From Planctomycetaceae bacterium (GTDB lineage: Bacteria > Planctomycetota > Planctomycetia > Planctomycetales > Planctomycetaceae): a DNA stretch of 64,000 nt. The stretch's first letter is position 1; each line of letters opens with the position of its first letter. Of the stretch, positions 1 to 64,000 are shown piece by piece. The translations under genes and the position numbers were made by a program. The stretch lies in NCBI GenBank assembly GCA_019636285.1, contig JAHBXV010000035.1, positions 1-64,000 on the forward strand, read 5' to 3'. Below the pieces are notes generated by a model. The model ran no database searches and had not been told where the DNA came from. It saw only the letters and a list, made by a program, of their open reading frames with translations.

Positions 1-415
1 GCACTTCGCGGTGTCCCCGCAGCGTGGCGACCGGCACCAGTTTCACGACGGCTTGCCGTCCGTCCCGGGCGACCCGTTCGACGAACTCGCTGGAGGCAAT
101 CAGGTCCCGCAGCGCCCGCGTCGGCACGAGCAGGATTTCCGCATCAAGGACGAAGGCCCAGAACGCGGCTTGTGAGTCATGAACTCCGGACGAGCGGCCC
201 CGATAGGCGACTTCGACGGCCACGTTGCCAGTCGATGCGGCGCGGCGGTCGCGCTTCACTTCGATCTTCGTCTGGAGCAGGAGGTCGAACGAAACTTGGC
301 CCAGCGTGCGGAAAACGTCATAGCCTTTGGTGCGGAACCATTCGGCGACGATCAGTTCGGCATCATCACCCGCCGCTTTCGCGGCCAGCCACTCGGGAGA
401 ATCGGTGACTGTCAT
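1..415 (-). CDS. PD-(D/E)XK-like nuclease, partial at left edge
   Basis: This gene begins at 415 and leaves the window at base 1, so only about 138 N-terminal residues are visible. The protein shows an acidic helix (residues EL in 'GDDAELIVAEWF'), then 'VSFDLLL', then 'KIEVKRD', followed by 'TGNVAVEV'. The order E, D, E-x-K with a nearby second strand is what the PD-(D/E)XK restriction-endonuclease fold shows, so DNA cleavage or resolution is the likely activity. Its ATG overlaps the stop codon of the upstream DNA-binding gene (ATGA), so the two are translationally coupled. That partnership suggests a job in a mobile element, for example processing element DNA. Family assignment is by motif only, and a modification-independent restriction role is an alternative. 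Confidence 0.6.
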   Translation of the reverse strand, partial: MTVTDSPEWLAAKAAGDDAELIVAEWFRTKGYDVFRTLGQVSFDLLLQTKIEVKRDRRAASTGNVAVEVAYRGRSSGVHDSQAAFWAFVLDAEILLVPTRALRDLIASSEFVERVARDGRQAVVKLVPVATLRGHREV

Positions 416-648
416 CGGCTCGCCTCCTTGGCCTGTTCCCAGGCGTCGCGGGAGGGAGCACCGGCGGCGAGCCAGTCGCGGAGTTCATCGGCGGACCAGC
501 GGACGGCCCGTCCCAGGCGGACAGGGCGCGGCAGCCGTCCGGAGGCGTGCAATGCCCAGACGTGCCGTTCGGAGACGTCCAGGAGCTGCGCCACACCTTC
601 AGCGGGCACGGCAATGCGAGGGAGTGCAGAGGCATGCGGGGTGTTCAT
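412..648 (-). CDS. AlpA/excisionase-like helix-turn-helix protein
   Basis: This 78-residue protein is essentially one DNA-binding domain. The stretch 'AEGVAQLLDVSERHVWALHA' followed by 'GRLPRPVRLGRAVRWSADELRDWL' is the usual winged-helix layout of the AlpA/MerR-like excisionase family, in which the last tryptophan-rich part forms the wing and final helix. Such proteins bind element ends or promoters and steer excision or integrase expression. It sits 76 bp downstream of the wHTH gene on the same strand and overlaps the nuclease start by four bases. The context (nuclease partner, tRNA-Ser scar at 4.5 kb) supports an integrative element. Confidence 0.75.
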   Translation of the reverse strand: MNTPHASALPRIAVPAEGVAQLLDVSERHVWALHASGRLPRPVRLGRAVRWSADELRDWLAAGAPSRDAWEQAKEASR

Positions 649-724
649 GCCCCGATTTTATGGCCGCTCGCTTCCACGTCAGGAGCGCCCAAGGTGCAAA
701 CTTAGGGGCACGAATGGGGCTCCT

Positions 725-1693
725 TCAAAGCAATTGCGCCCCTAGGTGCCGATTGGGGGCACTACTGGGTTTCGCTTTGGGACCAACAAAGAGTCCCTCG
801 GGAGGGGCGTCAGGTCGGTAGTAGCCAGCTTTGCACTTCGCGACCAGGCCAAGTGCAATTAATTGACCGATGCCACCGTTCTTGTAGAGACTGCTGCCAT
901 GACCCTTGCACAACAAATCTGCGAGAGCCTTCTTGCGAAGCACTTTTCCTTCCAAGGCCCTGAGGATTTCCAACTGAAGAGGCGTCAGAATAATCCCGTC
1001 ATTGCGACTCGATGCGGATTCTGCTCTACCAATTTGATCGAGCGATATGCGAGCCTTTGCAATCGCCTCTGACTCAAGTTCCGAGAGCTCGTCGTTTTCG
1101 GTCTCCATGACCAGTAATGCGACTGCTGCTTTTTTAATCGCGATGCGAAGCGGGCCAGAAATCGACGAAAAACACGCCACTCCTTCAAAGACGGTCTCAC
1201 GATACGGTCTTTCGTAGTCGCATCGAATCTCGAAGACGTGCTCTTTCGATTCCTTCACGAAGCGATGGTCAATATATGGTTCATCATGGACAATCATGTG
1301 CCCAGTTTCAAAGAGCCTCCTTCCGCTCTGGTTATCGGTCCACCGTGAATCCCAGAATCGCTTCAGTGGTTGTGCGAGTTCAAAGTCCTCGATGATCTGG
1401 ATGAGAGCTGCGTCGAGTGACTCCACAACAGGTATGCACTCTTGCCCCAATTGCCATTCTCTCAACTTCCGCAGAACGCGCGGAACCTGATGATGTACCA
1501 TCAAGACAAGTGAGAAGAGACGACAACAGGGGTCTGCGATGTAATCGTCGACAAAACACTCAATTGGCAAGTCGACGCAATCAAATTCAAACCGCATGAC
1601 ACAGCCTGCAAGTTGCACTGTATTACCGACGAAGTCGCGGTAATCGCTGAAATCTTGTTCGGCAAGCGGATTGAAGTCGCGTTTAAGTCCCAT
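725..1693 (-). CDS. Uncharacterised protein with C-terminal winged helix
   Basis: The 322-residue product is not recognised over its first 230 residues, which are rich in charged and aromatic residues and read as a soluble globular domain ('FDCVDLPIECFVDDYIADPCC', 'RCDYERPYRETVFEGVACF'). Residues about 235-300 ('ILTPLQLEILRALEGK', 'KKALADLLCKG', 'IGQLIALGLVAKCKAGYY') look like a winged-helix DNA-binding domain: a helix, a turn-helix pair and a wing ending in aromatic residues. It leads a three-gene minus-strand run with the AlpA-like and nuclease genes. A regulator or element-maintenance protein is plausible, but no function can be assigned. Confidence 0.6.
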   Translation of the reverse strand: MGLKRDFNPLAEQDFSDYRDFVGNTVQLAGCVMRFEFDCVDLPIECFVDDYIADPCCRLFSLVLMVHHQVPRVLRKLREWQLGQECIPVVESLDAALIQIIEDFELAQPLKRFWDSRWTDNQSGRRLFETGHMIVHDEPYIDHRFVKESKEHVFEIRCDYERPYRETVFEGVACFSSISGPLRIAIKKAAVALLVMETENDELSELESEAIAKARISLDQIGRAESASSRNDGIILTPLQLEILRALEGKVLRKKALADLLCKGHGSSLYKNGGIGQLIALGLVAKCKAGYYRPDAPPEGLFVGPKAKPSSAPNRHLGAQLL

Positions 1694-2756
1694 TCCCTAC
1701 CCCTCAGAGTCCGGGTCGGCGACGGGCGGGACGGCGGGAGGTAGGGTCCCGCGTCACGCACCCGTGCCGGTTTCAGCCTGCTGCGTTTCGAACCGCAGTA
1801 AGCACCCGTTGGCGAAGAGTCTATCAGATTTGCACAGAAATCGGGACCGCTCCGGCCACCGGTGATGGCAGCCCAGAATCGGCAAAACCTATCAAAACCG
1901 CGCGGAGTTTTTGCGCGGCGAACGGCATGGTTTGACCGGCCCGGATCGGCACAATTTGACCCGCCCCCCCCGCTTACGGGTCCTCCCGGCGAGGTCACGC
2001 GCAGCCCGAACCTCGCGACCGCATGGCCCAGACACACAGTAAGCAAGCAGCGGCCCAGCCGGTCGCCAGCGAGAACGACGACGACGCCACGGCAAATTTG
2101 CGACCAGTCGCGGGAGAAATCTGCCGCCGCCGCCGCCACAATTGCGGTCTGGTTTCGCGAAAAAACGGCCATCGTCCCGCTCGCGGACACCCCGCACCCC
2201 CCGTCAGAGGACCCGCCAGTTCACCAACACCCCGCCGGGTTTGGGTCCTCCGCCAACGGATATGCCGCTCGGTTCCCAGCCAGCGAACAATTTTTGTCCC
2301 CGCGACATCGAAATGTTGGAAAGCATCAACACTTCCGAGAGGTTCACCGCCTCGCGGTGTGCCGTAACTGTCTAGAAAATAATGCTGTTACGTTCGCATT
2401 AGAGGTTCCGTCAGGTACGACCGGCCCGATTGTCGTACCCGCTCAAAATTGCGTCGGCAGATATCACCGCGTGGTGCGGACCGAGGGGGGACCAACACCC
2501 CCACCGGATTTCTGCCAGAACACGCGCGAGACGAACGGCATGGTTTGCGAGGCCACGTTCCCAGTCCGAAGACCGCCCCCTCCCCGGAGTTCCATTTTCT
2601 GCGACGGGAGAGATTCGACGGACGTCATGGTTTCGAAGGGAGCGGCCCGAAAGCACGGCATCCCCCTCCCCATCAGACGGTCGTGGAAAGAATCAAACCA
2701 CACACCCCACGGGACCGATAGCGGTATCCCCGGTCGATCGGCCGGAGAGGGACCCG
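1694..2756 (-). other. About 1 kb without a supported gene
   Basis: Every open frame here has low-complexity Arg/Pro/Ser-rich translation and no recognisable domain, so I call it non-coding. It does contain structure. A perfect 16-base direct repeat (cgaacggcatggtttg) lies at 1919-1934 and 2532-2547, with a partial third copy near 2623. A perfect 8-base inverted repeat with a 10-base loop lies at 2414-2421 and 2432-2439. It may be decayed element DNA. Confidence 0.5.
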
Positions 2757-3341
2757 TCAGCCCGGCGGCCCCGTTTGCCGGAGACGCGCCGGAGTTCCAC
2801 TGGCCCGCCCGTAGAACATCGTGGTCCCCGGGCCGGTCTCAATCACTCCCAGGTCGACCCGGACCGCCAGAACGGCGTGGCAGCGGCGTCCCCGAGCCTG
2901 TTCGCTCAGATCGGCCAGGACGTCGGTCTCCAGTTGTTCGAACGTCTTCTCAGCCGCGCCGGATCGGCCGCCGACAAGGTCACGCATCCCCATCAGGAAC
3001 TCTTTCCCGACGTGGACCCCGACAACGCGGCGCGTCGCAATCAGCGGATAGGTGGCGACAGTCTCGAATCGCGGCAGCGTGACGGCATTGCAGGTCACGA
3101 GTAGCGGATTGCGGAGGAGCATGTCGAGCGTCAATCGCTGCTCAGGCGGAGAGGCCTCATAGGTGGCAGCGTCCCGCTCCTCCAGGCGACGGAGGAATGC
3201 GGTCGGGTTGTCCGGATCGACATTCGGGCAGCGGAACTCCCGTTCGCAGGACGGACAGACAAGGTCGGTCCCGCGCATGTCGTCTTCAATCTGGAGCGAC
3301 AACTGGCAGTGCGGGCAATCGAACGTGAAAGATCGGTTCAT
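2757..3341 (-). CDS. Zinc-ribbon plus YbjQ-like (UPF0145) protein
   Basis: The ATG at 3341 is chosen because the zinc ribbon follows at once; the frame stays open upstream but that part lacks protein character. The 194-residue product has 'CPHCQ' and 'CPSCEREFRCP' near residues 6-35, a typical CxxC-CxxC zinc ribbon. From about residue 75 comes a YbjQ/UPF0145-like domain: 'RRVVGVHVGKEFLMGMRDL', then 'VGGRSGAAEKTFEQLETDVL', then an alanine-rich helix and 'HAVLAVRVDLGVI'. YbjQ domains form small oligomeric rings, and their role is unclear. The pairing is common in bacteria with many orphan zinc-ribbon proteins. It lies between non-coding DNA and the kinase-like gene, on the same strand as both neighbouring minus-strand genes. 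Confidence 0.7.
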   Translation of the reverse strand: MNRSFTFDCPHCQLSLQIEDDMRGTDLVCPSCEREFRCPNVDPDNPTAFLRRLEERDAATYEASPPEQRLTLDMLLRNPLLVTCNAVTLPRFETVATYPLIATRRVVGVHVGKEFLMGMRDLVGGRSGAAEKTFEQLETDVLADLSEQARGRRCHAVLAVRVDLGVIETGPGTTMFYGRASGTPARLRQTGPPG

Positions 3342-3450
3342 CGCAATTCCACCCGTGGCCCCGGAGGAGTCGAAAGAGCGTTCCGAGTGTATCCCGTCAG
3401 AACGGAAACGACGAACACTCTCGGGTCGGTCGCCGCATCGTTCTGCCAAG

Positions 3451-3936
3451 TCAGCGAAACCGAATATTGTCGCGGTGAACGTCGACAAGGAAGACCCCGT
3501 GCGAACGGAAGGCGGACAACACCCTGCGGACCACGGGCCAGTCAGTACCAAAAATCTCTTTCTTCAGTTCCAGCCACTCTTCGTAATCGTCGCGAGTCCG
3601 GAGCGTGTCTTGGTCGAGACTCGCGGTGGCGAAGTCGAGCACGAAAGGGGGAGCGACCAGCGAAATCTCCACGATCAAAAGTTCATCATGGTGGTTGATC
3701 AGCGAAGGGATTTGGAAACCGTGGACGACGGTGACCTCGCGTTCAGTGAGACGCAAGTAGACTTGCAGTTCTTGCCGATACTGTTTCTCGTACTTGAAGA
3801 CCTTGATGGCGGACCCGGTATCGGTCGCGAAAACCCACCCGTCCTGTCCCCAGCCGAGACGTTTGTCTATTTTCGCGGAATGGATTTTGACGTATTGTTC
3901 CGCCCGTTCGGCAATCGTCGCAGGAATCAGAGACAT
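3451..3936 (-). CDS. Small kinase-fold-like protein
   Basis: The 161-residue protein contains 'LGWGQDGWVF', which resembles a glycine-rich loop, then 'SAIKVFKYEKQYRQE' with a candidate ATP-binding lysine, a hinge-like 'LLIVEISLVAPPFVLDFA', and ends with 'GVFLVDVHRDNIRF', which resembles the catalytic-loop D-x-H-x-x-N of kinase-like folds. The C-terminal lobe beyond the catalytic loop is absent. I recall short planctomycete and cyanobacterial proteins with the same layout, so this is probably the natural length. Phosphotransfer has not been shown by anything here. Its ATG (3936-3934) overlaps that of the divergent neighbour within 'catg' at 3934-3937. Confidence 0.6.
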   Translation of the reverse strand: MSLIPATIAERAEQYVKIHSAKIDKRLGWGQDGWVFATDTGSAIKVFKYEKQYRQELQVYLRLTEREVTVVHGFQIPSLINHHDELLIVEISLVAPPFVLDFATASLDQDTLRTRDDYEEWLELKKEIFGTDWPVVRRVLSAFRSHGVFLVDVHRDNIRFR

Positions 3937-4207
3937 GATCAGTCCCGCTCCGGAAACCGTTTCCTTTTCGGCCGACGTCGACTTGACGCTGGTCGTCAAC
4001 GGGGTGTCCGTGCGACTTTCCAGCGTCGCTCCCGACTTGGTCATCGCACGGGAAGGCGTGGAACTGGAAAAGGGTGAAGGATACATCCTCACCGAAATTG
4101 ACGGGGAACAATTCCGGCGTCCAGTCTCACTCGATCATGGAGCGCAGCCGTTTTCCCAGGAAATTGCCGTCCGCAGCCTTGGACGTACCGAACGCATTCC
4201 CAGATAG
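3935..4207 (+). CDS. Small uncharacterised protein, divergent partner
   Basis: The 90-residue product starts at ATG 3935, with 'cagga' about ten bases upstream. The core 'DLTLVVNGVSVRLSSVAPD' followed by 'LVIAREGVELEKGEGYILTEIDG' reads as a compact all-beta domain. Similar short orphan proteins occur in planctomycetes next to the kinase-like gene family, but I know of no function. The start codon shares bases with the divergent kinase-like gene. Each gene's ribosome-binding site therefore lies inside the other's coding region, and no room remains for separate promoters between them. Confidence 0.5.
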   Translation: MISPAPETVSFSADVDLTLVVNGVSVRLSSVAPDLVIAREGVELEKGEGYILTEIDGEQFRRPVSLDHGAQPFSQEIAVRSLGRTERIPR

Positions 4208-4253
4208 TTGCTCCAAATCCCCCGCGAGCCTGTCCTCGCGTCGCGGGAAGCCG

Positions 4254-4517
4254 TCATTCTGAGGGGACTGCGTCAATCATCGCCAGGATGGCGGCCCGAA
4301 GCGGAGCGGCGAGTGTCGGCCAGCGGGCGACGAGTCGAGCCAGTTCCGGATCGGAAACGGCCCCGTTTTGGTTCGATTCCGGTAAGCAGAGCGGTAAGAC
4401 AGGTAGGCCGTTCGTTGCAACTCCCTGTTCTGCAAGGTGGTTGCGCGAATCGTCCACCGCATTGCTAATGCGGCGTGGGAGAAATCCTACCGCGGGTTCG
4501 AATCCCGCCCTCTCCGC
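4254..4517 (-). pseudogene. Open remnant reading antisense through the tRNA-Ser fragment
   Basis: The frame is open on the minus strand from the 3' end of the tRNA-Ser fragment to a stop at 4254. A GTG at 4457 would give 67 residues. The tail 'PELARLVARWPTLAAPLRAAILAMIDA' is protein-like. It resembles tails I recall on planctomycete proteins annotated next to integrases and tRNA genes. This could be the C-terminal remnant of an integrase-linked gene cut by recombination at the attachment site, or a chance antisense frame. Confidence 0.3.
4457..4516 (+). other. 3' half of tRNA-Ser(GCU), probable attachment-site scar
   Basis: The parts present are an anticodon stem ccgca/tgcgg (4457-4461, 4469-4473) with loop ttgctaa carrying GCT at 4464-4466, a long variable arm (tggga/tccta, 4476-4480 and 4485-4489), a perfect T-arm gcggg-ttcgaat-cccgc (4492-4508), the acceptor strand cctctcc (4509-4515) and discriminator g. 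The matching 5' acceptor strand ggagagg and a normal D-arm are missing upstream, where only 'ggtgg' recalls the expected sequence. A displaced tRNA 3' half is what an integrase using a tRNA gene leaves at the far end of its element, so the element should lie to the left. Confidence 0.75.
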
Positions 4518-4608
4518 TTAAGTTTTGAGTTCAGTATTTTCCGCTCAATTAAAGCCATTTTCTGGTTCAAACGAGTTGGCTTAATCTTGGTCAGCAGGTC
4601 GTTAATTT

Positions 4609-4662
4609 CCACAACTGTTTACCAGATCGCTGTTTACGCGGTTCAAATCCCGCCGCCACTTT
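4609..4662 (+). repeat. Repeat R1, left copy (tRNA 3'-end-like)
   Basis: This 54-base stretch matches 6947-6999 at about 41 positions with one single-base gap. Its last third (cgcggttcaaatcccgcc) resembles a T-arm and acceptor end of a tRNA, although the T-stem does not pair well. The two copies bracket the HEPN gene as direct repeats. Confidence 0.55.
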
Positions 4663-4945
4663 TGTTCGACTGATTGGTACGAGTCTGTTTCGGGGAGTTT
4701 CAACAGGTTCGGTCGCAAACCATTTTGTGACCAAGGGTTCCTTCGATTTCTTGTCAGCCCGATTTGCTAACTGTCCGCAATCCGTGGTTTGATTCAAATT
4801 CTGTCTACTCAGACTATTCGAAAGCGCGTGCCCCGCGCAAAATGAACTTTGGCAATGACTTGCTTTGGATATCGGGGTTCGAGTCCGATGTCTCGGAGGA
4901 TTTCACTCTAACCAAAACCGATGGTCGCAAACTGGATCCGATACA

Positions 4946-6508
4946 ATGCCGATCACCATCGAGTATCTGGCTATCTTCCCACGGAACGATTCGTTCTGCG
5001 ATTCGGCCACGAGCTTCGCCCGACTGCTGCAAGTCGATTCCAAAATCAAGATCTCAAGCGGTGAGGTCAAATACGACGGGCAACAAGCCTGCAAGTTCCA
5101 ACTCTCCGACGGAGAAGTTCCCACAAAGAAGCAGCGATACTTTCACCTTCACTTCACTTGGGACGGCGATCCGGACACAGACACAGATTCGTTGAATCGT
5201 TTTAACTCGCTGCTGAAGGCATTACGCGGCGCTGTCCGTAATGCGGGTGGGGAAACAGAAACCCTTTGGGACGACCTTTCGGCGCATTACGCACGAAAAG
5301 CATATCCGAAAATTCACGAGATCGAGAACCTGATGCGGCGGCTGATCGCCAACTTCATGCTGGTCACCGTTGGTCGGGAATGGGCCACCGAAACTCTGCC
5401 GAAGGCGGTAGAGGAGGCCTTCAAGAATAGCAAGCGGAAGGATTACTTGAACGTCCTCGACACGGTGGATTTCATCCACCTTGGGGAGTTTCTGTTTACC
5501 GCTTACTCGAAGAAGACGCCGCAGGATCTGTACGCGAGACTGAAAGACGTAAAGACGGAAGACGATGCGAAAGCCCTGCAGGAGTTCATTCCAGAGTCGA
5601 ACTGGAAGCGTTACTTCGGTAAACTCGTCACCTGCGAGGACGGCTACCTGAAAACGCGGTGGGAGAAGCTTTACGATCTCCGGTGCAAGGTTGCACACAA
5701 CGCCCTGATGACCAAATCAGACCTCGACGGTATTGAGAAGCTGATCGGTGAGGTGAAGCCGAACCTGGAGCAGGCGATCGGCAAGTTGTCAAAGGTTAAG
5801 GTGCCTGCCGAAGAGGCAGAAGCTGTTGCCGAGAATGCCGCGCGGCGAGTCAACGCCACGATCGGAGAGTTCATCACATGCTGGCAGCAACTCGAATCTG
5901 AACTCGGGAATCGGCTTGCAATGAAGGGAAAGCCTAAGAAGATCATCTCATCGGGAGACGATCTGGTTAGGTTCGGCGTTATGGATCGGTCGCGAATTGA
6001 CCAGTACAACGAGGTTCGCCGATTCCGAAACGGTATCGTCCACGGGCCGAGTTCGGAAATTCCCATTGATTCGATCAAGACAGCCCTTTACAAGCTGAAG
6101 GATCTGCTCTCAGTCGTTGAATCAGGCTACGTCGAGTATCTGCAGAATCTGAGCAAAGAAGAACTGGAAACGGAAATTGACAGCCGGATCTCGGACACCA
6201 TTCACCAGATCGGTGATTCGGAAGAATTCAACAGCGAGATTGCGACGACAAACGCGACCAATTTTTCCTTCGATGAGTACGAAGTCGAGGACATCGACTT
6301 CGTGGATGGCGAGTGCATCGTCAAGCTGACCTACGCAGCTTCTGGCGAGCAGATGGAGAACAAAATGTACTATGGCGACCGGGTTGTCGGCGAATGCGAA
6401 GCCGTCATCGACTCGGACGGCCGAGTGGAGTACCGCGAAGTCCATGCCGAGGTTGATCATGGCGACCAAGACGAACCTGAGTTTGATCCGGGGTTAGATG
6501 ACGAATGA
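4946..6508 (+). CDS. Protein with two HEPN-type R-x4-H motifs, candidate defence RNase
   Basis: The start ATG at 4946 is chosen because the frame upstream of it reads through tRNA-like DNA. The 520-residue product has a beta-rich N-terminal domain (1-105). Next comes 'YPKIHEIENLMRRLIANFML', which resembles the first helix of Swt1/Apea-type HEPN domains, and 'RCKVAH' at about 246-251 supplies an R-x4-H. A second helical segment carries 'RNGIVH' at 361-366, another R-x4-H. The C-terminal 80 residues are strongly acidic and beta-like ('DIDFVDGECIVKLTYAASG'). HEPN domains with R-x4-H are usually metal-independent RNases in toxin and abortive-infection systems, so phage or plasmid defence is the best inference. 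It is flanked by direct repeats, lies upstream of Wadjet, and is AT-richer than the core genes. Confidence 0.7.
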   Translation: MPITIEYLAIFPRNDSFCDSATSFARLLQVDSKIKISSGEVKYDGQQACKFQLSDGEVPTKKQRYFHLHFTWDGDPDTDTDSLNRFNSLLKALRGAVRNAGGETETLWDDLSAHYARKAYPKIHEIENLMRRLIANFMLVTVGREWATETLPKAVEEAFKNSKRKDYLNVLDTVDFIHLGEFLFTAYSKKTPQDLYARLKDVKTEDDAKALQEFIPESNWKRYFGKLVTCEDGYLKTRWEKLYDLRCKVAHNALMTKSDLDGIEKLIGEVKPNLEQAIGKLSKVKVPAEEAEAVAENAARRVNATIGEFITCWQQLESELGNRLAMKGKPKKIISSGDDLVRFGVMDRSRIDQYNEVRRFRNGIVHGPSSEIPIDSIKTALYKLKDLLSVVESGYVEYLQNLSKEELETEIDSRISDTIHQIGDSEEFNSEIATTNATNFSFDEYEVEDIDFVDGECIVKLTYAASGEQMENKMYYGDRVVGECEAVIDSDGRVEYREVHAEVDHGDQDEPEFDPGLDDE

Positions 6509-6882
6509 ATGAGGCATTACCAGCCGACACTCATAATGCAGGTCTCACAGGTTTGAGCTATTTGAGTCTGTTCAACACCTACGTTATCCGTGCCCGACTA
6601 GCGCCGAGGTGGCGAGCGAGTGCGGTCCGATTCTCGAACTTGCCGAATCGAGAATCGCCTGGTAGAGGCGGGCGGGTTTCATCCACCCAGGCATTCTTGT
6701 GTCGCGGGCTTTTGCTCCGGTTTCTCGTCAGGACATGCGTACAAGGCACGATCACGATGTTTCATTGTAACCGATTGTGAGATAAGGCACTTTACTCAAA
6801 AACGTGAATCAAGTTGAGACAACCTCAGGAACCTTTCTGGACAGCTTGTGCTAATCGTATGGAATTAATCGCACGCTACTTG

Positions 6883-6922
6883 CCGCCGCAGATTGGTTTC
6901 CCACCCCCTCACCCCGACGATA
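6883..6922 (+). repeat. Repeat R2, left copy
   Basis: This 40-base sequence matches 14351-14390 at 34 of 40 positions with no gaps, and five of the six differences are transitions. The two copies lie 330-360 bases outside either end of the jetABCD operon in the same orientation. Confidence 0.7.
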
Positions 6923-6946
6923 TCCAGTTATGGATGTCTCGGATTG

Positions 6947-6999
6947 CCGCAACTACTTATCAAATAGTGTCTGCGCGGTTCAAGACCCGTTGCCACTTT
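6947..6999 (+). repeat. Repeat R1, right copy
   Basis: This is the partner of 4609-4662, with the same order of motifs (ccgcaact, cttatcaaatag, gcgcggttcaagacccgttgccact). It is adjacent to R2, making a composite junction. Confidence 0.55.
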
Positions 7000-7255
7000 C
7001 GGCCCAGCGGAGTTGGTTCCCGTGCCTGTTCGGAGACTGGTGGCGAAACTCACTTCCATGCGAGCCACTGCAATTTCTATTCGATCCTAATAATATCGCA
7101 AACCGGTAAAGTGGATTTATGTAGATTCCTAAATCGATCCACGATAGACTTGTTTACTATGGAATTTGATGCGCTCGGTCTGTCCGGGCTTTGCGTCTTG
7201 GTGGCACGTTTTGAAGGAGTGGGACCCGCCACAGCGATGAGCAGGAACCTTCTTC

Positions 7256-8737
7256 ATGCGCCTCGGCAAACTCTTTGTCTATTTTGAGACCTCGCCGGCG
7301 CTCCATTTGCTTCGAGCGCGCAATGCTCCATTCGTCATTGATTTTCTTGACCGACAGTTCAAGCAAAGTGGTCGGATTGCAATTCCGCATTCCGATCTGC
7401 TAGCTGGGTTAATCGGCTATCTTGAAGAGTTGCAGGAAACCCACCCCGACACTCTCAGTGGGAAGCCCGATGCCTATATCAGCGATTGGTGCTCGCGCGA
7501 TACACGATGGCTTCAGCGATTCCTTGAGGCCGGTCGTGTCGAGCCTGTCTACCAACTCACTCCCCATACCGAGGATGTGTTTGTCTTCCTTGATCGGGTG
7601 CTTGACCAGGACTTGGGATTTGTTGGGACGGAGTCACGCCTTAAACTCGTCATTGAAACGCTGTCCGACCTCGTTATCGGCTCATCCGATGATCCGGAAA
7701 CTCGCTTGAACCATCTCCGCGAAGAGCGAGACAAATTGCAGGCAGAAATCGAGCTGATCGAGAAAGATGGTCAGATCTCGAAGTATCAGCCGGCTCAGAT
7801 TCGGGAGCGATTCTCTACAGCCGTGTCGTTACTTCGTCAGCTGCAGGGTGACTTTCGAGCGGTCGAGGACTCGTTTCGCGACATCACCACTCAAGTTCAG
7901 CAGCGTCAAATCGGCGGTCAGCAGACTCGCGGTAAGATTCTGGAGTTTGCGCTTGATGCAGAGGACCTCCTGAAACAGGAAGATCAAGGTGTTAGCTTCT
8001 ATGAATTTGTCCGACTGATCCTTTCCCCGAGTCAAACCGAGCGACTTGAGAAGGTCATTCGCGAGGTCCGTCGAATTCCAGAACTTGCTCACCAACAAGA
8101 AGGACTGGATTCCGTTCGTAACATGATCACGTTGCTTCAAAATGAAGCTGAAAAGGTTATGCGGACCAACCAACGACTGTCGGCTACTCTCCGACGACTG
8201 CTCGATGTGCGTGCCCATGCCGAACGCCAGCGAATCGCGAAGCTGCTCCAGGAGATTCAGGTGTTGGCCGCAGATTACGCTGGAGCACATGACTCGTCGG
8301 AGATCGGAGTGTGTTTAGATCTCGAAATGGCAATAGACGTGCCATTTCGCCGTACCTTTTGGATTGATCCTCCGCGATTTGCGGCGGTTGATCTGTCCGG
8401 CTATGAGCCAGACACTGACGAACGACGAACGGCATTTCAGCAGTTGGCAGACATGAAACGTCTCAACTGGCATGAAATGCGTGATCGCATTCGCCACATG
8501 CTTGCCATTGAGAATGCTCCGACGCTCAGGGAACTCCTCGAGGTTCACCCGGCTGAGGCGGGAGTGATTGAGGTGATTGGTTATATCCAGATCGCCGCCG
8601 AAGACGGGCACCTGATCGAGCCGCGTAGCACTGAGACCATCATTGTGTTTTCTGAGTCGACCTCCAACTCATCCATTGTGGTTACGATTCCCCGAGTGAC
8701 GTTCGTGCCTGAGAGGAGAAACGGTCATGCGATGTGA
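7256..8737 (+). CDS. jetA: Wadjet type I protein JetA (MksF-like, DUF3375)
   Basis: The 493-residue product fits the DUF3375 kleisin-type subunit of Wadjet/MksBEFG complexes in position, length and layout. It has a helical N-terminal domain ('FETSPALHLLRARNAPFVIDF', 'FVFLDRVLDQDLGFVGTESRL'), a coiled-coil middle (about 155-340), and a C-terminal domain of short strands. In the complex it links the JetC heads and binds JetB, forming the loop-extruding SMC motor that recognises small circular DNA. The ATG at 7256 follows an 'aggaa' by eight bases. The gene overlaps jetB by 11 bases, so the operon is translationally coupled. Base composition is lower in GC than the flanking core genes, consistent with transfer. 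Confidence 0.88.
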   Translation: MRLGKLFVYFETSPALHLLRARNAPFVIDFLDRQFKQSGRIAIPHSDLLAGLIGYLEELQETHPDTLSGKPDAYISDWCSRDTRWLQRFLEAGRVEPVYQLTPHTEDVFVFLDRVLDQDLGFVGTESRLKLVIETLSDLVIGSSDDPETRLNHLREERDKLQAEIELIEKDGQISKYQPAQIRERFSTAVSLLRQLQGDFRAVEDSFRDITTQVQQRQIGGQQTRGKILEFALDAEDLLKQEDQGVSFYEFVRLILSPSQTERLEKVIREVRRIPELAHQQEGLDSVRNMITLLQNEAEKVMRTNQRLSATLRRLLDVRAHAERQRIAKLLQEIQVLAADYAGAHDSSEIGVCLDLEMAIDVPFRRTFWIDPPRFAAVDLSGYEPDTDERRTAFQQLADMKRLNWHEMRDRIRHMLAIENAPTLRELLEVHPAEAGVIEVIGYIQIAAEDGHLIEPRSTETIIVFSESTSNSSIVVTIPRVTFVPERRNGHAM

Positions 8738-9371
8738 CTACCCCGAGTTTCGGGACTGGAGCGTTGCCGCTGTGCGCCTGATGCAAGGGGTTGTCGAGCT
8801 GGACGATGGTCGTGCCTGGCATTTGTTGCTGGCGAACAGTTCGCAAATCGAGCAATACTTCGCTCGACTTGGATTGCAGCTGATCGTCGACGAGTCTGAA
8901 GGTCTCGCTTACTTGAAGCAGTTCTCCGAAGAAACATTACCTCCGGGGTACGAAGCAATTCCGAAGCTGTTTCGAGCAACGCGACTAAGCTTCGGGCAGA
9001 CGGTGCTCAGTGTGCTTCTGCGCGATGCACTTCGGCGATTCGAAGAAGAGGACACTCGCGATGATCGGTGCGTCGTTGAGGAGTCCGATTTGCTCGATCA
9101 ATGGAAGGGCTTCTTTTCGTCACAGGGTGACGAAGTCCGTCAGCAACGAGATTTGCAGTCCACATTAAGAAAGCTGGAAGATCTCGGTTTTGTTCGCCAA
9201 TTCGCCCAAGAGCCGCCAAGCTGGGAAGTACGCCGTATCCTGAAAGCCCGCCTCACAGCTGAAGACCTTGAACACTTGCAGCGGCAACTACAAAAGGCAA
9301 TTGAAAACCGCGGCCGAAACGAGATGCCCGCGACTACAGAAATGAGAAACACCAATCCAAAGAAGAATTAA
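8727..9371 (+). CDS. jetB: Wadjet type I protein JetB (MksE-like, DUF4194)
   Basis: The 214-residue protein has the size and character of DUF4194/MksE subunits: tandem winged-helix folds visible in 'WHLLLANSSQIEQYFARLGLQ', 'LSVLLRDALRRFEEED', 'DLLDQWKGFF' and the final 'LRKLEDLGFVRQF' wing followed by 'WEVRRILKARL'. JetB dimers bind the JetA kleisin and stabilise the motor on DNA. It begins inside jetA at ATG 8727 and ends 13 bases before jetC. The last 25 residues are charged and lack predicted order. Confidence 0.88.
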   Translation: MRCDYPEFRDWSVAAVRLMQGVVELDDGRAWHLLLANSSQIEQYFARLGLQLIVDESEGLAYLKQFSEETLPPGYEAIPKLFRATRLSFGQTVLSVLLRDALRRFEEEDTRDDRCVVEESDLLDQWKGFFSSQGDEVRQQRDLQSTLRKLEDLGFVRQFAQEPPSWEVRRILKARLTAEDLEHLQRQLQKAIENRGRNEMPATTEMRNTNPKKN

Positions 9372-9384
9372 TCAGGGCGCGCTC

Positions 9385-12300
9385 ATGGACTACCGTAACC
9401 GATTGCCGTTTGCCGAGTCTCAATCCAAGGGGCTCCGGCTCCATAAGGTTGAGCTATGGAATTGGGGAACGTTTGACGGGCATGTCTTCACCGTGAGGCC
9501 CGAAGGGCAGTCGGCACTGCTCATCGGTCAAAATGGATCGGGAAAGTCGACATTGGTCGATGCGATTTTGACCTTGCTGGTGCGCCCTGGTGTTAGAAAT
9601 TTCAACGTCGCTGCAGGGGCCAAGAAACGGGAGCGCGATGAGCGTTCTTATCTGCTCGGAGCCTATGACAGAGGCAGCGATGAAGACGGCCAGGGTATCC
9701 GCGTCAAGTATCTCCGTCCGAAAGGGGAGCAGTACGCAGTTATCCTGGCGACTTTCCGCAACGAGGACGTGGGGACGGTCTTCACTGTAGCGCAGGTTCT
9801 GTATTTGACAGGTGATCAAAGTGTTGACAAGGTTTACTGCTTTGCGGATGACGAGCGATCTATCCGCAATGATTTTGGTCAACTTGAGTCAACGGAGAAT
9901 ATCCTGAAAATTCTGAAGGGTCGCGGAATGCGTGCGACTCGCTTGTTCCACGAGTTTGAAGGCTGGTTCAATAAAGCCACCCGCGTGAAACCGAAGGCGA
10001 TGGAGGTGTTCAACCAGACGGTCGCCGTCAAGGACATCCAACGACTGAACGATTTCATCCGCGGTCACATGTTGGAACCGTACGATTGGGGAGAAAAGGT
10101 TGACCGCCTTTTGGGGCACTTCACACAACTGAGCGAAGCTCACGATAGCCTCGTTCGAGTACGACAGCAGCGGGATTTGCTCGAACCGGTCGCTCGCATT
10201 GGTGCTGAGTACCGTCAACAGGCCGAAGCTCTTGAGCAGGCAGAACGGCTCGTCAGGGCGTCTGCCGCCTACTTTTCACAGCGGACTGTCGATCTGCTTA
10301 GGCCGGCCGCCGAACGGAAAGAACACGAACTCAAAGAGATCGCCACCCGAAGGGAGTCATTGGCCGCTGAAATTCGAGCACTGCAGGATCGCTCGCGGGC
10401 ACTCCGAAATGAGATCGAAAATGTCGGTGGCGACCGACTGAAACAGATCCCAGGACTGATTGCCATCGAACTTGCTCATGTTGAACGAAAGCGCCAAACG
10501 TATGGACGACTGCGTGAAGCACTCGATCAGCTCGTACTTCCTGAGCCGATTCAGGACGAGGCAGCATTCTCGATTGTTCAGATGCGTATGCCAACCATGC
10601 AGGTCGATCTGGACGCGAAAGCGACCTCATTGCGTAAAGAGCATGACGAACATTTGCTCGTACGGGGTGAGGTCAGACGACAATTGAATCTACTTCGCGA
10701 AGAATTAGATGGTTTGAACCGGCGCAAAGAGAACATCCCTGAATGGTCGGCTCAACTTCGTCAATCTATGTGTCAGGAGCTAGGCCTCCCAGTGCGGGAG
10801 TTCCCGTTCGCGGCAGAGCTGATGCAGGTCCAGGCGACTGCCCGGGAATGGGAACCATCCATTGAAAAGGTGTTACGCGGCCTCGCATTGAGCCTGCTCG
10901 TTCCGGACAAGTTCTACCAAGTTGTTGCGGCGCATGTGGATCGCACTCGCCTCACTGCGCAGGGACGAGGACAACGGCTCGTCTACCTTCGCGTGGCCGA
11001 GCAAGGTGCGACGCGAGGAATGGCGTCGCCTGGTCAAAGTTCGCTCATCGCCAAGCTGAGCTTTCGCGAAGGACATCCCCTCTTGCCCTGGCTTAAAGCA
11101 GAATTGATCGAGCGATTCGACTATTCATGCTGCGAGACCATTGAAGAGTTTCACGAACAAAGAGGCTTGGCAATCACCCGTCATCGGCACGTGAAAGTCG
11201 GACGGCAGCGACACGAGAAAGACGACCGCGATCAAGCCATCGACCCACGCAACTTCGTGTTGGGATGGGACAATCGGGAAAAGAAGCAGCGCGTCACTGT
11301 CGAGATTGAACGGTTGGAACGGATAGAGACAGCGGAGTCAATCAGGGTCGATGAGATCGCTCGACAATTGCTGAATCTGCAACTCCGTCATTCGGCAACC
11401 GTTGAGGTGCAACGTGTGAACAGCTTCCTCGACATCGATTTCACCGCGCATGAGCGAGAGATCGAACGACTGGAAGAAGAACGACGCGTCATTGAAGCGG
11501 GCTCCAACGCACTGCGCCTCTTGAGGCAGCGCTTGTCGGATACGGAAGCAGAAGAAACAGCACTCCAGCGCCGAAGTGAGCAGTTGATTGGCGACGAGCG
11601 TGAGGTCCAACTCTGGATTGCCGAAGCCAACAAACTGATCGCCAACGCCGAAGCAGATTTGCGTCGCCGGGAAACGGAGGGCAGTTTGACGACATCCCGC
11701 GAGGTCTTTCCTGATCTCGATGCGGCACTGTCTGATCCGCCGTTGACCCCCGAAAATCTGATTGAACGACGAGAGCGATTTCGAACAGTACAGGATGAGC
11801 GAATCATCCGTCTGAAGCAGCTGGTTGATCCAATCCGGAATCGGTTGACTGATTCCATGTCTCGGTTTCTGAGGGCTTGTCCCGAAGAAGCCGTTGACCT
11901 GCGAGCATCGGTCGATTATCTCGCCAGCTTTCTGGGATTCCGCCAACGTATTATCGAAGACGACCTGCCTCGGCATGAACAACGGTTCAAAGAACGCCTC
12001 AACCAGAAGGTCATCGAAGAAATCGGGTTGTTCAGAAGTGCGCTCGAACAGGAGCGCCGCAAGATTGAGGACAAGATTGAATTGTTGAACATCTCCCTCA
12101 AAAAGCTCGAATACCGATCCGGGACACACATCCAACTCGAGCCAAGAACGATCCGAGATGCCGATATCACAGACTTCCAAAGCCGATTGCGGGAATGCGT
12201 GGAGGGGAGTTTCGAAGATACTGCTGAGGCCAACGAAGCCCGCTTTACCAGGATCAAAGAGTTGATTATTCGCCTGCGGGACGAAGAGAATCGGACGTGG

Positions 12301-12777
12301 CGCAATAAGGTTACCGATGTACGCCGCTGGTTTGATTTTGTCGCAGTCGTCATTGATCGTCAGACAAACAAGTCGGTCTCAGTCTACCAAGACAGTAGCG
12401 GACAATCGGGCGGCGAGAAAGCAAAACTGGCATTCACAATCCTCGTGGCCGCTATCGCCTACCAGTATGACCTCGATCCCGAGCATCCGGTCAGCGATCG
12501 GTTCCATTTCGTCGTGGTCGACGAGATGTTCTCGAAGGTTGACGATCAGCATGCCGAGTACGCGCTGGATCTATTTAAGCAGTTTGGTTTACAGGTGCTC
12601 ATCGTGGCTCCGCTGGATGCCAAGGCACGCGTCACGCAGCCATACGTCGGCTGCTACCTCCATGCCGTGAAGAAAGACAATCGGTCCGCAATCTTCGAGA
12701 TGACGGCTCAGGAATTCGAGGAATACGCGAGCCACGGAGGGAATAACGGTCAACTTGAAGTGTCGGTTGAATCATGA
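9385..12777 (+). CDS. jetC: Wadjet type I SMC-like ATPase JetC (MksB-like)
   Basis: The 1,130-residue protein is the SMC-type motor. Walker A is GQNGSGKST at residues 48-56, the ABC signature is SGGEK at about 1008-1012, and Walker B ends in DE at 1046-1047 ('FHFVVVDEMFSKVDD'). Between the half-heads lie two long coiled-coil arms (about 260-470 and 640-990) around a globular hinge near 470-610. ATP hydrolysis drives DNA loop extrusion, and stalling on small circles licenses cleavage by JetD. All catalytic motifs are present, so the gene looks functional. It overlaps jetD by ATGA at 12774-12777. Confidence 0.92.
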   Translation: MDYRNRLPFAESQSKGLRLHKVELWNWGTFDGHVFTVRPEGQSALLIGQNGSGKSTLVDAILTLLVRPGVRNFNVAAGAKKRERDERSYLLGAYDRGSDEDGQGIRVKYLRPKGEQYAVILATFRNEDVGTVFTVAQVLYLTGDQSVDKVYCFADDERSIRNDFGQLESTENILKILKGRGMRATRLFHEFEGWFNKATRVKPKAMEVFNQTVAVKDIQRLNDFIRGHMLEPYDWGEKVDRLLGHFTQLSEAHDSLVRVRQQRDLLEPVARIGAEYRQQAEALEQAERLVRASAAYFSQRTVDLLRPAAERKEHELKEIATRRESLAAEIRALQDRSRALRNEIENVGGDRLKQIPGLIAIELAHVERKRQTYGRLREALDQLVLPEPIQDEAAFSIVQMRMPTMQVDLDAKATSLRKEHDEHLLVRGEVRRQLNLLREELDGLNRRKENIPEWSAQLRQSMCQELGLPVREFPFAAELMQVQATAREWEPSIEKVLRGLALSLLVPDKFYQVVAAHVDRTRLTAQGRGQRLVYLRVAEQGATRGMASPGQSSLIAKLSFREGHPLLPWLKAELIERFDYSCCETIEEFHEQRGLAITRHRHVKVGRQRHEKDDRDQAIDPRNFVLGWDNREKKQRVTVEIERLERIETAESIRVDEIARQLLNLQLRHSATVEVQRVNSFLDIDFTAHEREIERLEEERRVIEAGSNALRLLRQRLSDTEAEETALQRRSEQLIGDEREVQLWIAEANKLIANAEADLRRRETEGSLTTSREVFPDLDAALSDPPLTPENLIERRERFRTVQDERIIRLKQLVDPIRNRLTDSMSRFLRACPEEAVDLRASVDYLASFLGFRQRIIEDDLPRHEQRFKERLNQKVIEEIGLFRSALEQERRKIEDKIELLNISLKKLEYRSGTHIQLEPRTIRDADITDFQSRLRECVEGSFEDTAEANEARFTRIKELIIRLRDEENRTWRNKVTDVRRWFDFVAVVIDRQTNKSVSVYQDSSGQSGGEKAKLAFTILVAAIAYQYDLDPEHPVSDRFHFVVVDEMFSKVDDQHAEYALDLFKQFGLQVLIVAPLDAKARVTQPYVGCYLHAVKKDNRSAIFEMTAQEFEEYASHGGNNGQLEVSVES

Positions 12778-13988
12778 TCCAGCCAGAGGACATTCGGCGG
12801 AAGGCATCGAATCTTTATCCGGCATTTCAATTTGCCTGGCTGGACAACGGCGCGTTCTTTCCGAAGGTGATTCCGTGCGATAAAACGGTCGACTCCAATC
12901 TGGCAGTCGCCATCGAATCCATTCACCGGCTGCGATCCGAATCAAAGGAGCAGTTGGGATATGGCTATGCCATTGAGTGGGAAGAGCGCAACTCCCGCAC
13001 ACATGGCCGTAACGGCTTTCCCCGGAAAATCAGCTTTGAAACGCCACAGGATTTGTTGAAGCTCATCGGCAAGGAACGCGAGTTCACTCAGTTTACCGTT
13101 GCCGTGGATCGGATACGTGCTCGCTATCCTCAGTTGGCGCAGTGGATTCGGTCACACCGCCGGGATGTGATTGATGCCGCTTCGGAGCTCGACGGATTGC
13201 TGCAGGTCGTTGACTATCTTGTCGCTCATCCGCGTCCTGATCGGTTTGCTCGAGAATTGCCGCTCCCCGTCGATACCAAATTCATCGAACGCAATCGTCG
13301 CATCTTACGGGCTTGGTTGGACCTCTTATTGCCTCCGCATGTGATTCGTGCCGATGAAGAGCACTTTGATCGGCGATTCGGACTGCGCTATGTGGAACCC
13401 CTCGTTTTCATGCGATGCCTCGACGAAGCGGTTCAGCAGCAAGCGAATTGGCCGTGGGGCGAGTGCGCGCTTCCTTTGCATTCGCTGGCTGCGCTGCCGT
13501 TGATCGTCGAACGTGTGCTGATCGTCGAAAACAAGGTGAACCTGCTGACGCTGCCACGAATCTCCGGGGCGATTGCGATGGGAGGGCTTGGAAATGGCGT
13601 CACAGACTTGAGGTACGTTACCTGGCTGTCACAGGTCCCCGTTTGGTATTGGGGTGATCTCGATGTCGATGGCTTCGAAATCTTGTCACGCTTGCGAACG
13701 GTTCTTCCGCATACGAAAAGCCTTCTGATGAATGAGAATGTGCTGCTGGCATGGCGAGCAAGTATCGGAACGACGGGCAATGGTCGGGTGGGGATAGCCC
13801 TCCCCAATCTCACTCCCGAGGAATCGCAAGCATTTCAGGTGTGCTCTGTGAACAATCTGCGTATTGAACAGGAGCGAATTCCCCAAGCTTTCGTGCTGAA
13901 ACAACTCAACGAAATGGTAGGGACCGCGGCAGCAATCGAAGATGCGACAAAGTCCAACGACACGGCAATTCACCTATGGCCGCTCTGA
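12774..13988 (+). CDS. jetD: Wadjet type I nuclease JetD (MksG-like, DUF3322/DUF2220)
   Basis: The 404-residue protein has an N-terminal DUF3322-like DNA-binding part and a C-terminal Toprim (topoisomerase VI-like) domain. The Toprim acidic residues are visible: E252 in 'LIVENKVN' and the DxD of 'YWGDLDVDGFE' (D295, D297, D299), followed by the conserved 'EQERIPQ' near the C-terminus. JetD makes the double-strand cut in plasmid DNA once JetABC has extruded it. Start and stop are both coupled to neighbours: ATGA with jetC, and a 13-base overlap with the fragment starting at 13976. The last 30 residues after 'EQERIPQ' may have been altered at that junction. Confidence 0.9.
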   Translation: MIQPEDIRRKASNLYPAFQFAWLDNGAFFPKVIPCDKTVDSNLAVAIESIHRLRSESKEQLGYGYAIEWEERNSRTHGRNGFPRKISFETPQDLLKLIGKEREFTQFTVAVDRIRARYPQLAQWIRSHRRDVIDAASELDGLLQVVDYLVAHPRPDRFARELPLPVDTKFIERNRRILRAWLDLLLPPHVIRADEEHFDRRFGLRYVEPLVFMRCLDEAVQQQANWPWGECALPLHSLAALPLIVERVLIVENKVNLLTLPRISGAIAMGGLGNGVTDLRYVTWLSQVPVWYWGDLDVDGFEILSRLRTVLPHTKSLLMNENVLLAWRASIGTTGNGRVGIALPNLTPEESQAFQVCSVNNLRIEQERIPQAFVLKQLNEMVGTAAAIEDATKSNDTAIHLWPL

Positions 13989-14335
13989 ATCGCACGTCTA
14001 TGCGGAGTCGGCTGTCGAAAGGCCAGAAGGTGACGTTCGACGTTGAGCAGGCACCACAGGCCGCGCGCGTCCGCGTGATCGATGATGCAACAACGGAAGA
14101 GGATCCTGAGAGCGACTGGCCGCTGCCCGCGAACCTCGCTGGCGTTGGCCAGCTCCCGAACAAAAAATCGGTGCTCTGTCCTCTGCACCCGCTATGGGGG
14201 AAGCGGCCCGTCATCATTCCTGGAGACTCCTTGAAAGGGCTTCTGCGCCACGACTTGGGAGCACTCCTCGGTGCTCCCATGGAGCGAGTTTCCGAGCGCT
14301 CGTATAGGAACCGGAACGGTTCACTCTGGCGTTGA
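13976..14335 (+). pseudogene. Truncated cold-shock-domain / CRISPR RAMP-like gene
   Basis: The frame gives 119 residues. Residues 3-33 ('ALNRTSMRSRLSKGQKVTFD', then 'VEQAPQAARV') match the second half of a cold-shock domain, whose first strands (the FGFI and FFH motifs) are missing. Residues about 65-105 ('CPLHPLWGKRPVIIPGDSLK', 'GLLRHDLGALLGAPMERV') contain the P-G-x-S-L-K-G-x-x-R motif typical of RAMP proteins of type III CRISPR effector complexes. RAMP proteins are normally 250-700 residues, so this is a fragment, cut at both ends. Its ATG lies inside jetD, which suggests that insertion of the jet module removed the 5' part. No cas genes or repeats accompany it. An orphan functional mini-protein is possible but less likely. 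Confidence 0.55.
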
Positions 14336-14350
14336 TTTCCCAGGGAAATA

Positions 14351-14390
14351 CCGCTGCAGATCGGCTTCCCAGCCTCTCACCCCGGCGATA
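14351..14390 (+). repeat. Repeat R2, right copy
   Basis: This is the direct partner of 6883-6922 (34 of 40 identical, no gaps). Shortly after it, at 14411-14422, comes tcctctccgctt, which matches the acceptor-end sequence of the tRNA-Ser fragment at 4509-4519 and may be a decayed second attachment site. Confidence 0.7.
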
Positions 14391-14441
14391 AAAAGTTCAA
14401 TTGGCGTCCTGTCCTCTCCGCTTTTTCGCCCACGGCTAAAA

Positions 14442-14525
14442 AGCAGAGCAGTGGAACAGTAGTTCAGTGGAGCAGTAGAGAATACTGAAATCCACTGCGG
14501 TCTACTGTTCCACTGCTCTCCTGCT
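14442..14525. repeat. Long palindrome with internal direct repeats
   Basis: A perfect 18-base inverted repeat (agagcagtggaacagtag at 14445-14462, its complement at 14502-14519) encloses 39 bases. Inside it, cagtgga (14465-14471) pairs with tccactg (14491-14497). The left arm also contains a near-direct repeat: cagtggaacagtag (14449-14462) and cagtggagcagtag (14465-14478). The extended stem would be very stable. It could act as a terminator for the jet operon, or be a REP-like mobile palindrome. Confidence 0.7.
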
Positions 14526-14935
14526 CTTCTTTCAGAGTTCTCTCATCATCGCGATGGTCGAGAACCAGCAGGCTCATCATATGAAGCCCGAATTCTACGG
14601 TCGGCGTTCCATACCAAACGACAACAAGTTCTCTCATCTCGGACGACGATCGTGTCCCGCAGGATGCCCTCCAAAAGTCTCTCAAGCGAATGACTGGGCG
14701 AATCCGCGACCGAGAGAACCGTCAACATCAGGTTGCAATGGTTTTCACCGGTCTCCTGTTATGTAAAGGGCGTCTCTCGCCCTCGCTGTGGCACGCGGGC
14801 ATCTCGCTTTCAAGCTGTGTGATGGAAATCATCGCATTTTAAAAACCGGGTCGCGCATGGAATATCGAACTGAAACAGTTATCCTGAATTCGCTCGATTC
14901 CGAAAAAACTGAGTGAGTTCACAAAGAGGCAACGA
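14526..14935. other. No supported gene
   Basis: The frames here are short and lack recognisable domains. One minus-strand frame (14464-14685) overlaps the palindrome and is probably spurious. A ribosome-binding site for the next gene (aaagagg at 14923-14929) ends the stretch. Confidence 0.4.
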
Positions 14936-15283
14936 TTGGCTACGTCAGTGCTCGGACTTGCAGCCGAATTGCTCGAAGCTGGCTCAGGCGGCTTGGAAGC
15001 GCTCCGCGTCCACCAGTTTACTACTGATGAAGAAGCGCATGACGACGATGCGATCGACAAACTTTATGCCGATTTTGCTGCTGAGTTTGATCGCGATGTG
15101 AATTTGCTCTCTAAGAGATACGGGAAGCCGGTGCGCCGAGGCAAAGAACACGACGATTTCATTCCATTGAACGGCGTCTTTCGTTTCGCGGTCTGGTCCG
15201 TTGAAGATCAGCAATTTTACCTTGCCGCATCGCACGAGGACCGAGAGTGTCCAATCCTGCTTATCCTAGGCACCGGCGAGTGA
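14936..15283 (+). CDS. Small uncharacterised protein, TTG start
   Basis: The 115-residue frame begins at TTG 14936, which lies six bases after a good 'aaagagg' site; no ATG with comparable support is present. The sequence is acidic in the first half ('FTTDEEAHDDDAIDKLYADF') and beta-like in the second ('GVFRFAVWSVEDQQFYLAAS', 'CPILLILGT'). I do not recognise the family. The acidic character and orphan position would fit an immunity or inhibitor protein, but there is no cognate toxin beside it. Confidence 0.5.
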   Translation: MATSVLGLAAELLEAGSGGLEALRVHQFTTDEEAHDDDAIDKLYADFAAEFDRDVNLLSKRYGKPVRRGKEHDDFIPLNGVFRFAVWSVEDQQFYLAASHEDRECPILLILGTGE

Positions 15284-15777
15284 CGCAAGCGGCATCAGTG
15301 GGGTAGCACCGATTGGACGTCTTCGTCGTGCCGGTATGGCAACGCGGCAAGAGGTTGCAGTCTGTTAGCCAGGCGTTGGCTGACGGCGTCATGGGCATCT
15401 GCTCAACAGCTACATAGCAGCGGAGAATTGGCAATTCCGTCGATCGGGTGTCTTCAGTGGGTCGGGCAGGGTGCGGCTCCAACCAACAGTGTTTGTTTCG
15501 AGCAGCACCGACACGAAACGGCTCTCGACTTTTGGGGCATCCAATCTCAATGATCTGCTGGCACAGGGCCTGTAGCTCTTATTGGTAGTTACACACAAGA
15601 TCGCTACTGGATGGCGTGGAGTGGCTGCCTAAATTCTGTATTGTTCCTACATTCCGTCGATTGCGAACGGAATTTGGCATCGCTAGCGTCGCTGCCCTCT
15701 GGCCGCTCTGGTGACTGTCGAACAATCCCCTTTCTCACCCAGCAAGGCCAGCCAAAACCACTCTGCGGGGCCTGGCA
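15284..15777. other. No supported gene, possible decayed DNA
   Basis: Both strands carry only short frames. The stretch has moderate GC and could be the remains of an older gene, but I can identify no domain. Confidence 0.35.
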
Positions 15778-16131
15778 ATGAAGAGTCACTCAATTGTCTG
15801 CATGGATGTCTTGAGCATGGGTTTGATCGGCTGTGCCCGATACAACAACTATGCTTACATCAAGAACCTCGGGCCAAACCCGGTCACCATTACCGCCAAC
15901 CCCTCGCCGATTTTTCCGGACTTGCCACTCGTGATTCCGGTTGGCGAAGAGAAGTATCTGGAATGGACCGACAAGACCCCAACTTCCACAATTACCGCCG
16001 TGGACATGACGACCCTCAATTCCGATACCTTGGTCGACCAGTTCATCGGCGACGAAAAGTCACCCACGGAATTGGAATGGACGGGCTCTGCCCTGATTGA
16101 TGTCACACCAGCTCGGTTTGGGATGCAGTAG
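15778..16131 (+). CDS. Small uncharacterised beta-rich protein
   Basis: The 117-residue product has a short N-terminal segment ending 'GLIGC', which resembles a lipobox but is preceded by only a weakly hydrophobic stretch, so secretion is uncertain. The rest is beta-rich and acidic ('YAYIKNLGPNPVTITANPSP', 'LPLVIPVGEEKYLEW'), much like a small virion-associated or surface protein. No family is recognised. A strong rho-independent terminator lies 90 bases downstream, supporting real plus-strand transcription. The start could instead be the ATG at 15802 or 15817. Confidence 0.5.
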   Translation: MKSHSIVCMDVLSMGLIGCARYNNYAYIKNLGPNPVTITANPSPIFPDLPLVIPVGEEKYLEWTDKTPTSTITAVDMTTLNSDTLVDQFIGDEKSPTELEWTGSALIDVTPARFGMQ

Positions 16132-16219
16132 TCGTCGCAAGGTCTACTTGGCTTATGGACACTGCAGCGATGGCGAGAGCCTCGCCGCGATTCGAGTCGC
16201 TATTCTCGCCAAATTGAAG

Positions 16220-16264
16220 ACCGCCGGGACTTTCGCGGAAGTCTCGGCGGTTTCTTTGTTTTTA
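16220..16264 (+). terminator. Rho-independent terminator
   Basis: A 14-base stem (accgccgggacttt at 16220-16233 with ggaagtctcggcggt ending at 16251, a few wobble pairs) and a 4-base loop are followed by tttctttgttttt. It ends transcription from 15778 and, being stem-symmetric, may also serve the minus-strand gene at 16310. Confidence 0.8.
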
Positions 16265-16309
16265 TTGAGACATCGTCTCACCGGTGCCAAACGGAAACGA
16301 AAGGGATGG

Positions 16310-16675
16310 TTACTCAAGGTCAACGAATCCGCAATCGAATCGAAGTGTATCCGGCGTGCGGCAGACCTCCCACACAAGATGATAAACAATCAACTTGCTT
16401 GCAGCGTCGGAAGACCAACTTTCCAGGTAGCTGTCACAGGCCAACTTCACCCCATCCGGGGCGCGATGTCGCAGCCACAACATGGGGCGATAAGCCTTGC
16501 TGAGGACTTCTGGCGAGTTGCCGAGAGTCGGTCCCAGCCAGATCGCGGGGCCGATTGATAGCGGCAGAAAGAGTGTCATGACTGCCGCGAGTCGCAGCGC
16601 GTGGGGCCAAGACAGAAAAGCTGCGACCGTCCCTGGGACGCAGACTCGAACTCTTCGGCCGTGCTTGTCGCGCAT
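16310..16675 (-). CDS. Small membrane protein, uncharacterised
   Basis: The start at 16675 is favoured over the longer frame because 'aggggg' lies seven bases upstream on the minus strand. The 121-residue protein has one clear hydrophobic segment at about residues 29-52 ('RLAAVMTLFLPLSIGPAIWL') and a C-terminal soluble part ('AYRPMLWLRHRAPDGVKLAC', 'YLESW'). I recall similar short planctomycete proteins with 'YRP-x-x-WL' after one membrane helix, but no function. Confidence 0.5.
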   Translation of the reverse strand: MRDKHGRRVRVCVPGTVAAFLSWPHALRLAAVMTLFLPLSIGPAIWLGPTLGNSPEVLSKAYRPMLWLRHRAPDGVKLACDSYLESWSSDAASKLIVYHLVWEVCRTPDTLRFDCGFVDLE

Positions 16676-16828
16676 CGGGTGGCCCCCTTGGTTTGCGAGT
16701 CGGAATGCCAGCGGCCGCTTATGAATTTGCCGCATCTCCGATGGTTCTGACGACGAACCGTTTCCGTGAGTTCCCACTTCCCCCTGGAAATGTCTCCACT
16801 TCCGCTTGACGGCTCGGCTTGTTGCCTG

Positions 16829-16853
16829 TAGTTAACTATGCGGTTAATTAACC
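16829..16853. promoter_or_regulatory. Paired palindromes upstream of the ArsR gene
   Basis: Two perfect palindromes, tagttaacta (16829-16838) and ggttaattaacc (16842-16853), lie 16-40 bases before the ArsR start and share a GTTAA core. Spacing and position fit an ArsR-family operator overlapping the promoter, giving autoregulation. This is inference from layout. Confidence 0.55.
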
Positions 16854-16868
16854 AGGTGGTTATCTGTC

Positions 16869-17249
16869 ATGCAGGACGAACTCAGCCAGAAATTCGCGGC
16901 GCTGGCCGACCCGACGCGGCGGGCGATGATTGCCCGGCTGTATCAGGGGCGGGCCACGGTGTCGGAGATTGCCGAGCCATTTCTGGAGCGGATGAGCCTG
17001 CCGGCTGTCACGAAGCATCTCCAGGTGCTTGAGCGCGCCGGGCTGGTGACGAAGACACAAGACGCGCAGCGTCGCGTGTGCGACCTCAATCCAGAGGGGA
17101 TTCAGGAGGCGGCTGCATTTCTGGAACAGTACCGGCAGGCGTGGGAAGAAAGCCTCGACCGGTTGGGTGAGTACTTGAAATCCGTCTCCGCGAACGAGGC
17201 GAAAGCCGGGAGAAAGAAGACCCATGGTCGCAAAAAGCAAGCCGAATGA
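16869..17249 (+). CDS. ArsR-family transcriptional regulator
   Basis: The 126-residue protein starts with 'FAALADPTRRAMIARLYQGR', the usual ArsR opening, followed by 'ATVSEIAEPFLERMSLPAVT' and 'KHLQVLERAGLV', the recognition helix and wing. There is no CxC metal motif, so this is the SRPBCC-linked, metal-independent type. Such regulators usually repress an operon with an AHSA1/SRPBCC partner, exactly the next gene here, whose start lies 26 bases inside this one. The C-terminal tail is lysine-rich. Confidence 0.85.
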   Translation: MQDELSQKFAALADPTRRAMIARLYQGRATVSEIAEPFLERMSLPAVTKHLQVLERAGLVTKTQDAQRRVCDLNPEGIQEAAAFLEQYRQAWEESLDRLGEYLKSVSANEAKAGRKKTHGRKKQAE

Positions 17250-18177
17250 AATCTCGATCACTCGAGTCTACGACGCGCCGCTGAAAATGGTGTGGGAGGC
17301 CTGGACCGATCCTGCCCAGGTCGCCCAGTGGTGGGGGCCACGCGGCTTCACTTTGACCACGCATGGCAAAGACCTGCGACCAGGCGGATTCTGGCATTAC
17401 ACCATGCACGGGCCGGACGGAACCGACTATCCCAACTGGACCGTGTATCACGAAGTCGAAGAGTACCGGAAACTGGTCTATGACCACGGGGGCTACGAGG
17501 ATCGCCCCCCCATGTTCCGCGTCACCGCGCTGTTTTCCGAAGTCGATGGGAAGACGACTCTGGAAATGACGATGGCCTTGCCGACCGCGGAAGAAGCCGC
17601 AGCGACGCGGAAATTCATCAAGGCGGCCGGCGGCAACGCGACCTGGGATCGCCTGGCCGAGTACCTGAAAGGACAGAAGGGCGGGCACTGCTTCGTCATC
17701 AATCGCAGTTTGCCGTTTCCTGTTGCCAAAGTGTTCGAAATGTGGTCCCAACCGGAGCACTTCGCGAAGTGGCTACCCCCGGCTGGATTTATGATGGATA
17801 TTCGTCGAGCGGAAATTCGCGAAGGAGGAAATGGCTTCTTCAGGATGAGCAACGACGCGGGATTCTCACTCTATTGCCGATTTGACTACGAGGTGGTCGA
17901 GTCACCGAGACGGATTGTCTATGTTCAGCAATTCTGTGATGAGCAAGAGAATCCGGGCCGCCATCCCGGCCTGCCGACTTTTCCTGCAGCGCTGCGAACG
18001 ACCGTGACCTTTGTCGAAGAGGAGGAAGACACGACCCGGCTGACAGTGACATCCGAACCGGTCGGTGAGACCACGTCGGAGGAGCTCGCCGCGTTCCAGG
18101 GGGAACGTTCGGGTATGACGCTGGGCTGGACGGGGTCGTTCGACAAGCTGGAAGAAGTGATGTCGCAGGCGAGTTAG
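17224..18177 (+). CDS. Protein with two tandem SRPBCC (AHSA1-like) domains
   Basis: The 317-residue protein carries two copies of the helix-grip fold. The first (about 10-150) begins 'ISITRVYDAPLKMVWEAWTD' and contains 'QVAQWWGP'. The second (about 160-315) begins 'FVINRSLPFPVAKVFEMWSQ' with 'FAKWLPPAGF'. Each domain binds a hydrophobic ligand in other family members; the ligand here is unknown. ArsR-SRPBCC pairs normally encode a single domain, so the fusion is notable. The long overlap with arsR implies coupled translation. Confidence 0.8.
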   Translation: MVAKSKPNEISITRVYDAPLKMVWEAWTDPAQVAQWWGPRGFTLTTHGKDLRPGGFWHYTMHGPDGTDYPNWTVYHEVEEYRKLVYDHGGYEDRPPMFRVTALFSEVDGKTTLEMTMALPTAEEAAATRKFIKAAGGNATWDRLAEYLKGQKGGHCFVINRSLPFPVAKVFEMWSQPEHFAKWLPPAGFMMDIRRAEIREGGNGFFRMSNDAGFSLYCRFDYEVVESPRRIVYVQQFCDEQENPGRHPGLPTFPAALRTTVTFVEEEEDTTRLTVTSEPVGETTSEELAAFQGERSGMTLGWTGSFDKLEEVMSQAS

Positions 18178-18193
18178 TGCATCACGATCGGAT

Positions 18194-18225
18194 GCTCTGC
18201 TGATTCAATTCCGAGTCAGCAGAGC
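18194..18225. terminator. Hairpin between convergent genes
   Basis: A perfect 10-base inverted repeat (gctctgctga at 18194-18203, tcagcagagc at 18216-18225) lies 17 bases past the stop of the SRPBCC gene and before the stop of the convergent gene. No clear T-run follows on either strand, so intrinsic termination is only possible. Confidence 0.45.
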
Positions 18226-18266
18226 GGCGTCCGAGGTTGCGATTGTTGTTGCGAGTCTGTCGCCGA

Positions 18267-18581
18267 TCAGGAATGCGGGGCCGTCAAATTGTTTCGGCTT
18301 GAGGTTCCCATGCCGTGCAGGTAGGCGCCAATCCCCAGGCCGGTCAGCAAGATCAGGACTGGGTAAATCGCCAGCAGATCGACACGAATGTTCCAATCGA
18401 ACTCCCGTTGCACGAAGAATTCGTACTGCGCGTAACAGGCCCAGGCGAGGCTGGCCGCGAAGACGAGCCCGGTGGCCAGATACCGCTTGCGCCCGCTTGA
18501 GAAGAGCATGTGCAGGAAGGCGGCACCAAACACGATGGCCGGCAGGCAGCCAAGGATCGGACTTCGAACGAAAAGGTCCAT
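18267..18581 (-). CDS. Small membrane protein with about three helices
   Basis: The ATG at 18581 has a 'ggag' about ten bases upstream; a GTG five codons earlier overlaps that site. The 104-residue protein has three hydrophobic segments: about 9-27 ('LGCLPAIVFGAAFLHMLF'), 36-52 ('YLATGLVFAASLAWACYA') and 68-88 ('VDLLAIYPVLILLTGLGIGA'). It is an inner-membrane protein of unknown function. It is not obviously linked to the neighbours. Confidence 0.6.
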   Translation of the reverse strand: MDLFVRSPILGCLPAIVFGAAFLHMLFSSGRKRYLATGLVFAASLAWACYAQYEFFVQREFDWNIRVDLLAIYPVLILLTGLGIGAYLHGMGTSSRNNLTAPHS

Positions 18582-18959
18582 GCGGCCGTACTCCACCGGT
18601 GGATGTCAGAGATTTCCAGATCAACATCATCCATCAGATCAGCCTGCTTTGAAATCGGCAAGGACTTTCTCGTTAATGCCTCCAGAAATTGTGCGGGGTT
18701 GGCATTTGTGCTGTTCGATAGTCAGCAAAGGCAGCTTCGCGCGGCAATTACTCTGTTTCTTTCGCATGAAAGGCTGAACTCTCACGGAGTCGCAATGGCA
18801 CGGAGTGAAACGAAGAGAGCGTGAGGCCAATAGGTAGCGCTGAGCTGGCTGTCTTTGTGGCTTGATGACTTGGTGAGAAACTCCTTTAGAAGAGCCATTT
18901 TGCGGTTTGGACACAGTATGTCGGAACCCTGCAACGCATCATTGCTGGTTTTTTAATCG
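18582..18959. other. No supported gene
   Basis: Nothing protein-like was seen on either strand. A stretch ggttttttaatcg (18947-18959) lies right at the 3' end of the Tad gene cluster but is not preceded by a convincing stem for that strand. Confidence 0.4.
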
Positions 18960-20486
18960 CTACTGAACCAGAAACACATCATAAGCGGGCGGAAGTGGGG
19001 TCGTCGGTTTGATTTGGCAGTCGAGCACGTTCACGAAGCGCATGGAGCCGACCACGAACCGGCTCTCGAACGATCCCATGCCCGCCATCACGAGGTGGCC
19101 CCATTTCGCGTAGATCGTCCCGCCAAATTCTCCATTCGACAGTAGCGTGTCGCGGGCAATCACGAGAATTCGGCGATCGTTGCGACGCTGATAGATGAGC
19201 ATGTTATGAAACGGGCTGCCTGGCGAGTTGAGCGGCGTATACTTGCTGCCTAATAGACCGGCATTGATCACCACGCTGGGAAGGATCGTTCCCACCGCCG
19301 GGCCCGGAGGAGTCTCGTCGCTATCACCGTTATCGGGAAGCCCGGAACTCGCCGAGTAGGTGGAGGAGTTCGTGATATAGAACATGACTCCTTCAGCTTT
19401 CACCTCGCCGCCGATGATCTGCAGCGGAATATTTGTCAGCGGATTCTTTCCTCGAATTATGTAGATCCCCTTCTGAAACGTGACCCTTCCGGAAACGATC
19501 TGAATGTAGTCATAGACGCCCGGTTGCAAGACCGTTGGCAGACCGATCAGTGGAAGACCGGCGATAATGACTCCACCCCGATTCGTGGGATTGACATTCA
19601 CCGGGTCGGAGACAGTGGTCGGCACGGGGAGGCTGGCCAGGGGGTCGGGCACTGGTAAAGCATTCGCCCGGAGGGGCGAGTCCTCGCCCGAGACAAAGGG
19701 ACCATAATTGCGTTTATTGTCGACGCCCCCGACCACGCGAATATCGCGAGCCTTGAGTTTCGTCAGCGGAAGAAGCGGCGTGGCCGTCACGGCCGCTCGC
19801 AGAAGCATGGCTTTTCCCGCCGGATCGCCATTCTCATCGACGCCGCCCCATTCGGTGTTGACGAGCACGGCGCCGTCGACCTCGAGTTTTCCAAGGCCCA
19901 GGACTTCCAGGCCTCCCAGGTGAGTCGAAGGTAGCGCCGGCAACGTGAGTCCGGTAATGGCTGGAAGCGAAATGCCGGGAGGATTCGGGTCCAGAACAAC
20001 CACCGCGGCACCTGCCGTGGCAGCCTCGCGACCGGCCACGGCTCGCGCGCTGACCGATCGCCTCTGAATTCCATTGAGCACCTGGATGAACAACGAGGGA
20101 GCATCGAGCGTGACGTGGACCTCGGCGAATCCCGAACGTCCCGCGTACGGGCCTTGTGCTGGCGGGATCTCGACCAGCACTCCCGCGCCGGCGAGTCCAT
20201 CGTGCGAGCGGACGCATTCGATGGCAATGCTTTCCGCGGTATTGGCATTTTCGCCCCGTGCGAGGGCGGCTGCCGCGGCCGTCGCTCCGGCGTCGGCCGC
20301 GTGTTGAACGACATTGGCATCTGTCATCAGGCGACTGCTGTCGATCACCAGCCCCAGCACTCCCAGCAGCATGGGGAGCAAGACCGCTAGAAAGATGAGA
20401 ACCTTGCCGCGTCGTTCGCGGAAACGACCATCGTGCAGACGTTTTACGGAGGAAGGGGGGATCTGCTTTTGCATGGTGAAGCCCAT
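18960..20486 (-). CDS. tadG: TadG-like pilus assembly protein
   Basis: The 508-residue protein starts with a basic stretch and a long hydrophobic helix (about 27-50, 'VLIFLAVLLPMLLGVLGLVI') followed by 'DSSRLMTDANVVQHAADAGA', the hallmark of TadG pseudopilins. The rest is a large extracellular region dominated by short Gly/Leu/Ile repeats ('ISLPAITGLTLPALPSTHLG', 'LGGLEVLGLGKLEVDG'), probably a beta-solenoid. No von Willebrand domain is seen, unlike many TadG proteins. It closes the Tad cluster; the upstream gap with palindromic repeats separates it from tadE. TadG-type proteins help assemble or anchor Flp pili. Confidence 0.75.
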   Translation of the reverse strand: MGFTMQKQIPPSSVKRLHDGRFRERRGKVLIFLAVLLPMLLGVLGLVIDSSRLMTDANVVQHAADAGATAAAAALARGENANTAESIAIECVRSHDGLAGAGVLVEIPPAQGPYAGRSGFAEVHVTLDAPSLFIQVLNGIQRRSVSARAVAGREAATAGAAVVVLDPNPPGISLPAITGLTLPALPSTHLGGLEVLGLGKLEVDGAVLVNTEWGGVDENGDPAGKAMLLRAAVTATPLLPLTKLKARDIRVVGGVDNKRNYGPFVSGEDSPLRANALPVPDPLASLPVPTTVSDPVNVNPTNRGGVIIAGLPLIGLPTVLQPGVYDYIQIVSGRVTFQKGIYIIRGKNPLTNIPLQIIGGEVKAEGVMFYITNSSTYSASSGLPDNGDSDETPPGPAVGTILPSVVINAGLLGSKYTPLNSPGSPFHNMLIYQRRNDRRILVIARDTLLSNGEFGGTIYAKWGHLVMAGMGSFESRFVVGSMRFVNVLDCQIKPTTPLPPAYDVFLVQ

Positions 20487-20523
20487 GTCTGTCTTGGTCA
20501 GGGACGTGCGTCCGGAAAGGCGC

Positions 20524-20593
20524 GTGCCACAGGTTCTGCCAGTGCATGCGAGGTTGGCCAGCGACCAGAAGAGGCACTGGCAGAGCCAGTGGC
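20524..20593. repeat. Two copies of a palindromic repeat between Tad genes
   Basis: The copy at 20524-20545 reads gtgccacaggttctgccagtgc. The copy at 20574-20593 is inverted (gcactggcagagccagtggc). Read in the same direction, 18 of 20 positions agree. Each can fold into a short hairpin; the second has a perfect 7-base stem with a 3-base loop. Confidence 0.65.
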
Positions 20594-20622
20594 CCGCGCC
20601 AATTCTTAAACGCGCGAAAGGA

Positions 20623-21099
20623 TTAGTGTTGAATTCTCATCACGGAGACTGCCTGCAATTGCCAGGTCGATGTGCCAAACAAACCTGAAAGCAGCGGCTG
20701 GTGTTGATACCGCAGCGTGGCACGGATGCGACGGTCGACCGCGTGGCTGCCATCGAGCCATTCCAGTCGAATGTGGACCTGATTCGCGGGCATGACGGCA
20801 AGATAAGGGAAGACCTCCCCGGCAATTTCGCTGCCATCGCTGGCAACACCCACATAGGTGGCCGGTCCCCAGGGAGTAAATTCCCCCTCGGAGTGTTCGC
20901 CTCGCACAATGGCTACTCGGGCCAGACGGCAGGCGGCAGCCTCGAGATTGTTACGATTCAGAACGGCCAGTCCAAAATCGAGCATTCCCAGAATCAGCAG
21001 AAGCAGCGTCGATCCGACAACGGCCGACTCCACCAGGGCCGCGCCCCGCCGTTGGGAGCATTGCTTGTTGTTCCTGAGGAGCAGTTTTCGATGATTCAT
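20623..21099 (-). CDS. tadE: TadE-like pilus assembly protein (first)
   Basis: The ATG at 21099 is chosen because it opens a standard leader ('MNHRKLLLRNNKQCSQRRGA'); the frame upstream covers repeat DNA. The 158-residue protein has the TadE signature 'RRGAALVESAVVGSTLLLLI' with glutamate at +5, followed by a transmembrane helix and a small periplasmic domain ('ACRLARVAIVRGEHSE'). TadE is a pseudopilin processed by the prepilin peptidase and required for Flp pilus assembly. It is separated from the neighbouring tad genes by gaps that hold palindromic repeats. Confidence 0.75.
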   Translation of the reverse strand: MNHRKLLLRNNKQCSQRRGAALVESAVVGSTLLLLILGMLDFGLAVLNRNNLEAAACRLARVAIVRGEHSEGEFTPWGPATYVGVASDGSEIAGEVFPYLAVMPANQVHIRLEWLDGSHAVDRRIRATLRYQHQPLLSGLFGTSTWQLQAVSVMRIQH

Positions 21100-21159
21100 G
21101 TTTCGGACCGAAGAGTTGTGGGGCGAGGCATCAAGTCCTTTAAGGGCAATCGCGGATGG

Positions 21160-21229
21160 GTGCCACTGGCTGTGCCGGTGTATCTTACGTTGATTGATCA
21201 CAATAAAGCGCCCTGGCCTAGCCAGTGGA
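21160..21229. repeat. Two more copies of the Tad-region palindromic repeat
   Basis: At 21160-21180 the sequence is gtgccactggctgtgccggtg (17 of 19 core positions match the 20574 copy). At 21212-21229 is a degenerate inverted copy (cctggcctagccagtgga). They lie in the gap between the two tadE-like genes. Confidence 0.55.
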
Positions 21230-21256
21230 ACACGATCCTTAATTCATGGCTAAGTT

Positions 21257-21700
21257 CTAACGGTGCTCCTCGACCGACACGGCGTGCGTGATTGGAATGT
21301 GATGCGAGAGTCCCGGCCAGTTCACGATCGTGCGGAATGAAACTTCTCCCCAGACGGTGATGCGTTGGCGTCCAGGGGCGAGTTCCACCGACTCGAACTC
21401 AACGGAGAGTTGAGACAGGTCGAGTTGCGGCGTTCCCTGAAGCTCCTCGAGAACGGCTGTCCGAATCCGATCTTCCCAGGCATCCGCGGTCAACGGGGTG
21501 AGTCGGTGTGTGGCGCCGGTTTCGGCGCCCACGCGGACGGCATTGGCCAGCGCGCAACGGGTCGTGAAGGCACGTCCGATATCCACGGTTCCGAGTACGA
21601 TAGTCATAAGAACCGGTAAGATGATCGCCAATTCGACCGCCGATGCGCCAAGCCGTTGACGCGGAACATGACAGTGCGTGATTGTTGGTTTTCGCTTCAT
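21257..21700 (-). CDS. tadE: TadE-like pilus assembly protein (second)
   Basis: The 147-residue protein has 'RLGASAVELAIILPVLMTIV' near residue 16, the TadE/TadF prepilin-like signature with glutamate five residues into the helix, then 'DIGRAFTTRCALANAVRVGA', typical of the family. The periplasmic part is short and beta-like. Its ATG overlaps the tadC stop (ATGA), so it is translated with tadC. Two TadE-like genes here probably encode TadE and TadF equivalents; which is which cannot be settled by sequence alone. Confidence 0.8.
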   Translation of the reverse strand: MKRKPTITHCHVPRQRLGASAVELAIILPVLMTIVLGTVDIGRAFTTRCALANAVRVGAETGATHRLTPLTADAWEDRIRTAVLEELQGTPQLDLSQLSVEFESVELAPGRQRITVWGEVSFRTIVNWPGLSHHIPITHAVSVEEHR

Positions 21701-22701
21701 CGCCGGGCTCCCATCGCGGAACGTGTTACCGGAGCCGGTTTTGAATCGGCCTTTGACGAGAACGATTCAGAGAGCTTGATGGCCGCTGGCCCGGCCAGCA
21801 CGACGAAAATCGCGGGAAAGATCAGCAGCATGGTCGGCAGCAGAATCTGGACCGATGCCTTCTGGGCTTTTTCCTCGGCGACTTGTTCACGCTGAGTCCG
21901 CAAACCATTGGCGTGCTGACGCAAGGCTTCAGCAACCCCCGACCCAAATCGTCTCGCCTGCTGCACAACGGTGCTCAAAGAACCGAGCGGGTCATAGTCG
22001 GTCCGCTCGGCAAGATGACGCAGAGCCGTTTCGGGGGTGGCGCCCAGTTCGATTTGCGTCTGGACGGCCTTCATTTCGCCGCCGAGAGTCGGATGTGCGA
22101 GTTGCACTTCATCCGAGACCCGCTGCAACGCCGCCTCGATCGACATCCCGGCTTCCAGGCAGGTCACCAGGAGGTCGAGAAAGTCGGGCAACGTGCGGGC
22201 AAACAAGGAATGGCGGTTTCGCTTCATGCGACCGAGCCAGATTCCTGGTAGAACGACGCCCAGGCAACTGGCGGCCGCCCCCAGACAAAGCCCGCGCGGA
22301 TTGTCGGTCCAGCCAGTCGAATCGGCCAACACTCCAATGGCCAGGGGAATGACAACTCCCAACGTCTTGGCCGTCAGAAGAGTCGAAAGCGCCCATGGCG
22401 AATAGATCCCAGCGTGCAAGAGGCGTGCCTGCAATTCCCCCTCTTCGCCTTGAAGGTTCTGCATCAATTGGATGGCGGACCGTCGGCCGGAAGGATTTCC
22501 TTCGGCTCGATGCCCCCAGAACCGGGAAACGCCACGGTCGGGCGTCGGACTACCAGTTCCGCGGCCTCGCAAGTTGGCAAAGCGATCGTCGATGCGAAGA
22601 TCGCGCGAGAAGAACTGCCGTCCAGCCAGCAGCACCAGACAGGTGACCGCGACAAACGACGACATCGATACAATCAGATGAACGCTATTCACGTCATGCA
22701 C
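21697..22701 (-). CDS. tadC: Tad secretion inner-membrane protein TadC
   Basis: The 334-residue protein is a type II secretion F-domain protein: an N-terminal helix (about 10-28), two helices near 105-150, the conserved cytoplasmic block 'RTLPDFLDLLVTCLEAGMS' (about 174-192) with 'EALRQHANGLRTQREQ', and a final helix ('ILLPTMLLIFPAIFVVLA'). Partner of TadB, it forms the platform on which CpaF acts. The start shown is GTG at 22701; an ATG at 22665 is an alternative and neither has a strong ribosome-binding site. A 224-base gap separates it from tadB. Confidence 0.85.
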   Translation of the reverse strand: MHDVNSVHLIVSMSSFVAVTCLVLLAGRQFFSRDLRIDDRFANLRGRGTGSPTPDRGVSRFWGHRAEGNPSGRRSAIQLMQNLQGEEGELQARLLHAGIYSPWALSTLLTAKTLGVVIPLAIGVLADSTGWTDNPRGLCLGAAASCLGVVLPGIWLGRMKRNRHSLFARTLPDFLDLLVTCLEAGMSIEAALQRVSDEVQLAHPTLGGEMKAVQTQIELGATPETALRHLAERTDYDPLGSLSTVVQQARRFGSGVAEALRQHANGLRTQREQVAEEKAQKASVQILLPTMLLIFPAIFVVLAGPAAIKLSESFSSKADSKPAPVTRSAMGARR

Positions 22702-22925
22702 TCCGGTCTGACGATTCCGGCGAAGACATCGGAATTACAATTGGTCGAGGCATTCTCACGAGAAATGTTTAGCGGGACATCCATCACCAACGACTAACAA
22801 AAACGTGAGCCACTGGTTCCGTCAGCGAGTGTTTTATAAAGCGAGCAACTTAAGGAACTCTGGCATAGCCCGTGGCACCAGAAGGATATGCACAGATAAA
22901 ACACGCGCGACCGCGAACCTGGCGA

Positions 22926-23879
22926 TCAGTATTCAATATTGACGATCTTGCGAATCCATAGCATTCCCAGAATCTGCGCTGCGGCGATCGCCACGAGCAG
23001 ATGCGGGCGATCGAGCAGTGGCTTTCCATACTCGGGATCGAGAGTCATGATCGCCGCGAACGCGGCGATGGGTAGGACGGCCAGCACCGTGGCCTGCATG
23101 CGGCCTTCGCCGGTCAGCGCCTTGACCCGGGCAACAAGGTTCAAACGACCGCGAACCATCTCCGCGAGATTATTCAGGAGTTCGATGCAGTTGCCGCCGG
23201 AGTCGCGTTGCACCAGCATGGCCACGGAGAAGATCTGCAACTCCATGACGCCCGTTCGTCGGGCGAGATCGTGTAGCGCGGCTTGTACGGACAGACCAAG
23301 CTGCTGCTGTTTGCAGCAGATGGAGAATTCCTCGGAGAGGGGAGCCGGCATGTCCGTTGCGACGATTTGCATGGCCCCGGCAATCGTTTGGCCGGACTTG
23401 ACGGCCCGTTTAAGCTGATCGAATGCCTCCGGAAGCTGCCGGCAGAGCCTCTGGATGCGAGTCCGGCGCTTGCACTCCACGTAGACAAATGGAATCGCCA
23501 TGGCAATGAGTCCGGCGGGTATGGTCAAAAGCGGATAGGAGCTGGCGAGGTAGGCGGCGATTCCTCCCATCAGCCCAGAGAGGCCGGCAAGCAGGAAGAC
23601 ACGCTCGGCCGGAATGCCGAGGCCCGACTGTTCAAGAGCCAGCGCGAACTTTTCCCGCGGGCTCAACTGGCTCTGCCGGGTTTGGTCATGCAGGATTTTG
23701 AGATCGCGAAATAGCGGAGATCGCTTGCGAATTTCTTCGCCATCGGCACGAAAGCGATCCGCCAGCCGCTGGCCGGTCAGCCAGCGCTCGCGAAGAACCT
23801 CTTCGAAGATCAGCCACCCGATCGCGGCGGCGGCGGCGATTCCAGACACGACGGCAAGCGGGAGAATGTATGGTTGCAT
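22926..23879 (-). CDS. tadB: Tad secretion inner-membrane protein TadB
   Basis: The 317-residue protein has the TadB layout: N-terminal helix (about 5-25), paired helices near 95-130, the F-domain motif 'LPEAFDQLKRAVKSGQTIA' (about 150-168) with 'MPAPLSEEFSICCKQQQLGL', and a C-terminal helix pair ('VLAVLPIAAFAAIMTL', 'LLVAIAAAQILGMLW'). Its ATG is fused to the cpaF stop as TAATG at 23877-23881, so translation is coupled. With TadC it forms the membrane platform for Flp pilus extrusion. Confidence 0.87.
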   Translation of the reverse strand: MQPYILPLAVVSGIAAAAAIGWLIFEEVLRERWLTGQRLADRFRADGEEIRKRSPLFRDLKILHDQTRQSQLSPREKFALALEQSGLGIPAERVFLLAGLSGLMGGIAAYLASSYPLLTIPAGLIAMAIPFVYVECKRRTRIQRLCRQLPEAFDQLKRAVKSGQTIAGAMQIVATDMPAPLSEEFSICCKQQQLGLSVQAALHDLARRTGVMELQIFSVAMLVQRDSGGNCIELLNNLAEMVRGRLNLVARVKALTGEGRMQATVLAVLPIAAFAAIMTLDPEYGKPLLDRPHLLVAIAAAQILGMLWIRKIVNIEY

Positions 23880-25252
23880 TATCGTTCACCTATGTAACCC
23901 ACGGCGTCGATCCGTTCGTGCTCCAGGACACGCCGTTCGAATAAGTCTGGCGGTAACTGAATGCCGCACGCCTGAATCCGACCAAGGCACCTAGGCTGAA
24001 TGCCGGTCGCATGAAACTGGCCTTTAGCGGCATGGTTGGCGTCCAGACCCGTCTGTTCGAAGTGAAACACGTCGTGCATGTTGATGGTTTCGCCATCGAG
24101 CCCGGTGATTTCCGAGATCTGCACGACCTTTCTCGCTCCTCCGCTCAACCGCTCGCAGTGCACGACAATATTGACGGCCGAGACGATGAGCCGCTGGATG
24201 AACCGCAGCGGCAGGTTACCGCCGGCGAGGCTCGACAGAAGCTCCAGGCGGCTCAGGGCGTCGCGAGCATCGTTGGCGTGAATGGTCGACAGGCTGCCAT
24301 CATGGCCGGTCGTCATCGATTGCAGCATGTCGAACGTCTCGGCGCCGCGGCATTCGCCGACAATGATCCGATCGGGACGCATTCGCAGGGCGTTGCGAAC
24401 CAGGTCGCGAGCGGTAACTTCCCCTTTGCCTTCGACGTTTTCGGGCCGGGTTTCCATACGGGCGACGTGAGGCTGCTGTAATCGGAGCTCCGCCGCGTCC
24501 TCGATCGAGACGATGCGTTCCCCCTCGGGAATAAAGCTCGACAACAGGTTGAGAAACGTCGTCTTTCCGCTCCCCGTGCCGCCGGAAATAATAATGTTCA
24601 TCCGCGAACGGACGCAGGCCACGAGGAAGGCAATCATTTCGCGCGTCGCCGACTTGCGTGCCAGCAGGTCGGCTGCGTCCAGGGGGCGGTTGCCGAATCG
24701 GCGAATCGAGACCAGGGCTCCGTCAAGAGCCAATGGACGAATCACGGCGTTGACGCGGCTACCGTCTTCGAGCCGCGCGTCGACCATAGGATTCGATTCA
24801 TCCAGCCGACGACCGACGCGACTGGCAATTCGCTGAACGATTTCGAGGAGATGCTGCTCGTCGTTGAAAGCGACATTCGACGGTTCCAGGCGGCCGCGCC
24901 GCTCGACGTAGACCACCTTCGGGCCATTGATGAGCACATCCGTGACCGTCGGATCGCGCATCAGCGGGTCGAGGGGGCCAAGCCCCAGCGTTTCATCCAG
25001 GACTTCGCTGACAAGCTGCTCGCGCTCGTCAACGGATAAGAGGTTGCCGCAGGAGTCGGTCAGCTCTTCGAGCGCCGCGCGCAGTTCGCGCCTTAACTCA
25101 TAGTCGTCCAGCTTTCGGACCGTCGACAGGTCCATCCCCGTGATGAGACGCTGGTGGAGATCCTTCTTGAGACGCAAAAACCAATCTTCGTTGGCACCAC
25201 TACCGGGCGATCGCCGATCCCGGGAAAGGTTCGAGGGGATTTGTAGAGTCAT
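23879..25252 (-). CDS. cpaF: Tad pilus assembly ATPase CpaF/TadA
   Basis: The 457-residue protein is a type II/IV secretion ATPase. Walker A GGTGSGKT is at 224-231, the Asp-box region is '[13 protein letters not shown]' (247-259), and Walker B with flanks is '[16 protein letters not shown]' (295-310), followed by '[16 protein letters not shown]', the His-box. It powers pilus extension through TadB/TadC. Length and motifs are complete. It starts 38 bases after the cpaE-like stop, so cpaE-cpaF-tadB form one operon. Confidence 0.93.
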
Positions 25253-25290
25253 GGAACAGCCTCCGAAACGGAATGTCGCCAGAATGGAAC

Positions 25291-26514
25291 TCAGGATGAG
25301 GCGCGGCGCGAGAAGATCGATCGCAGCCCCTGCAATCCACGCAGGGGAATTCGCCTGACTATCGCGACGGGCGATTTCTCCGCCGACCGCGATTTTTGAA
25401 CAATCCGGCAGGCACCGGTGAACGATTCCGCGATGGACGAGACGGCTTTACTGATGGGGGCCGCCGGGGAATCCACGACGAATGGAACACCCGTGTTGAT
25501 CGAGCGATGAACGGTCCGCGGATCATCGGGAATGAGATGGGCGACACGCGTCGCCAACGCGTGTTCGATCTTGGCGGGAGGAACATTCCCCGGCTCACCG
25601 TGACGATTGGCAAGAACCTGCACGCGATGGCGATCGATTCCGGATTTCTCCAGGTGACTCAAGACGCGCCCGGTATTGCAGACGGAATTAAAGTCCAGGC
25701 GAGTGAGTACCAGGAAGTGCGGTGTCTGAGCCGAGAGCCGCCGGAGCAGATCGGTGTTCCATCCATCCTGACAATCCAGAACGACTTTCGGGAACATGGT
25801 CCTCAGTTCGCGGACCGCGCGCTCGATGAATTCATCGCCAATGACGTCCGGTCGAACGGGTTCGCTGGGAGCGGGCAGCAGGTTGACGCCCGAACCATGT
25901 TCGATCAGCGCTTTTTCCAGCGTTTTTCGATCCAGTTTCTCCGAGCGTCGACACAGATCGAGGATCGTATGACGGGGCTTGAGATTCAGGAGCGAGGCGC
26001 AATTGCCGCTACAGGCGTCAAGCTCCACGAGGCCGCATCGCCCCTGAATGTTCGCCAGCGTCACGGACAGGTTCGTGGCGACCAGGCTTCGTCCCGAGCC
26101 TCCGCTGCCCGACATCACAACGATCAACTCGCCTTCGGAAGCCGCCAGTCCCCGAGTCGCGCCATGTCGGCTGATCGAATGGGGAAGCTCGTCCTCGGCA
26201 AGAGTTTCGTCCACATAATCGTCCGCGCCGGCGCGAATAGCCTCCAGAATCACGCTGGCTTCTTTCGGGCCAACCGCGATGATCACTTCGTTCGTCGTCT
26301 GGCGAAGCTGATGAATCGTCCGCAACGCGGCTGGGGGGCTTTTGCCGACGGTGACAACCAGAAAAATGCCCTGGGTGGCCCGTGCCGCCAGGGCCTGCGC
26401 GGCTTGATCCGGCAAGATCGTATGATCTTCGGGGCAATCGTGGCCCGCGCGACCGAGGGCGCGACGCAAAGCATCCGCCCTGCGAGCGTCGTCCGAAACG
26501 ATGAACCCGATCAT
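25291..26514 (-). CDS. cpaE: CpaE-like MinD-family ATPase with receiver-like N-terminus
   Basis: The ATG at 26514 follows 'agga' by six bases and opens the folded protein; a longer frame begins at 26583. Residues 1-115 form a receiver-like domain ('[20 protein letters not shown]', '[20 protein letters not shown]'), as in CpaE/TadZ proteins that localise the pilus machine. A MinD-type ATPase domain follows, but its P-loop reads SGSGGSGRS at 135-143, with arginine where the conserved lysine is expected. Other motifs ('[14 protein letters not shown]', '[14 protein letters not shown]', '[14 protein letters not shown]') are present. This is the first gene of the cluster. Confidence 0.82.
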
Positions 26515-27252
26515 TGTGATCCTGCCTTCGAGCACCGAGGGGAAGTCGTCTGACTGTGTCGAGGGAAGACACGGCCTGGTCACAAGCGGTTAAAGGAAAA
26601 TGAACAGATTTCCAGAGAACCGGTGGGGACCCATACGTCGGCCGTTGGAGCCCTACCAGCATCAGAATGAGTGATATGTGCTTTCCATCTGGTCACGCCA
26701 GAAGCGAATCGTCGCGATCGGGATCGAAACGACCGACTTTCCAAATCTGTGTCGCGATTGCCGCGCGGTCTATGCAATTTTCTTTTCGTTCGTTCAGTTT
26801 CCGAACGAGACCTCGCGGGCATCGCGAGCGATCCTGAAGCGGATTGTGAAATGAGGGAAAGAAAGCTGCCATCGCCGCGGCAACCTTAATTCCATTCTCT
26901 GAATCTTCCGGCATCGCATGAATACCGAAGACCGTGAAGAATGGACTTCTCCCAGGACGGAAATGGCGAGAAACCATGTCCTGCAGGGGGCTGGGAAAGT
27001 TTCTTTCTCAGGCAAAGAACTTTCACGGTCAGCAGAGGTGAGAAGTCCGGTCACGGAGAAGAGTGACGCACCGCGGGCGCATGGCCGAGTGAGCGGTCAA
27101 GCCACTGAGCAGGCAATCGCATCCCCCCAGTGTCGAAAGCCGTGGCCCTCACGATTCTGGCCGGCCTCGACTCTCTGGACACGGGGATTCAAGGATCGCC
27201 ATCGCGATTGTCGGGCGCTGAAGCACTCGAAGTCGAGGCAACCGAATGATGC
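26515..27252. other. No supported gene
   Basis: About 740 bases upstream of the Tad operon and downstream of the cytochrome gene. Frames are short and lack family features. The Tad promoter should lie in the first 200 bases here, but no clear box pair can be picked. Confidence 0.4.
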
Positions 27253-28695
27253 CTATAGGCAGAGGAGAAACGCCACGAGAGCTTCTTTCTCGTCTTGCTC
27301 GAGTCGCAGTTGCAGGACCAGGTTGAAGAATTCCACGGTATCGTCCAGCGTGAGCAACCGACCGTCGTGATGGTAAGGGGGCGAATCCTTGATGCCGCGA
27401 AGCGTAAATGTCTTGATGGGCCCATCGGCCAGGTTCTTCTGGCCGGCGATCACTTCGGGCTTATAGAACCGTTCCAGGTGGAGATCGTGCATCTTGTCAT
27501 CGAGGTAGAACGGTGCCGGATGACATTCGGCGCAGCGTCCCTTGCCGAAGAAGATCTCTTGTCCCTTCAACTCCTGTTCCGATGCTTTTGACGGATCCAG
27601 CTTTCCAAAAACGTCTAGCTTGGGAGCGGGCGGAAAGTCGAGCATGTTTTGCATCTGGGCCATCATCGCCACCTGGTTTGGCCGGTCCGGCAAATGGATC
27701 CCCTTCTTGGTGGCAATCACATGATCGCCGTCGAAATAGGCGGTCCGTTGCTCGAACTCCGTGAAGTCTTCCACGCTCCGCAACGAACGCTTGGAACCGT
27801 GTATTTGCTGGTTAAACATTCCCCGCAGGCTGACCGTGTCGAGTCGAAAACGTGCGGCTTGCGGCCGAGTGTCGGGATTCAAGTGAAACGCCGCATTTGT
27901 GTGGCCGTTCACGTGGCAATCGAGACACGTCACTCCCAGGGATGCCTCCTTCACCTTTCGGTCTTCGGTCTGATTGAACTGCTGCTGCGGAAAAGGCGTG
28001 AGCAGCAATCGCATTCCTTCCATCTGCACGGGAGTCACTTTTCCCTTCAGCAAGGCATAGTAGTTCCTGATGGTGAGAACCTGGCCCTGCGAGATGTCCC
28101 CCAGTTCCGGACGAGTCGTCAGAAAAATTGGGGGCGGAAACTCGGGAGTCAGGTGGGCAGGCAGATCGAAATCAATGTCAAATCGTTCCAGGTCGCGTTG
28201 CTCGGCTTTGCGAATCGCTTCGATCTGTTCCTTGGGAAAAACTTGTCCCCCCGTCGGGTGATCGGCATGCGGCAAGGGGCGAAAACCATAGGGGAACGCG
28301 TTACTGCTGAGAATGTCCGAGGGGGACATTGTCGCGAGATCCTCCCAGGTCATCCCTGACGGGGGGCGGACGCGGACTCCCCGTTGGACCTGCTTGCGTC
28401 CGCCCGACATGGCGACGTCGGACGGTTTATCGCCCAGGTCGTAGCGCTGCTCAAGCAGGCTCTGTTGCCGCTGCATGAGATCCGGTTTGGCGGCAGTCTC
28501 CTCGTCGAACGTCTCTTCGAACGACTTCGCGGGAACGACAGGCATGTAGGTCTGATCGGAATCGCCCGGCTTCCTCGGTTCAGCCGCTGATCGCTGAGGG
28601 GGTTGGCCGTATGTGCGATTCGTGTCGTCGCAGATCGCGAAGGAAAGCAGCGGCATCAAAGTGGCACATCGAATCCACGATGAGAATTTCATCAT
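27253..28695 (-). CDS. Secreted di-haem cytochrome c (CCP/MauG-like)
   Basis: The 480-residue protein has a short N-terminal hydrophobic leader and two CxxCH haem sites, CLDCH at 257-261 and CAECH at 388-392. The second lies in a typical cytochrome c peroxidase-like C-terminal domain ('LKGQEIFFGKGRCAECHPAP', 'FTLRGIKDSPPYHHDGRLLT'). The N-terminal 200 residues are charged and unassigned. Family members reduce peroxides or oxidise protein substrates in the periplasm. A good site 'aaagagg' precedes the ATG at 28695. The receiver gene lies nine bases upstream on the same strand, so the two are probably co-transcribed. Confidence 0.8.
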   Translation of the reverse strand: MMKFSSWIRCATLMPLLSFAICDDTNRTYGQPPQRSAAEPRKPGDSDQTYMPVVPAKSFEETFDEETAAKPDLMQRQQSLLEQRYDLGDKPSDVAMSGGRKQVQRGVRVRPPSGMTWEDLATMSPSDILSSNAFPYGFRPLPHADHPTGGQVFPKEQIEAIRKAEQRDLERFDIDFDLPAHLTPEFPPPIFLTTRPELGDISQGQVLTIRNYYALLKGKVTPVQMEGMRLLLTPFPQQQFNQTEDRKVKEASLGVTCLDCHVNGHTNAAFHLNPDTRPQAARFRLDTVSLRGMFNQQIHGSKRSLRSVEDFTEFEQRTAYFDGDHVIATKKGIHLPDRPNQVAMMAQMQNMLDFPPAPKLDVFGKLDPSKASEQELKGQEIFFGKGRCAECHPAPFYLDDKMHDLHLERFYKPEVIAGQKNLADGPIKTFTLRGIKDSPPYHHDGRLLTLDDTVEFFNLVLQLRLEQDEKEALVAFLLCL

Positions 28696-28704
28696 TGGCC
28701 TCTT

Positions 28705-29145
28705 TCATGTTGCAAAGCTTGGGAGCTGAGACGTAAGGCACCGGCTGGCATTCCCGTCCCGGCTATGGACACGCTTGGAACATGAGGGTTGGATATGCAC
28801 AGCGCCCGTCAGGTGCTGCAAGAGTTCCGTCATGTGCAACGGTCGCTGTAACTTCGCAACCACGTTCGGAAAGTCCCACTCATTCAGATGTTCCGGGGTA
28901 TCGCCGAGATGCACGACCGGAATGGTGCGAAGGATGGGGCATGCGTCCATTTCCGCCAGGACTCCTTCGCTGCCGCCCCACGGCAGCAGGGAATCCAGCA
29001 GCAAGACGTCGGGAGCAAAACTCTCCAGAAGTTCTAGGCATTCCAGCCCGTCAAATGCGATACGCGTCTGGTGGCGGTCGTGGTGGAGGTGTGTCTGCAG
29101 CACTTCGACGAAGGGCTCTTCCACGTTCGCGATAAGAATCCGCAT
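28705..29145 (-). CDS. Stand-alone receiver-domain protein (CheY-like)
   Basis: The 146-residue protein is one receiver domain with a 30-residue tail. The phospho-acceptor is D51 ('PDVLLLDSLLPWGG'), the acidic pair is replaced by E9-E10 ('NVEEPF'), the Thr/Ser switch position is in 'PVVHLGD', and the C-terminal lysine is in 'VVAKLQRP'. No output domain is attached, so it would act by binding a partner. No histidine kinase is adjacent. It lies immediately before the cytochrome gene on the same strand, suggesting joint expression. Confidence 0.8.
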   Translation of the reverse strand: MRILIANVEEPFVEVLQTHLHHDRHQTRIAFDGLECLELLESFAPDVLLLDSLLPWGGSEGVLAEMDACPILRTIPVVHLGDTPEHLNEWDFPNVVAKLQRPLHMTELLQHLTGAVHIQPSCSKRVHSRDGNASRCLTSQLPSFAT

Positions 29146-29582
29146 GTCACCCAGTCTCCGGAACGATGTTTTGTTTAAGGGGAGTTAGCCTTGCGACCGA
29201 GGTTGCCGAGGCCTTCGGCGATCACTGTCCGTCGCCCAGATGCGTTATTGCTTGAGAAACCGATGTGAGTCGGATTGCAAGTGTTTGGACGCCACAGGCA
29301 AACCCGTTGGTGGCAGAAGGGCAACGGGTTATATCACGACGTTTCCCGGCTAAAAGATCACAGTATTTAGTGCCGTCAAAACCCTCTGGACGTCGCAAGT
29401 CGCCCTGAATCAGTCGACTTTTCTCAGCCGCCAACCGGGTTTTGACGGAGGCTCTATGGAACTTTCGGGCTTTCTGCCGGGTGTCATCGTGTGAATCGCT
29501 CACGGGTCGGCGAGCGATCAGGATCGACACAGAGTCCATCCAGAACGCGTTCTGAATGAACTCTGCGTCGGCTTGTCTGTGG
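29146..29582. other. No supported gene; one inverted repeat
   Basis: The main feature is a perfect 9-base inverted repeat aacccgttg / caacgggtt (29301-29309, 29322-29330) with a 12-base loop. It lies about 250 bases past the stop of the secreted protein encoded at 29583-30044 and could help end its transcript, though no T-run follows. Confidence 0.4.
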
Positions 29583-30044
29583 TTATTGGGGAAGTTCGGG
29601 TACCAGCAGAAGTTCTTCCCCGCTGAAGGAAAGACCACCCCGGGCACGACCCGAGGTAAATCCGGTAATGCGGGCCGGCGTGTTATTCTGACGAGCCCGC
29701 TCGCCAAAACGACCCTGGGCCTGCTTGGGATCAATGACAATCGCCAGGAATTCGACGTCAACGCCGACTTCCGTGTCCAGACGCGTCCAGACGCCGCGGA
29801 TGATCGTGATTGGGCCACGTCCACCCCTGCCGTTCACTGAATAGGTTCCTTCCGCGACAACGTCGAGATCTGTCGCGAAGGTAAACGTTCCATTGTCGAA
29901 TGTCAGCAGGCCATCGACATTGGCTTCTCCCCGGACCGATACCGTCGTGTCAAAAATCAATCCGTCCACGTCCGCGCGGGCCTCGTTCCCCGCCAACAAG
30001 ACCGTGGCAAGTCCAGCCGCCATCAGCGCCGTCAGTTTGTACAT
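29583..30044 (-). CDS. Small secreted protein, uncharacterised
   Basis: The 153-residue protein begins with a clear signal peptide ('MYKLTALMAAGLATVLLAGN', cleavage near 'ARA|DVD'). The mature part is beta-rich and repetitive ('DGLIFDTTVSVRGEANVDGL', 'FDNGTFTFATDLDVVAEGTY'), probably a single extracellular beta-sandwich or short solenoid. No family is recognised. It is a monocistronic gene, far from the Tad locus. Confidence 0.6.
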   Translation of the reverse strand: MYKLTALMAAGLATVLLAGNEARADVDGLIFDTTVSVRGEANVDGLLTFDNGTFTFATDLDVVAEGTYSVNGRGGRGPITIIRGVWTRLDTEVGVDVEFLAIVIDPKQAQGRFGERARQNNTPARITGFTSGRARGGLSFSGEELLLVPELPQ

Positions 30045-31089
30045 GATTGCCGACTCCTCGAATGCGTGTTCATGATCGGTATGCGACGTGTCACGACGCG
30101 TGACTCGCTCTCGGACATACCAGAGAGGCCGTCGATGTCCAGGCCGTGTCGAAGCTGCTTTTCACCTGTCCGACACCCCCATCGCGGGCCGTGGAGGCAG
30201 TCTGCAACATCCATGCCGACTTTATGGGCACCATCCAGGGGATTCGCTACTTTTTGTTGGTTGAGGTGTTGGCAATGTCAAGAAGCAGTTTTCCCTCTTC
30301 GCATCGTCAGGCCGCGAAGGCCAGGACTCCCGGCTCTTTGGGTATCGCACTTGTGTTATGCCAGCCGCCTGATGCTCGCCGACGAGCCAGTCTGCTCTCC
30401 ATTCAACCAATCCCATCCTCGGGTCTCATGGCTAGTCCGTTGTGGGGATGACAGGCGGTCCCGCTTCCTCCCTAGGGAAGCCCCCCAGGCGTCCCCGCGC
30501 GACGCTGGAAAACTTGTCGATTCCCCTGAAAAAGCAGGGTCTACTCGCAGGTGGATCCTGTGCCGCCGCAGACAATGCGTCTGGTCAAATTCGCTGCCCG
30601 GCACCGGCTCTGGAGTGGGGAGAACAAGCTACCCGAGCAAGACGTTCGCGCGGAAACGGGATTCGTCTCACGGGGGCATGATCGGGGGCATGATCTAGCC
30701 ACTTTTCGCGTTGCCAAGGCGTCGAGCGAAGTGCGAGAGAGTCTGCACATCTGTCGCGTGGCAAGATCGCACAGTGGGGCAAAATACTTCGGCGGATCGT
30801 CTCATTGACACGAGCAATGCCGACAGTTGCATCAAAATGTGAGTCGGTAACCGCGCGAACACTCCCTTGGCGACACAACCGGAGATGATCCCGGCGCGGG
30901 GCTTCTCTCCCTTACGCTGTTCCTCGAGTCCACCTATTCAAACTAGGTGATTTCTCGGGAAACATCACCCGCAAGACCTGATTGGCTCAAAACGTGCTGA
31001 CTCAATGCTTCTGGTGGAAGAATTCCATCCACTCCGCGCCCGGTTTTCGCATGTCGCTCGCGGATGTTCCTATCGAAGAAAAAGACATC
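30045..31089. other. About 1 kb without a supported gene
   Basis: I see only Arg/Pro/Ser-rich frames on both strands and no known RNA motif. The stretch separates the minus-strand secreted-protein gene from small plus-strand frames. Confidence 0.4.
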
Positions 31090-31311
31090 ATGGCAACCAA
31101 ACGAGATCAGGGCGCATTGCTCGCGGCAGCCTTTCTGGGGACCGTCCTTGCCATTCCGGCGGCAATGGCGCAAAAGCCGGCCGTGCCGCTGGCGACTCCC
31201 CCACGACTGCCCTCGGTCACCGTACCGCCACGCGCGACACAATCTCCAGAGTTCCAATCCGCAGGCGACAGCACGACCCTGCCGGTTCTCAATCTGGCAC
31301 GTAACTCGTGA
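31090..31311 (+). CDS. Short Pro-rich secreted peptide, tentative
   Basis: The 73-residue frame starting at ATG 31090 has a signal-peptide-like N-terminus ('GALLAAAFLGTVLAIPAAMA', cleavage after 'AMA') and a Pro/Thr-rich remainder ('PLATPPRLPSVTVPPRATQS'). The ribosome-binding site is only a purine run. It may be a genuine small exported protein, or chance. Confidence 0.4.
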   Translation: MATKRDQGALLAAAFLGTVLAIPAAMAQKPAVPLATPPRLPSVTVPPRATQSPEFQSAGDSTTLPVLNLARNS

Positions 31312-31407
31312 GCTCTCCTCGATCCTGGCGGAAACGACGTTTGGATTGACCCACGCAACGGATTCAAGGGTGGTCAAGCTCATCGTTCACCGAATAAGGT
31401 TCCTATC

Positions 31408-31728
31408 ATGCTCTACCGAACATTCCTCGCGGTCTTGTCATGCGGATCGATTGCGATTGAGGCGTTCGTGGTATCCGCGCCTCTGCTCTGTATCGGTACC
31501 GAGGTCGACGGCCGGGAAGCCTTGCACGGACAGATAACCGGCCAGGCTGAACAACCGGGAGACGACGGTGTCCCCAACGCGGACGAAGTTCTGGGAATGT
31601 CTTCCGTCGCCGTGACGGGCACGGCCAGTCTGGTGCAGTTGGTCCTGGCAGCCACCGCCCTGGTTCGACGCCGTTTCGTGGACGGGGATGGCTTCACCGA
31701 TACGTTCCCGACATCAGCCGGTTCGTGA
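31408..31728 (+). CDS. Small hypothetical protein with signal-like N-terminus
   Basis: The 106-residue frame begins 'MLYRTFLAVLSCGSIAIEAF', hydrophobic with a plausible signal or membrane helix, and has a second weaker hydrophobic patch ('SLVQLVLAATALV'). It has no recognisable domain and no strong ribosome-binding site. It lies convergent to the APH-like gene. Confidence 0.38.
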   Translation: MLYRTFLAVLSCGSIAIEAFVVSAPLLCIGTEVDGREALHGQITGQAEQPGDDGVPNADEVLGMSSVAVTGTASLVQLVLAATALVRRRFVDGDGFTDTFPTSAGS

Positions 31729-31783
31729 GCAAGTTTCGCGGCGGGCAACTTTGCGAATGGCTCGCCCGAGCATCAGTCCGGTT

Positions 31784-32788
31784 TCAGACATCCGCGAGTA
31801 GGCGATTTAAGACCGTCGATCCCATGGGCACATGACGGGGCTCGCCACTGTTAACCAGTGTGAGCCCGAAGTGGATAGCCCATCCCATCGCTCGCCTTAC
31901 CAGTGCGTCATCGGCCCCGTACGCTTCGAGGATCGCCCGGCGAAGGCGTGCGGATTCTATCAACGTCCAGGCACAAGCCAGGTCGTTGGCGGGATCGCCT
32001 CCATTCAGGTCGCCCCAGTCAATAAGACCCACGAGGCGAGATTCATTCACCACGACATTGCGCGCATGCAGGTCTCCATGCAGCCATACGCGCTGCTCGG
32101 TTTCTGGCGCGTGACACGCATCGCGCCAGATCGCGGCCAGCCGCTGGGCGGTGATTCCGTCACGTTGTTCAAGACTGTGGAGACGGTCTTTGACGAGATC
32201 GTTCTTCGCTCGTAGCGAGACGCCGCGGAAGGGATTCCTGGGGGCTGCCTCGGGGGCCGGTTGATGGAGCGAGACGAGTGTCTCGGCGAGTAACGAGACG
32301 TCAGCCGGTGCGAAACTGTGATGTTCGGCGGTAAGACCGGGAATCCAGTTCACGACGCTCCATGGCCACGGGAACAGCGTGCTCGGCTTGCCGATATGCA
32401 CGGGCACGGGTATTTCGAGCGGCAGTCGCGGCGCGAGGATTGGGAGCCAAGCCTGTTCGTTCGCTAACAGCCCAGCGGCGGCGGCTCGCCTGGGAAGCCG
32501 AACGGCATGTCGACTTCCCAGGCGATACGTCAAGTTGTCCCAGCCTTCATCAACCAGGGAGATTGTCCCATGAGACAACGACGGACAGTCGACTTCGAGG
32601 AGCCGACGAACCACCGCCACGTCGACATGGATTTCTGCCGGAGGAAAACTCAAGGGGTTCGGCCTCTCATTTGGGGCGGGCAGGTCGTCGCCGAGAGTGC
32701 AGCATACCACGTTGGGAATAATTCGCTGTTCGGTCCGGCAATCAACTTCCAGGGCTTTTTTGGCCGATGGGGTCACTCCCATGGCCAT
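31784..32788 (-). CDS. Aminoglycoside phosphotransferase-fold kinase
   Basis: The product (up to 334 residues from ATG 32788) has APH-family kinase features: 'VDEGWDNLTYRLGSRHAVRL' as the nucleotide-binding region, the Brenner motif 'HGDLHARNVVV' in the C-terminal third, and the metal-binding 'LIDWGDLNGGDPANDLA'. APH-fold kinases phosphorylate small molecules such as aminoglycosides, choline or macrolides; the substrate here cannot be predicted and resistance is not implied. The first 50-60 residues lack family character, so the true start may be an internal ATG/GTG. It is divergent from the sigma-factor operon, 77 bases away. Confidence 0.75.
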   Translation of the reverse strand: MAMGVTPSAKKALEVDCRTEQRIIPNVVCCTLGDDLPAPNERPNPLSFPPAEIHVDVAVVRRLLEVDCPSLSHGTISLVDEGWDNLTYRLGSRHAVRLPRRAAAAGLLANEQAWLPILAPRLPLEIPVPVHIGKPSTLFPWPWSVVNWIPGLTAEHHSFAPADVSLLAETLVSLHQPAPEAAPRNPFRGVSLRAKNDLVKDRLHSLEQRDGITAQRLAAIWRDACHAPETEQRVWLHGDLHARNVVVNESRLVGLIDWGDLNGGDPANDLACAWTLIESARLRRAILEAYGADDALVRRAMGWAIHFGLTLVNSGEPRHVPMGSTVLNRLLADV

Positions 32789-32865
32789 TTTGCCCTTTTT
32801 GGTTGCGGCGTCCCGAAAAGAGCGTGGAATACTTGAAGGGATCGTTATCTCCTCGCGAGGCCCTA

Positions 32866-33411
32866 ATGACTGACGCCGCCGATCCCGTTGCCGCGACTCC
32901 AGACGAAGAGATGGTCGGGTTGATTGCCCAGGCTCAGCGGCGGCTGTACGCCTTCATCCTGACACTGGTCCGCCGCACGGCCGATGCCGACGATGTTTTG
33001 CAGGAAACCAACGCCGTTCTTTGGCGAAAACGGGCCACGTTTCGGCGAGAGAGCGACTTCTTCGCCTGGGCGTTCGAGATTGCCCGTTTGCAGGTGCTTG
33101 CCTGGCGCGGACGGCAAGCGAGAGGGGCCGATTTGTTCGAGCCGGCGCTGTTGGCGGAAATCGCGGCGACGGCAATGGCCGAGTCCGTTGAGTATAGCCG
33201 CCGGGAAACCGCCTTGGCCGGATGTCTCCAGAGGCTGCCAGAGAGTCAGCGAACACTGATCCTCCATCGGTATCAGCCACGGGTCGCGGTGCAATCCATG
33301 GCTGCCGAGATGGGGAAATCGGCCAAGGCCGTGTCGGAGTCGCTACGGCGAATTCGTGACATGCTGCGAGAATGTATCGAGCGGACTCTGGCGGCGGAGT
33401 CGTCGGGATGA
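32866..33411 (+). CDS. ECF RNA polymerase sigma factor
   Basis: The ATG at 32866 follows 'gagg' by five bases. The 181-residue protein has sigma region 2 ('RRTADADDVLQETNAVLWRK', 'DFFAWAFEIARLQVLAW') and region 4 ('CLQRLPESQRTLILHRY', 'VQSMAAEMGKSAKAVSESLR'), and no regions 1 or 3, as in ECF sigma factors of the planctomycete/verrucomicrobial type. It directs polymerase to its own regulon, probably controlled by the FecR-like protein encoded next. Coupling is tight: its stop overlaps the FecR start as ATGA at 33408-33411. Confidence 0.88.
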   Translation: MTDAADPVAATPDEEMVGLIAQAQRRLYAFILTLVRRTADADDVLQETNAVLWRKRATFRRESDFFAWAFEIARLQVLAWRGRQARGADLFEPALLAEIAATAMAESVEYSRRETALAGCLQRLPESQRTLILHRYQPRVAVQSMAAEMGKSAKAVSESLRRIRDMLRECIERTLAAESSG

Positions 33412-34787
33412 ACGACAACGTCGATTCCAGAGCCGACGAACGGACGGTCCTGCTGAACGGACTGGCCGATGACTTGCTCACCCCGGAGCAAGAGCAGCAC
33501 CTGGCCGACTTGTTGCGAACGGACGCTGGTTTTCGCCGCGAGTATGTGCGCTTCTGCCAGCTTCAGACCCAGTTGATGTGGGTCTCCGCCATGGTGAGCG
33601 AGCCCGGGACCACCCTCACGGCACCTGTCGATCTGGTAGTCGAGCCGCGAGCCGGTCGCCAGAAGTGGCGCGGACGATTCATGACCTGGACGACGTTGGT
33701 CGGCGTGGTTGCCGTCGCGATCGCAATCGGGCTTGTGCGGACGAAGCCGGAGCCGCTGACGAAAGTTCCGATCGGCGTCATCGCCAGTGTTCAGGGCCGG
33801 GTTCGGGTGCTTCGCGACGGCGAACCGCCGCTCGAAGTGAGTCCGGCATCTCTTTCGCAATCGGGTTGGCCACTGGAGCCAGGTGATCGACTGCAAACGG
33901 AATTCCTGGAGTCCGCGGCTGTCGTCCTCGCCGATCAAACACGACTCGTGATCGGTCCCAGGACCATCCTGAGTCTCAGTGAAAAGTCCGACAATCAGGT
34001 AAGACTCGCGAGTGGCCGGATCACGGCCAATGTGGCTCCGCGGTCGGCGGATCACCCGCTGACGTTCGTCACTCGAGAGGCAACGGTTCACGTTCTGGGA
34101 ACCCGTTTGGAGTTACTGGCCGTGCCAGAGCGGACCGACGTCGCGGTCACGGAAGGAAAAGTCCGCGTGACGAGAACAGCAGACGAAGCGACTGCCGACG
34201 TGGGAGCGGCGCAGTTCGTTGCGGTGACCTTCACCGGTCCGCTCCCGGTTATCGACTGGCCTCTTGCCCCCGATCTCTGGAGCGAAGACTTCGAGAACGG
34301 TTTGCCCCCCGGCTGGAGCGGGCGGATGGTGCGGGAGGGGCTTCCGTCCGGATCTCGCGGTGCCGTGGAGGCTGTCGCCCTATCGGGTTCCCGGGGCCGT
34401 TTGGTAGCAGCAGCTTCTCCTTTGAGAAAGCAGGGATTGTTCGCGTGGCATGCCGATACGGTGCTGCATCTGACGTATCGCGTGCCGCCTCCCGCGTGGT
34501 TTCATATCAATCTCCTGGTCCGCTCATACCATCGGCCGGAGCCATTGCGGGCCTGGTGTCGAGTCGATCCCGAACTGTGGCAAACGAAGCCCGGCGAGTG
34601 GCGAACGGCCAGCATTCCTTTGTCGGAGTTTCAGTTCTCCGGGGTCGAACTTTCGGGCGAGGAACTGGGGCGAATTCCGGTCCAACTGAGTTTCTCCGGA
34701 CCGGTGGATTTTCCGGGAGTGGTCATCGATGAGGTCCGAGTGGACCGAAGCAACCGGCTTCCGTGGGATGATTCGCCGTCAGAATGA
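33408..34787 (+). CDS. FecR-like membrane anti-sigma/sensor protein
   Basis: The 459-residue protein starts at ATG 33408 inside the sigma gene's end. Its cytosolic head contains 'LLTPEQEQHLADLLRTDAGF', as in FecR-like anti-sigma proteins, then one membrane helix ('TTLVGVVAVAIAIGLV', near 95-110), then a FecR domain ('ASVQGRVRVLRDGEPPLEVS', 'GTRLELLAVPERTDVAVTEG'), and a C-terminal carbohydrate-binding or LamG-like region ('EDFENGLPPGWSG' to the end). It probably relays surface signals to the sigma factor. Confidence 0.85.
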   Translation: MNDNVDSRADERTVLLNGLADDLLTPEQEQHLADLLRTDAGFRREYVRFCQLQTQLMWVSAMVSEPGTTLTAPVDLVVEPRAGRQKWRGRFMTWTTLVGVVAVAIAIGLVRTKPEPLTKVPIGVIASVQGRVRVLRDGEPPLEVSPASLSQSGWPLEPGDRLQTEFLESAAVVLADQTRLVIGPRTILSLSEKSDNQVRLASGRITANVAPRSADHPLTFVTREATVHVLGTRLELLAVPERTDVAVTEGKVRVTRTADEATADVGAAQFVAVTFTGPLPVIDWPLAPDLWSEDFENGLPPGWSGRMVREGLPSGSRGAVEAVALSGSRGRLVAAASPLRKQGLFAWHADTVLHLTYRVPPPAWFHINLLVRSYHRPEPLRAWCRVDPELWQTKPGEWRTASIPLSEFQFSGVELSGEELGRIPVQLSFSGPVDFPGVVIDEVRVDRSNRLPWDDSPSE

Positions 34788-34869
34788 AACTGGTCCAAGA
34801 CAAAAAACGATTGGTACCGCTGGTCGTAGAGATAAGAAATATCCGTCTAATCCCGGAAGAGATTCTCTT

Positions 34870-37800
34870 ATGAGCGCCCCGCATCACCGACTGCCTCGGC
34901 CGCCACTGCTATTGCTTCTGGTGGGGCTGGCTCTGTTTCCCGGATGCCGTCGCGCGAAGCCCGCGATATCGCCCGAACAGGTCGAGGCAGCCACGACTCG
35001 GAACAATCCAGGTAGCGAGTCCGAGAAAACTCCATCCATGGCGGCTGCCTCGCCCCAGGTCGAAAAGGCTGCCTCCCTCGCAATCACTTCACCTCCGCAT
35101 GCTCTTAAAAAAGAGTTGCCGTCAATCGGTTCCGGAAACTTCAACGGCTCTCGCGAGCCCTTGGTGTTCGGTAACCCTGAGATCGTTGTGCTGGGAGTCT
35201 CACCCGATCGGCGTTTCGTCGTCGCGGCTCTTCGAGTCAGTCGGCGCGGGGCCTCGCTTCGGGCGTGGGATGTCGCCGCCAACGCGATTGCCTTCGAGAA
35301 ACACGAACCTCTGGGGATTACCTCGCTCGCTTTCCATCCGAATGGCGAATCATTTGTCTATGGTGCCGGGGACCATCAAGTCGTCATGCAGACCTTGCCG
35401 GCGGGGGCGACGGCCCGTTGGAGCGGACACCGTCAATCCATCGGGGCGCTGGCTTTTTCTCCCGACGGCAGTCAGATCGCCAGCTTTGGCAACGATGGCC
35501 GCCTCCTGGTGTGGGAGGTTTCCAGTGGAAACGTGCTGGCCGAAGCCTTCGAACCAAATTCGCGCTTCGCGCTCGACGTCCATTTCGCGGATGCGGGAAA
35601 ACTCTGGACACGCGGCAGTGAAGCAGTCGTTCGTTGGTACAACTGGCGGAATTCGGCTCTGGTTCAATTTTCAGAGATCCCGCTACCGGCCGACTTTCAA
35701 GTCTTACTGGCAAGTACCGGGAGGCTTTTTGGAGTCCGGTCCCGCAGCCATGTTGCCGCCCTTGAGGCGGAGAGTGGCAAAGAGTTGTGGTCCATCGGCC
35801 TCATGGAGGCCATTAAGGAGTCGGCCGGGGAGGTGACCACTGAACGGCAAGACCAGGCGCTAAGAAGCGCCGCATGGGCTGTCGCGGACCAGTCCGACGA
35901 ACTGGTTTGTCTCTCAACCGACGGGACGTTGACCTGTTTTTCAGCCGCTTCGGGCGATCAGCAGCGACTGACGTCGGGAACACAACATGGACGTCGACTG
36001 GCGGGCGATCCAACGGGGCGCCTCTGGGCGATCGGCGGCGCCGGCAGCTCGCTGATGATCGTTGATCGGGAGCACCCCGATTCCCTGAAATGGCTCGAGC
36101 AGGGGGTCAGTGTCGATCCCTACGAACTGGCCGTTCCCCGGTTTGATTCATCCCGAACGCAGTTGATCTCGTTGAAAAACGGCACGACGATCGATGTCTC
36201 CGATCTGGCCACGGGATTAAGACGGCAACGATTCCTCCGCCCCACTCATAAGGATGGCAACGCCACGACCGCTTTCACGATCTGCGGAAACCTGGAGACT
36301 GTTTTCTGTGGGACAACGAATGGGGTAATTGAAGCCTATCAGATGGGATCCGCCGATAAGCCACGCGTCCTGACGGTTGGCGACGGAGACATCCTAGCAC
36401 TGGCGGTTGCTCCGCAAGGCGACTGGCTTGTCGCGGGGGATTCTCAAGGAACGACTGTCTGGATCGATGTCGCCACTTGGCAGGTGAAACACAAAACAGA
36501 AGGTGGTAGTACCGTCCGGGCGATGGAGTGGTCGCCAGATGGCGGCAGATTGGCGACCGCCAGGAGCGACCACGCGGTCGAGCTTTGGGACGCCGCCAAC
36601 CAGGCGATCCAGAGAACTCTCGCGGGCCATCAACAACCCGTCTCTTCAATCGCTTTCAGCCCGGACAGTCAATCGCTGGCATCCGGAGATGCGGCCGGAG
36701 AGTTGATTCGCTGGGAGGTGACGACCGGAAAACGCCTGACAACCTATGCCTTTCATAAAGGACTTGTTTCCGCACCGGCTTCTCCGGAGAGAAACAGCCC
36801 AAATGCCCAGATGCAGATCGAAGCTCTCGCGTTCAGTCCCGATCAGTCCGTGCTCGCTGCTGGAACACTGGGAGGTTATACGCAAACATTTCAGGTAGAA
36901 GGCGGCGCCGAATTGTCGCCGGTCTTTCAGCAAGCTCCGGTGACGGACCTCGACTTCTCAGACGACGGGACTCGACTGCGAGTGGCGACGCAGGCCGGAG
37001 ACGTATCGGCGTGGTGGCGTGCTCCCGATGCTCCACGGCTTCTCCGGGGACACGAGGGCAGCGTCCGTTTTGCCGCGCTGGATGCGACCGGTCAGCGGGC
37101 CGTGACCGGAGGTGTCGATCGACATCTCCGCGTATGGGATGTCGCGCAATGGTCGCTGACGCATTCCCTCGAAAACGCGGGGGAGGCGATCGCGGGTGGA
37201 GCCCTGTCAAGCGATGGCCGCCGCGCGGTGACCGGCGGCTATGGGTCCGGAATTATGCTCTGGGATCTGGGAGACATGAAATCGCTTGGTAAGCGCTATG
37301 GACATAAAAAGCGGGTCTGGGCATTCGACTTCGCTCCCGACGGAGAGCGATTCGCAACGGGATCCGACGATCAGACCGTCCGCGTCTGGGAATTCTCCTC
37401 GCAAAAAACGATCCGGACGATCGAACTCGACTCGCCCGTCCGCTTCGTGCGCTTTTCGCCGGATGGAACCTCGCTCGCGACCGCGACGGCTGATCCGCGC
37501 GGCTGGCAATTTCCCGGCCGATTGCAGCTTTGGAGCCTTCCGTCCGGCAAACTCGTGACAGAGCTGCGCGGACACGAGGTGGCCGTGAACGCCGCGGTCT
37601 TCAGTCCCGATGGAAAAGAACTGACCTCGTGCGACGCCAACGGGATAGTCACATGCTGGAATGCCATCACCGGCGAACAGTTGAAGAGCCTTTCCCGTCC
37701 TTTCGGCCTGTCGCATGCCGGGACCGTCGGATCGCGCGATTTGATCGCCATGCGTCGGTTCAGCAACGGTATTCTGCTCGTCAAAAACGGCACGTTGACC

Positions 37801-37926
37801 CCGCTGAGCGAATTTGACGTTCCCACGCGGTCGATTGGCGACCTGAATGTCGCGTCGCGGGGAAATCGCATCATCGCCGGGACGGAAGAGGGGGCGGTCT
37901 TTGTCTGGAGCCTCGACAATGAATGA
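34870..37926 (+). CDS. WD40-repeat lipoprotein
   Basis: The ATG at 34870 is preceded by 'ggaagag' at a good distance and opens a lipoprotein leader ('LLLLLVGLALFPGC', cysteine near residue 26). The 1,018-residue protein then carries at least ten WD40 repeats, visible as 'LLVWEVSSG', 'VELWDAANQ', 'LIRWEVTTG', 'LRVWDVAQW', 'IMLWDLGDM', 'VRVWEFSSQ', 'LQLWSLPSG', 'VTCWNAITG' and 'VFVWSLDNE'. This is enough for one or two propellers exposed to the periplasm, probably as a protein-docking scaffold. It overlaps the DUF1559 gene by eight bases, so it belongs to the sigma operon. Confidence 0.88.
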   Translation: MSAPHHRLPRPPLLLLLVGLALFPGCRRAKPAISPEQVEAATTRNNPGSESEKTPSMAAASPQVEKAASLAITSPPHALKKELPSIGSGNFNGSREPLVFGNPEIVVLGVSPDRRFVVAALRVSRRGASLRAWDVAANAIAFEKHEPLGITSLAFHPNGESFVYGAGDHQVVMQTLPAGATARWSGHRQSIGALAFSPDGSQIASFGNDGRLLVWEVSSGNVLAEAFEPNSRFALDVHFADAGKLWTRGSEAVVRWYNWRNSALVQFSEIPLPADFQVLLASTGRLFGVRSRSHVAALEAESGKELWSIGLMEAIKESAGEVTTERQDQALRSAAWAVADQSDELVCLSTDGTLTCFSAASGDQQRLTSGTQHGRRLAGDPTGRLWAIGGAGSSLMIVDREHPDSLKWLEQGVSVDPYELAVPRFDSSRTQLISLKNGTTIDVSDLATGLRRQRFLRPTHKDGNATTAFTICGNLETVFCGTTNGVIEAYQMGSADKPRVLTVGDGDILALAVAPQGDWLVAGDSQGTTVWIDVATWQVKHKTEGGSTVRAMEWSPDGGRLATARSDHAVELWDAANQAIQRTLAGHQQPVSSIAFSPDSQSLASGDAAGELIRWEVTTGKRLTTYAFHKGLVSAPASPERNSPNAQMQIEALAFSPDQSVLAAGTLGGYTQTFQVEGGAELSPVFQQAPVTDLDFSDDGTRLRVATQAGDVSAWWRAPDAPRLLRGHEGSVRFAALDATGQRAVTGGVDRHLRVWDVAQWSLTHSLENAGEAIAGGALSSDGRRAVTGGYGSGIMLWDLGDMKSLGKRYGHKKRVWAFDFAPDGERFATGSDDQTVRVWEFSSQKTIRTIELDSPVRFVRFSPDGTSLATATADPRGWQFPGRLQLWSLPSGKLVTELRGHEVAVNAAVFSPDGKELTSCDANGIVTCWNAITGEQLKSLSRPFGLSHAGTVGSRDLIAMRRFSNGILLVKNGTLTPLSEFDVPTRSIGDLNVASRGNRIIAGTEEGAVFVWSLDNE

Positions 37927-38938
37927 CCGTCTGCGCCGCGGATTTTCGCTGCTCGAACTTCTGGTCGTCATCGCGGTGATCGGCCTTCTGGTCGCGCTCC
38001 TGTTGCCCGCCGTGCAAATGGGCCGCGAAGCGGCGCGTCGCATGAGTTGCGGCAATAACCTGGCGCAGATCGGCCGCGCGCTGCACAACTACCACGAAGC
38101 GCACCGCGTGCTGCCGTTTGGTTGCGGGACCGACTACGACGGCCTCGTTTCGTCCCTGGGCACGCTGAATGATCGCCGATACTCGACGCACTCGCAGATT
38201 CTTCCGCAACTCGACCAGGCGAATGTCTACCTGCGGCTTCACTTCGATGTCGCGCCGTTTGCTCCCTATGTCAATTCCGGAGCGTATGAACCAGACTGTA
38301 TCGCGAGCGGTGGATTGAGCGCGGTGAATGGACCAGCGGCGGTGACCGTTCTTCCGGTCTTTCTCTGCCCATCCGACATCGATCGCCTGGAAAGCATGTG
38401 GGGCCATAACAATTATCGCTCATGCAATGGCGGGGGATGGCACGGACGAAACGGCAACGGCATGTTCGGACAGAACAGCAGCGTTCGTCTCGGAGACGTG
38501 ACTGACGGGCTCTCAAATACGGCCATGTTCAGCGAGCGCTGCAAAGGAACCTGGACTCACGACATTTTCGATCCGCTATCCGACATTTACGATCTTGCGG
38601 GAATCTGGAGCGACGACACCTTTCGCGACTACTGCCGCAGCCTGTCGCCCGAAGAAGCCGCGGCTTATCACCAGAATGTCGACTCCGGGCAGAACTGGCT
38701 GGAAGCCAACTTCAACTGGACCCGTTATAACCACCTCGTGGCGCCGAACGCGGTCAGTTGCAAGAACGGCTTCACCTGGGATGGCGTGGGGATGGCAGCT
38801 TCCAGCCGTCATAACGGCGGCGTGACTGTGCTGTTCGGCGACGGGCATGTGAAGTTCATCGGCGAGCTGGTTGATCCGACCGCCTGGTCCGCGATGGGAA
38901 CCATTCGCGGCGGTGAAGTGATGGGAGACGCCCCATGA
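37919..38938 (+). CDS. DUF1559 protein with prepilin-type leader
   Basis: The 339-residue protein starts with the prepilin-type N-terminal motif 'RRGFSLLELLVVIAVIGLL', where cleavage and N-methylation occur, followed by the standard DUF1559 start ('LLLPAVQMGREAARRMSCGN', 'LHNYHEAHRVLPFG'). Its end carries the family's C-terminal motif 'HNGGVTVLFGDGHVKFI'. DUF1559 proteins are hugely expanded in planctomycetes and are secreted pilin-like proteins of unknown role. The start overlaps the WD40 gene and the stop overlaps the next gene (ATGA), so it is translationally coupled on both sides. Confidence 0.93.
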   Translation: MNDRLRRGFSLLELLVVIAVIGLLVALLLPAVQMGREAARRMSCGNNLAQIGRALHNYHEAHRVLPFGCGTDYDGLVSSLGTLNDRRYSTHSQILPQLDQANVYLRLHFDVAPFAPYVNSGAYEPDCIASGGLSAVNGPAAVTVLPVFLCPSDIDRLESMWGHNNYRSCNGGGWHGRNGNGMFGQNSSVRLGDVTDGLSNTAMFSERCKGTWTHDIFDPLSDIYDLAGIWSDDTFRDYCRSLSPEEAAAYHQNVDSGQNWLEANFNWTRYNHLVAPNAVSCKNGFTWDGVGMAASSRHNGGVTVLFGDGHVKFIGELVDPTAWSAMGTIRGGEVMGDAP

Positions 38939-39780
38939 TGCCGACGTGCCGAATCGCCCTGATCGTGGTGGTGATAGCGGTCCCGCAGGCCCATGCCGCG
39001 GTCTACACCTGGGATTTTGAAAATGGACACTTCGACAACCGCTCGCTGGTCCCCTTAGGGGCTGGCGCGGTTAATCTGCTGCGGCCCACGAAGAACGGAC
39101 TCCAGATTACTGTTCCCGCCGGCTATGAAGTGAAGACGGTCGGGTTGTCCCCGCGGTTTACGCTCGTCGGTGACTTTGAGATCACCCTGGACTTCACGAT
39201 TCTGAACCGGACGCAACCAAGTGCTGGCTTTGGCACCGGACCGAGTCTGTATCTATCCACCGGCTCCACCAACGATCCGGCCGCATCGCTCGGCCGATTG
39301 CTTCGGCCCGATGGTCGTGACATCTACGGCGTGTTCGCGGCAAGAGTGGAAGACGGAAAGCGGCTTCCGTCGGCCAGGCTGTTCGATGCACCGCCAAACA
39401 AGCAGCCCACCGGACGACTGCAACTTAAACGAGTCAAGCAGGACATTTTTTATTCGGTCGCCGATAGTCTCCAGTCCCCTTTGCGAGAGATTGCCCATCT
39501 GCCAATGGGAGGCGGTGAGGTAACTCTGCTGCGGATTGGCGTCTCGCAAAGCGATCCCGAATCGGCAGCCGTCGTGGTCCTGCATCACCTTCAGATCGTC
39601 GCCGACGAGTTGCCTCATCTGCCATCCGAAACGGACCGCACGGCCCAACTCTATCGCCCGCGCTATCAGCCGCCGCCGAAGCCCCCGACGTATCGCTGGC
39701 TTTGGCAGTCCCTGGCCGCCGTGCTGATCGTGGGAGGAACCGGTTCCTGGCTCTGGTGGAGGCGTCAGCGCATCGGATGA
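38935..39780 (+). CDS. Secreted lectin-like protein with C-terminal membrane anchor
   Basis: The 281-residue protein has a signal peptide ('MMPTCRIALIVVVIAVPQAH', cleavage near 'AHA'), a beta-sandwich region ('VYTWDFENGHFDNRSLVPLG', 'LVGDFEITLDFTILNRTQPS') that resembles the DUF1583/concanavalin-like domains of the nearby giant protein, and a single membrane helix near the end ('LWQSLAAVLIVGGTGSWLWW') followed by 'RRQR', so the domain faces the periplasm. It is the last gene of the sigma operon (ATGA overlap). Sugar binding is possible but not shown. Confidence 0.7.
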   Translation: MMPTCRIALIVVVIAVPQAHAAVYTWDFENGHFDNRSLVPLGAGAVNLLRPTKNGLQITVPAGYEVKTVGLSPRFTLVGDFEITLDFTILNRTQPSAGFGTGPSLYLSTGSTNDPAASLGRLLRPDGRDIYGVFAARVEDGKRLPSARLFDAPPNKQPTGRLQLKRVKQDIFYSVADSLQSPLREIAHLPMGGGEVTLLRIGVSQSDPESAAVVVLHHLQIVADELPHLPSETDRTAQLYRPRYQPPPKPPTYRWLWQSLAAVLIVGGTGSWLWWRRQRIG

Positions 39781-39829
39781 CGGGACGGGCCATTTGGGAT
39801 AGCTGCGAACGAAAAACCGCTCGGAAACG

Positions 39830-41317
39830 CTACGGCGCCACGGGCTCGCTGGCTTCGTTCCCTTCATTCCCTTGGGGTCGGATCATTTCAAAGTAGCGGC
39901 GGATGTTTTGCCGGTGGCCCAGCGGGATCGATTCCGCATCGAGCACGGACTCGCTGATCGCTTCGTACTTGTCGACTTTTTCGCGGTACTGGCGAATGGC
40001 TTCCTGGTTTTGCTCGGGGGCCGTGGTCGTTTCGATATCAACGTCCCCTTCGGCCGACTCTTGGCCGGTCAGCTTCATGTCCTTCGCGGACTTGAGCAGT
40101 CCGGTCTTCTCGCCGGGCTCGTTGCCGCTGGCGGCTTGACCCGCCTTGCTGCCGCCTTTCTTATTGGACATGGCCATGGACTGGCTCTGGCATTCCCCTT
40201 CGCATTCGCTTTTACATTCGCTCAGGCATTGGCACTGCTTGCGAAGAAGGTCCGTGAGCTTCTTGCGGCGGCCGGCACTGCGACTTTCGCCGGCGAGCCC
40301 CTTCATGCCTTCGTTGAACTTGCTCTTGTTCCCCTGCCCCAGACCTTCACCGATCTGGCCGATTGCTTCCTTGAGCTGCTTCTTCATCCCGTCGGCCGAG
40401 TCCTGTCGCACCTGCTCAAGCTTCTCCGTCATCGCCCGTTCAGTCTGGCGATCGACTTTGGGAAGTTCCTTCTTTTCCAATTCGTCGGCGGCCTTTTCGA
40501 GTTCGCCATTCGCGAGCGCCTGACCAGCCGATTGCAGCGACTCGGAAAGTGACAACGCCTCGCCGATGCTCTTGAGTTGGGCTTCGACATTCGGATCAGC
40601 CAGTTCCTGCTGCTTGGCCTGCAAGGCGGCTTCCATTTCCGACAGCTTGGCCAGGGCTTCGCGAGGGTCGATTCCGGGCTGCTTGAGTTCCTCGACCTTA
40701 ACGGCCAGTTCCTTCAGCAACTTCTCAATCTCGGGGTCTTTGGCTTGCTTGTTGAACTCTTCGAGCTCTTTCAGCTCCTCCTCGGCACGCGAGGCCTGCG
40801 AATGGACCACGGCGTTGGGCTCCGTGGCCGCGATGGCCACTTCTGGCGCCGGGATCAGGCACATCAGCAAGGTGGCGACAGCGGCAAACACAACGCCAGC
40901 ATGCAGCGACCGTGGCGAGCGGTAGGGAGCGACGGCTTTCACATCGATGTTGGCGACATGCGTCGCGGCGTCGGCGACCTGCAGTTCCTGCAACGGAGTG
41001 AGATTCGATTTGGAAAGGAACGCCCAGGCGGTGGAGACGCGATCCTTGAGCCCGCAGACACCGTCAATCGCGTTGGCGGCTTTGTGAACGGGACGACTTA
41101 GCGCAAAGGCCGCGAGACCTCCCAGCGCCGGACCGGACAGGAGGAGCAGAGCGAAGCTGCCCCAACCGGGGGATGTGATACCTTGGGCAAGGACACCTAG
41201 CACGACCAGACAGGCGAGTATGCTCGACGCACACAATCCCCAGGCGGCGCACTGCCCGGCCCATTGCCATTGCTGCCGGGAATGAACAGCCGACACGCGA
41301 CGCCGAATCGTATCCAT
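39830..41317 (-). CDS. Membrane protein with long coiled coil and a cysteine cluster
   Basis: The 495-residue protein has two N-terminal membrane helices (about 25-48 and 53-73), a third at about 139-157, then a long acidic/lysine-rich helical region (175-345) that is a coiled coil. At 362-376 comes a cysteine cluster with cysteines at 362, 364, 368, 372 and 376 in a Ser/Glu/Lys-rich segment, which could bind metal or cross-link. The tail (about 430-480) is again helical. No family is recognised. It is transcribed with the giant TPR gene, 111 bases upstream, and may be an anchoring subunit. Confidence 0.65.
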   Translation of the reverse strand: MDTIRRRVSAVHSRQQWQWAGQCAAWGLCASSILACLVVLGVLAQGITSPGWGSFALLLLSGPALGGLAAFALSRPVHKAANAIDGVCGLKDRVSTAWAFLSKSNLTPLQELQVADAATHVANIDVKAVAPYRSPRSLHAGVVFAAVATLLMCLIPAPEVAIAATEPNAVVHSQASRAEEELKELEEFNKQAKDPEIEKLLKELAVKVEELKQPGIDPREALAKLSEMEAALQAKQQELADPNVEAQLKSIGEALSLSESLQSAGQALANGELEKAADELEKKELPKVDRQTERAMTEKLEQVRQDSADGMKKQLKEAIGQIGEGLGQGNKSKFNEGMKGLAGESRSAGRRKKLTDLLRKQCQCLSECKSECEGECQSQSMAMSNKKGGSKAGQAASGNEPGEKTGLLKSAKDMKLTGQESAEGDVDIETTTAPEQNQEAIRQYREKVDKYEAISESVLDAESIPLGHRQNIRRYFEMIRPQGNEGNEASEPVAP

Positions 41318-41428
41318 TGAATCGCCCCTTCCAGAAACCTTTGTTCAAAACAGTCCCTGAGGCTCCACGTGTGCGGATGAATTCTAACTCTTGCCTCGTT
41401 CAAACGGCAATTGGGGAACTTACCAATT

Positions 41429-44400
41429 TCATGAGGCCGGGCGGATTCCGGGTGAAGTCCCCTCCGCGTCTGCCGCTTTGGGCGGATCGGGCGCGGCCAG
41501 TTCCTGCTCGATTGGAGACGCAACCGACTTCGGCCAGTCTCCCCGAAGGCTGAGGTTTCGGACTCGAGATTTCTGCCGGTCCGCATATCGAAACAGTCCC
41601 AAGAACCTCTGGGATGGCGGTTCCGTCAGGGTAAGACGGGCCGCCTCGACATCATTGATGAGCACCGTCAACTGGTCCCCCGTCAGCCGCAACTGGATCC
41701 GGTTCCAGTCATTCGGCTTAAGCGCCGCGCCGGCGGCTCCTTCGATCGGCACGGAATTGTCAGGGGCAAGGCCGGAACGGTCGAGTTCACCATCGGTCAG
41801 AATGTGCCGGGCGATCCGTTCGGGCGTGATCTGCACGACGGTTCGACCGACCGCCGGGTGGACCTCGAATTCGCCGGGCACATAATACATTTCGTAGTCG
41901 AGTTCACCATCTTCCAGGAGCGGCCGGCGATAGTAGACAAGTGACTGGAGCGATTTTTCAGCCCGATTGATGGCGAGATTGCCGATCAGTTCGTCGGCAT
42001 GGCGAGCCCACGCGGGCTGCTCTGAATTTTGGCCATCGTCGTAATAGCCGGACTGCCGCGAACTGGTGGATTGCGTTCCCAGACTCGCCGACTCTCCGAA
42101 GTAATCGGCGGTCCACATGGCGGATTCAGAATCCTGCAACAGATTGACGGTTTCCGGAACCCGCGGATCGCCAGTAATGCGGAGGTCGTTCACCCGACCG
42201 GCGGACGACGCCAGGGAGGGCTGGAGCACGAGCCAGGGCGACGGAGCGGGATCCGCACGCTGTTCATGAATCCGGACATCGTTCACGAACGTGGTGATGC
42301 GGCTGCCATCGACTTCAATGCGGAATCGGGCCGTTTCACCGTACCCGGGGATCGTCAACGCGCTCCCAACCGGCGAACTGTTGACTGGAAGACGGTAGAG
42401 CAAAGTATTCTTCAGGTCGGGTCCGCCGGGGCGTGCCGCGAAATGACCGTAACCAATCAGCATCTCATCGCGCGGTCCCGTCGACAGCGTACCGTGGACT
42501 TGAAACTGTCCGATGACCGGCGAGCGATAGAAAAGCTGCGACAGCGATTCGCCCGGATGATAGATGACTTCGCCGCGAGTCGCGGACCATTCGCCGGGAT
42601 GGTGGCCATTCGCGCGGGTGAAAGCACTCACCATGGGGACGGATGACCAATGGCGAAGCTCCATGGCGACGCCGGGAGCAGTTGCAACCTGGCGGCCGGT
42701 TAATCCCGTCAAGACTTCGGTCGTGGCGAGCCAGTTGGCGTTCGCCTGCTTGTCTTCGCGAGCCTGCTTGAGAAAAGCCCGCGCGAGCTCATCAGCAGCC
42801 TTCGCGACCGGTCCGGGGCGCTGGCTGGCGATGGTAATCGCCATGACCTCGGGAGCCCGCTGCCCGTCGAGCCCGCCAGACGGGCTGTTTTTCGCACGAA
42901 CTTTCTCAAGTTCCGCCAGGTGCTCAACGGCGGAAGAGTCATCCTGGCGAGCGACATCGATGAGCACGAGTAAGGCTTCGCGACGAGCCGGATCACCAAC
43001 GATAGATTCTGGCGTGAGCGCGCTGACAGCCTGCTTCAGTTCGTCCAGTCGGTTGAGGCGACTGGCAACCTGAACCAGTTCCCAGGCCGGGCAGATGCGT
43101 TCGCCTTCGGCTGACTTTCCGGTCAGCCCAGGTATAGAGCCAGAGGGAGCGATCGGCGCTCGTTGAAAGGCCATGCGGAGATCGGCATGGTCATCGGAAG
43201 GGAGGACCCAGCCGCGCAGCATCTCATACGCAGTGACGTCGTCCTGCTCACGCGCCCGCAATACTACTTCGATCGATCGCGAGGCGGAAACGTCGTCATC
43301 CAGTAGCCGACTTTGCAGGCGGCGTTCCTCCGGAGGCAGCGGTTGCACGAGCGCGAGCAAATCGCCATCGATCTTTTCCGGCCAGTTGCCGGAGAGGACG
43401 ATTTTACGAACCTGGGTTTTGGTCTCTTTCGGGCGGTAAATGCCGACCATCCGCGGATTGTCCGCCTCGATGGGACGCTCGAAAATCAGCGCTCCATTCA
43501 GCGATAGGGAAACCGTTTCTTTGGTTGCCGCGATGGCGACGGTGTTCCAGTCGTTCGCCTTCAACGGCAGCGGTCCGTCGGTGCGAGCGAACGCGGCTTC
43601 CTGAACGGCGTTCTCGGTCGGGACGCCGAGAACGGTATCGTCCCAGCCAGCTTGATTAATCCAGCGCGTCCGGACGCCGTCCGGTTCGAGGATGAAGGCG
43701 AAACGCCCGAAGGTCGGAGCAGCCGTCTGCTCGCCGGGGGCCTGGAAGAACTCGAACTGAACGACCTCGCCGGCATCGAGCGGACGGTGGTAGTAGGTCC
43801 AGCCAGGCTTTGGCTCCTCGCCCAGGCTCTGGCCATTCAGCACGCCGTCTTTCACCGACCAGTGGTACTGCTGCTGGGGATCCCGGGCAACGGGAACTTG
43901 CTCACCGAATGCGTCATAGGTCATGTCGGGTTTTTCGTTCGCCTTCCGCAGCGCGGGTTGCGACTCGCCGAGGAATGACGTCATCCAGCCTTCCATCGTC
44001 GATTCGCCCAGGAGCGCGACTTCCCGGGGAACGCGCGGGTCGCCAGAGAACCGAAGATTGCGGAAACTGCCGAAGGTTGTCTGGCGGGCTTGCAGGTGCA
44101 GCCAGGGGCTGCCTGTGGCGAGTTTTTCGGAATAGACTTCCTGACCATTCAAGAACCACGTCTGGCGATCGTTGGCCACGCGAAGCAGGACGCGATCGGT
44201 GCCGCCGCTTCCGTGCTGGGCCGCGCGGGAACGCGCGATCGACTCGTGCCCCCCCGCGGAATTGATGAACAGCCGCGGACCCGACTGGGTCACGATGACT
44301 CCGCCATAGCCGAGGTCCGCGTGGTGGAAATGGCCCTGAGGCAGATCGATTTCGAGCTGAAAGTCTCCTTCGACCGGGTAGCGGAAGTAGAGCAGACCGC

Positions 44401-47400
44401 CATCGAGACCGCCGAGATGGGCAATCTGGCCTTCGGAGACTGTCCACCACGAGTGGACGTTGTCAGCCCGAGGCGCCCGAGTGAACGCGGGGAACCAGTG
44501 GACAAATTCGGGAAAGGCAATCGAATCCGGACGATTCTCGGCCTGCCTCTGGTGGCGGGCAAATTCGTTCATGATGCGGGGATAGCCATCCAACTGGTCC
44601 CGAGAGCGGGCAAACCTGGAATATTCCGGGAATTCCGCGACCGCGCGAGCTGACAGTGCCGGACAGTTGAGCGCTTCGCGCCAGACAAAATAGTCGACCC
44701 AACTGATCGACTCACGTAGGCTGTTCCCGTTCACCTTGCCGCGTTCAACCCGTGTTCTAAAAAGTTCATCGACGATCGGCGCGGCTTCCTCGGTACGGCC
44801 CGCCCGAATGAGCGCCAGGGCTAGCAGGGAATCTGCAAACGCGACCTTCTTTTCCCGGAGTGGCGCGAGACGCTCGCAGAGTTCGGGCAGAGAGCCGGAG
44901 GCTTCGGCGGCGTCGATCAATTGCATGACATTCGAGAGGGGGCCGACACCCGTCAGTGGCGCGACGTCGATGTCCGCGGTCCGTTCGGCCAGATCCAGAA
45001 AAGCCTGCGGCGGGACCGTCGGAGAAACGGTATCGACGACGATCCGGATGGTTTCCCGCTGCGGCGCGGGAAGGGTCCAATCTCGCAACTGCGTGTAACG
45101 ATCGCTTGCGGACCGGGCAGCCAGACTCAGCGAATTGGCGGCGAGAGCGTTCTTGATCGAAGGGCGACCGTAGTTTTCAAAGTTGGTGTCGGAAGCCCGG
45201 CCGAGATAATCGAGGGAAACGTCAAACGCGCCATTCTCGGCGGCGTCGTTGGCAATCTGAATCCACGTATTCCAAAGTTGATAGGCTCCATAGTCACCGG
45301 AATAGCGGGCGTATTGCTGCTGCCTGGCGTTGGCGAATGAATCGTAGAACTCGCGAATCGCCGCGGTGTGGCCCGACTGTGCGAAATAGCGGTTGAGCTG
45401 GCTGGACAGCGGCCCGAGAGCGATGTTCTGTTCATTGCCGTCGTTCGGTTGAGTCGGGAGAGAGGCCAGCAGAGCCCGCTTGAGCAGGGGGGCCGCTTCG
45501 GCTTTGAGCTCCTTGATCCGGAAGGCTCGAATCGCCGCGTGTGCTGCCAACTGGATTGCCGCCTGCGAAGGAGCGCCGCTCGTGAGCCTGTCCAGTTCCT
45601 TCAGCGCCGCGGTGGCCGCCAGATAATCCTTCTTCAAGAGGGCCTGCTCACAATCGAGCACGGCCGCGGCGACCGAAGTCGGCGGCGACTGGCGGCGGGC
45701 ATCGATCTGCTTTTGCAGATCACTGGTCCGATCGGCGCGATCGGCCCATTTGACGATCTCGATTCCCAGGTTGGAGACAATGTTGCGGCGGAGGCCGGAA
45801 TGATCGGGATACAGCAGAATTTCACCGGGACGACTTGCGGGAAAGACAATCGGTTCGAGCAGGTTGTACACGTCGTCGGGTGGGAAGTCTTCGGGCTCCC
45901 ACTTGTTGACCACCTGTCGGACGGCGATGGCCACTTCGGAGAGAAGTGGATCTTCGGCGTCGGCGGACTGCCCCGGCCTTGTCGGGCGAGCCACTATTCC
46001 TCGCATCGAGGTCGTCTCGGTCGGCGCGTCGGGAACCGGCATACCGCCGGATAGCGCTTCCCGAACGGCCTTCTGAGACAGCGCGGGGAATTTGTTTGTC
46101 GCCGCCGATTTGGCCACAAGCATCGCGATTCGGAACTGTGAGATCGTGAGCGGCGGAATGGCGTTCTTCGACTTGTCGTCGGCCGCTGCCTGTCGCGCGG
46201 ACTGCGACCGCTGTCCGGGGGGGACAACCGCGGTAGCGGGAAATGGCCGCGGAGCGGTACCGACTGTGAGTCCACCGGGAACGGGGAGCCGGGGCGCCGG
46301 CTGGTCGCTGGCGGCGGCAAGCCTTGGCGATGCTTTCGGGCGGACCGTGGCCGACTGGAGAAGTTCGGTCCACATCTGCTCGGCTTGGGGGCGATCTCCG
46401 GTCTTGAGCGCGAGCTTTCCCCAATCATGGAGAAGGGCGCTCGTTGCGTTGCGATCAAGTTGCCGCGCTGCCGCGTCCCGCGCGATGCCGCCCAGTTCGG
46501 TCCGGGCGGGAATCAATTCGGGGGTTGAGCACTCGCGGGCGACCAGCCATAGGCCGATCCACCGCGCCGCCTCGGTTCTCTGACGTGCGTTGGGGCGAGT
46601 TCCGTCGGGAAGCGGCTCGAGTGGATTTCGGCGGATGATTTCCAGCAGGCTGGCGACGTCGCGGGCGAAGTCATCCTCGGAGAGCCGCTTGCTCCAGAGC
46701 GCCGCGAGAATGGCGATCGACAAATCGTCGGGGTACTTGTCGCGCAGGGAGGAGAGATGCCTGGCGAAGGTGACGCGCGCCGCCTCGCCACCGGCAAGCG
46801 TCTCGAACAATTCAGACAGCGGAGTGCGGATGATCGCCGATTCCAACTGCCGCTGGTCAGGCACGATGAGCAGCAAGTCGAGATGAAATCGCGATTCGGC
46901 TGACGATTCATCGACTTGCAACAGTTGCGTGATTGCCTCGTCGATATTGACCTTTTTCAGCGCCGAGAGGGCGGCGGTTAGCCCGTTACGGGCTTGTCGG
47001 ATCTGTTGTTCGACCTGCTGCGCGGCACCGGTGCCATAGACCTGAGATCCGAGCTCGATGCGCTCGGGATGGTTCACCAGGTTCCGGTAGACTCGCAGCG
47101 CGTCGGCCGGAAATTCCGATTTCAGCAGCGAGTTGGCCACGGACATTTCCGTTCGAAGTTGCTGGTACGCCCGATAACTGGGATCGTTCATGCCCTCTTG
47201 AGCATTGGTCTTAAGCGCGCTGAGGAGCACCTCGCGGGCGCGGTCTTTCTCGCCGCGATCCTGGTATAACTTCACCAGCCGCATGCCCGGCCCATACTGG
47301 AAGTCGAGACCCACCTCATTCCGTTTCATCGCCTGTTCGAAGAGCTTGATGGCGAGGTCGCGCGAGGACGCGTCCTGGTCAATCTGCTGGGCCACCAGCC

Positions 47401-50400
47401 ACATGGCGGCCATCGGAATTTCTTCCAGTTTGGCATCGGCCGGGAAAAGCTGCTGGAGCGCGGCGACTCCTGCGTCGCGATGGCCCTCGTGAATATCGAG
47501 CACGGCGATCATCGCCCGGCCGCCGTTCCAGCCGGGCGCTGTGGTGAGACGCTCTTCGACCTGGTTCCGCAGCTTCCGAGCCTGCTCCGATCCCTTCGTG
47601 CCGGATAACAGCCGATCGACCATTCCATTCGCTCTCCCGCCGCTGGAGTAGGAATTGATCTGGTCAAAACCGTACCACGGCTCGGACGCAACCTGGGCGT
47701 CGCTGGGAATCAGACACTTGCTGACAAGATCGAAAACGCGCGGATCCTTAAGCGCGGAATCATCGTGAAGATTCCCGATCAGTTGGCTGCGGTAGCTCGG
47801 GATCTCATTGAAGCACCGCTCGAACAATTGAATGCCGTGTTCGCGGGTCGCCTCCTTCGATAGCAGCGAACTCACGACGTTGATGGCGTAGTAGGGCTGG
47901 CGAAAGCGTTTGAGATCGACCTCCAGCATCGCCTTGCCGAGATCGCCCTCGCGGCCAGCCTGCTGGAAGATGTTCTGGACCTGGTAGAAGTTGTCGCTGA
48001 TCAACTCGGGGTTTTGTTTCAGAAGAACGGCGTACTGGTCGCAGGCCTCGGCCGTCTTGCCCGACTGCTGCAACTGAGTCGCCAGCAGCACCCGCAATTC
48101 CGGAGAATCGGGACGCTGCTCGACCGCGGCCAGCAGCAGTTCGCGGACTTTGTCGCGATCGTTCGCGGCGCCGTAATACTCGATGAGCTGCTCATAGAGC
48201 GGCGCGGCGTTGGGTGCCGCCGCCAGTTGCGTTTCCGTCCGCTCGATAAGCTTTTTCAGGGCGCCGGTCTGATGCAGCAGCTTGAGGGCCTGAAGCCGGG
48301 TGGCCGAGTCGCCGGATGACATGCGACCGCTGGCGATCATGGCCGCCATGGAGGCATTCGGACGCGGCGACCGCTGCAAAATGGAGTGCGCGAGCTGCTC
48401 GGCCATGTCCATACGGCCTTGCCCCTGGTACTGTAACATGAGCGTGAGGAGCGCTGAAGGAGAATTCCCCGAGCGTTTCTGGACGCGGGCGGTGATGGCC
48501 TCGGCCATGTCTTGCAGGCCCAGCCGTTTCATGGTGGCGGCCAATGCCAGTTGCGAATCGGCATCAAGCCGCAAGCCGAACAGGCGCTCGGCGGCGGCGC
48601 GGGCTCGTGCCGTTTCTCCCAGACGTTCGGCGAGTTGCAAGGCGAGCGTCTCGCGCGTCTGGAGCAGCTTCTGATCTCGGGGAACGATCGAATCAACGAT
48701 GGCGAGCGCGGCATCCAAATCGTCAAGCTGCTGATGCATCAGCGCCAGTTCGAGGCGAAATTCCAGATCGTCCGGCACGAGCGCGGCGGCCTTCGCGATG
48801 ATGACGGCCGCCTCGTCCCGTTCGTCCTGCCACCAGAGCGTGTACCCATAAGCCAACTGGCGATAGAAGAGGTCGTCGGGAGGGGCGGTCTCGACCTGTT
48901 TTTTCAGATGGTCCGTGAGATCGCTGAGGACGTCATTGCGACGGAAGACTTCAAAGGCTTGCCGCAGCAGAGTGATCTGGCTCTGGTTGAAATATTCGCT
49001 GGGCGCCGGGTAGGCGAGTTGAATCCCTTGCTGATTCGAGCCGTACCAGTAGTTGATGTACGTTGATGGGCGGGTATTGCCGGGCTGCGATGTTTTTCGC
49101 GAGGAACGACGGATCTTCGCCTCCCGGATTCCGATGTCGCTCGTGACATCGAGTACGTGCAGTAGCTCCGAGTGGCTCTTCTGTTCGGCAAGCTGGCCCA
49201 TCCACGGTCCCAGGGCATAAATCGACTGGGACAAGGGAGAACGCATCTGCTGGCGGGGATTGGCAACGGCCGATTTCGGATCCCGCGCAAGATCGACAAG
49301 AGCCGCCTCCTTCCACCGGTCGATCAGTGGCGGAACGCGGTCGAACAGTTTTTCGGACAAGCACAGAGAAATGGCTCCGACAATCTGCGGGACCGTGTCG
49401 GCCACCTTGAGCTGTTCATCGACGAGCTGATTGGCCAATTCGTCGCGGCCGGCCCAGCGGAGTTCGCGGGCGACCACCGAGACGTTGGCCGTCGAATTCG
49501 CCAGTTGAATGTACTGGTTGCCAACGTATTGATAGGTTACTCCGGTGGATGGCGACGCCTTCGCTTTCGCGGCTTGTTCGCGAAGTGCCGTGTAGCATTT
49601 CAGCATCAGATCGAGATCAGCCTCGGCCAGTGGTGGCTGCTGCTGGTTCCGGGCATTTCGCGAAGAAACCATATTGGCCGGGTCGTACGTCCGCTGGGCC
49701 AGCGATTGCAGGAAGAACGCCTGTTCTTCGGGGCCGCCCGATTCGGCCAGTCTGCGGGCAATGTGAAAGACCTCTTTGTAGTTGTTCTGCAGGTTGCGCA
49801 GATAGAGTTCGTCGTAAGTCGTCTCGCGCGGGGCACCCTCTTCCTGGGCAGCCTTCACGACCGATTCCACGAAGCGATCTTCTTCGCCGTCCGCCTGAGC
49901 GAACTTCAGTTCCCAGCCGATGCAGGCCATCCGGGCCTGAGCCATCGAATCGGGCGCCCAGGGACGTGGCGCGCCGCTCGAGTACGAATAGCGGTCGTAG
50001 TCAATACCGATGGCCTGCCGGATCTGGGAGCCGTTCTGCGAGGTCTGGAGAGGGCTCGGACGTTGCGGCGCCTGAATACTGGCTCCCATCAGATTCGCCG
50101 ACTTGGCTTTTGCCTGGGCCTGTTTGAACTGAGCGGTCGCGCGGACGCCCAGCGTATCGTGCGGCAATTGCAGCGCGAGAATGCGGCGGAAGCGCTCGCG
50201 GGCTTCGTCTTTCTTATTCAGCGAAGCCCAGGCGACTCCTTCGCGGTAAATGAGTTCCCAGTTATCGCGGCTATCCCGCAGAAGCGGCTCCGTGACGGCG
50301 ATCACCGCCTGAAAGCTGCTCGCGCTGAGCAGCGAATCAATGCTGCGCAACAGCCGCGCCGGATCTTCCTCGCGCCGCGTCAGCTTAACGAAAATTTCCG

Positions 50401-53065
50401 TGGCACCCTCGATGTCCCCGCTCGCCTGAAGCAGGCTCGCCATGCGGAATTCGGTCTCGTGGCCGGGAGCGATCGCGACGATTTGCCGCTGGTAGTCGAT
50501 GGCGGCGTCGAAGTCCCGTCCCTGCTCGCAGAGCTTGGAGAGTTGCAACAGCAGTTCGGTGTCGCGCGTCTCCTGGCTGAGAAGACTTTCCAGTTCGGTG
50601 CGCGCGGTGCCGACATCGCCGGCTGATTGATGCGCTTGCGCGATGCAGATGGTCATCATTCGCCGCTGCTCTTCCTCGCGGCGGTCGCGATCAAGCCGTT
50701 CGATGAGCCGTTCGAACTGATTGAGCTGCAAGTGCAGATCGGTCAGCCGCATGATCAGCACGGTCTTGTCGTCGAGCGATTCCGATTTTTCGAAAGCCTG
50801 CCAGTAGACCTGGATCGCTTCATCGGCTTTGAACTGCTCCGCGAGAGCCGCGGCCAACGCCGTGATGAGGTGCGGCTCCCCGGGATTGATGCGCACGGCC
50901 TTGCGCAGGGTTTCAAGGCCCTCGTCCATCTTCCCCAACCGGAAGCAGAGCTGTGCATAGAATTCGTAGTGCGCGGTGTTTCCCGGCGCTGAGAGAATGA
51001 GTTCGCGGCCGGCCGTCAGCGCTTCCTCGGACCGTCCCAGTTGCGATTCGAGACGCGCGACGTTCATGAGATGGTCGCCCCGGGCGCGGCGGTCGGAGGC
51101 GGCAAGCTGTCGAAAGAGGTCGGCAGCCTTCTGAAAGTCGCCAGACAATTCCGCAATTCGTGCTGCGGCGGTCAGGGCCAGCGTCGACTGCGGGCTTTTC
51201 TGAAGCGCAGTGGCAATCGTCTGGCTGGCGTCCGACCACTTGCGGTCGGCCTCGTAATAGCGGGCGAGCGTCAACCACTGCTCAGCGGTAGCGTCGGCAT
51301 TGGCGTGAAGCGCTTCTGCGAGTCTTTCGGTTTCTTCCTCCAGCCGGCGGGCGGATTGAAGAACCGAAATTTTCTGCTTGAGAACCTGTTCCCGCTCATC
51401 GTCGTTGGCCTCCAGAGCTGACGCTGCGGTGTTGTATTCGAGGGCCTTGTCATAGAGTTCAGCGCGGGCGTGATAATCGGCGGCGCGGACCTGCAAACTC
51501 AGATCTTTGGGATCGAGTGCGGCGGCTTCGGCAATGTAGCTGGTGGAATCCTGGGCATACCCGAAAGTGCTGAGCACCTCAGCCACGCGAGAGAGGTTGA
51601 GCGCCGACTTTCGGTCTCCCGCTGCAATCTGCTTCCAGGTTTCCAGCGCTTTCTCAGGCTGCTTCTGGACATGGTAAAACTCGCCGAGATATTCGCGGTA
51701 TTGGGGATCGCTGGGCGCCTGCTCGACGGCCTTCTCGTACAGAGCGGTGGCTTCGTCGTTGAGGTTCGACTGCCGGAACAAGTCGGCGACCTGCGATGTG
51801 GTGAGGGCATCGTCGGGCCGCGCGTCCAGAATCTGCGTCCAGATGCGTTTGGCCTCCGCGACCCGCGCCGTTTGTTCGACCGATTTGTCCTTGAGTACCG
51901 CCCTGCCCCATTCGCGGAGGACATCCGCGTCGCCTGGGGAGGCCTGGGCGAGCAGTCCGTACTGCTGGACGGCCTCGGTGTAGCGCTGGTCTTCGAGCAA
52001 CTGGGAAATGAACGCGCGTCTCAGTTCCGATCGCTTTGGCGCCAGCTTGAGCGCCTTTTCGAGCCATTCCCCGGCCTCGGGAACGCGCGCGGTCGATGCC
52101 AGATACTTGGCCAGACGGGCCATGCCGTCCACATCTTGCGGATGTTTCTCGAGCCAGCCTTGGTAATACTTGACCAATCCGTCCTGGTCGCCCGCACGGA
52201 GGAACACTTCCTCGATCCGCCGCCGGACCTCGCGGTGCAGCCAGCCATCGGGATTCAGATCTCCCAGCAATGTTTCCAAATCGGCAAGTCCGCCCCCGCG
52301 GTTATTACTGCGAATCTTCAGGGCGGCGACCTCCATGCGGTAGGTCGTCTTGCGGTAGTCGTCCTTCACGAGTTCGACGAGTCGCTCATAACGCGGCAAC
52401 GCTTCCGCGAATTTTCCTTCATCGACTTGGGCCACGGCAATCTGTTCGAGCACGCGGGGATCATTCGGGAACTGGGCTTCAAGTCGGGCCCAGACTTTGA
52501 GCGCTTCGTCATCCCGCTGGGCGCGCTGATGCATGCGTCCCAACTGTTGATAAATCTCCAACAGGTCGGCTCGCTCGGGCTTGCGCTCGATGGCACGCTC
52601 CAAAGCCTCGACGGCTTCCTGCGGCTGGCCGATCAGCAGCAGCGATTGTCCCAGGTAATAAGCCGGAAGAGGATCGTCGGGGCGCTTTGCTTCTGCCGCA
52701 CGAAAGGCATCGACAGCGTTGGCATCCGCGCCGCGATGTGCTTCAATCAATCCGAGAATCATCGAAGCCGCGCCTTTATTCCCTTCGTCTCCGGCGCGTT
52801 CACGAAGTTCGGCGACATACTTGTCGAGGCTGCCGAATTCCACATGGAAACCGTATACGCGATCGAACGCAGTGCCCCGCCGCGGATTCTTCTCAAGGAT
52901 GCTGGCGAACCGCTGGGCAATGGCCGCCTGCTTTGCTTCATCGGCGTCCAGATCGACCGCATCGTCAGACTGGGACCACACGGCCGAGCCGCATAGAAGA
53001 AGAATCAGAACCAGGCCGATCGATCCGAATCGGAGCGCCGCAAAGCGCGGCAGAAGAGGTGTCAT
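41429..53065 (-). CDS. Giant secreted TPR protein with DUF1583-type C-terminal modules
   Basis: The 3,878-residue protein starts at ATG 53065 with a signal peptide ('SIGLVLILLLCGSAVWS'), so it should be exported. Residues about 60-1,000 are TPR repeats ('PLPAYYLGQSLLLIGQPQEA', 'DLLEIYQQLGRMHQRAQRDD', 'LLAQASPGDADVLREWGRAV'); more helical TPR-like repeats continue to about 2,800. The C-terminal part has two related beta-sandwich modules of DUF1583 type: the first from about 2,855 ('FPEFVHWFPAF', 'LLYFRYPVEGDFQLEIDLPQ', 'LRFSGDPRVP'), the second from about 3,475 ('LFYRSPVIGQFQVHGTLSTG', 'LRITGDPRVP'). It may form a very large periplasmic or surface assembly scaffold. It is divergent from the MoxR gene. 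Confidence 0.85.
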   Translation of the reverse strand: MTPLLPRFAALRFGSIGLVLILLLCGSAVWSQSDDAVDLDADEAKQAAIAQRFASILEKNPRRGTAFDRVYGFHVEFGSLDKYVAELRERAGDEGNKGAASMILGLIEAHRGADANAVDAFRAAEAKRPDDPLPAYYLGQSLLLIGQPQEAVEALERAIERKPERADLLEIYQQLGRMHQRAQRDDEALKVWARLEAQFPNDPRVLEQIAVAQVDEGKFAEALPRYERLVELVKDDYRKTTYRMEVAALKIRSNNRGGGLADLETLLGDLNPDGWLHREVRRRIEEVFLRAGDQDGLVKYYQGWLEKHPQDVDGMARLAKYLASTARVPEAGEWLEKALKLAPKRSELRRAFISQLLEDQRYTEAVQQYGLLAQASPGDADVLREWGRAVLKDKSVEQTARVAEAKRIWTQILDARPDDALTTSQVADLFRQSNLNDEATALYEKAVEQAPSDPQYREYLGEFYHVQKQPEKALETWKQIAAGDRKSALNLSRVAEVLSTFGYAQDSTSYIAEAAALDPKDLSLQVRAADYHARAELYDKALEYNTAASALEANDDEREQVLKQKISVLQSARRLEEETERLAEALHANADATAEQWLTLARYYEADRKWSDASQTIATALQKSPQSTLALTAAARIAELSGDFQKAADLFRQLAASDRRARGDHLMNVARLESQLGRSEEALTAGRELILSAPGNTAHYEFYAQLCFRLGKMDEGLETLRKAVRINPGEPHLITALAAALAEQFKADEAIQVYWQAFEKSESLDDKTVLIMRLTDLHLQLNQFERLIERLDRDRREEEQRRMMTICIAQAHQSAGDVGTARTELESLLSQETRDTELLLQLSKLCEQGRDFDAAIDYQRQIVAIAPGHETEFRMASLLQASGDIEGATEIFVKLTRREEDPARLLRSIDSLLSASSFQAVIAVTEPLLRDSRDNWELIYREGVAWASLNKKDEARERFRRILALQLPHDTLGVRATAQFKQAQAKAKSANLMGASIQAPQRPSPLQTSQNGSQIRQAIGIDYDRYSYSSGAPRPWAPDSMAQARMACIGWELKFAQADGEEDRFVESVVKAAQEEGAPRETTYDELYLRNLQNNYKEVFHIARRLAESGGPEEQAFFLQSLAQRTYDPANMVSSRNARNQQQPPLAEADLDLMLKCYTALREQAAKAKASPSTGVTYQYVGNQYIQLANSTANVSVVARELRWAGRDELANQLVDEQLKVADTVPQIVGAISLCLSEKLFDRVPPLIDRWKEAALVDLARDPKSAVANPRQQMRSPLSQSIYALGPWMGQLAEQKSHSELLHVLDVTSDIGIREAKIRRSSRKTSQPGNTRPSTYINYWYGSNQQGIQLAYPAPSEYFNQSQITLLRQAFEVFRRNDVLSDLTDHLKKQVETAPPDDLFYRQLAYGYTLWWQDERDEAAVIIAKAAALVPDDLEFRLELALMHQQLDDLDAALAIVDSIVPRDQKLLQTRETLALQLAERLGETARARAAAERLFGLRLDADSQLALAATMKRLGLQDMAEAITARVQKRSGNSPSALLTLMLQYQGQGRMDMAEQLAHSILQRSPRPNASMAAMIASGRMSSGDSATRLQALKLLHQTGALKKLIERTETQLAAAPNAAPLYEQLIEYYGAANDRDKVRELLLAAVEQRPDSPELRVLLATQLQQSGKTAEACDQYAVLLKQNPELISDNFYQVQNIFQQAGREGDLGKAMLEVDLKRFRQPYYAINVVSSLLSKEATREHGIQLFERCFNEIPSYRSQLIGNLHDDSALKDPRVFDLVSKCLIPSDAQVASEPWYGFDQINSYSSGGRANGMVDRLLSGTKGSEQARKLRNQVEERLTTAPGWNGGRAMIAVLDIHEGHRDAGVAALQQLFPADAKLEEIPMAAMWLVAQQIDQDASSRDLAIKLFEQAMKRNEVGLDFQYGPGMRLVKLYQDRGEKDRAREVLLSALKTNAQEGMNDPSYRAYQQLRTEMSVANSLLKSEFPADALRVYRNLVNHPERIELGSQVYGTGAAQQVEQQIRQARNGLTAALSALKKVNIDEAITQLLQVDESSAESRFHLDLLLIVPDQRQLESAIIRTPLSELFETLAGGEAARVTFARHLSSLRDKYPDDLSIAILAALWSKRLSEDDFARDVASLLEIIRRNPLEPLPDGTRPNARQRTEAARWIGLWLVARECSTPELIPARTELGGIARDAAARQLDRNATSALLHDWGKLALKTGDRPQAEQMWTELLQSATVRPKASPRLAAASDQPAPRLPVPGGLTVGTAPRPFPATAVVPPGQRSQSARQAAADDKSKNAIPPLTISQFRIAMLVAKSAATNKFPALSQKAVREALSGGMPVPDAPTETTSMRGIVARPTRPGQSADAEDPLLSEVAIAVRQVVNKWEPEDFPPDDVYNLLEPIVFPASRPGEILLYPDHSGLRRNIVSNLGIEIVKWADRADRTSDLQKQIDARRQSPPTSVAAAVLDCEQALLKKDYLAATAALKELDRLTSGAPSQAAIQLAAHAAIRAFRIKELKAEAAPLLKRALLASLPTQPNDGNEQNIALGPLSSQLNRYFAQSGHTAAIREFYDSFANARQQQYARYSGDYGAYQLWNTWIQIANDAAENGAFDVSLDYLGRASDTNFENYGRPSIKNALAANSLSLAARSASDRYTQLRDWTLPAPQRETIRIVVDTVSPTVPPQAFLDLAERTADIDVAPLTGVGPLSNVMQLIDAAEASGSLPELCERLAPLREKKVAFADSLLALALIRAGRTEEAAPIVDELFRTRVERGKVNGNSLRESISWVDYFVWREALNCPALSARAVAEFPEYSRFARSRDQLDGYPRIMNEFARHQRQAENRPDSIAFPEFVHWFPAFTRAPRADNVHSWWTVSEGQIAHLGGLDGGLLYFRYPVEGDFQLEIDLPQGHFHHADLGYGGVIVTQSGPRLFINSAGGHESIARSRAAQHGSGGTDRVLLRVANDRQTWFLNGQEVYSEKLATGSPWLHLQARQTTFGSFRNLRFSGDPRVPREVALLGESTMEGWMTSFLGESQPALRKANEKPDMTYDAFGEQVPVARDPQQQYHWSVKDGVLNGQSLGEEPKPGWTYYHRPLDAGEVVQFEFFQAPGEQTAAPTFGRFAFILEPDGVRTRWINQAGWDDTVLGVPTENAVQEAAFARTDGPLPLKANDWNTVAIAATKETVSLSLNGALIFERPIEADNPRMVGIYRPKETKTQVRKIVLSGNWPEKIDGDLLALVQPLPPEERRLQSRLLDDDVSASRSIEVVLRAREQDDVTAYEMLRGWVLPSDDHADLRMAFQRAPIAPSGSIPGLTGKSAEGERICPAWELVQVASRLNRLDELKQAVSALTPESIVGDPARREALLVLIDVARQDDSSAVEHLAELEKVRAKNSPSGGLDGQRAPEVMAITIASQRPGPVAKAADELARAFLKQAREDKQANANWLATTEVLTGLTGRQVATAPGVAMELRHWSSVPMVSAFTRANGHHPGEWSATRGEVIYHPGESLSQLFYRSPVIGQFQVHGTLSTGPRDEMLIGYGHFAARPGGPDLKNTLLYRLPVNSSPVGSALTIPGYGETARFRIEVDGSRITTFVNDVRIHEQRADPAPSPWLVLQPSLASSAGRVNDLRITGDPRVPETVNLLQDSESAMWTADYFGESASLGTQSTSSRQSGYYDDGQNSEQPAWARHADELIGNLAINRAEKSLQSLVYYRRPLLEDGELDYEMYYVPGEFEVHPAVGRTVVQITPERIARHILTDGELDRSGLAPDNSVPIEGAAGAALKPNDWNRIQLRLTGDQLTVLINDVEAARLTLTEPPSQRFLGLFRYADRQKSRVRNLSLRGDWPKSVASPIEQELAAPDPPKAADAEGTSPGIRPAS

Positions 53066-53293
53066 GACGCAGGTCCCCTCTAGCACAGATTTCAGTCGCG
53101 CAGGAACGCCGAGCGATTGCCCTCAGGAAATTGTTTTACCTCCCCTTCCCCGTATTGGATAGACAACGCGTTCACTATTTCCAACAATCAACCACCTGCT
53201 GAGTGCGCGGAGTTCAGGGCGATTAAAAGAGCAGGCAACCGACCAGAGGGTTAGCGGGACCAGATTCACAACAACGTCCATGAAAGGGCGCGC

Positions 53294-54325
53294 ATGAGTG
53301 TTGGTACTGTTACTGATGAACTGAAATCGCAGTTGGAGACGTTTCGTCAGGACTTCAAAGCCCTACGGACGGAAATCTCCAAAGTCATCGTCGGGCAGCA
53401 GGAGATTCTCGACGACATGCTGACCGCGCTCGTTGCCGGCGGACACGTGTTGCTCGAAGGGGTGCCAGGACTCGGGAAAACCCTGACCGTGCGGACGCTG
53501 GCAGACGCGCTGCATCTCGACTTTCGCCGCATTCAGTTCACGCCCGATCTCATGCCGGCCGACCTGATCGGCACGAATATGGTGCTGGAGACCGAGGGGG
53601 GCGGAAAGGCGTTCCAGTTCCAAAAAGGGCCAATCTTTTCGAACGTGCTGCTGGCGGATGAAATCAACCGTTCCACGCCGAAAACGCAGTCGGCACTGCT
53701 GGAAGCGATGCAGGAACACTCGGTGACGGTCGCCGGGATCACGCACCGGCTGAGCGAGCCGTTCTTCGTGCTGGCGACGCAAAACCCGCTCGAAATGGAA
53801 GGAACCTATCCCCTTCCGGAAGCGCAGCTCGACCGGTTTTTCTGCAAACTTCTGGTGAAGTACCCCAAAGCCCACGAGCTCGAAACGATTCTCGACCGGA
53901 CGACAGAGTCGACCACGACCAGCGCCAGTGCCGTGCTGACCGGCGAGCGGATTCTCGAAATGTCGCGGCTCGCCCGGCAGATTCCCATTGCCGACGAAGT
54001 CCGGCGTTACGCCATCGCGCTGGTCCTGTCCACCCATCCCGATAACGAGATGGCAACGCGAACGACACGCAAATATGTCCGTTATGGTGCCAGCCCGCGC
54101 GGACTGCAAGCATTAATCTTAGGTGCCAAGATCAAGGCGCTCCTTGATTCCCGCTATCACGTGGCTCGCGATGACTTGCGGGCCATGGCAAAGCCCGTGC
54201 TCCGGCACCGTATGATCCTGAACTTCGAAGGTCAGGCGGAAGAAGTCAGCACCGACTCCGTCATCGACCAGTTGATCCGGGAAGTCCCGGAGACGATCGC
54301 GACGCCCGTGGCTGTGCCAGCCTGA
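53294..54325 (+). CDS. moxR: MoxR-family AAA+ ATPase
   Basis: The 343-residue protein has Walker A GVPGLGKT at 56-63, Walker B 'VLLADEIN' with D122-E123, sensor/pore motifs '[20 protein letters not shown]' and the C-terminal lid ('[15 protein letters not shown]'). MoxR ATPases are chaperones that act with VWA-domain proteins to mature or remodel membrane complexes. It is the first gene of the plus-strand cluster that continues with DUF58 and two VWA proteins, the classic MoxR arrangement. The 228-base gap to the divergent giant gene should hold both promoters. Confidence 0.93.
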
Positions 54326-54408
54326 CCGTGGACTGCCGCGTTTTTTTCCGGGATTCACGCTTCAAAAAGGTGGATGGCTGACCGGCACCATATGAAGGTA
54401 AACGCGGA

Positions 54409-55287
54409 ATGTCGTTGTTCCCGAGTGATTTTCTGACGCGGGTGGAATATCTGTCGATCATTTCGCGTCGCGTCTTCCGGGGATCCTTATTGGCGCAGCG
54501 ACGGACCATGCAGCTCGGCTCGGGCATTGAGTTTTCCGACCATCGCGAGTATGCCGCTGGGGACGACTTCCGTTATCTCGACTGGAATATCTATGCCCGC
54601 CACGGCGATCTGCTTCTGAAGAGGTTCCAGGAAGAACAGGATCTGCACGTTTACCTGCTGCTCGATTGTTCTCGCAGCATGGCATTCGGCGATGGCCGGA
54701 AATTCGACCTGGCCCGCCAGTTGATCGCCGCCATCGCCTATATCGCGCTGGCTGATCTCGACCGGATCTCGGTCATGGCGTTCACTGATGGCGTGGTCGG
54801 CGAATTCCCGCTGACTCGCGGCAAAGCGAGGATTCTGCAGTTGATGTCGTTCCTGGAGCGAATGCAGACCGGCGGACAGGAAACCGACGTCGGCGCGGCT
54901 GTCCAGGGTCTGTTGCATCGAGGCTCGCGTCGGGGAATGGCCGTTCTCGTCAGCGACCTGTTCGACCCACGGGGGTTTCAGCGCGGACTCGATCAACTCC
55001 GGCACCGGCGCTTCGATGCCCATGTGTTGCAACTGTACCGTGCTGAAGAAGCCGATCCGGGTCTCCTGGGAGACGTTGAACTGGTCGACATCGAGAACGA
55101 CTCGATCCGCAAGGTGACGGTCACCGAACGGAATTTGCGTTCTTACCGGGAACTCTTCACGGCTCATCAGTCGTCCGTGCGGGAATACTGCCGTAACTAC
55201 GGACTCGGCTGCACACAAGCAGAGGCCAGCGTACCGTTCGATGAACTGATTTTGCGAATGATGCGAGCCACGCAGGTGCAGCGATGA
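54409..55287 (+). CDS. DUF58 (degenerate VWA) protein
   Basis: The 292-residue protein has the DUF58 signature 'GDDFRYLDWNIYARHGDLLL', followed by 'VYLLLDCSRSMAFGDG', in which the VWA metal site is partly kept (DCSRS). DUF58 proteins sit with MoxR and BatA-type genes and probably bridge ATPase and membrane VWA partners. An acidic C-terminus is present. It lies 83 bases after moxR and 52 before the next gene, on the same strand. Confidence 0.9.
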   Translation: MSLFPSDFLTRVEYLSIISRRVFRGSLLAQRRTMQLGSGIEFSDHREYAAGDDFRYLDWNIYARHGDLLLKRFQEEQDLHVYLLLDCSRSMAFGDGRKFDLARQLIAAIAYIALADLDRISVMAFTDGVVGEFPLTRGKARILQLMSFLERMQTGGQETDVGAAVQGLLHRGSRRGMAVLVSDLFDPRGFQRGLDQLRHRRFDAHVLQLYRAEEADPGLLGDVELVDIENDSIRKVTVTERNLRSYRELFTAHQSSVREYCRNYGLGCTQAEASVPFDELILRMMRATQVQR

Positions 55288-55339
55288 ACACAAGCATCAT
55301 CGGCCCCAATCACCGCCGAACTCCAGGGAGGGCCAGCCT

Positions 55340-57259
55340 ATGAGTTTCGGCGTGCCGACCGCGCTGTGGTGGTCGCTGCTGGTGATCCCGGTGATCGCCC
55401 TGTACATCCTCAAAGTCCGGCTGCGACGGATGCCGACGTCCACGACGATGTTTTGGAACCAGATTTTCGACGAGAAGCCACCCCGATCAATCTGGGAAAC
55501 GCTGAAGCACTTGCTCTCGCTGCTGGCTCAACTTGCGATCCTGGCGTTCCTCGTGCTCAGCGTCGCCGATCCCTACCTCCCAGGCCAGCTCAAGGCTTCT
55601 CGGCGGATCGTGGTCATCGTCGACAACAGCGCGAGCATGCGCGCGATCGATGTCGAGCCATCACGGCTGGCGGCCGCGAAACAGAAGGCCGTCGCGCTGG
55701 TGGATGGTCTCCGCTTCGGCGATGAAATGGCAGTTGTATTGGCGGGGGACCATCCGACGGTCGCCCTCGGCATGAGCGGTCACGCGCCGACACTCAAGCG
55801 AACCATCGAGGCGATTGTTCCGACCGATTGTCCGTCAAGCATCCAGCCCGCGATCGATCTTGGACGACGCCTGATCGGAACGCACCCCCACGGACAACTC
55901 GTGGTCCTCACGGACGGCTGTTCCCCCGGGAGCGAAGCGCTGCTTGGCCAGAAAGACGTTTCGCTGGACATTATCGGCACGCTGGCAGGCAACGTCGGCA
56001 TCACGCAGTTTCAGGTCCGTCGCAGCCTCATCGATCCGCTCGGCTATGAAGTCCTGACGGCCGTCTCCAATGCTTCTGACGGTTCGGTGGAAGGTCGCCT
56101 GGAACTCGAACTCAACGACGTCACCGTCGACATTCTGCCCCTCAAGCTCGCACCCGGCGAAACCTGGACCCGATCGCTGGAAAAGACATCGCTCGAAGGG
56201 GGACGACTGACGGCCGCGCTCACAAAGATGACGTCGCCGGCCGCACAGGGAAGCGAAGCAACGCCGTTCCAGGATCCGCTCGCCAGCGATGATCGCGCTT
56301 ACGCAATTCTGCCCCCCCGCAAGATCCAGAACGTGCTGCTTGTAACGCCCGGCAACCTGTTTCTGCAGAAAGTCTTCGAGGCGAACCGCCTGGTGAACCT
56401 GACCGTCGTGAAAGAGCTGCCGACCGAGTGGCCACCCGACACGATCATCGTGTTGCATCGTCTGGTTCCCCAGAAGCTGCCGCCCCGCGACGTCCTGGTC
56501 ATCGATCCCGACGGCCCCAGCGAAGCCTGGCAACTCGGCGACTTGCTGGAGAACCCGATCATCACGCAGCAGGACGCCGCATCGCCGCTGATGACTCATC
56601 TCAAGCTCGACAACGTCACAATGCCCAAAGCCCGACGGCTGACGTTCACGGATCCTCCGCACATTCTGGCAGGGGCCGTCTCCGGAGAGCCGGTCTATGC
56701 GTCGTTTCCGCGAACTTCGCCTTTCAAAGGCCTGGTCCTGCCGGTCAGTCTCGATGAGGGCGACCTCACGTTTCGGACGGCGTTTCCCATCATGGTCGCC
56801 AACGCACTGAGCTGGTTCGGCGGATCGTCCGGCGAACTGCAACCCGCCGTGGCGACGGGGGCGATCGTTCATCTCGCGCTGGAAGGGGTCAAACCGGATG
56901 GTCACGACCCACTCAAGCTTCTCTCTCCCAATGGTGCGACAAAACCGGTGATTCTCGCCCCCGCGAGCGAGGGTGACAACAAGCCACCGGCTGCGACCAT
57001 CGGTCCGCTCGAAGAGATCGGCATCTGGGAAGTTGGCGAGGGGGATACCGATCCGAAAGTGGTCGCCGCCACCGCGGTGAACCTCTCCAACCCGCTTGAG
57101 TCCGATCTCCGCGCGCCGGACAGCGTGCGAGAAGCCGTCGAGCGGCCGCTTCATGCGGCAGCGTGGTTCACGCGGCCCCTGTGGTACTACCTGGCGATTC
57201 TGGTGTTAAGTCTGGCGACCGTGGAGTGGTTCCTCTTCCAACGAAGGTGGATTCGATGA
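55340..57259 (+). CDS. BatA-type membrane VWA protein
   Basis: The 639-residue protein begins with the BatA-type N-terminus: two hydrophobic helices ('FGVPTALWWSLLVIPVIALY', 'HLLSLLAQLAILAFLVLSVA'), then a VWA domain whose metal site is DNSAS at 95-99, with 'VVLTDGCSPG' about 100 residues later, and a long periplasmic part. A last helix ('PLWYYLAILVLSLATVEWFL') anchors the C-terminus. It is coupled to the next VWA gene by ATGA at 57256-57259. Such proteins support membrane complexes or stress tolerance, but the specific job here is unknown. Confidence 0.88.
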   Translation: MSFGVPTALWWSLLVIPVIALYILKVRLRRMPTSTTMFWNQIFDEKPPRSIWETLKHLLSLLAQLAILAFLVLSVADPYLPGQLKASRRIVVIVDNSASMRAIDVEPSRLAAAKQKAVALVDGLRFGDEMAVVLAGDHPTVALGMSGHAPTLKRTIEAIVPTDCPSSIQPAIDLGRRLIGTHPHGQLVVLTDGCSPGSEALLGQKDVSLDIIGTLAGNVGITQFQVRRSLIDPLGYEVLTAVSNASDGSVEGRLELELNDVTVDILPLKLAPGETWTRSLEKTSLEGGRLTAALTKMTSPAAQGSEATPFQDPLASDDRAYAILPPRKIQNVLLVTPGNLFLQKVFEANRLVNLTVVKELPTEWPPDTIIVLHRLVPQKLPPRDVLVIDPDGPSEAWQLGDLLENPIITQQDAASPLMTHLKLDNVTMPKARRLTFTDPPHILAGAVSGEPVYASFPRTSPFKGLVLPVSLDEGDLTFRTAFPIMVANALSWFGGSSGELQPAVATGAIVHLALEGVKPDGHDPLKLLSPNGATKPVILAPASEGDNKPPAATIGPLEEIGIWEVGEGDTDPKVVAATAVNLSNPLESDLRAPDSVREAVERPLHAAAWFTRPLWYYLAILVLSLATVEWFLFQRRWIR

Positions 57260-59958
57260 CCGGATTTCCCTTCGAACTCACGCGGCCCTGGGCGCTGATC
57301 TTTCTGATCGCCGTCCCCGTCCTCGTCTATTACTTCGTCTGGAGTCTGAGCGACTTTCCGAGACGACAGCGGATCATTTCGCTGCTGATCCGGTCGACAA
57401 TCGTCCTGCTGGTGATTTTGTCACTGGCCGGGCTGACACTGCTCCGCGACGTCCACGATCAGTATGTCATCTTTCTGGTCGACGACAGCCTGAGTGTCGA
57501 CAAGGACGGGGCTGCCCGCGTCGAGTCGTTTCTCGAAGAAGCCGACAAAGCCAAAGGGGCGAACCGGCTGGCCTATCTGAATTTCGCGAAGTCCCCCGGC
57601 GATGTTCATGAGGACCGCGTGAGCGCTGTTCCTTCGACGGAACCCGCATCGAACGCCTCCGCCATTCCTCCCGCCACCGACGACTTTCGCCAGGGAACGA
57701 ATATCGCCGCCGCCGTCGAGTCCGCGGCTGGATTTCTCCCGCCGGGATACGTGCCACAGCTTGTAATCTTAACCGACGGCAACCAGACAGCGGGCGATGC
57801 CTTGCAAGCGGCCGTTCGCAGTGGCGTCCCCGTTTCGACGATTCCCCTCCCCACGCGCAGCGATCCGGAAGTGCAGGTCTCCGAAGTCCGCGTGCCGGCC
57901 GAGGTCCGTGAAGGCGAGCCGTTCAACGTCGAAGTCGTCGTCCATTCTAATCACGACGACGAAGGGCTGATCGAAGTCTACCGGGGCGATCACAAGGTCA
58001 TCGGCGAACGCAAAGCACTTAAGAAAGGCGAAAACACCTTCCGGTTCCAGCAGTCGGTCGAACGCGAACGCCTCGCTGCCTATGCAGCCCGCATCTCCGA
58101 CCTCAAAAGCGATACGCTGCTCGACAACAATTCCGAAAGCGGGCTGGTCTTCACCGCTGGTAAGCCGCGCGTTCTGATTATCGAAAGCGATCCCAACCTC
58201 ATCCGCGAGTTGGCCTTCGCTCTGGAAGATGAAGGCATCCAGGCCGATATCCGTCCGCCGCAGGGCATGCCCGATTCCCTCGCCGACTTGCAGAACTACG
58301 AACTGCTGGCGCTCTCAAACGTCCCGGCTACGGCTCTCTCGCAGAAGCAGATGGATGTCGCCCGCACCTTCGTCCAGGAACTCGGCGGCGGCTTCATGAT
58401 GCTCGGCGGCGAACAGTCGTTCGGGCTCGGCGGCTACTACAAAAGCACGCTCGAAGAAATTCTCCCCGTCCGCAGCGACTTCGAAAAAGAGAAAGAGAAA
58501 CCCAGCCTCGGGATGGTGCTGATCATCGACAAATCGGGATCAATGAGCGGTGAGCCGATCGAGATCGCCAAGTCTGCAGCCCGCAGCGCCGTCGAGCTGT
58601 TAGGCCGCCGCGACCAATGCGCGGTCCTCGCCTTCGATGGCGACACGTATGTCATCAGCGAAATGCAGTCGGCCAGTAACAAGGGAAAGATTTCCGATGA
58701 AATCGGACAGATCGAAGCCGGCGGCGGCACCACCATGTACCCGGCGATGGAGCAGGCGTTCGAGATTCTGCAGTCAACGCCCGCCAAGCTGAAGCACGTC
58801 ATCATCCTCACCGACGGCGTCTCCAACCCGGGCGATTTCGCCGGTCTGGCGCAGCAGATGTCAGCCTCGAAAATCACCGTCTCCACCGTCGCCATGGGGG
58901 GCGCTGACACCACTCTGCTCGAGGAAATCGCCCGTGAAGGCAAGGGCCGTTATTACCTCGCCGAAGACATCTCGACAATCCCCCAGATCTTCGCCAAGGA
59001 AACTGTCACGGCCAGCAAGTCAGCCATCGACGAGCAGCCCTTCATCCCGCAGATCGTCCGCAAGTCGCATGCCCTCTCTGGGATCGACATGGACTCCGCC
59101 CCCTTCCTGCTGGGATACGTCATCACCCGCCCCAAGCCCACCAGCGAAGTCATCCTGGCCACCGAAAAAGGGGATCCCTTGTTGGCCTGGTGGCGGTATG
59201 GGCTCGGCATGACGGTCGCCTTCACGTCCGACGCCAAAAGCCGCTGGGCCGCCGAATGGCTGACCTGGCCGGGCTACGGCAAGTTCTGGACCCAGGTCGT
59301 CCGCCAGGCCATGCGCAAGGGTGATGCCCGCGGCATCCAGGTCGCCCTCGCCCGTAATGACGGTGGGACGGAGGTCGCGCTCGACGCGGTCGACACGCTC
59401 GGCCGCTTCCTCAACGATGCCCAGGTCGAAATGACCGTCATCGACCCGCAGCTCAAACGAACAGCCGTCCAACTCGCCCACACCGCCCCGGGCCGTTACG
59501 TGGAAACCATCCCGACCCCGCTGACCGGCGCCTATCACCTCGAAATCAACGTCAAACAGAACGGGCAATCGCTCTACCGCCAATCCCGCGGCCTCACCAT
59601 CGGCTACAGCGACGAACTCCGCATCAAACCCACCAACGAGCCCCTGCTCCAGGAAATCGCCAAAGCCACCGGCGGCCAGTACGCTCCCGCCGCCACCGAC
59701 CTCTTCCGGACCACCCGCACCGCCTCCCGCCCCACCCCCCTCTGGCAACCTCTCCTGACAGCCGCCCTCCTCCTCTTCGTCCTCGACGTCGCCCTCCGCC
59801 GAATCGACTTCACCCTCCACTGGCCCTTCGCTACCCTCCGCAAACCCAGCCGCCCGCAGCCAGCTTCAGGCACCAACGGTGCCCCGCGCGGCACAGCCTC
59901 CGAACCGATGGCATCAAGGTACGACAAGGCAAGATCGACGGTCGGAAGCTTCGATTGA
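57256..59958 (+). CDS. VWA protein with glutamine amidotransferase-like domain
   Basis: The 900-residue protein starts at ATG 57256 (ATGA overlap). It has two N-terminal helices ('WALIFLIAVPVLVYYFVWSL', 'LIRSTIVLLVILSLAGL'), a first degenerate VWA ('YVIFLVDDSLSVDKDG'), a class I glutamine amidotransferase-like region ('PRVLIIESDPNLIRELAFAL' to 'GGEQSFGLGGYY'), and a full VWA domain with D425-K-S427-G-S429 ('IIDKSGSMSGEP') and 'IILTDGVSNPG'. A final helix follows at about 855-870. This layout is standard for the VWA-GATase proteins in planctomycete MoxR clusters. The 3' end is extremely C-rich, which may reflect strand bias. Confidence 0.88.
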   Translation: MTGFPFELTRPWALIFLIAVPVLVYYFVWSLSDFPRRQRIISLLIRSTIVLLVILSLAGLTLLRDVHDQYVIFLVDDSLSVDKDGAARVESFLEEADKAKGANRLAYLNFAKSPGDVHEDRVSAVPSTEPASNASAIPPATDDFRQGTNIAAAVESAAGFLPPGYVPQLVILTDGNQTAGDALQAAVRSGVPVSTIPLPTRSDPEVQVSEVRVPAEVREGEPFNVEVVVHSNHDDEGLIEVYRGDHKVIGERKALKKGENTFRFQQSVERERLAAYAARISDLKSDTLLDNNSESGLVFTAGKPRVLIIESDPNLIRELAFALEDEGIQADIRPPQGMPDSLADLQNYELLALSNVPATALSQKQMDVARTFVQELGGGFMMLGGEQSFGLGGYYKSTLEEILPVRSDFEKEKEKPSLGMVLIIDKSGSMSGEPIEIAKSAARSAVELLGRRDQCAVLAFDGDTYVISEMQSASNKGKISDEIGQIEAGGGTTMYPAMEQAFEILQSTPAKLKHVIILTDGVSNPGDFAGLAQQMSASKITVSTVAMGGADTTLLEEIAREGKGRYYLAEDISTIPQIFAKETVTASKSAIDEQPFIPQIVRKSHALSGIDMDSAPFLLGYVITRPKPTSEVILATEKGDPLLAWWRYGLGMTVAFTSDAKSRWAAEWLTWPGYGKFWTQVVRQAMRKGDARGIQVALARNDGGTEVALDAVDTLGRFLNDAQVEMTVIDPQLKRTAVQLAHTAPGRYVETIPTPLTGAYHLEINVKQNGQSLYRQSRGLTIGYSDELRIKPTNEPLLQEIAKATGGQYAPAATDLFRTTRTASRPTPLWQPLLTAALLLFVLDVALRRIDFTLHWPFATLRKPSRPQPASGTNGAPRGTASEPMASRYDKARSTVGSFD

Positions 59959-60186
59959 CCGGCAGTCCGAGTGTCATTCACTCGAAGTGCGACTGGCTAG
60001 TTTCGGCAAAGATCGCCCCGACTACCAAAAAGTCATTGTCTCTTATAACCGTTCCTGCGAGGTCGGCACGGATCGGCCAATCCGGTGAATTGGGATCGCT
60101 CGCCTGTAGCTTTCCTGCTTTTTTTGATCCAGCCGGTACAACTTTTCGTTGGTCATGGCATCACTCGGCTGTGAATAGGAATTCGC

Positions 60187-60879
60187 ATGTTTTCGTTCGA
60201 TCCCATTGCCGCTGCGCTCGCCGTTTCGGCTCTCTGGATTGCTTATCTCGCTTACCGGGCGTCTTGCCGGATCTGGGTCAGGCTGCTGGTTGTAGACGGT
60301 GCGTTCTCCAGTAGTATTTATGAGGCGGATCATTCGTATCTCGACGTTGTGATACAGAATCTTGGACTGCCTTTGCATCAGGCTCGCATTAGCCTTTTTT
60401 TCAAGGATCGTGACGGAAGAAACTATGCCTTGGGGATGCAGAGGGTGGAGTATGCCAGCCGTCACAAAGTCGTCTCAGACAATGGCGAGTTCGCCCAAGG
60501 CATGATCGGGGTTTTTCGATTGAAGTCCACCATCCTGGCAAAGGATGGTGGATACGGAATCCAAATGCTGAAAAAGCTGGAATGCCCCAAGCAGTGCGAT
60601 GCGAGAATTCAAGTCTATTCTCAAGACTTTCTTGTAGCGGAATTTCGTCTTTGGAAGCGATTTTATTGGGTTAAGTCCACGTGGAACCGATTCGTAACTA
60701 GGGTCAATCAAAGCTTTGATAGAACAGTCAAGGCCGCAGATGGGACGATTTATCTGAAGCCCGGCAAAGTGCTTCCAGAATTCAACGTCAATTCCCAATG
60801 GCGTTTGGAATGTTTCGTGCGAGACACTGTTTCGCTGAGTCCTTCCTTGGCTCAGGAGAGCAATGGAGAGGCATCGTAG
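60187..60879 (+). CDS. Uncharacterised membrane-anchored protein
   Basis: An 'aggaa' lies six bases upstream of the ATG. The 230-residue protein has one N-terminal membrane helix ('AAALAVSALWIAYLAYRA') and a soluble beta-rich domain ('YLDVVIQNLGLPLHQARISL', 'IGVFRLKSTILAKDGG'). The composition is AT-richer than that of the MoxR cluster, so a more recent arrival is likely. No family is recognised; the layout of a helix plus an Ig-like domain fits a small sensor or accessory protein. Confidence 0.6.
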   Translation: MFSFDPIAAALAVSALWIAYLAYRASCRIWVRLLVVDGAFSSSIYEADHSYLDVVIQNLGLPLHQARISLFFKDRDGRNYALGMQRVEYASRHKVVSDNGEFAQGMIGVFRLKSTILAKDGGYGIQMLKKLECPKQCDARIQVYSQDFLVAEFRLWKRFYWVKSTWNRFVTRVNQSFDRTVKAADGTIYLKPGKVLPEFNVNSQWRLECFVRDTVSLSPSLAQESNGEAS

Positions 60880-61011
60880 CGACAAGAACGAGGCGAATGG
60901 ACATCCTTCTGGGCGTCATCGGAGATGCTGCCCGACCAAATCATTTACGATGACTCGTCTGGTCAGGGCCGTTTGCTTTGGGAACGTAGGCAAAACTGTT
61001 GGAGGCAATCT

Positions 61012-61218
61012 GTGACGGACCGACACTTGATCTCCCGCGATGAACTCCTCGCCGCCGGCGCCCTCGACGTCCCGCCGTCCTGGAGAAAATCCCTCGGCGT
61101 CGAACGCGTTCAGCGCGACCTCTTCTCGGACTTGCCCGAGGACGACCCTTCCGACGAACCGCAACCGCCGCATCGGTCAGATCCGGATCGCGGTACGGCA
61201 ACCTCATCACTTCAGTGA
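61012..61218 (+). CDS. Short uncharacterised protein, GTG start
   Basis: The GTG at 61012 follows an excellent 'ggagg' by six bases, which supports a 68-residue product. It contains 'LISRDELLAAGALDVPPSWR' and an acidic, Pro-rich tail. No domain is recognised. A longer frame starting at 60925 lacks such a site. Confidence 0.45.
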   Translation: MTDRHLISRDELLAAGALDVPPSWRKSLGVERVQRDLFSDLPEDDPSDEPQPPHRSDPDRGTATSSLQ

Positions 61219-61387
61219 TTGCAGAAAAGTCTGGGATTAACGAGGAAAGACGCTGAACAAGGGTTCTCGAAACAGAATAAACAGGCTTGCAACTGAACAC
61301 AACTTCCGTACACTGGTTTTCAGAGTATCCGAGTGGCGGTTCCTTACCTGTCACAGTAAGGTTCTAACACGCACGGTTAAATCAATT

Positions 61388-61415
61388 GGACGGGTCTTGG
61401 ACCCGTCCTTTTTTT
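61388..61415 (+). terminator. Rho-independent terminator
   Basis: A perfect 8-base stem ggacgggt / acccgtcc (61388-61395, 61401-61408) with a cttgg loop is followed by seven T residues. It probably ends transcription from 60187/61012. Confidence 0.9.
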
Positions 61416-61496
61416 GCGTGCAGGCGTCGCTCGACGGGTACTGGTCCTCGGGCCTGCGGCTGAAATGCGCGGTTCTCCGGTTGATCCGAAATCCGT

Positions 61497-61928
61497 ATGC
61501 CGCTACCAACCCGTCCAGAAATCAACCCCTACGACGACCTGGACGGTCGCGTCGCCTGCGAACATTTCCTCGGCAAAAGCCTGGAGGAGGCCGAGGCGCT
61601 CTTCCGTGACAATGCGATCCACTACGAGGAAGACCTCATGTGGATGGGGCCGGCTGCGTTTCGCTACTATTTACAGGCTGTCGTTCAGTTCGTTCGCAGC
61701 GAATCCGCCTCCGCCAGTCCAGAGTTCATCGCGCACTTTGCCAAAACTCTGGAGTTCCGCCTGGAGTACGAGCCACGGGAGTTGCAGCCCGTTGCCGAGC
61801 AACTCGTCGTACTTTGCCGCTACGTGACGGAGAATTGGTCGCGGTTCGAGGCTGGTTGCGAGGCCTACGACAATGTTCACGCTCGCTACGAGACGCTCCA
61901 ACAAGCATTTTCGTGTCCGGAAGCATGA
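61497..61928 (+). CDS. Small uncharacterised soluble protein
   Basis: The 143-residue protein reads as a compact mainly helical domain ('FLGKSLEEAEALFRDNAIHY', 'FRYYLQAVVQFVRSESASAS', 'AHFAKTLEFRLEYEPRE'). It is not recognised. It lies 80 bases after the terminator and is convergent with the next gene (stops 22 bases apart). Its high Glu/Ala content would fit an immunity-like or structural role, but there is no evidence for either. Confidence 0.6.
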   Translation: MPLPTRPEINPYDDLDGRVACEHFLGKSLEEAEALFRDNAIHYEEDLMWMGPAAFRYYLQAVVQFVRSESASASPEFIAHFAKTLEFRLEYEPRELQPVAEQLVVLCRYVTENWSRFEAGCEAYDNVHARYETLQQAFSCPEA

Positions 61929-61949
61929 GCAAGCGACCAGTTTCGACAA

Positions 61950-63155
61950 TCACACTGATCTTGCTTTTGACGCACGAACGATCCACACTCCAATTCCAAA
62001 TCCCGCCAGAAGCAAGGGGACGCCAATGATGATCAGCCACACCAGCATCACGCGTCGCTCATTCCAGGTCTTGTAAGCCTCCGGGACCGAAATCGATGGC
62101 AATTCTGGCGCGGGTTGAGCCGTATAGCCATCCCAGAAACTTGGGTCCGTGTCGGGGTGGCGTCCCGCTTCCAACCGCTGCGACATGAAAGCAAGCCGTT
62201 GCGCATGCCAATCGTCAGCCTCGCTGCGAAGCTGCTTGTAGGCGGGATCGAGCAGTAGCTCCGCCTTCATGAAATCGGGTTTTGGAAGTAGCGCTTTCAG
62301 CTTCTTTCCCGTCGGCGCATCGGGCAAGATCGAGCCCCGGCCCGAGTCCACCAGTTCGAGGCAGCGCAGCCAGGCGAAATAGGCGAGCGAATTCCGTCCG
62401 CCATCACGCCCCCGTGCGAAACCCGTTGAATTGCGTTGCAGTGCGACGTTCAACGCATGGAAAACATCGACACTCTCCCACGCATTCCCCAGCACGACGA
62501 GGCCTGCGAGCCCCCGCACCGCTTCCTCGGCCTCCTCGGGCTCGGTAAGTTCACCGTAAATATCCTGGAAACTCCAGCCCAGGAAATTGGGAAGGTCTTC
62601 GACGTTCTCGGCTCGTGGCGGATCAATGATCCACTTCATCGCTTGTAACTGATATTTTTCACGCCCGTAATGGGCGTCGGGGTTAATCTCCAGCGCCTTG
62701 GCGATCTCGTCGCAAGCGGACTGGACTTCGTCGATCCTCTCTCGGTCGGCTCCCTCGCCGATCCAGCGATGGACAAGAAACGTGCCGAGATTCGCGTGAT
62801 ACCGGTAAAGGTGCTCCCGCACGTCAGCCTGAGACACGTCGAGCTTCTCAAGTTCGATTCGCTTTCGATCCATCCAGGAGATCGCCTCGTCTCTCATGCC
62901 AAGCCGGTCGCAGGCGACCCCGGCATCGTCGTATGCGGCAAGGTCGCCGGGATGACTCTCGAGATGACGTGCCACTCGGCCCAGTCGCATCTTGTAATAC
63001 AGCGGTGGATTCCGCTCGAACCGGCCGGTCAACACGGCGACAACCTCGGGCATACCGCTGGCCTCGTCCACGGGAGTGTCCCGGTCCCAAAGGCATGCGA
63101 GAGCAGAATGCTGCAAAGCAATCAATAGCGCGAAGACCGCCACGACGTATTTCAT
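61950..63155 (-). CDS. Secreted TPR-like protein with C-terminal membrane helix
   Basis: The start is set at ATG 63155, which opens a signal peptide ('MKYVVAVFALLIALQHSALA') and has 'gggag' upstream; the longer frame is not protein-like. The 401-residue protein has helical repeats ('HLESHPGDLAAYDDAGVACD', 'YHANLGTFLVHRWIGEGADR') typical of TPRs and a C-terminal helix ('VMLVWLIIIGVPLLLAGFGI') followed by basic residues. I recall similar planctomycete proteins of unknown function. It probably stays anchored with its bulk outside the membrane. Confidence 0.7.
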   Translation of the reverse strand: MKYVVAVFALLIALQHSALACLWDRDTPVDEASGMPEVVAVLTGRFERNPPLYYKMRLGRVARHLESHPGDLAAYDDAGVACDRLGMRDEAISWMDRKRIELEKLDVSQADVREHLYRYHANLGTFLVHRWIGEGADRERIDEVQSACDEIAKALEINPDAHYGREKYQLQAMKWIIDPPRAENVEDLPNFLGWSFQDIYGELTEPEEAEEAVRGLAGLVVLGNAWESVDVFHALNVALQRNSTGFARGRDGGRNSLAYFAWLRCLELVDSGRGSILPDAPTGKKLKALLPKPDFMKAELLLDPAYKQLRSEADDWHAQRLAFMSQRLEAGRHPDTDPSFWDGYTAQPAPELPSISVPEAYKTWNERRVMLVWLIIIGVPLLLAGFGIGVWIVRASKARSV

Positions 63156-63302
63156 TATCCGGCTCCCACCGCGCACGCTTTTGTTGAAGTCGCATTTCCG
63201 AGCAACGACAGCTTCGTTAAGGAGTACTCCAGGAACCTTTCGCGGACGAAGGCATAAGCTCAACAGACCGGCTGCCGAGAGCAAGCATGATGATACCAGA
63301 AA

Positions 63303-63581
63303 ATGCCCGTGAGGAAGGACGAGGAAGGACACCTGAATCATCCTGAATTTTCCGACGCCATAAAAAAGGCGAAGACCAGTCAGGAGCATTGTCTGGTCAC
63401 GAACGGTCTGCGGGGCAACTTCGACAAGACCTTCAGCATCTTCTTCGCCAAGAACGTCCTCGGCTGGGAAGACGTGCAGCATGTTGAACAAAACAGCACT
63501 GTCAGTTACAACGATCTCGGATCTGACCAGACAAATGCTCCTTCAGTCGCTGAAGCGAAGAGACTGGCAGAAGAATCATGA
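63303..63581 (+). CDS. Small uncharacterised protein upstream of protease
   Basis: The 92-residue product contains 'KKAKTSQEHCLVTNGLRGNF' and 'TFSIFFAKNVLGWEDVQ', a mixed helical/strand segment with no family match. The start shown is the ATG at 63303, without a good ribosome-binding site; another start is possible. It ends 13 bases before the protease-like gene, so the two are probably co-transcribed and may act together. Confidence 0.5.
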   Translation: MPVRKDEEGHLNHPEFSDAIKKAKTSQEHCLVTNGLRGNFDKTFSIFFAKNVLGWEDVQHVEQNSTVSYNDLGSDQTNAPSVAEAKRLAEES

Positions 63582-63594
63582 TCAAGGTCAAGCG

Positions 63595-64000
63595 ATGGAC
63601 GACGAAGGCAAAGCATTATTGCGCTGGATGAATCGCCATCTGGTCAGCTTGGTATTGATCTACTGGCATCTGGATGAGAACGGAAACTCCAAGGGCAAAC
63701 CGTTCGTCAATGCGAACAGCGGCTTCATCATGACTTTCGGTGACGCATGGTTTCTCGTCACCGCCGGCCACGTCATTGAAGAGTTGGATGAATTAGCTTC
63801 GCATCGTTTCGTGAAAATCGTTGACTGTTTTCTTGTGGACTCTCTCGGCTCTCAGGCGACTCACCGCAACAACATCCCGTTCAACTACGAGGAGAGCCTG
63901 AGATGCTTCGAATACCACGACGGAATCGACTGCGGATTCATCTGGCTCAACCCAAATGAGATCAAACTGCTTCAGGCCAACGACGTTCAGCCAATCGGCG
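63595..64000 (+). CDS. Trypsin-fold serine protease-like protein, partial at right edge
   Basis: The ATG at 63595 follows 'aagg' by seven bases. The visible 135 residues include 'SGFIMTFGDAWFLVTAGHVI', which has the TAGHV catalytic-histidine motif of trypsin-like peptidases, and 'CFEYHDGIDCGFIWLN', where the catalytic aspartate is expected. The serine loop lies beyond the window. No export signal is seen, so a cytosolic protease is likely, as in some defence-linked protease systems. It shares an operon-like layout with the small gene upstream. Confidence 0.6.
   Translation, partial: MDDEGKALLRWMNRHLVSLVLIYWHLDENGNSKGKPFVNANSGFIMTFGDAWFLVTAGHVIEELDELASHRFVKIVDCFLVDSLGSQATHRNNIPFNYEESLRCFEYHDGIDCGFIWLNPNEIKLLQANDVQPIG

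Follow-up and report, generated by a model that had tools for sequence, protein, structure and literature searches.

A giant, probably exported TPR protein paired with one MoxR subfamily in Planctomycetia

What does a protein of almost 4,000 residues do in a planctomycete, and to which system does it belong? The question is raised by the window analyzed here, a 64,000-nucleotide stretch of a Planctomycetaceae bacterium (contig JAHBXV010000035.1, assembly GCA_019636285.1), in which a first-pass annotation had noted a rare giant gene for a secreted TPR protein (Table 1). The gene is a real, single uninterrupted ORF of 3,878 codons, as that annotation had it: internal stops and frameshifts splitting the gene were looked for in the minus-strand frame that ends with the stop at 41429, and there are none. 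Giant-like frames of 3,541-4,451 aa were found nine times in eight genomes (the window's own included), and comparably long frames, measured from stop to stop, are present in the isolates Pan216 (3,808) and Limnoglobus roseus (3,875), both with complete chromosomes, and Rhodopirellula solitaria (4,177; draft genome); given these frames in eight genomes and three isolates, an assembly slip does not account for the gene. Its rarity has to be qualified: with 56 of the 248 genomes of the class carrying the family (E<=1e-60), the distribution is patchy yet wide. Judging from the sequence, ATG 53065 is more likely to be the start codon than GTG 53086 because an AGAGGGG stretch lies between the two.

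Table 1. Coordinates of the giant gene, its parts and its neighbors in the window
Feature	Positions	Strand	Remarks
Giant ORF	41429..53065	-	3,878 aa from ATG 53065, 3,885 aa from GTG 53086; signal-peptide-like start, TPR/alpha-solenoid, two paired-sandwich modules
Probable Sec signal peptide	52970..53065	-	Only hydrophobic stretch of the giant protein, from a hydropathy scan
N-terminal TPR core, residues 85-1000	50087..52834	-	Most conserved part of the family
Continuing alpha-solenoid, residues 1000-2180	46547..50089	-	AlphaFold model: 62 helices, pLDDT 84.6, pTM 0.75
Presumed solenoid continuation, residues 2181-2850	44537..46546	-	Residues 2701-2850 modelled, helical; 2181-2700 inferred
Sandwich S1 (contains DUF1581 copy 1)	43862..44431	-	Pfam and AlphaFold model
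Sandwich S2 (DUF1583_N copy 1)	43370..43807	-	Pfam and AlphaFold model
Helical linker between the two modules	42542..43354	-	DSSP on the model
Sandwich S3 (contains DUF1581 copy 2)	42092..42529	-	Pfam and AlphaFold model
Sandwich S4 (DUF1583_N copy 2; also partial PF06439 match)	41522..41947	-	Pfam and structure comparison
Divergent intergenic region, giant GTG to moxR	53087..53293	.	207 bp
MoxR AAA+ ATPase	53294..54325	+	AAA_3 and AAA_lid_2; Walker A GVPGLGKT
DUF58 protein	54409..55287	+	VWA DxSxS motif
BatA-N and VWA membrane protein	55340..57259	+	DxSxS; three hydrophobic segments
VWA/GATase1-like membrane protein	57256..59958	+	Two DxSxS motifs; three hydrophobic segments
495-aa protein	39830..41317	-	Same strand as the giant, 111 bp past its end; three hydrophobic segments

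The giant protein is probably exported. Its sole strongly hydrophobic segment in a hydropathy scan comprises residues 15-33 (GTG numbering), and the same type of scan detects a hydrophobic stretch ahead of the conserved region in 71 of the 73 homologous frames with an uncut 5' end; the secretion signal noted at first is upheld as such an N-terminal stretch. Pfam assigns many TPR families at about residues 85-1000 and weaker, partly sub-cut-off ones up to about residue 2250, and relatives retain an identity of 0.34-0.54 to the window's protein in each 100-residue block from residue 101 to 1000. These matches and the modelled solenoid bear out the huge TPR array of the first-pass annotation; altogether, the TPR/alpha-solenoid presumably spans about 2,850 residues, of which we infer 2181-2700.

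In the AlphaFold model of residues 2701-3885 (pLDDT 85.1), the solenoid is followed by a pair of sandwiches, a helical linker and a second pair. Pfam identifies DUF1581 and DUF1583_N twice each, with whole-protein scores of 110.3 and 225.1 bits, respectively, against curated cut-offs of 27 and 22.9. The modules are thus of the DUF1583 type, as had been proposed, but they number two pairs, that is, four concanavalin-like sandwiches, rather than two sandwiches. Given that S1 resembles S3 (34%, 2e-19) and S2 resembles S4 (26%, 4e-15), the two-sandwich pair probably arose by duplication; the DUF1581-type and DUF1583_N-type profiles themselves represent related folds (hhalign probability 99.8). Both families are described in Pfam as of unknown function, and in the giant they cap a TPR rod. 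Among relatives, the TPR core is conserved, whereas the number of C-terminal modules varies from 0 to 2 and a DUF1583 tail may or may not follow. The modules are not confined to proteins with the core: one genome (G017) has nine module matches and no core found.

Upstream of the giant gene, head-to-head with it, lies an operon of four genes. The MoxR protein matches AAA_3 (6.5e-63, 210.9 bits) and also exceeds the cut-off for PF20030 bpMoxR, at 40.7 against 27 bits, far under the AAA_3 score; the DUF58 protein matches PF01882 (1.1e-39) and the BatA protein PF07584 (35.5 bits, cut-off 25.9). The ATG of the VWA/GATase1-like gene was placed by reading frame and overlaps the BatA stop. MoxR has no hydrophobic segment and DUF58 only one marginal internal segment, so that both look cytoplasmic, whereas the giant looks exported. 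We denote the operon Bat-like rather than a Bat operon because BatD (PF13584) has no match at E<=0.001 in the whole genome of the window, while the positive control, Bacteroides ihuae, does match. On the other side of the giant, the 495-aa protein belongs to no Pfam or NCBIfam family above cut-off; its homologues are present at 24 of 79 named loci with the giant, at 5 of these directly behind it.

Across the 79 loci, a divergent MoxR gene lies just upstream of the giant, head-to-head, at 43, and all four operon genes are beside it at 28; the homologue in Pan216 (L106) also adjoins its MoxR operon. Adjacency is not universal, with no MoxR in the available stretch at 33 loci, some of which are paralogues and some contig ends. 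In two Pirellula records (L064 and L065), moxR-duf58 instead come after the giant in the same orientation, at a distance of no more than about 100 bp, and six relatives have a WD40 gene behind the giant.

The pairing extends beyond gene order: across the genomes examined, the giant is associated near-exclusively with one MoxR subfamily. In a set of 59 genomes (the window's included; giant defined as the TPR family at E<=1e-30), a MoxR with at least 65% identity to the window's is present, among the matches listed, in 17 of the 18 giant-bearing genomes and in none of the 41 others (Fisher 6.5e-14), with matches listed down to near E 1e-101, a limit that may conceal weak, partial copies in giant-free genomes. 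The best MoxR among these matches in the 41 giant-free genomes has 61% identity. In the 248 genomes of the class (giant at E<=1e-60; operon partner defined as a VWA protein with at least 43% identity, a cut-off set after the list was viewed, with G114 and G231 added by eye), 51 have the giant and the VWA protein, 5 the giant only, 2 the VWA protein only and 190 neither (p 1.5e-44); both Fisher values overstate independence because the genomes are related. In a MoxR tree, the giant-linked MoxRs form one branch (support 100/97), with 54 rows against 19 others, the latter representing 16 of the 41 genomes without a giant, together with 3 paralogues. Among 20 stretches around other MoxR genes (52-62% identity), none contains a TPR core.

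The exceptions are few. The five giants without a close VWA partner are in G219, G181 and G193, and in G162 and G204, which have VWA proteins of 37-39% identity; the G219 giant is a fragment, and the six other listed members of its genus (g34) carry both genes. The VWA protein without a detected giant is found in G225 and G231, and G023 combines a weak giant match with a 56% MoxR.

The first-pass annotation had also suggested that the giant shares a surface structure with the nearby sigma operon (SIG-FecR-WD40-DUF1559-DUF1583, including the WD40 gene at 34729), the last gene of which was thought to encode the same sandwich type. This gene, 38935-39780, is the only PF07622 match in the window's genome, and its product bears at best a weak likeness to the giant's own sandwiches: 4.6 HMM bits against the DUF1581 type, no HMM match with DUF1583_N and a blastp E of 0.004 against S1. 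The kinship that does hold is with an extra fifth sandwich, DUF1583 (PF07622), which is carried by the giants of some relatives and missing from the window's (single-target HMM E 7e-13; Pfam agrees). More than 150 aa follow the DUF1583_N domain at 17 of the 44 loci with this domain, 13 of the 17 having two modules, and all four giant tails scanned match PF07622. A shared system is unsupported: the sigma operon occurs in full in G001, a genome in which the search detected no giant, and in G003 the operon and the giant are on different contigs. SIG, FecR and DUF1583 have no match in 13 stretches of relatives (10 with a TPR giant), which test the link only in part because several of them, like the 79 loci, have little downstream sequence. 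Gene fission, with 38935-39780 as the lost DUF1583 tail of the giant, was rejected as a simple reading, given that orthologues (60-65%) are present in G001 and in G003, where the giant (L053) has its own tail, and that each sits in the same five-gene operon. The sigma operon is a separate unit from the giant, and the relation is at the level of domains. As a partner of the giant, the divergent MoxR operon on the opposite side, of which the first-pass annotation makes no mention, has the better support.

Among the known systems closest in composition are the Bat systems of Bacteroides, Leptospira and Borrelia, whose VWA and TPR proteins have been suggested to contribute to a large (periplasmic) Bat complex (PMC3557215, PMC5700661). 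The shared components are MoxR, DUF58 and BatA-type VWA membrane proteins with DxSxS, plus a TPR component (PMC3557215, PMC5700661). Unlike the TPR of BatB/BatC, that of the window stands as a protein of its own, 3,878 aa long and equipped with lectin-like modules; the correspondence is one of kind only, a giant TPR protein adjacent to and co-occurring with the operon; the absence of a BatD match is a further difference. The other planctomycete MoxR operons share gene families with the window's: among the 20 stretches, DUF58 and BatA matches are present in 13, a VWA match in 13 and MoxR only in 5, with identities of 33-38% for DUF58, 22-26% for BatA and 27-31% for VWA. In these operons, unlike that of the window, the VWA gene precedes MoxR. 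The MoxR-vWA ternary conflict systems likewise combine a MoxR-VWA pair with a dedicated third protein, in contrast to which the window's operon is of the BatA/DUF58 type with a probably exported partner (PMC7159879); none of the VMAP, iSTAND, FtsH or beta-propeller components was found by Pfam among the four operon proteins and the 495-aa protein. Planctomycete 'giant genes' have been counted, for example in Kolteria novifilia Pan216; the available text does not describe the giant TPR family, and TPR or tetratricopeptide does not occur in the main text (PMC12288469). In the titles and abstract openings of the literature on MoxR, Bat, planctomycete giant genes and DUF1080, with subscription literature mostly outside this scope, we found no description of the giant-MoxR pairing, and likewise no literature on DUF1583 in planctomycetes.

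The reading that we favor, with moderate confidence, is that the giant belongs, as a dedicated exported protein, to one MoxR-DUF58-BatA-VWA (Bat-like) system of Planctomycetia, in which it serves as a scaffold or client of about 0.4 MDa. The giant would end up in the periplasm or at the cell surface, and there its TPR rod, by our estimate probably tens of nm long, would scaffold or dock to inner-membrane VWA proteins, the VWA domains of the BatA-like and VWA/GATase-like proteins facing the periplasm as in Borrelia BB0173. The terminal pairs of concanavalin-like sandwiches could hold envelope or extracellular polysaccharide, and MoxR, together with its DUF58 VWA co-factor, would draw on ATP in assembling or remodeling the giant-VWA complex. 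The giant would thereby play the part proposed for the TPR of BatB/BatC in Bat systems.

Alternatively, the giant could be purely a client, a surface or adhesion protein too large to be folded, exported or assembled without a MoxR-VWA chaperone of its own, so that the operon only delivers it. We consider this unlikely. In its favor, it predicts the co-occurrence equally well, chaperone-like roles in maturing dedicated complexes are ascribed to MoxR ATPases (PMC3893208), and a variable C-terminal part behind a conserved core is what an exposed tip would look like. Against it, MoxR and DUF58 appear to be on the cytoplasmic side and the giant outside, and it is the TPR array, a surface for docking, that is conserved most, not the tip. 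Furthermore, giants with zero sandwiches (about 2,250-2,320 aa) still adjoin MoxR (L109, L117 and L118), which shows that the pairing does not depend on the sandwiches.

The sandwiches might instead be enzymes, similar to 3-keto-glycoside hydrolases/hydratases, which would make the giant a wall- or substrate-tethered glycan-degrading machine; this reading, compatible with a scaffold, appears quite improbable. PF06439 exceeds its cut-off on the whole protein (43.6 against 26.8 bits), but its best match is confined to positions 116-186 of the 187-position profile. Structurally, the last sandwich pair is nearest to DUF1080/3-keto-glycoside enzymes and to CBM66, at Z about 14 across some 150 residues (VIA-align rows, testing mainly this pair), with 3-keto-glycoside hydratases and DUF1080 proteins among the top matches (9fbe, Z 14.7; 3hbk, 14.2; 3imm, 14.0). 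The binding module CBM66, however, scores equally against S4, with which it shares the beta-sandwich fold (4azz, Z 14.2, rmsd 3.0, 151 aligned), and the residues that are invariant in A2 are chiefly W, G, P and N. The multi-domain nature of the two-module model kept its TM scores in Foldseek low, and the Foldseek list also includes unrelated sandwich- or repeat-fold proteins. Argued from this concanavalin-like fold, the sandwiches may bind sugar.

That the co-occurrence reflects shared descent or neighborhood co-transfer with no functional tie, as adjacent genes can be lost or moved jointly and many positive genomes fall in few families, is very improbable given that the pairing persists in three genomes (G036, G010 and G028) that have both genes with no TPR core within 8-9 kb upstream of MoxR, that the arrangement is reshuffled between divergent and, in Pirellula, co-directional, and that giant and operon are jointly present or absent in the 14 readable genomes of three genera that include both kinds of genome (g47, g49 and g91). 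A role as an S-layer protein, considered since Pan216 has an S-layer, found no evidence. Lateral budding, known for the carriers Pan216 and Laterigemmans baculatus, was dropped, given that the carriers Rhodopirellula, Limnoglobus and Schlesneria are ordinary budders.

Extending our preferred reading of a dedicated Bat-like component, one can imagine an ATP-driven MoxR/DUF58 inner-membrane VWA complex that would build and control a TPR rod, tens of nanometres in length, across the enlarged planctomycete periplasm, gripping wall or surface polysaccharide via swappable lectin-like tips (0 to 5 sandwiches), a Planctomycetia-specific, undescribed envelope-spanning machine; as a whole, this picture is rather improbable.

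The role of Bat/MoxR-VWA systems is unsettled: 'Bat function remains elusive', in the words of one source, in which work on Leptospira biflexa did not bear out the aerotolerance role (PMC3557215). MoxR operons of this broad type occur in planctomycetes in more than one form, and in the genomes examined only one type has a giant partner. For this subfamily the probably exported partner, at about 0.4 MDa, is a single protein and easy to follow, so the MoxR substrate question becomes a direct co-purification and deletion experiment, and a family of very large planctomycete proteins gains a probable system and compartment.

The giant gene carries a single frame unbroken by any internal stop from the GTG at 53086 to 41429 (see table), as the first-pass annotation had claimed for the 3,878-residue version. 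The ATG start is the better reading because an AGAGGGG stretch stands between the two codons, upstream of the ATG at 53065 and downstream of the GTG. By hydropathy, the only strongly hydrophobic segment is N-terminal, and, by the same measure only, such a segment lies ahead of the conserved region in 71 of the 73 homologous frames with an uncut 5' end; the secretion proposed earlier is consistent with this segment, from which export is predicted. TPR families were identified by Pfam over the first thousand residues, with weaker matches, partly below the cut-off, up to residue ~2250. AlphaFold modelling of segments, suggested as a check in the first-pass annotation, yielded good models of residues 1000-2180 and 2701-3885 (input alignments of 37 and 36 sequences, respectively). 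The former is predicted to form a single array of 62 helices (pLDDT 84.6), with helical-repeat scaffolds (Ski3, Ctr9, IFT-A, OGT) as the closest PDB structures, which, together with the Pfam matches, bears out the TPR array. In the latter (pLDDT 85.1, pTM 0.83), the end of the solenoid is followed by a sandwich pair, a helical linker and another sandwich pair. A separate 513-aa ORF of the window looks TPR-like on visual inspection, apparently with a membrane segment at its C-terminus.

Features of the giant locus (giant residues counted from GTG 53086)
Feature	Position	Strand	Remarks
Giant ORF	GTG 53086 (ATG 53065) to stop 41429	-	3,885 (3,878) aa, open frame
DUF1581, copies 1 and 2	giant residues 2970-3047, 3589-3667		Pfam
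DUF1583_N, copies 1 and 2	giant residues 3098-3237, 3713-3853		Pfam
MoxR	start 53294	+	207 bp from giant's GTG, opposite strand
Genes behind MoxR			in order: DUF58, BatA-domain VWA membrane protein, VWA/GATase1-like membrane protein
495-aa gene	39830-41317		directly behind giant
Sigma operon	32767-39780	+	five genes: ECF sigma, FecR, WD40, DUF1559 (N-methylation motif), DUF1583
513-aa ORF	61950-63491	-	

The paired DUF1583-type modules noted previously were recovered as two copies each of DUF1581 and DUF1583_N, with the correction that each module comprises two beta-sandwiches (S1 and S2 in module 1, S3 and S4 in module 2). The likeness of S1 to S3 (34%, 2e-19) and of S2 to S4 (26%, 4e-15) suggests that a two-sandwich unit was probably duplicated within the giant; the DUF1581-type and DUF1583_N-type profiles are also related to each other (hhalign probability 99.8). 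The top structural matches, which fall almost wholly on the last sandwich pair, are an endo-levanase chain (C-terminal part in 7znr), 3-keto-glycoside hydratases, DUF1080 proteins and CBM66; the matches with Z of 13.0-14.8 align 146-167 residues at 7-18% identity. Because this fold family includes both binding modules and enzymes, the fold alone cannot tell the two apart, and the modelled sandwiches may be sugar-binding modules or enzymes.

Homologues were collected at 79 named loci, all under planctomycete organism names (the best 80 of 112 confirmed places, a lower bound given that the single conserved peptide pattern used misses some family members). At least one DUF1583_N domain is present at 44 of these loci (two modules at 37, one at 7, among which L102 and L124 are truncated where the sequence stretch ends), and many of the other 35 are truncated before the C-terminus. 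Among the 53 frames closed at both ends (measured stop to stop), 37 reach at least 3,200 aa and 11, of 2,240-2,348 aa, have no modules. At 17 of the 44 loci, the last module is followed by over 150 aa (13 of them two-module; the tail of L102 is a linker plus a partial second module), and PF07622 DUF1583 was detected in all four tails scanned, a tail that the window's giant lacks. In the giants of L051, L053, L058 and L070, this is a fifth sandwich-type domain behind module 2.

The C-terminal slice matches in 15 of 59 genomes (the window's included), eight of which contain nine frames between them (3,541-4,451 aa); the remaining matches are contig-end fragments or shorter module proteins with a different plan, such as a 1,844-aa protein in G024. 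G017 has nine module matches and no TPR core detectable by the core profile. Conservation across nine aligned full-length members is highest in the TPR core (residues 101-1000), whose profile matches 18 of the 59 genomes, 56 of 248 genomes of the class (E<=1e-60) and, phylum-wide, 9 of 294 sampled; four of these nine are strong matches from the family to which the window's genome belongs, that genome counted, and the other five are weaker and outside the class. Schlesneria genomes (L069-L071, L074, L076-L079, L094, L096, L125) encode several giant paralogues, of which only some lie beside MoxR, including ~2,300-aa versions without sandwiches. Kolteria novifilia Pan216 and Candidatus Laterigemmans baculatus are presented as lateral-budding planctomycetes in PMC12288469. 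The giant lies beside MoxR in both (L106 and L119, respectively). The other carriers are not known to be lateral budders, so this association is given low weight.

The giant gene, with these domains, is paired with the divergent MoxR-DUF58-BatA-VWA operon, in which all three VWA proteins retain DxSxS. A divergent MoxR (>=60% identity) lies directly upstream of the giant homologue at 43 of the 79 loci, and at 39 of the 65 that have a closed 5' end and 1,300 or more upstream bases; all four partner genes are present at 28. At L064 and L065, moxR-duf58 comes after the giant, co-directional and no more than ~100 bp away, at L102 MoxR is 6.3 kb away, and at 33 of the 79 loci no MoxR was found in the sequence stretch examined. 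Some of these loci come from the same genomes that were surveyed (e.g., L053/G003, L070/G033, L106/G039, L105/G020, L102/G037), so the locus set and the genome set overlap. The 495-aa gene may belong to the system, given that homologues recur at 24 of the 79 loci and at 5 of these are the giant's immediate co-directional neighbour downstream. At L073, L084, L088, L098, L108 and L113, the gene after the giant is a co-directional WD40 gene (25-31% identity to the WD40 protein of the window; such repeats readily give matches).

MoxR itself is ubiquitous, with 5 to 17 matches per genome (E<=1e-60) in all 59 genomes. A copy at least 65% identical to the window's is found in 17, all with the TPR family (in G007 the value is 62% in a longer alignment, and in G020 MoxR is incomplete at a contig end); in the 41 giant-free genomes the best, among the matches listed (E down to ~1e-101), is 61%. 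G023 combines a weak giant match (8.5e-51) with a 56% MoxR. In a tree of 73 MoxR proteins (L158 and G023 omitted as incomplete), the 54 from giant-bearing genomes or loci form one branch (100/97) versus 19 others, from 16 of the 41 giant-free genomes plus 3 paralogues from giant-bearing ones. As a control, none of 20 stretches surrounding other MoxR genes (3 of them paralogues, the rest from 17 giant-free genomes) contained the TPR core; low-identity DUF58 and BatA matches occur in 13, a VWA match ahead of MoxR in 13, and MoxR alone in 5. Among the 248 class genomes, 51 have both the giant and the VWA protein, 5 the giant only (G219, G181, G193, G162, G204), 2 VWA only (G225, G231) and 190 neither, VWA presence being defined as >=43% identity, a cut-off set after inspection of the list, with G114 and G231 added by eye. 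In three genera where both kinds of genome are visible, giant and VWA/MoxR go together in all 14 readable genomes; the counter-case is G219 (genus g34), with only a giant fragment. The association p-values, 1.5e-44 (248 genomes) and 6.5e-14 (59 genomes), are descriptive and ignore relatedness. G023 also encodes a diverged giant (L139-L140, G023:C39:62000-95000; 3,766-aa frame) and, ~10 kb away, a MoxR-DUF58-BatA-VWA operon that has likewise diverged (62/37/30/38%), possibly an intermediate or sister system.

The sigma operon, previously suggested to be linked to the giant, is by its distribution a separate unit: all five genes recur in unchanged order in G001, a genome without a detected giant, and in G003 on a contig other than the giant's, with no TPR-core or MoxR match at E<=1e-10 in either stretch. 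Given this arrangement, the location of the PF07622 gene within 5 kb of the giant looks like a coincidence. The last protein of the operon, the sole PF07622 match in the window's genome, shares homology with the DUF1583 tail found in the giants of relatives (single-target HMM E 7e-13, hhalign probability 94); its likeness to the modules of the window's giant, which has the genome's only DUF1583_N matches, is weak, if any. The shared sandwich type noted earlier is right by way of that tail. Overall, the original observation stands and its interpretation is upheld only in part.

The Leptospira and Borrelia studies propose that the VWA and TPR portions of the Bat proteins help complex formation, place the VWA domain of Borrelia BB0173 on the periplasm side and postulate MoxR as a chaperone for the VWA metal site (PMC3557215, PMC5700661). 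For MoxR-VWA pairs as a group, PMC7159879 proposes client binding by the VWA protein and remodelling of the complex by MoxR, and an enlarged periplasm is stated for Planctomycetales and Pirellulales in PMC7716846. By analogy, given its predicted export and location, the giant would be the exported TPR part of a Bat-like MoxR/VWA system, fused to glycan-binding-like tips; it would form a physical complex with the MoxR/VWA proteins, assembled in an ATP-driven manner, and its sandwich tips would bind sugars. A Bat operon proper includes BatD, which is missing from the window's genome, so the operon is not classed as such. No published description of the pairing was found in the open-licence literature, mostly titles and the beginnings of abstracts. 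The giant and its partner operon are a variant of Bat-like MoxR/VWA systems, previously undescribed in the literature searched, of which the giant would be either a scaffold or a client.
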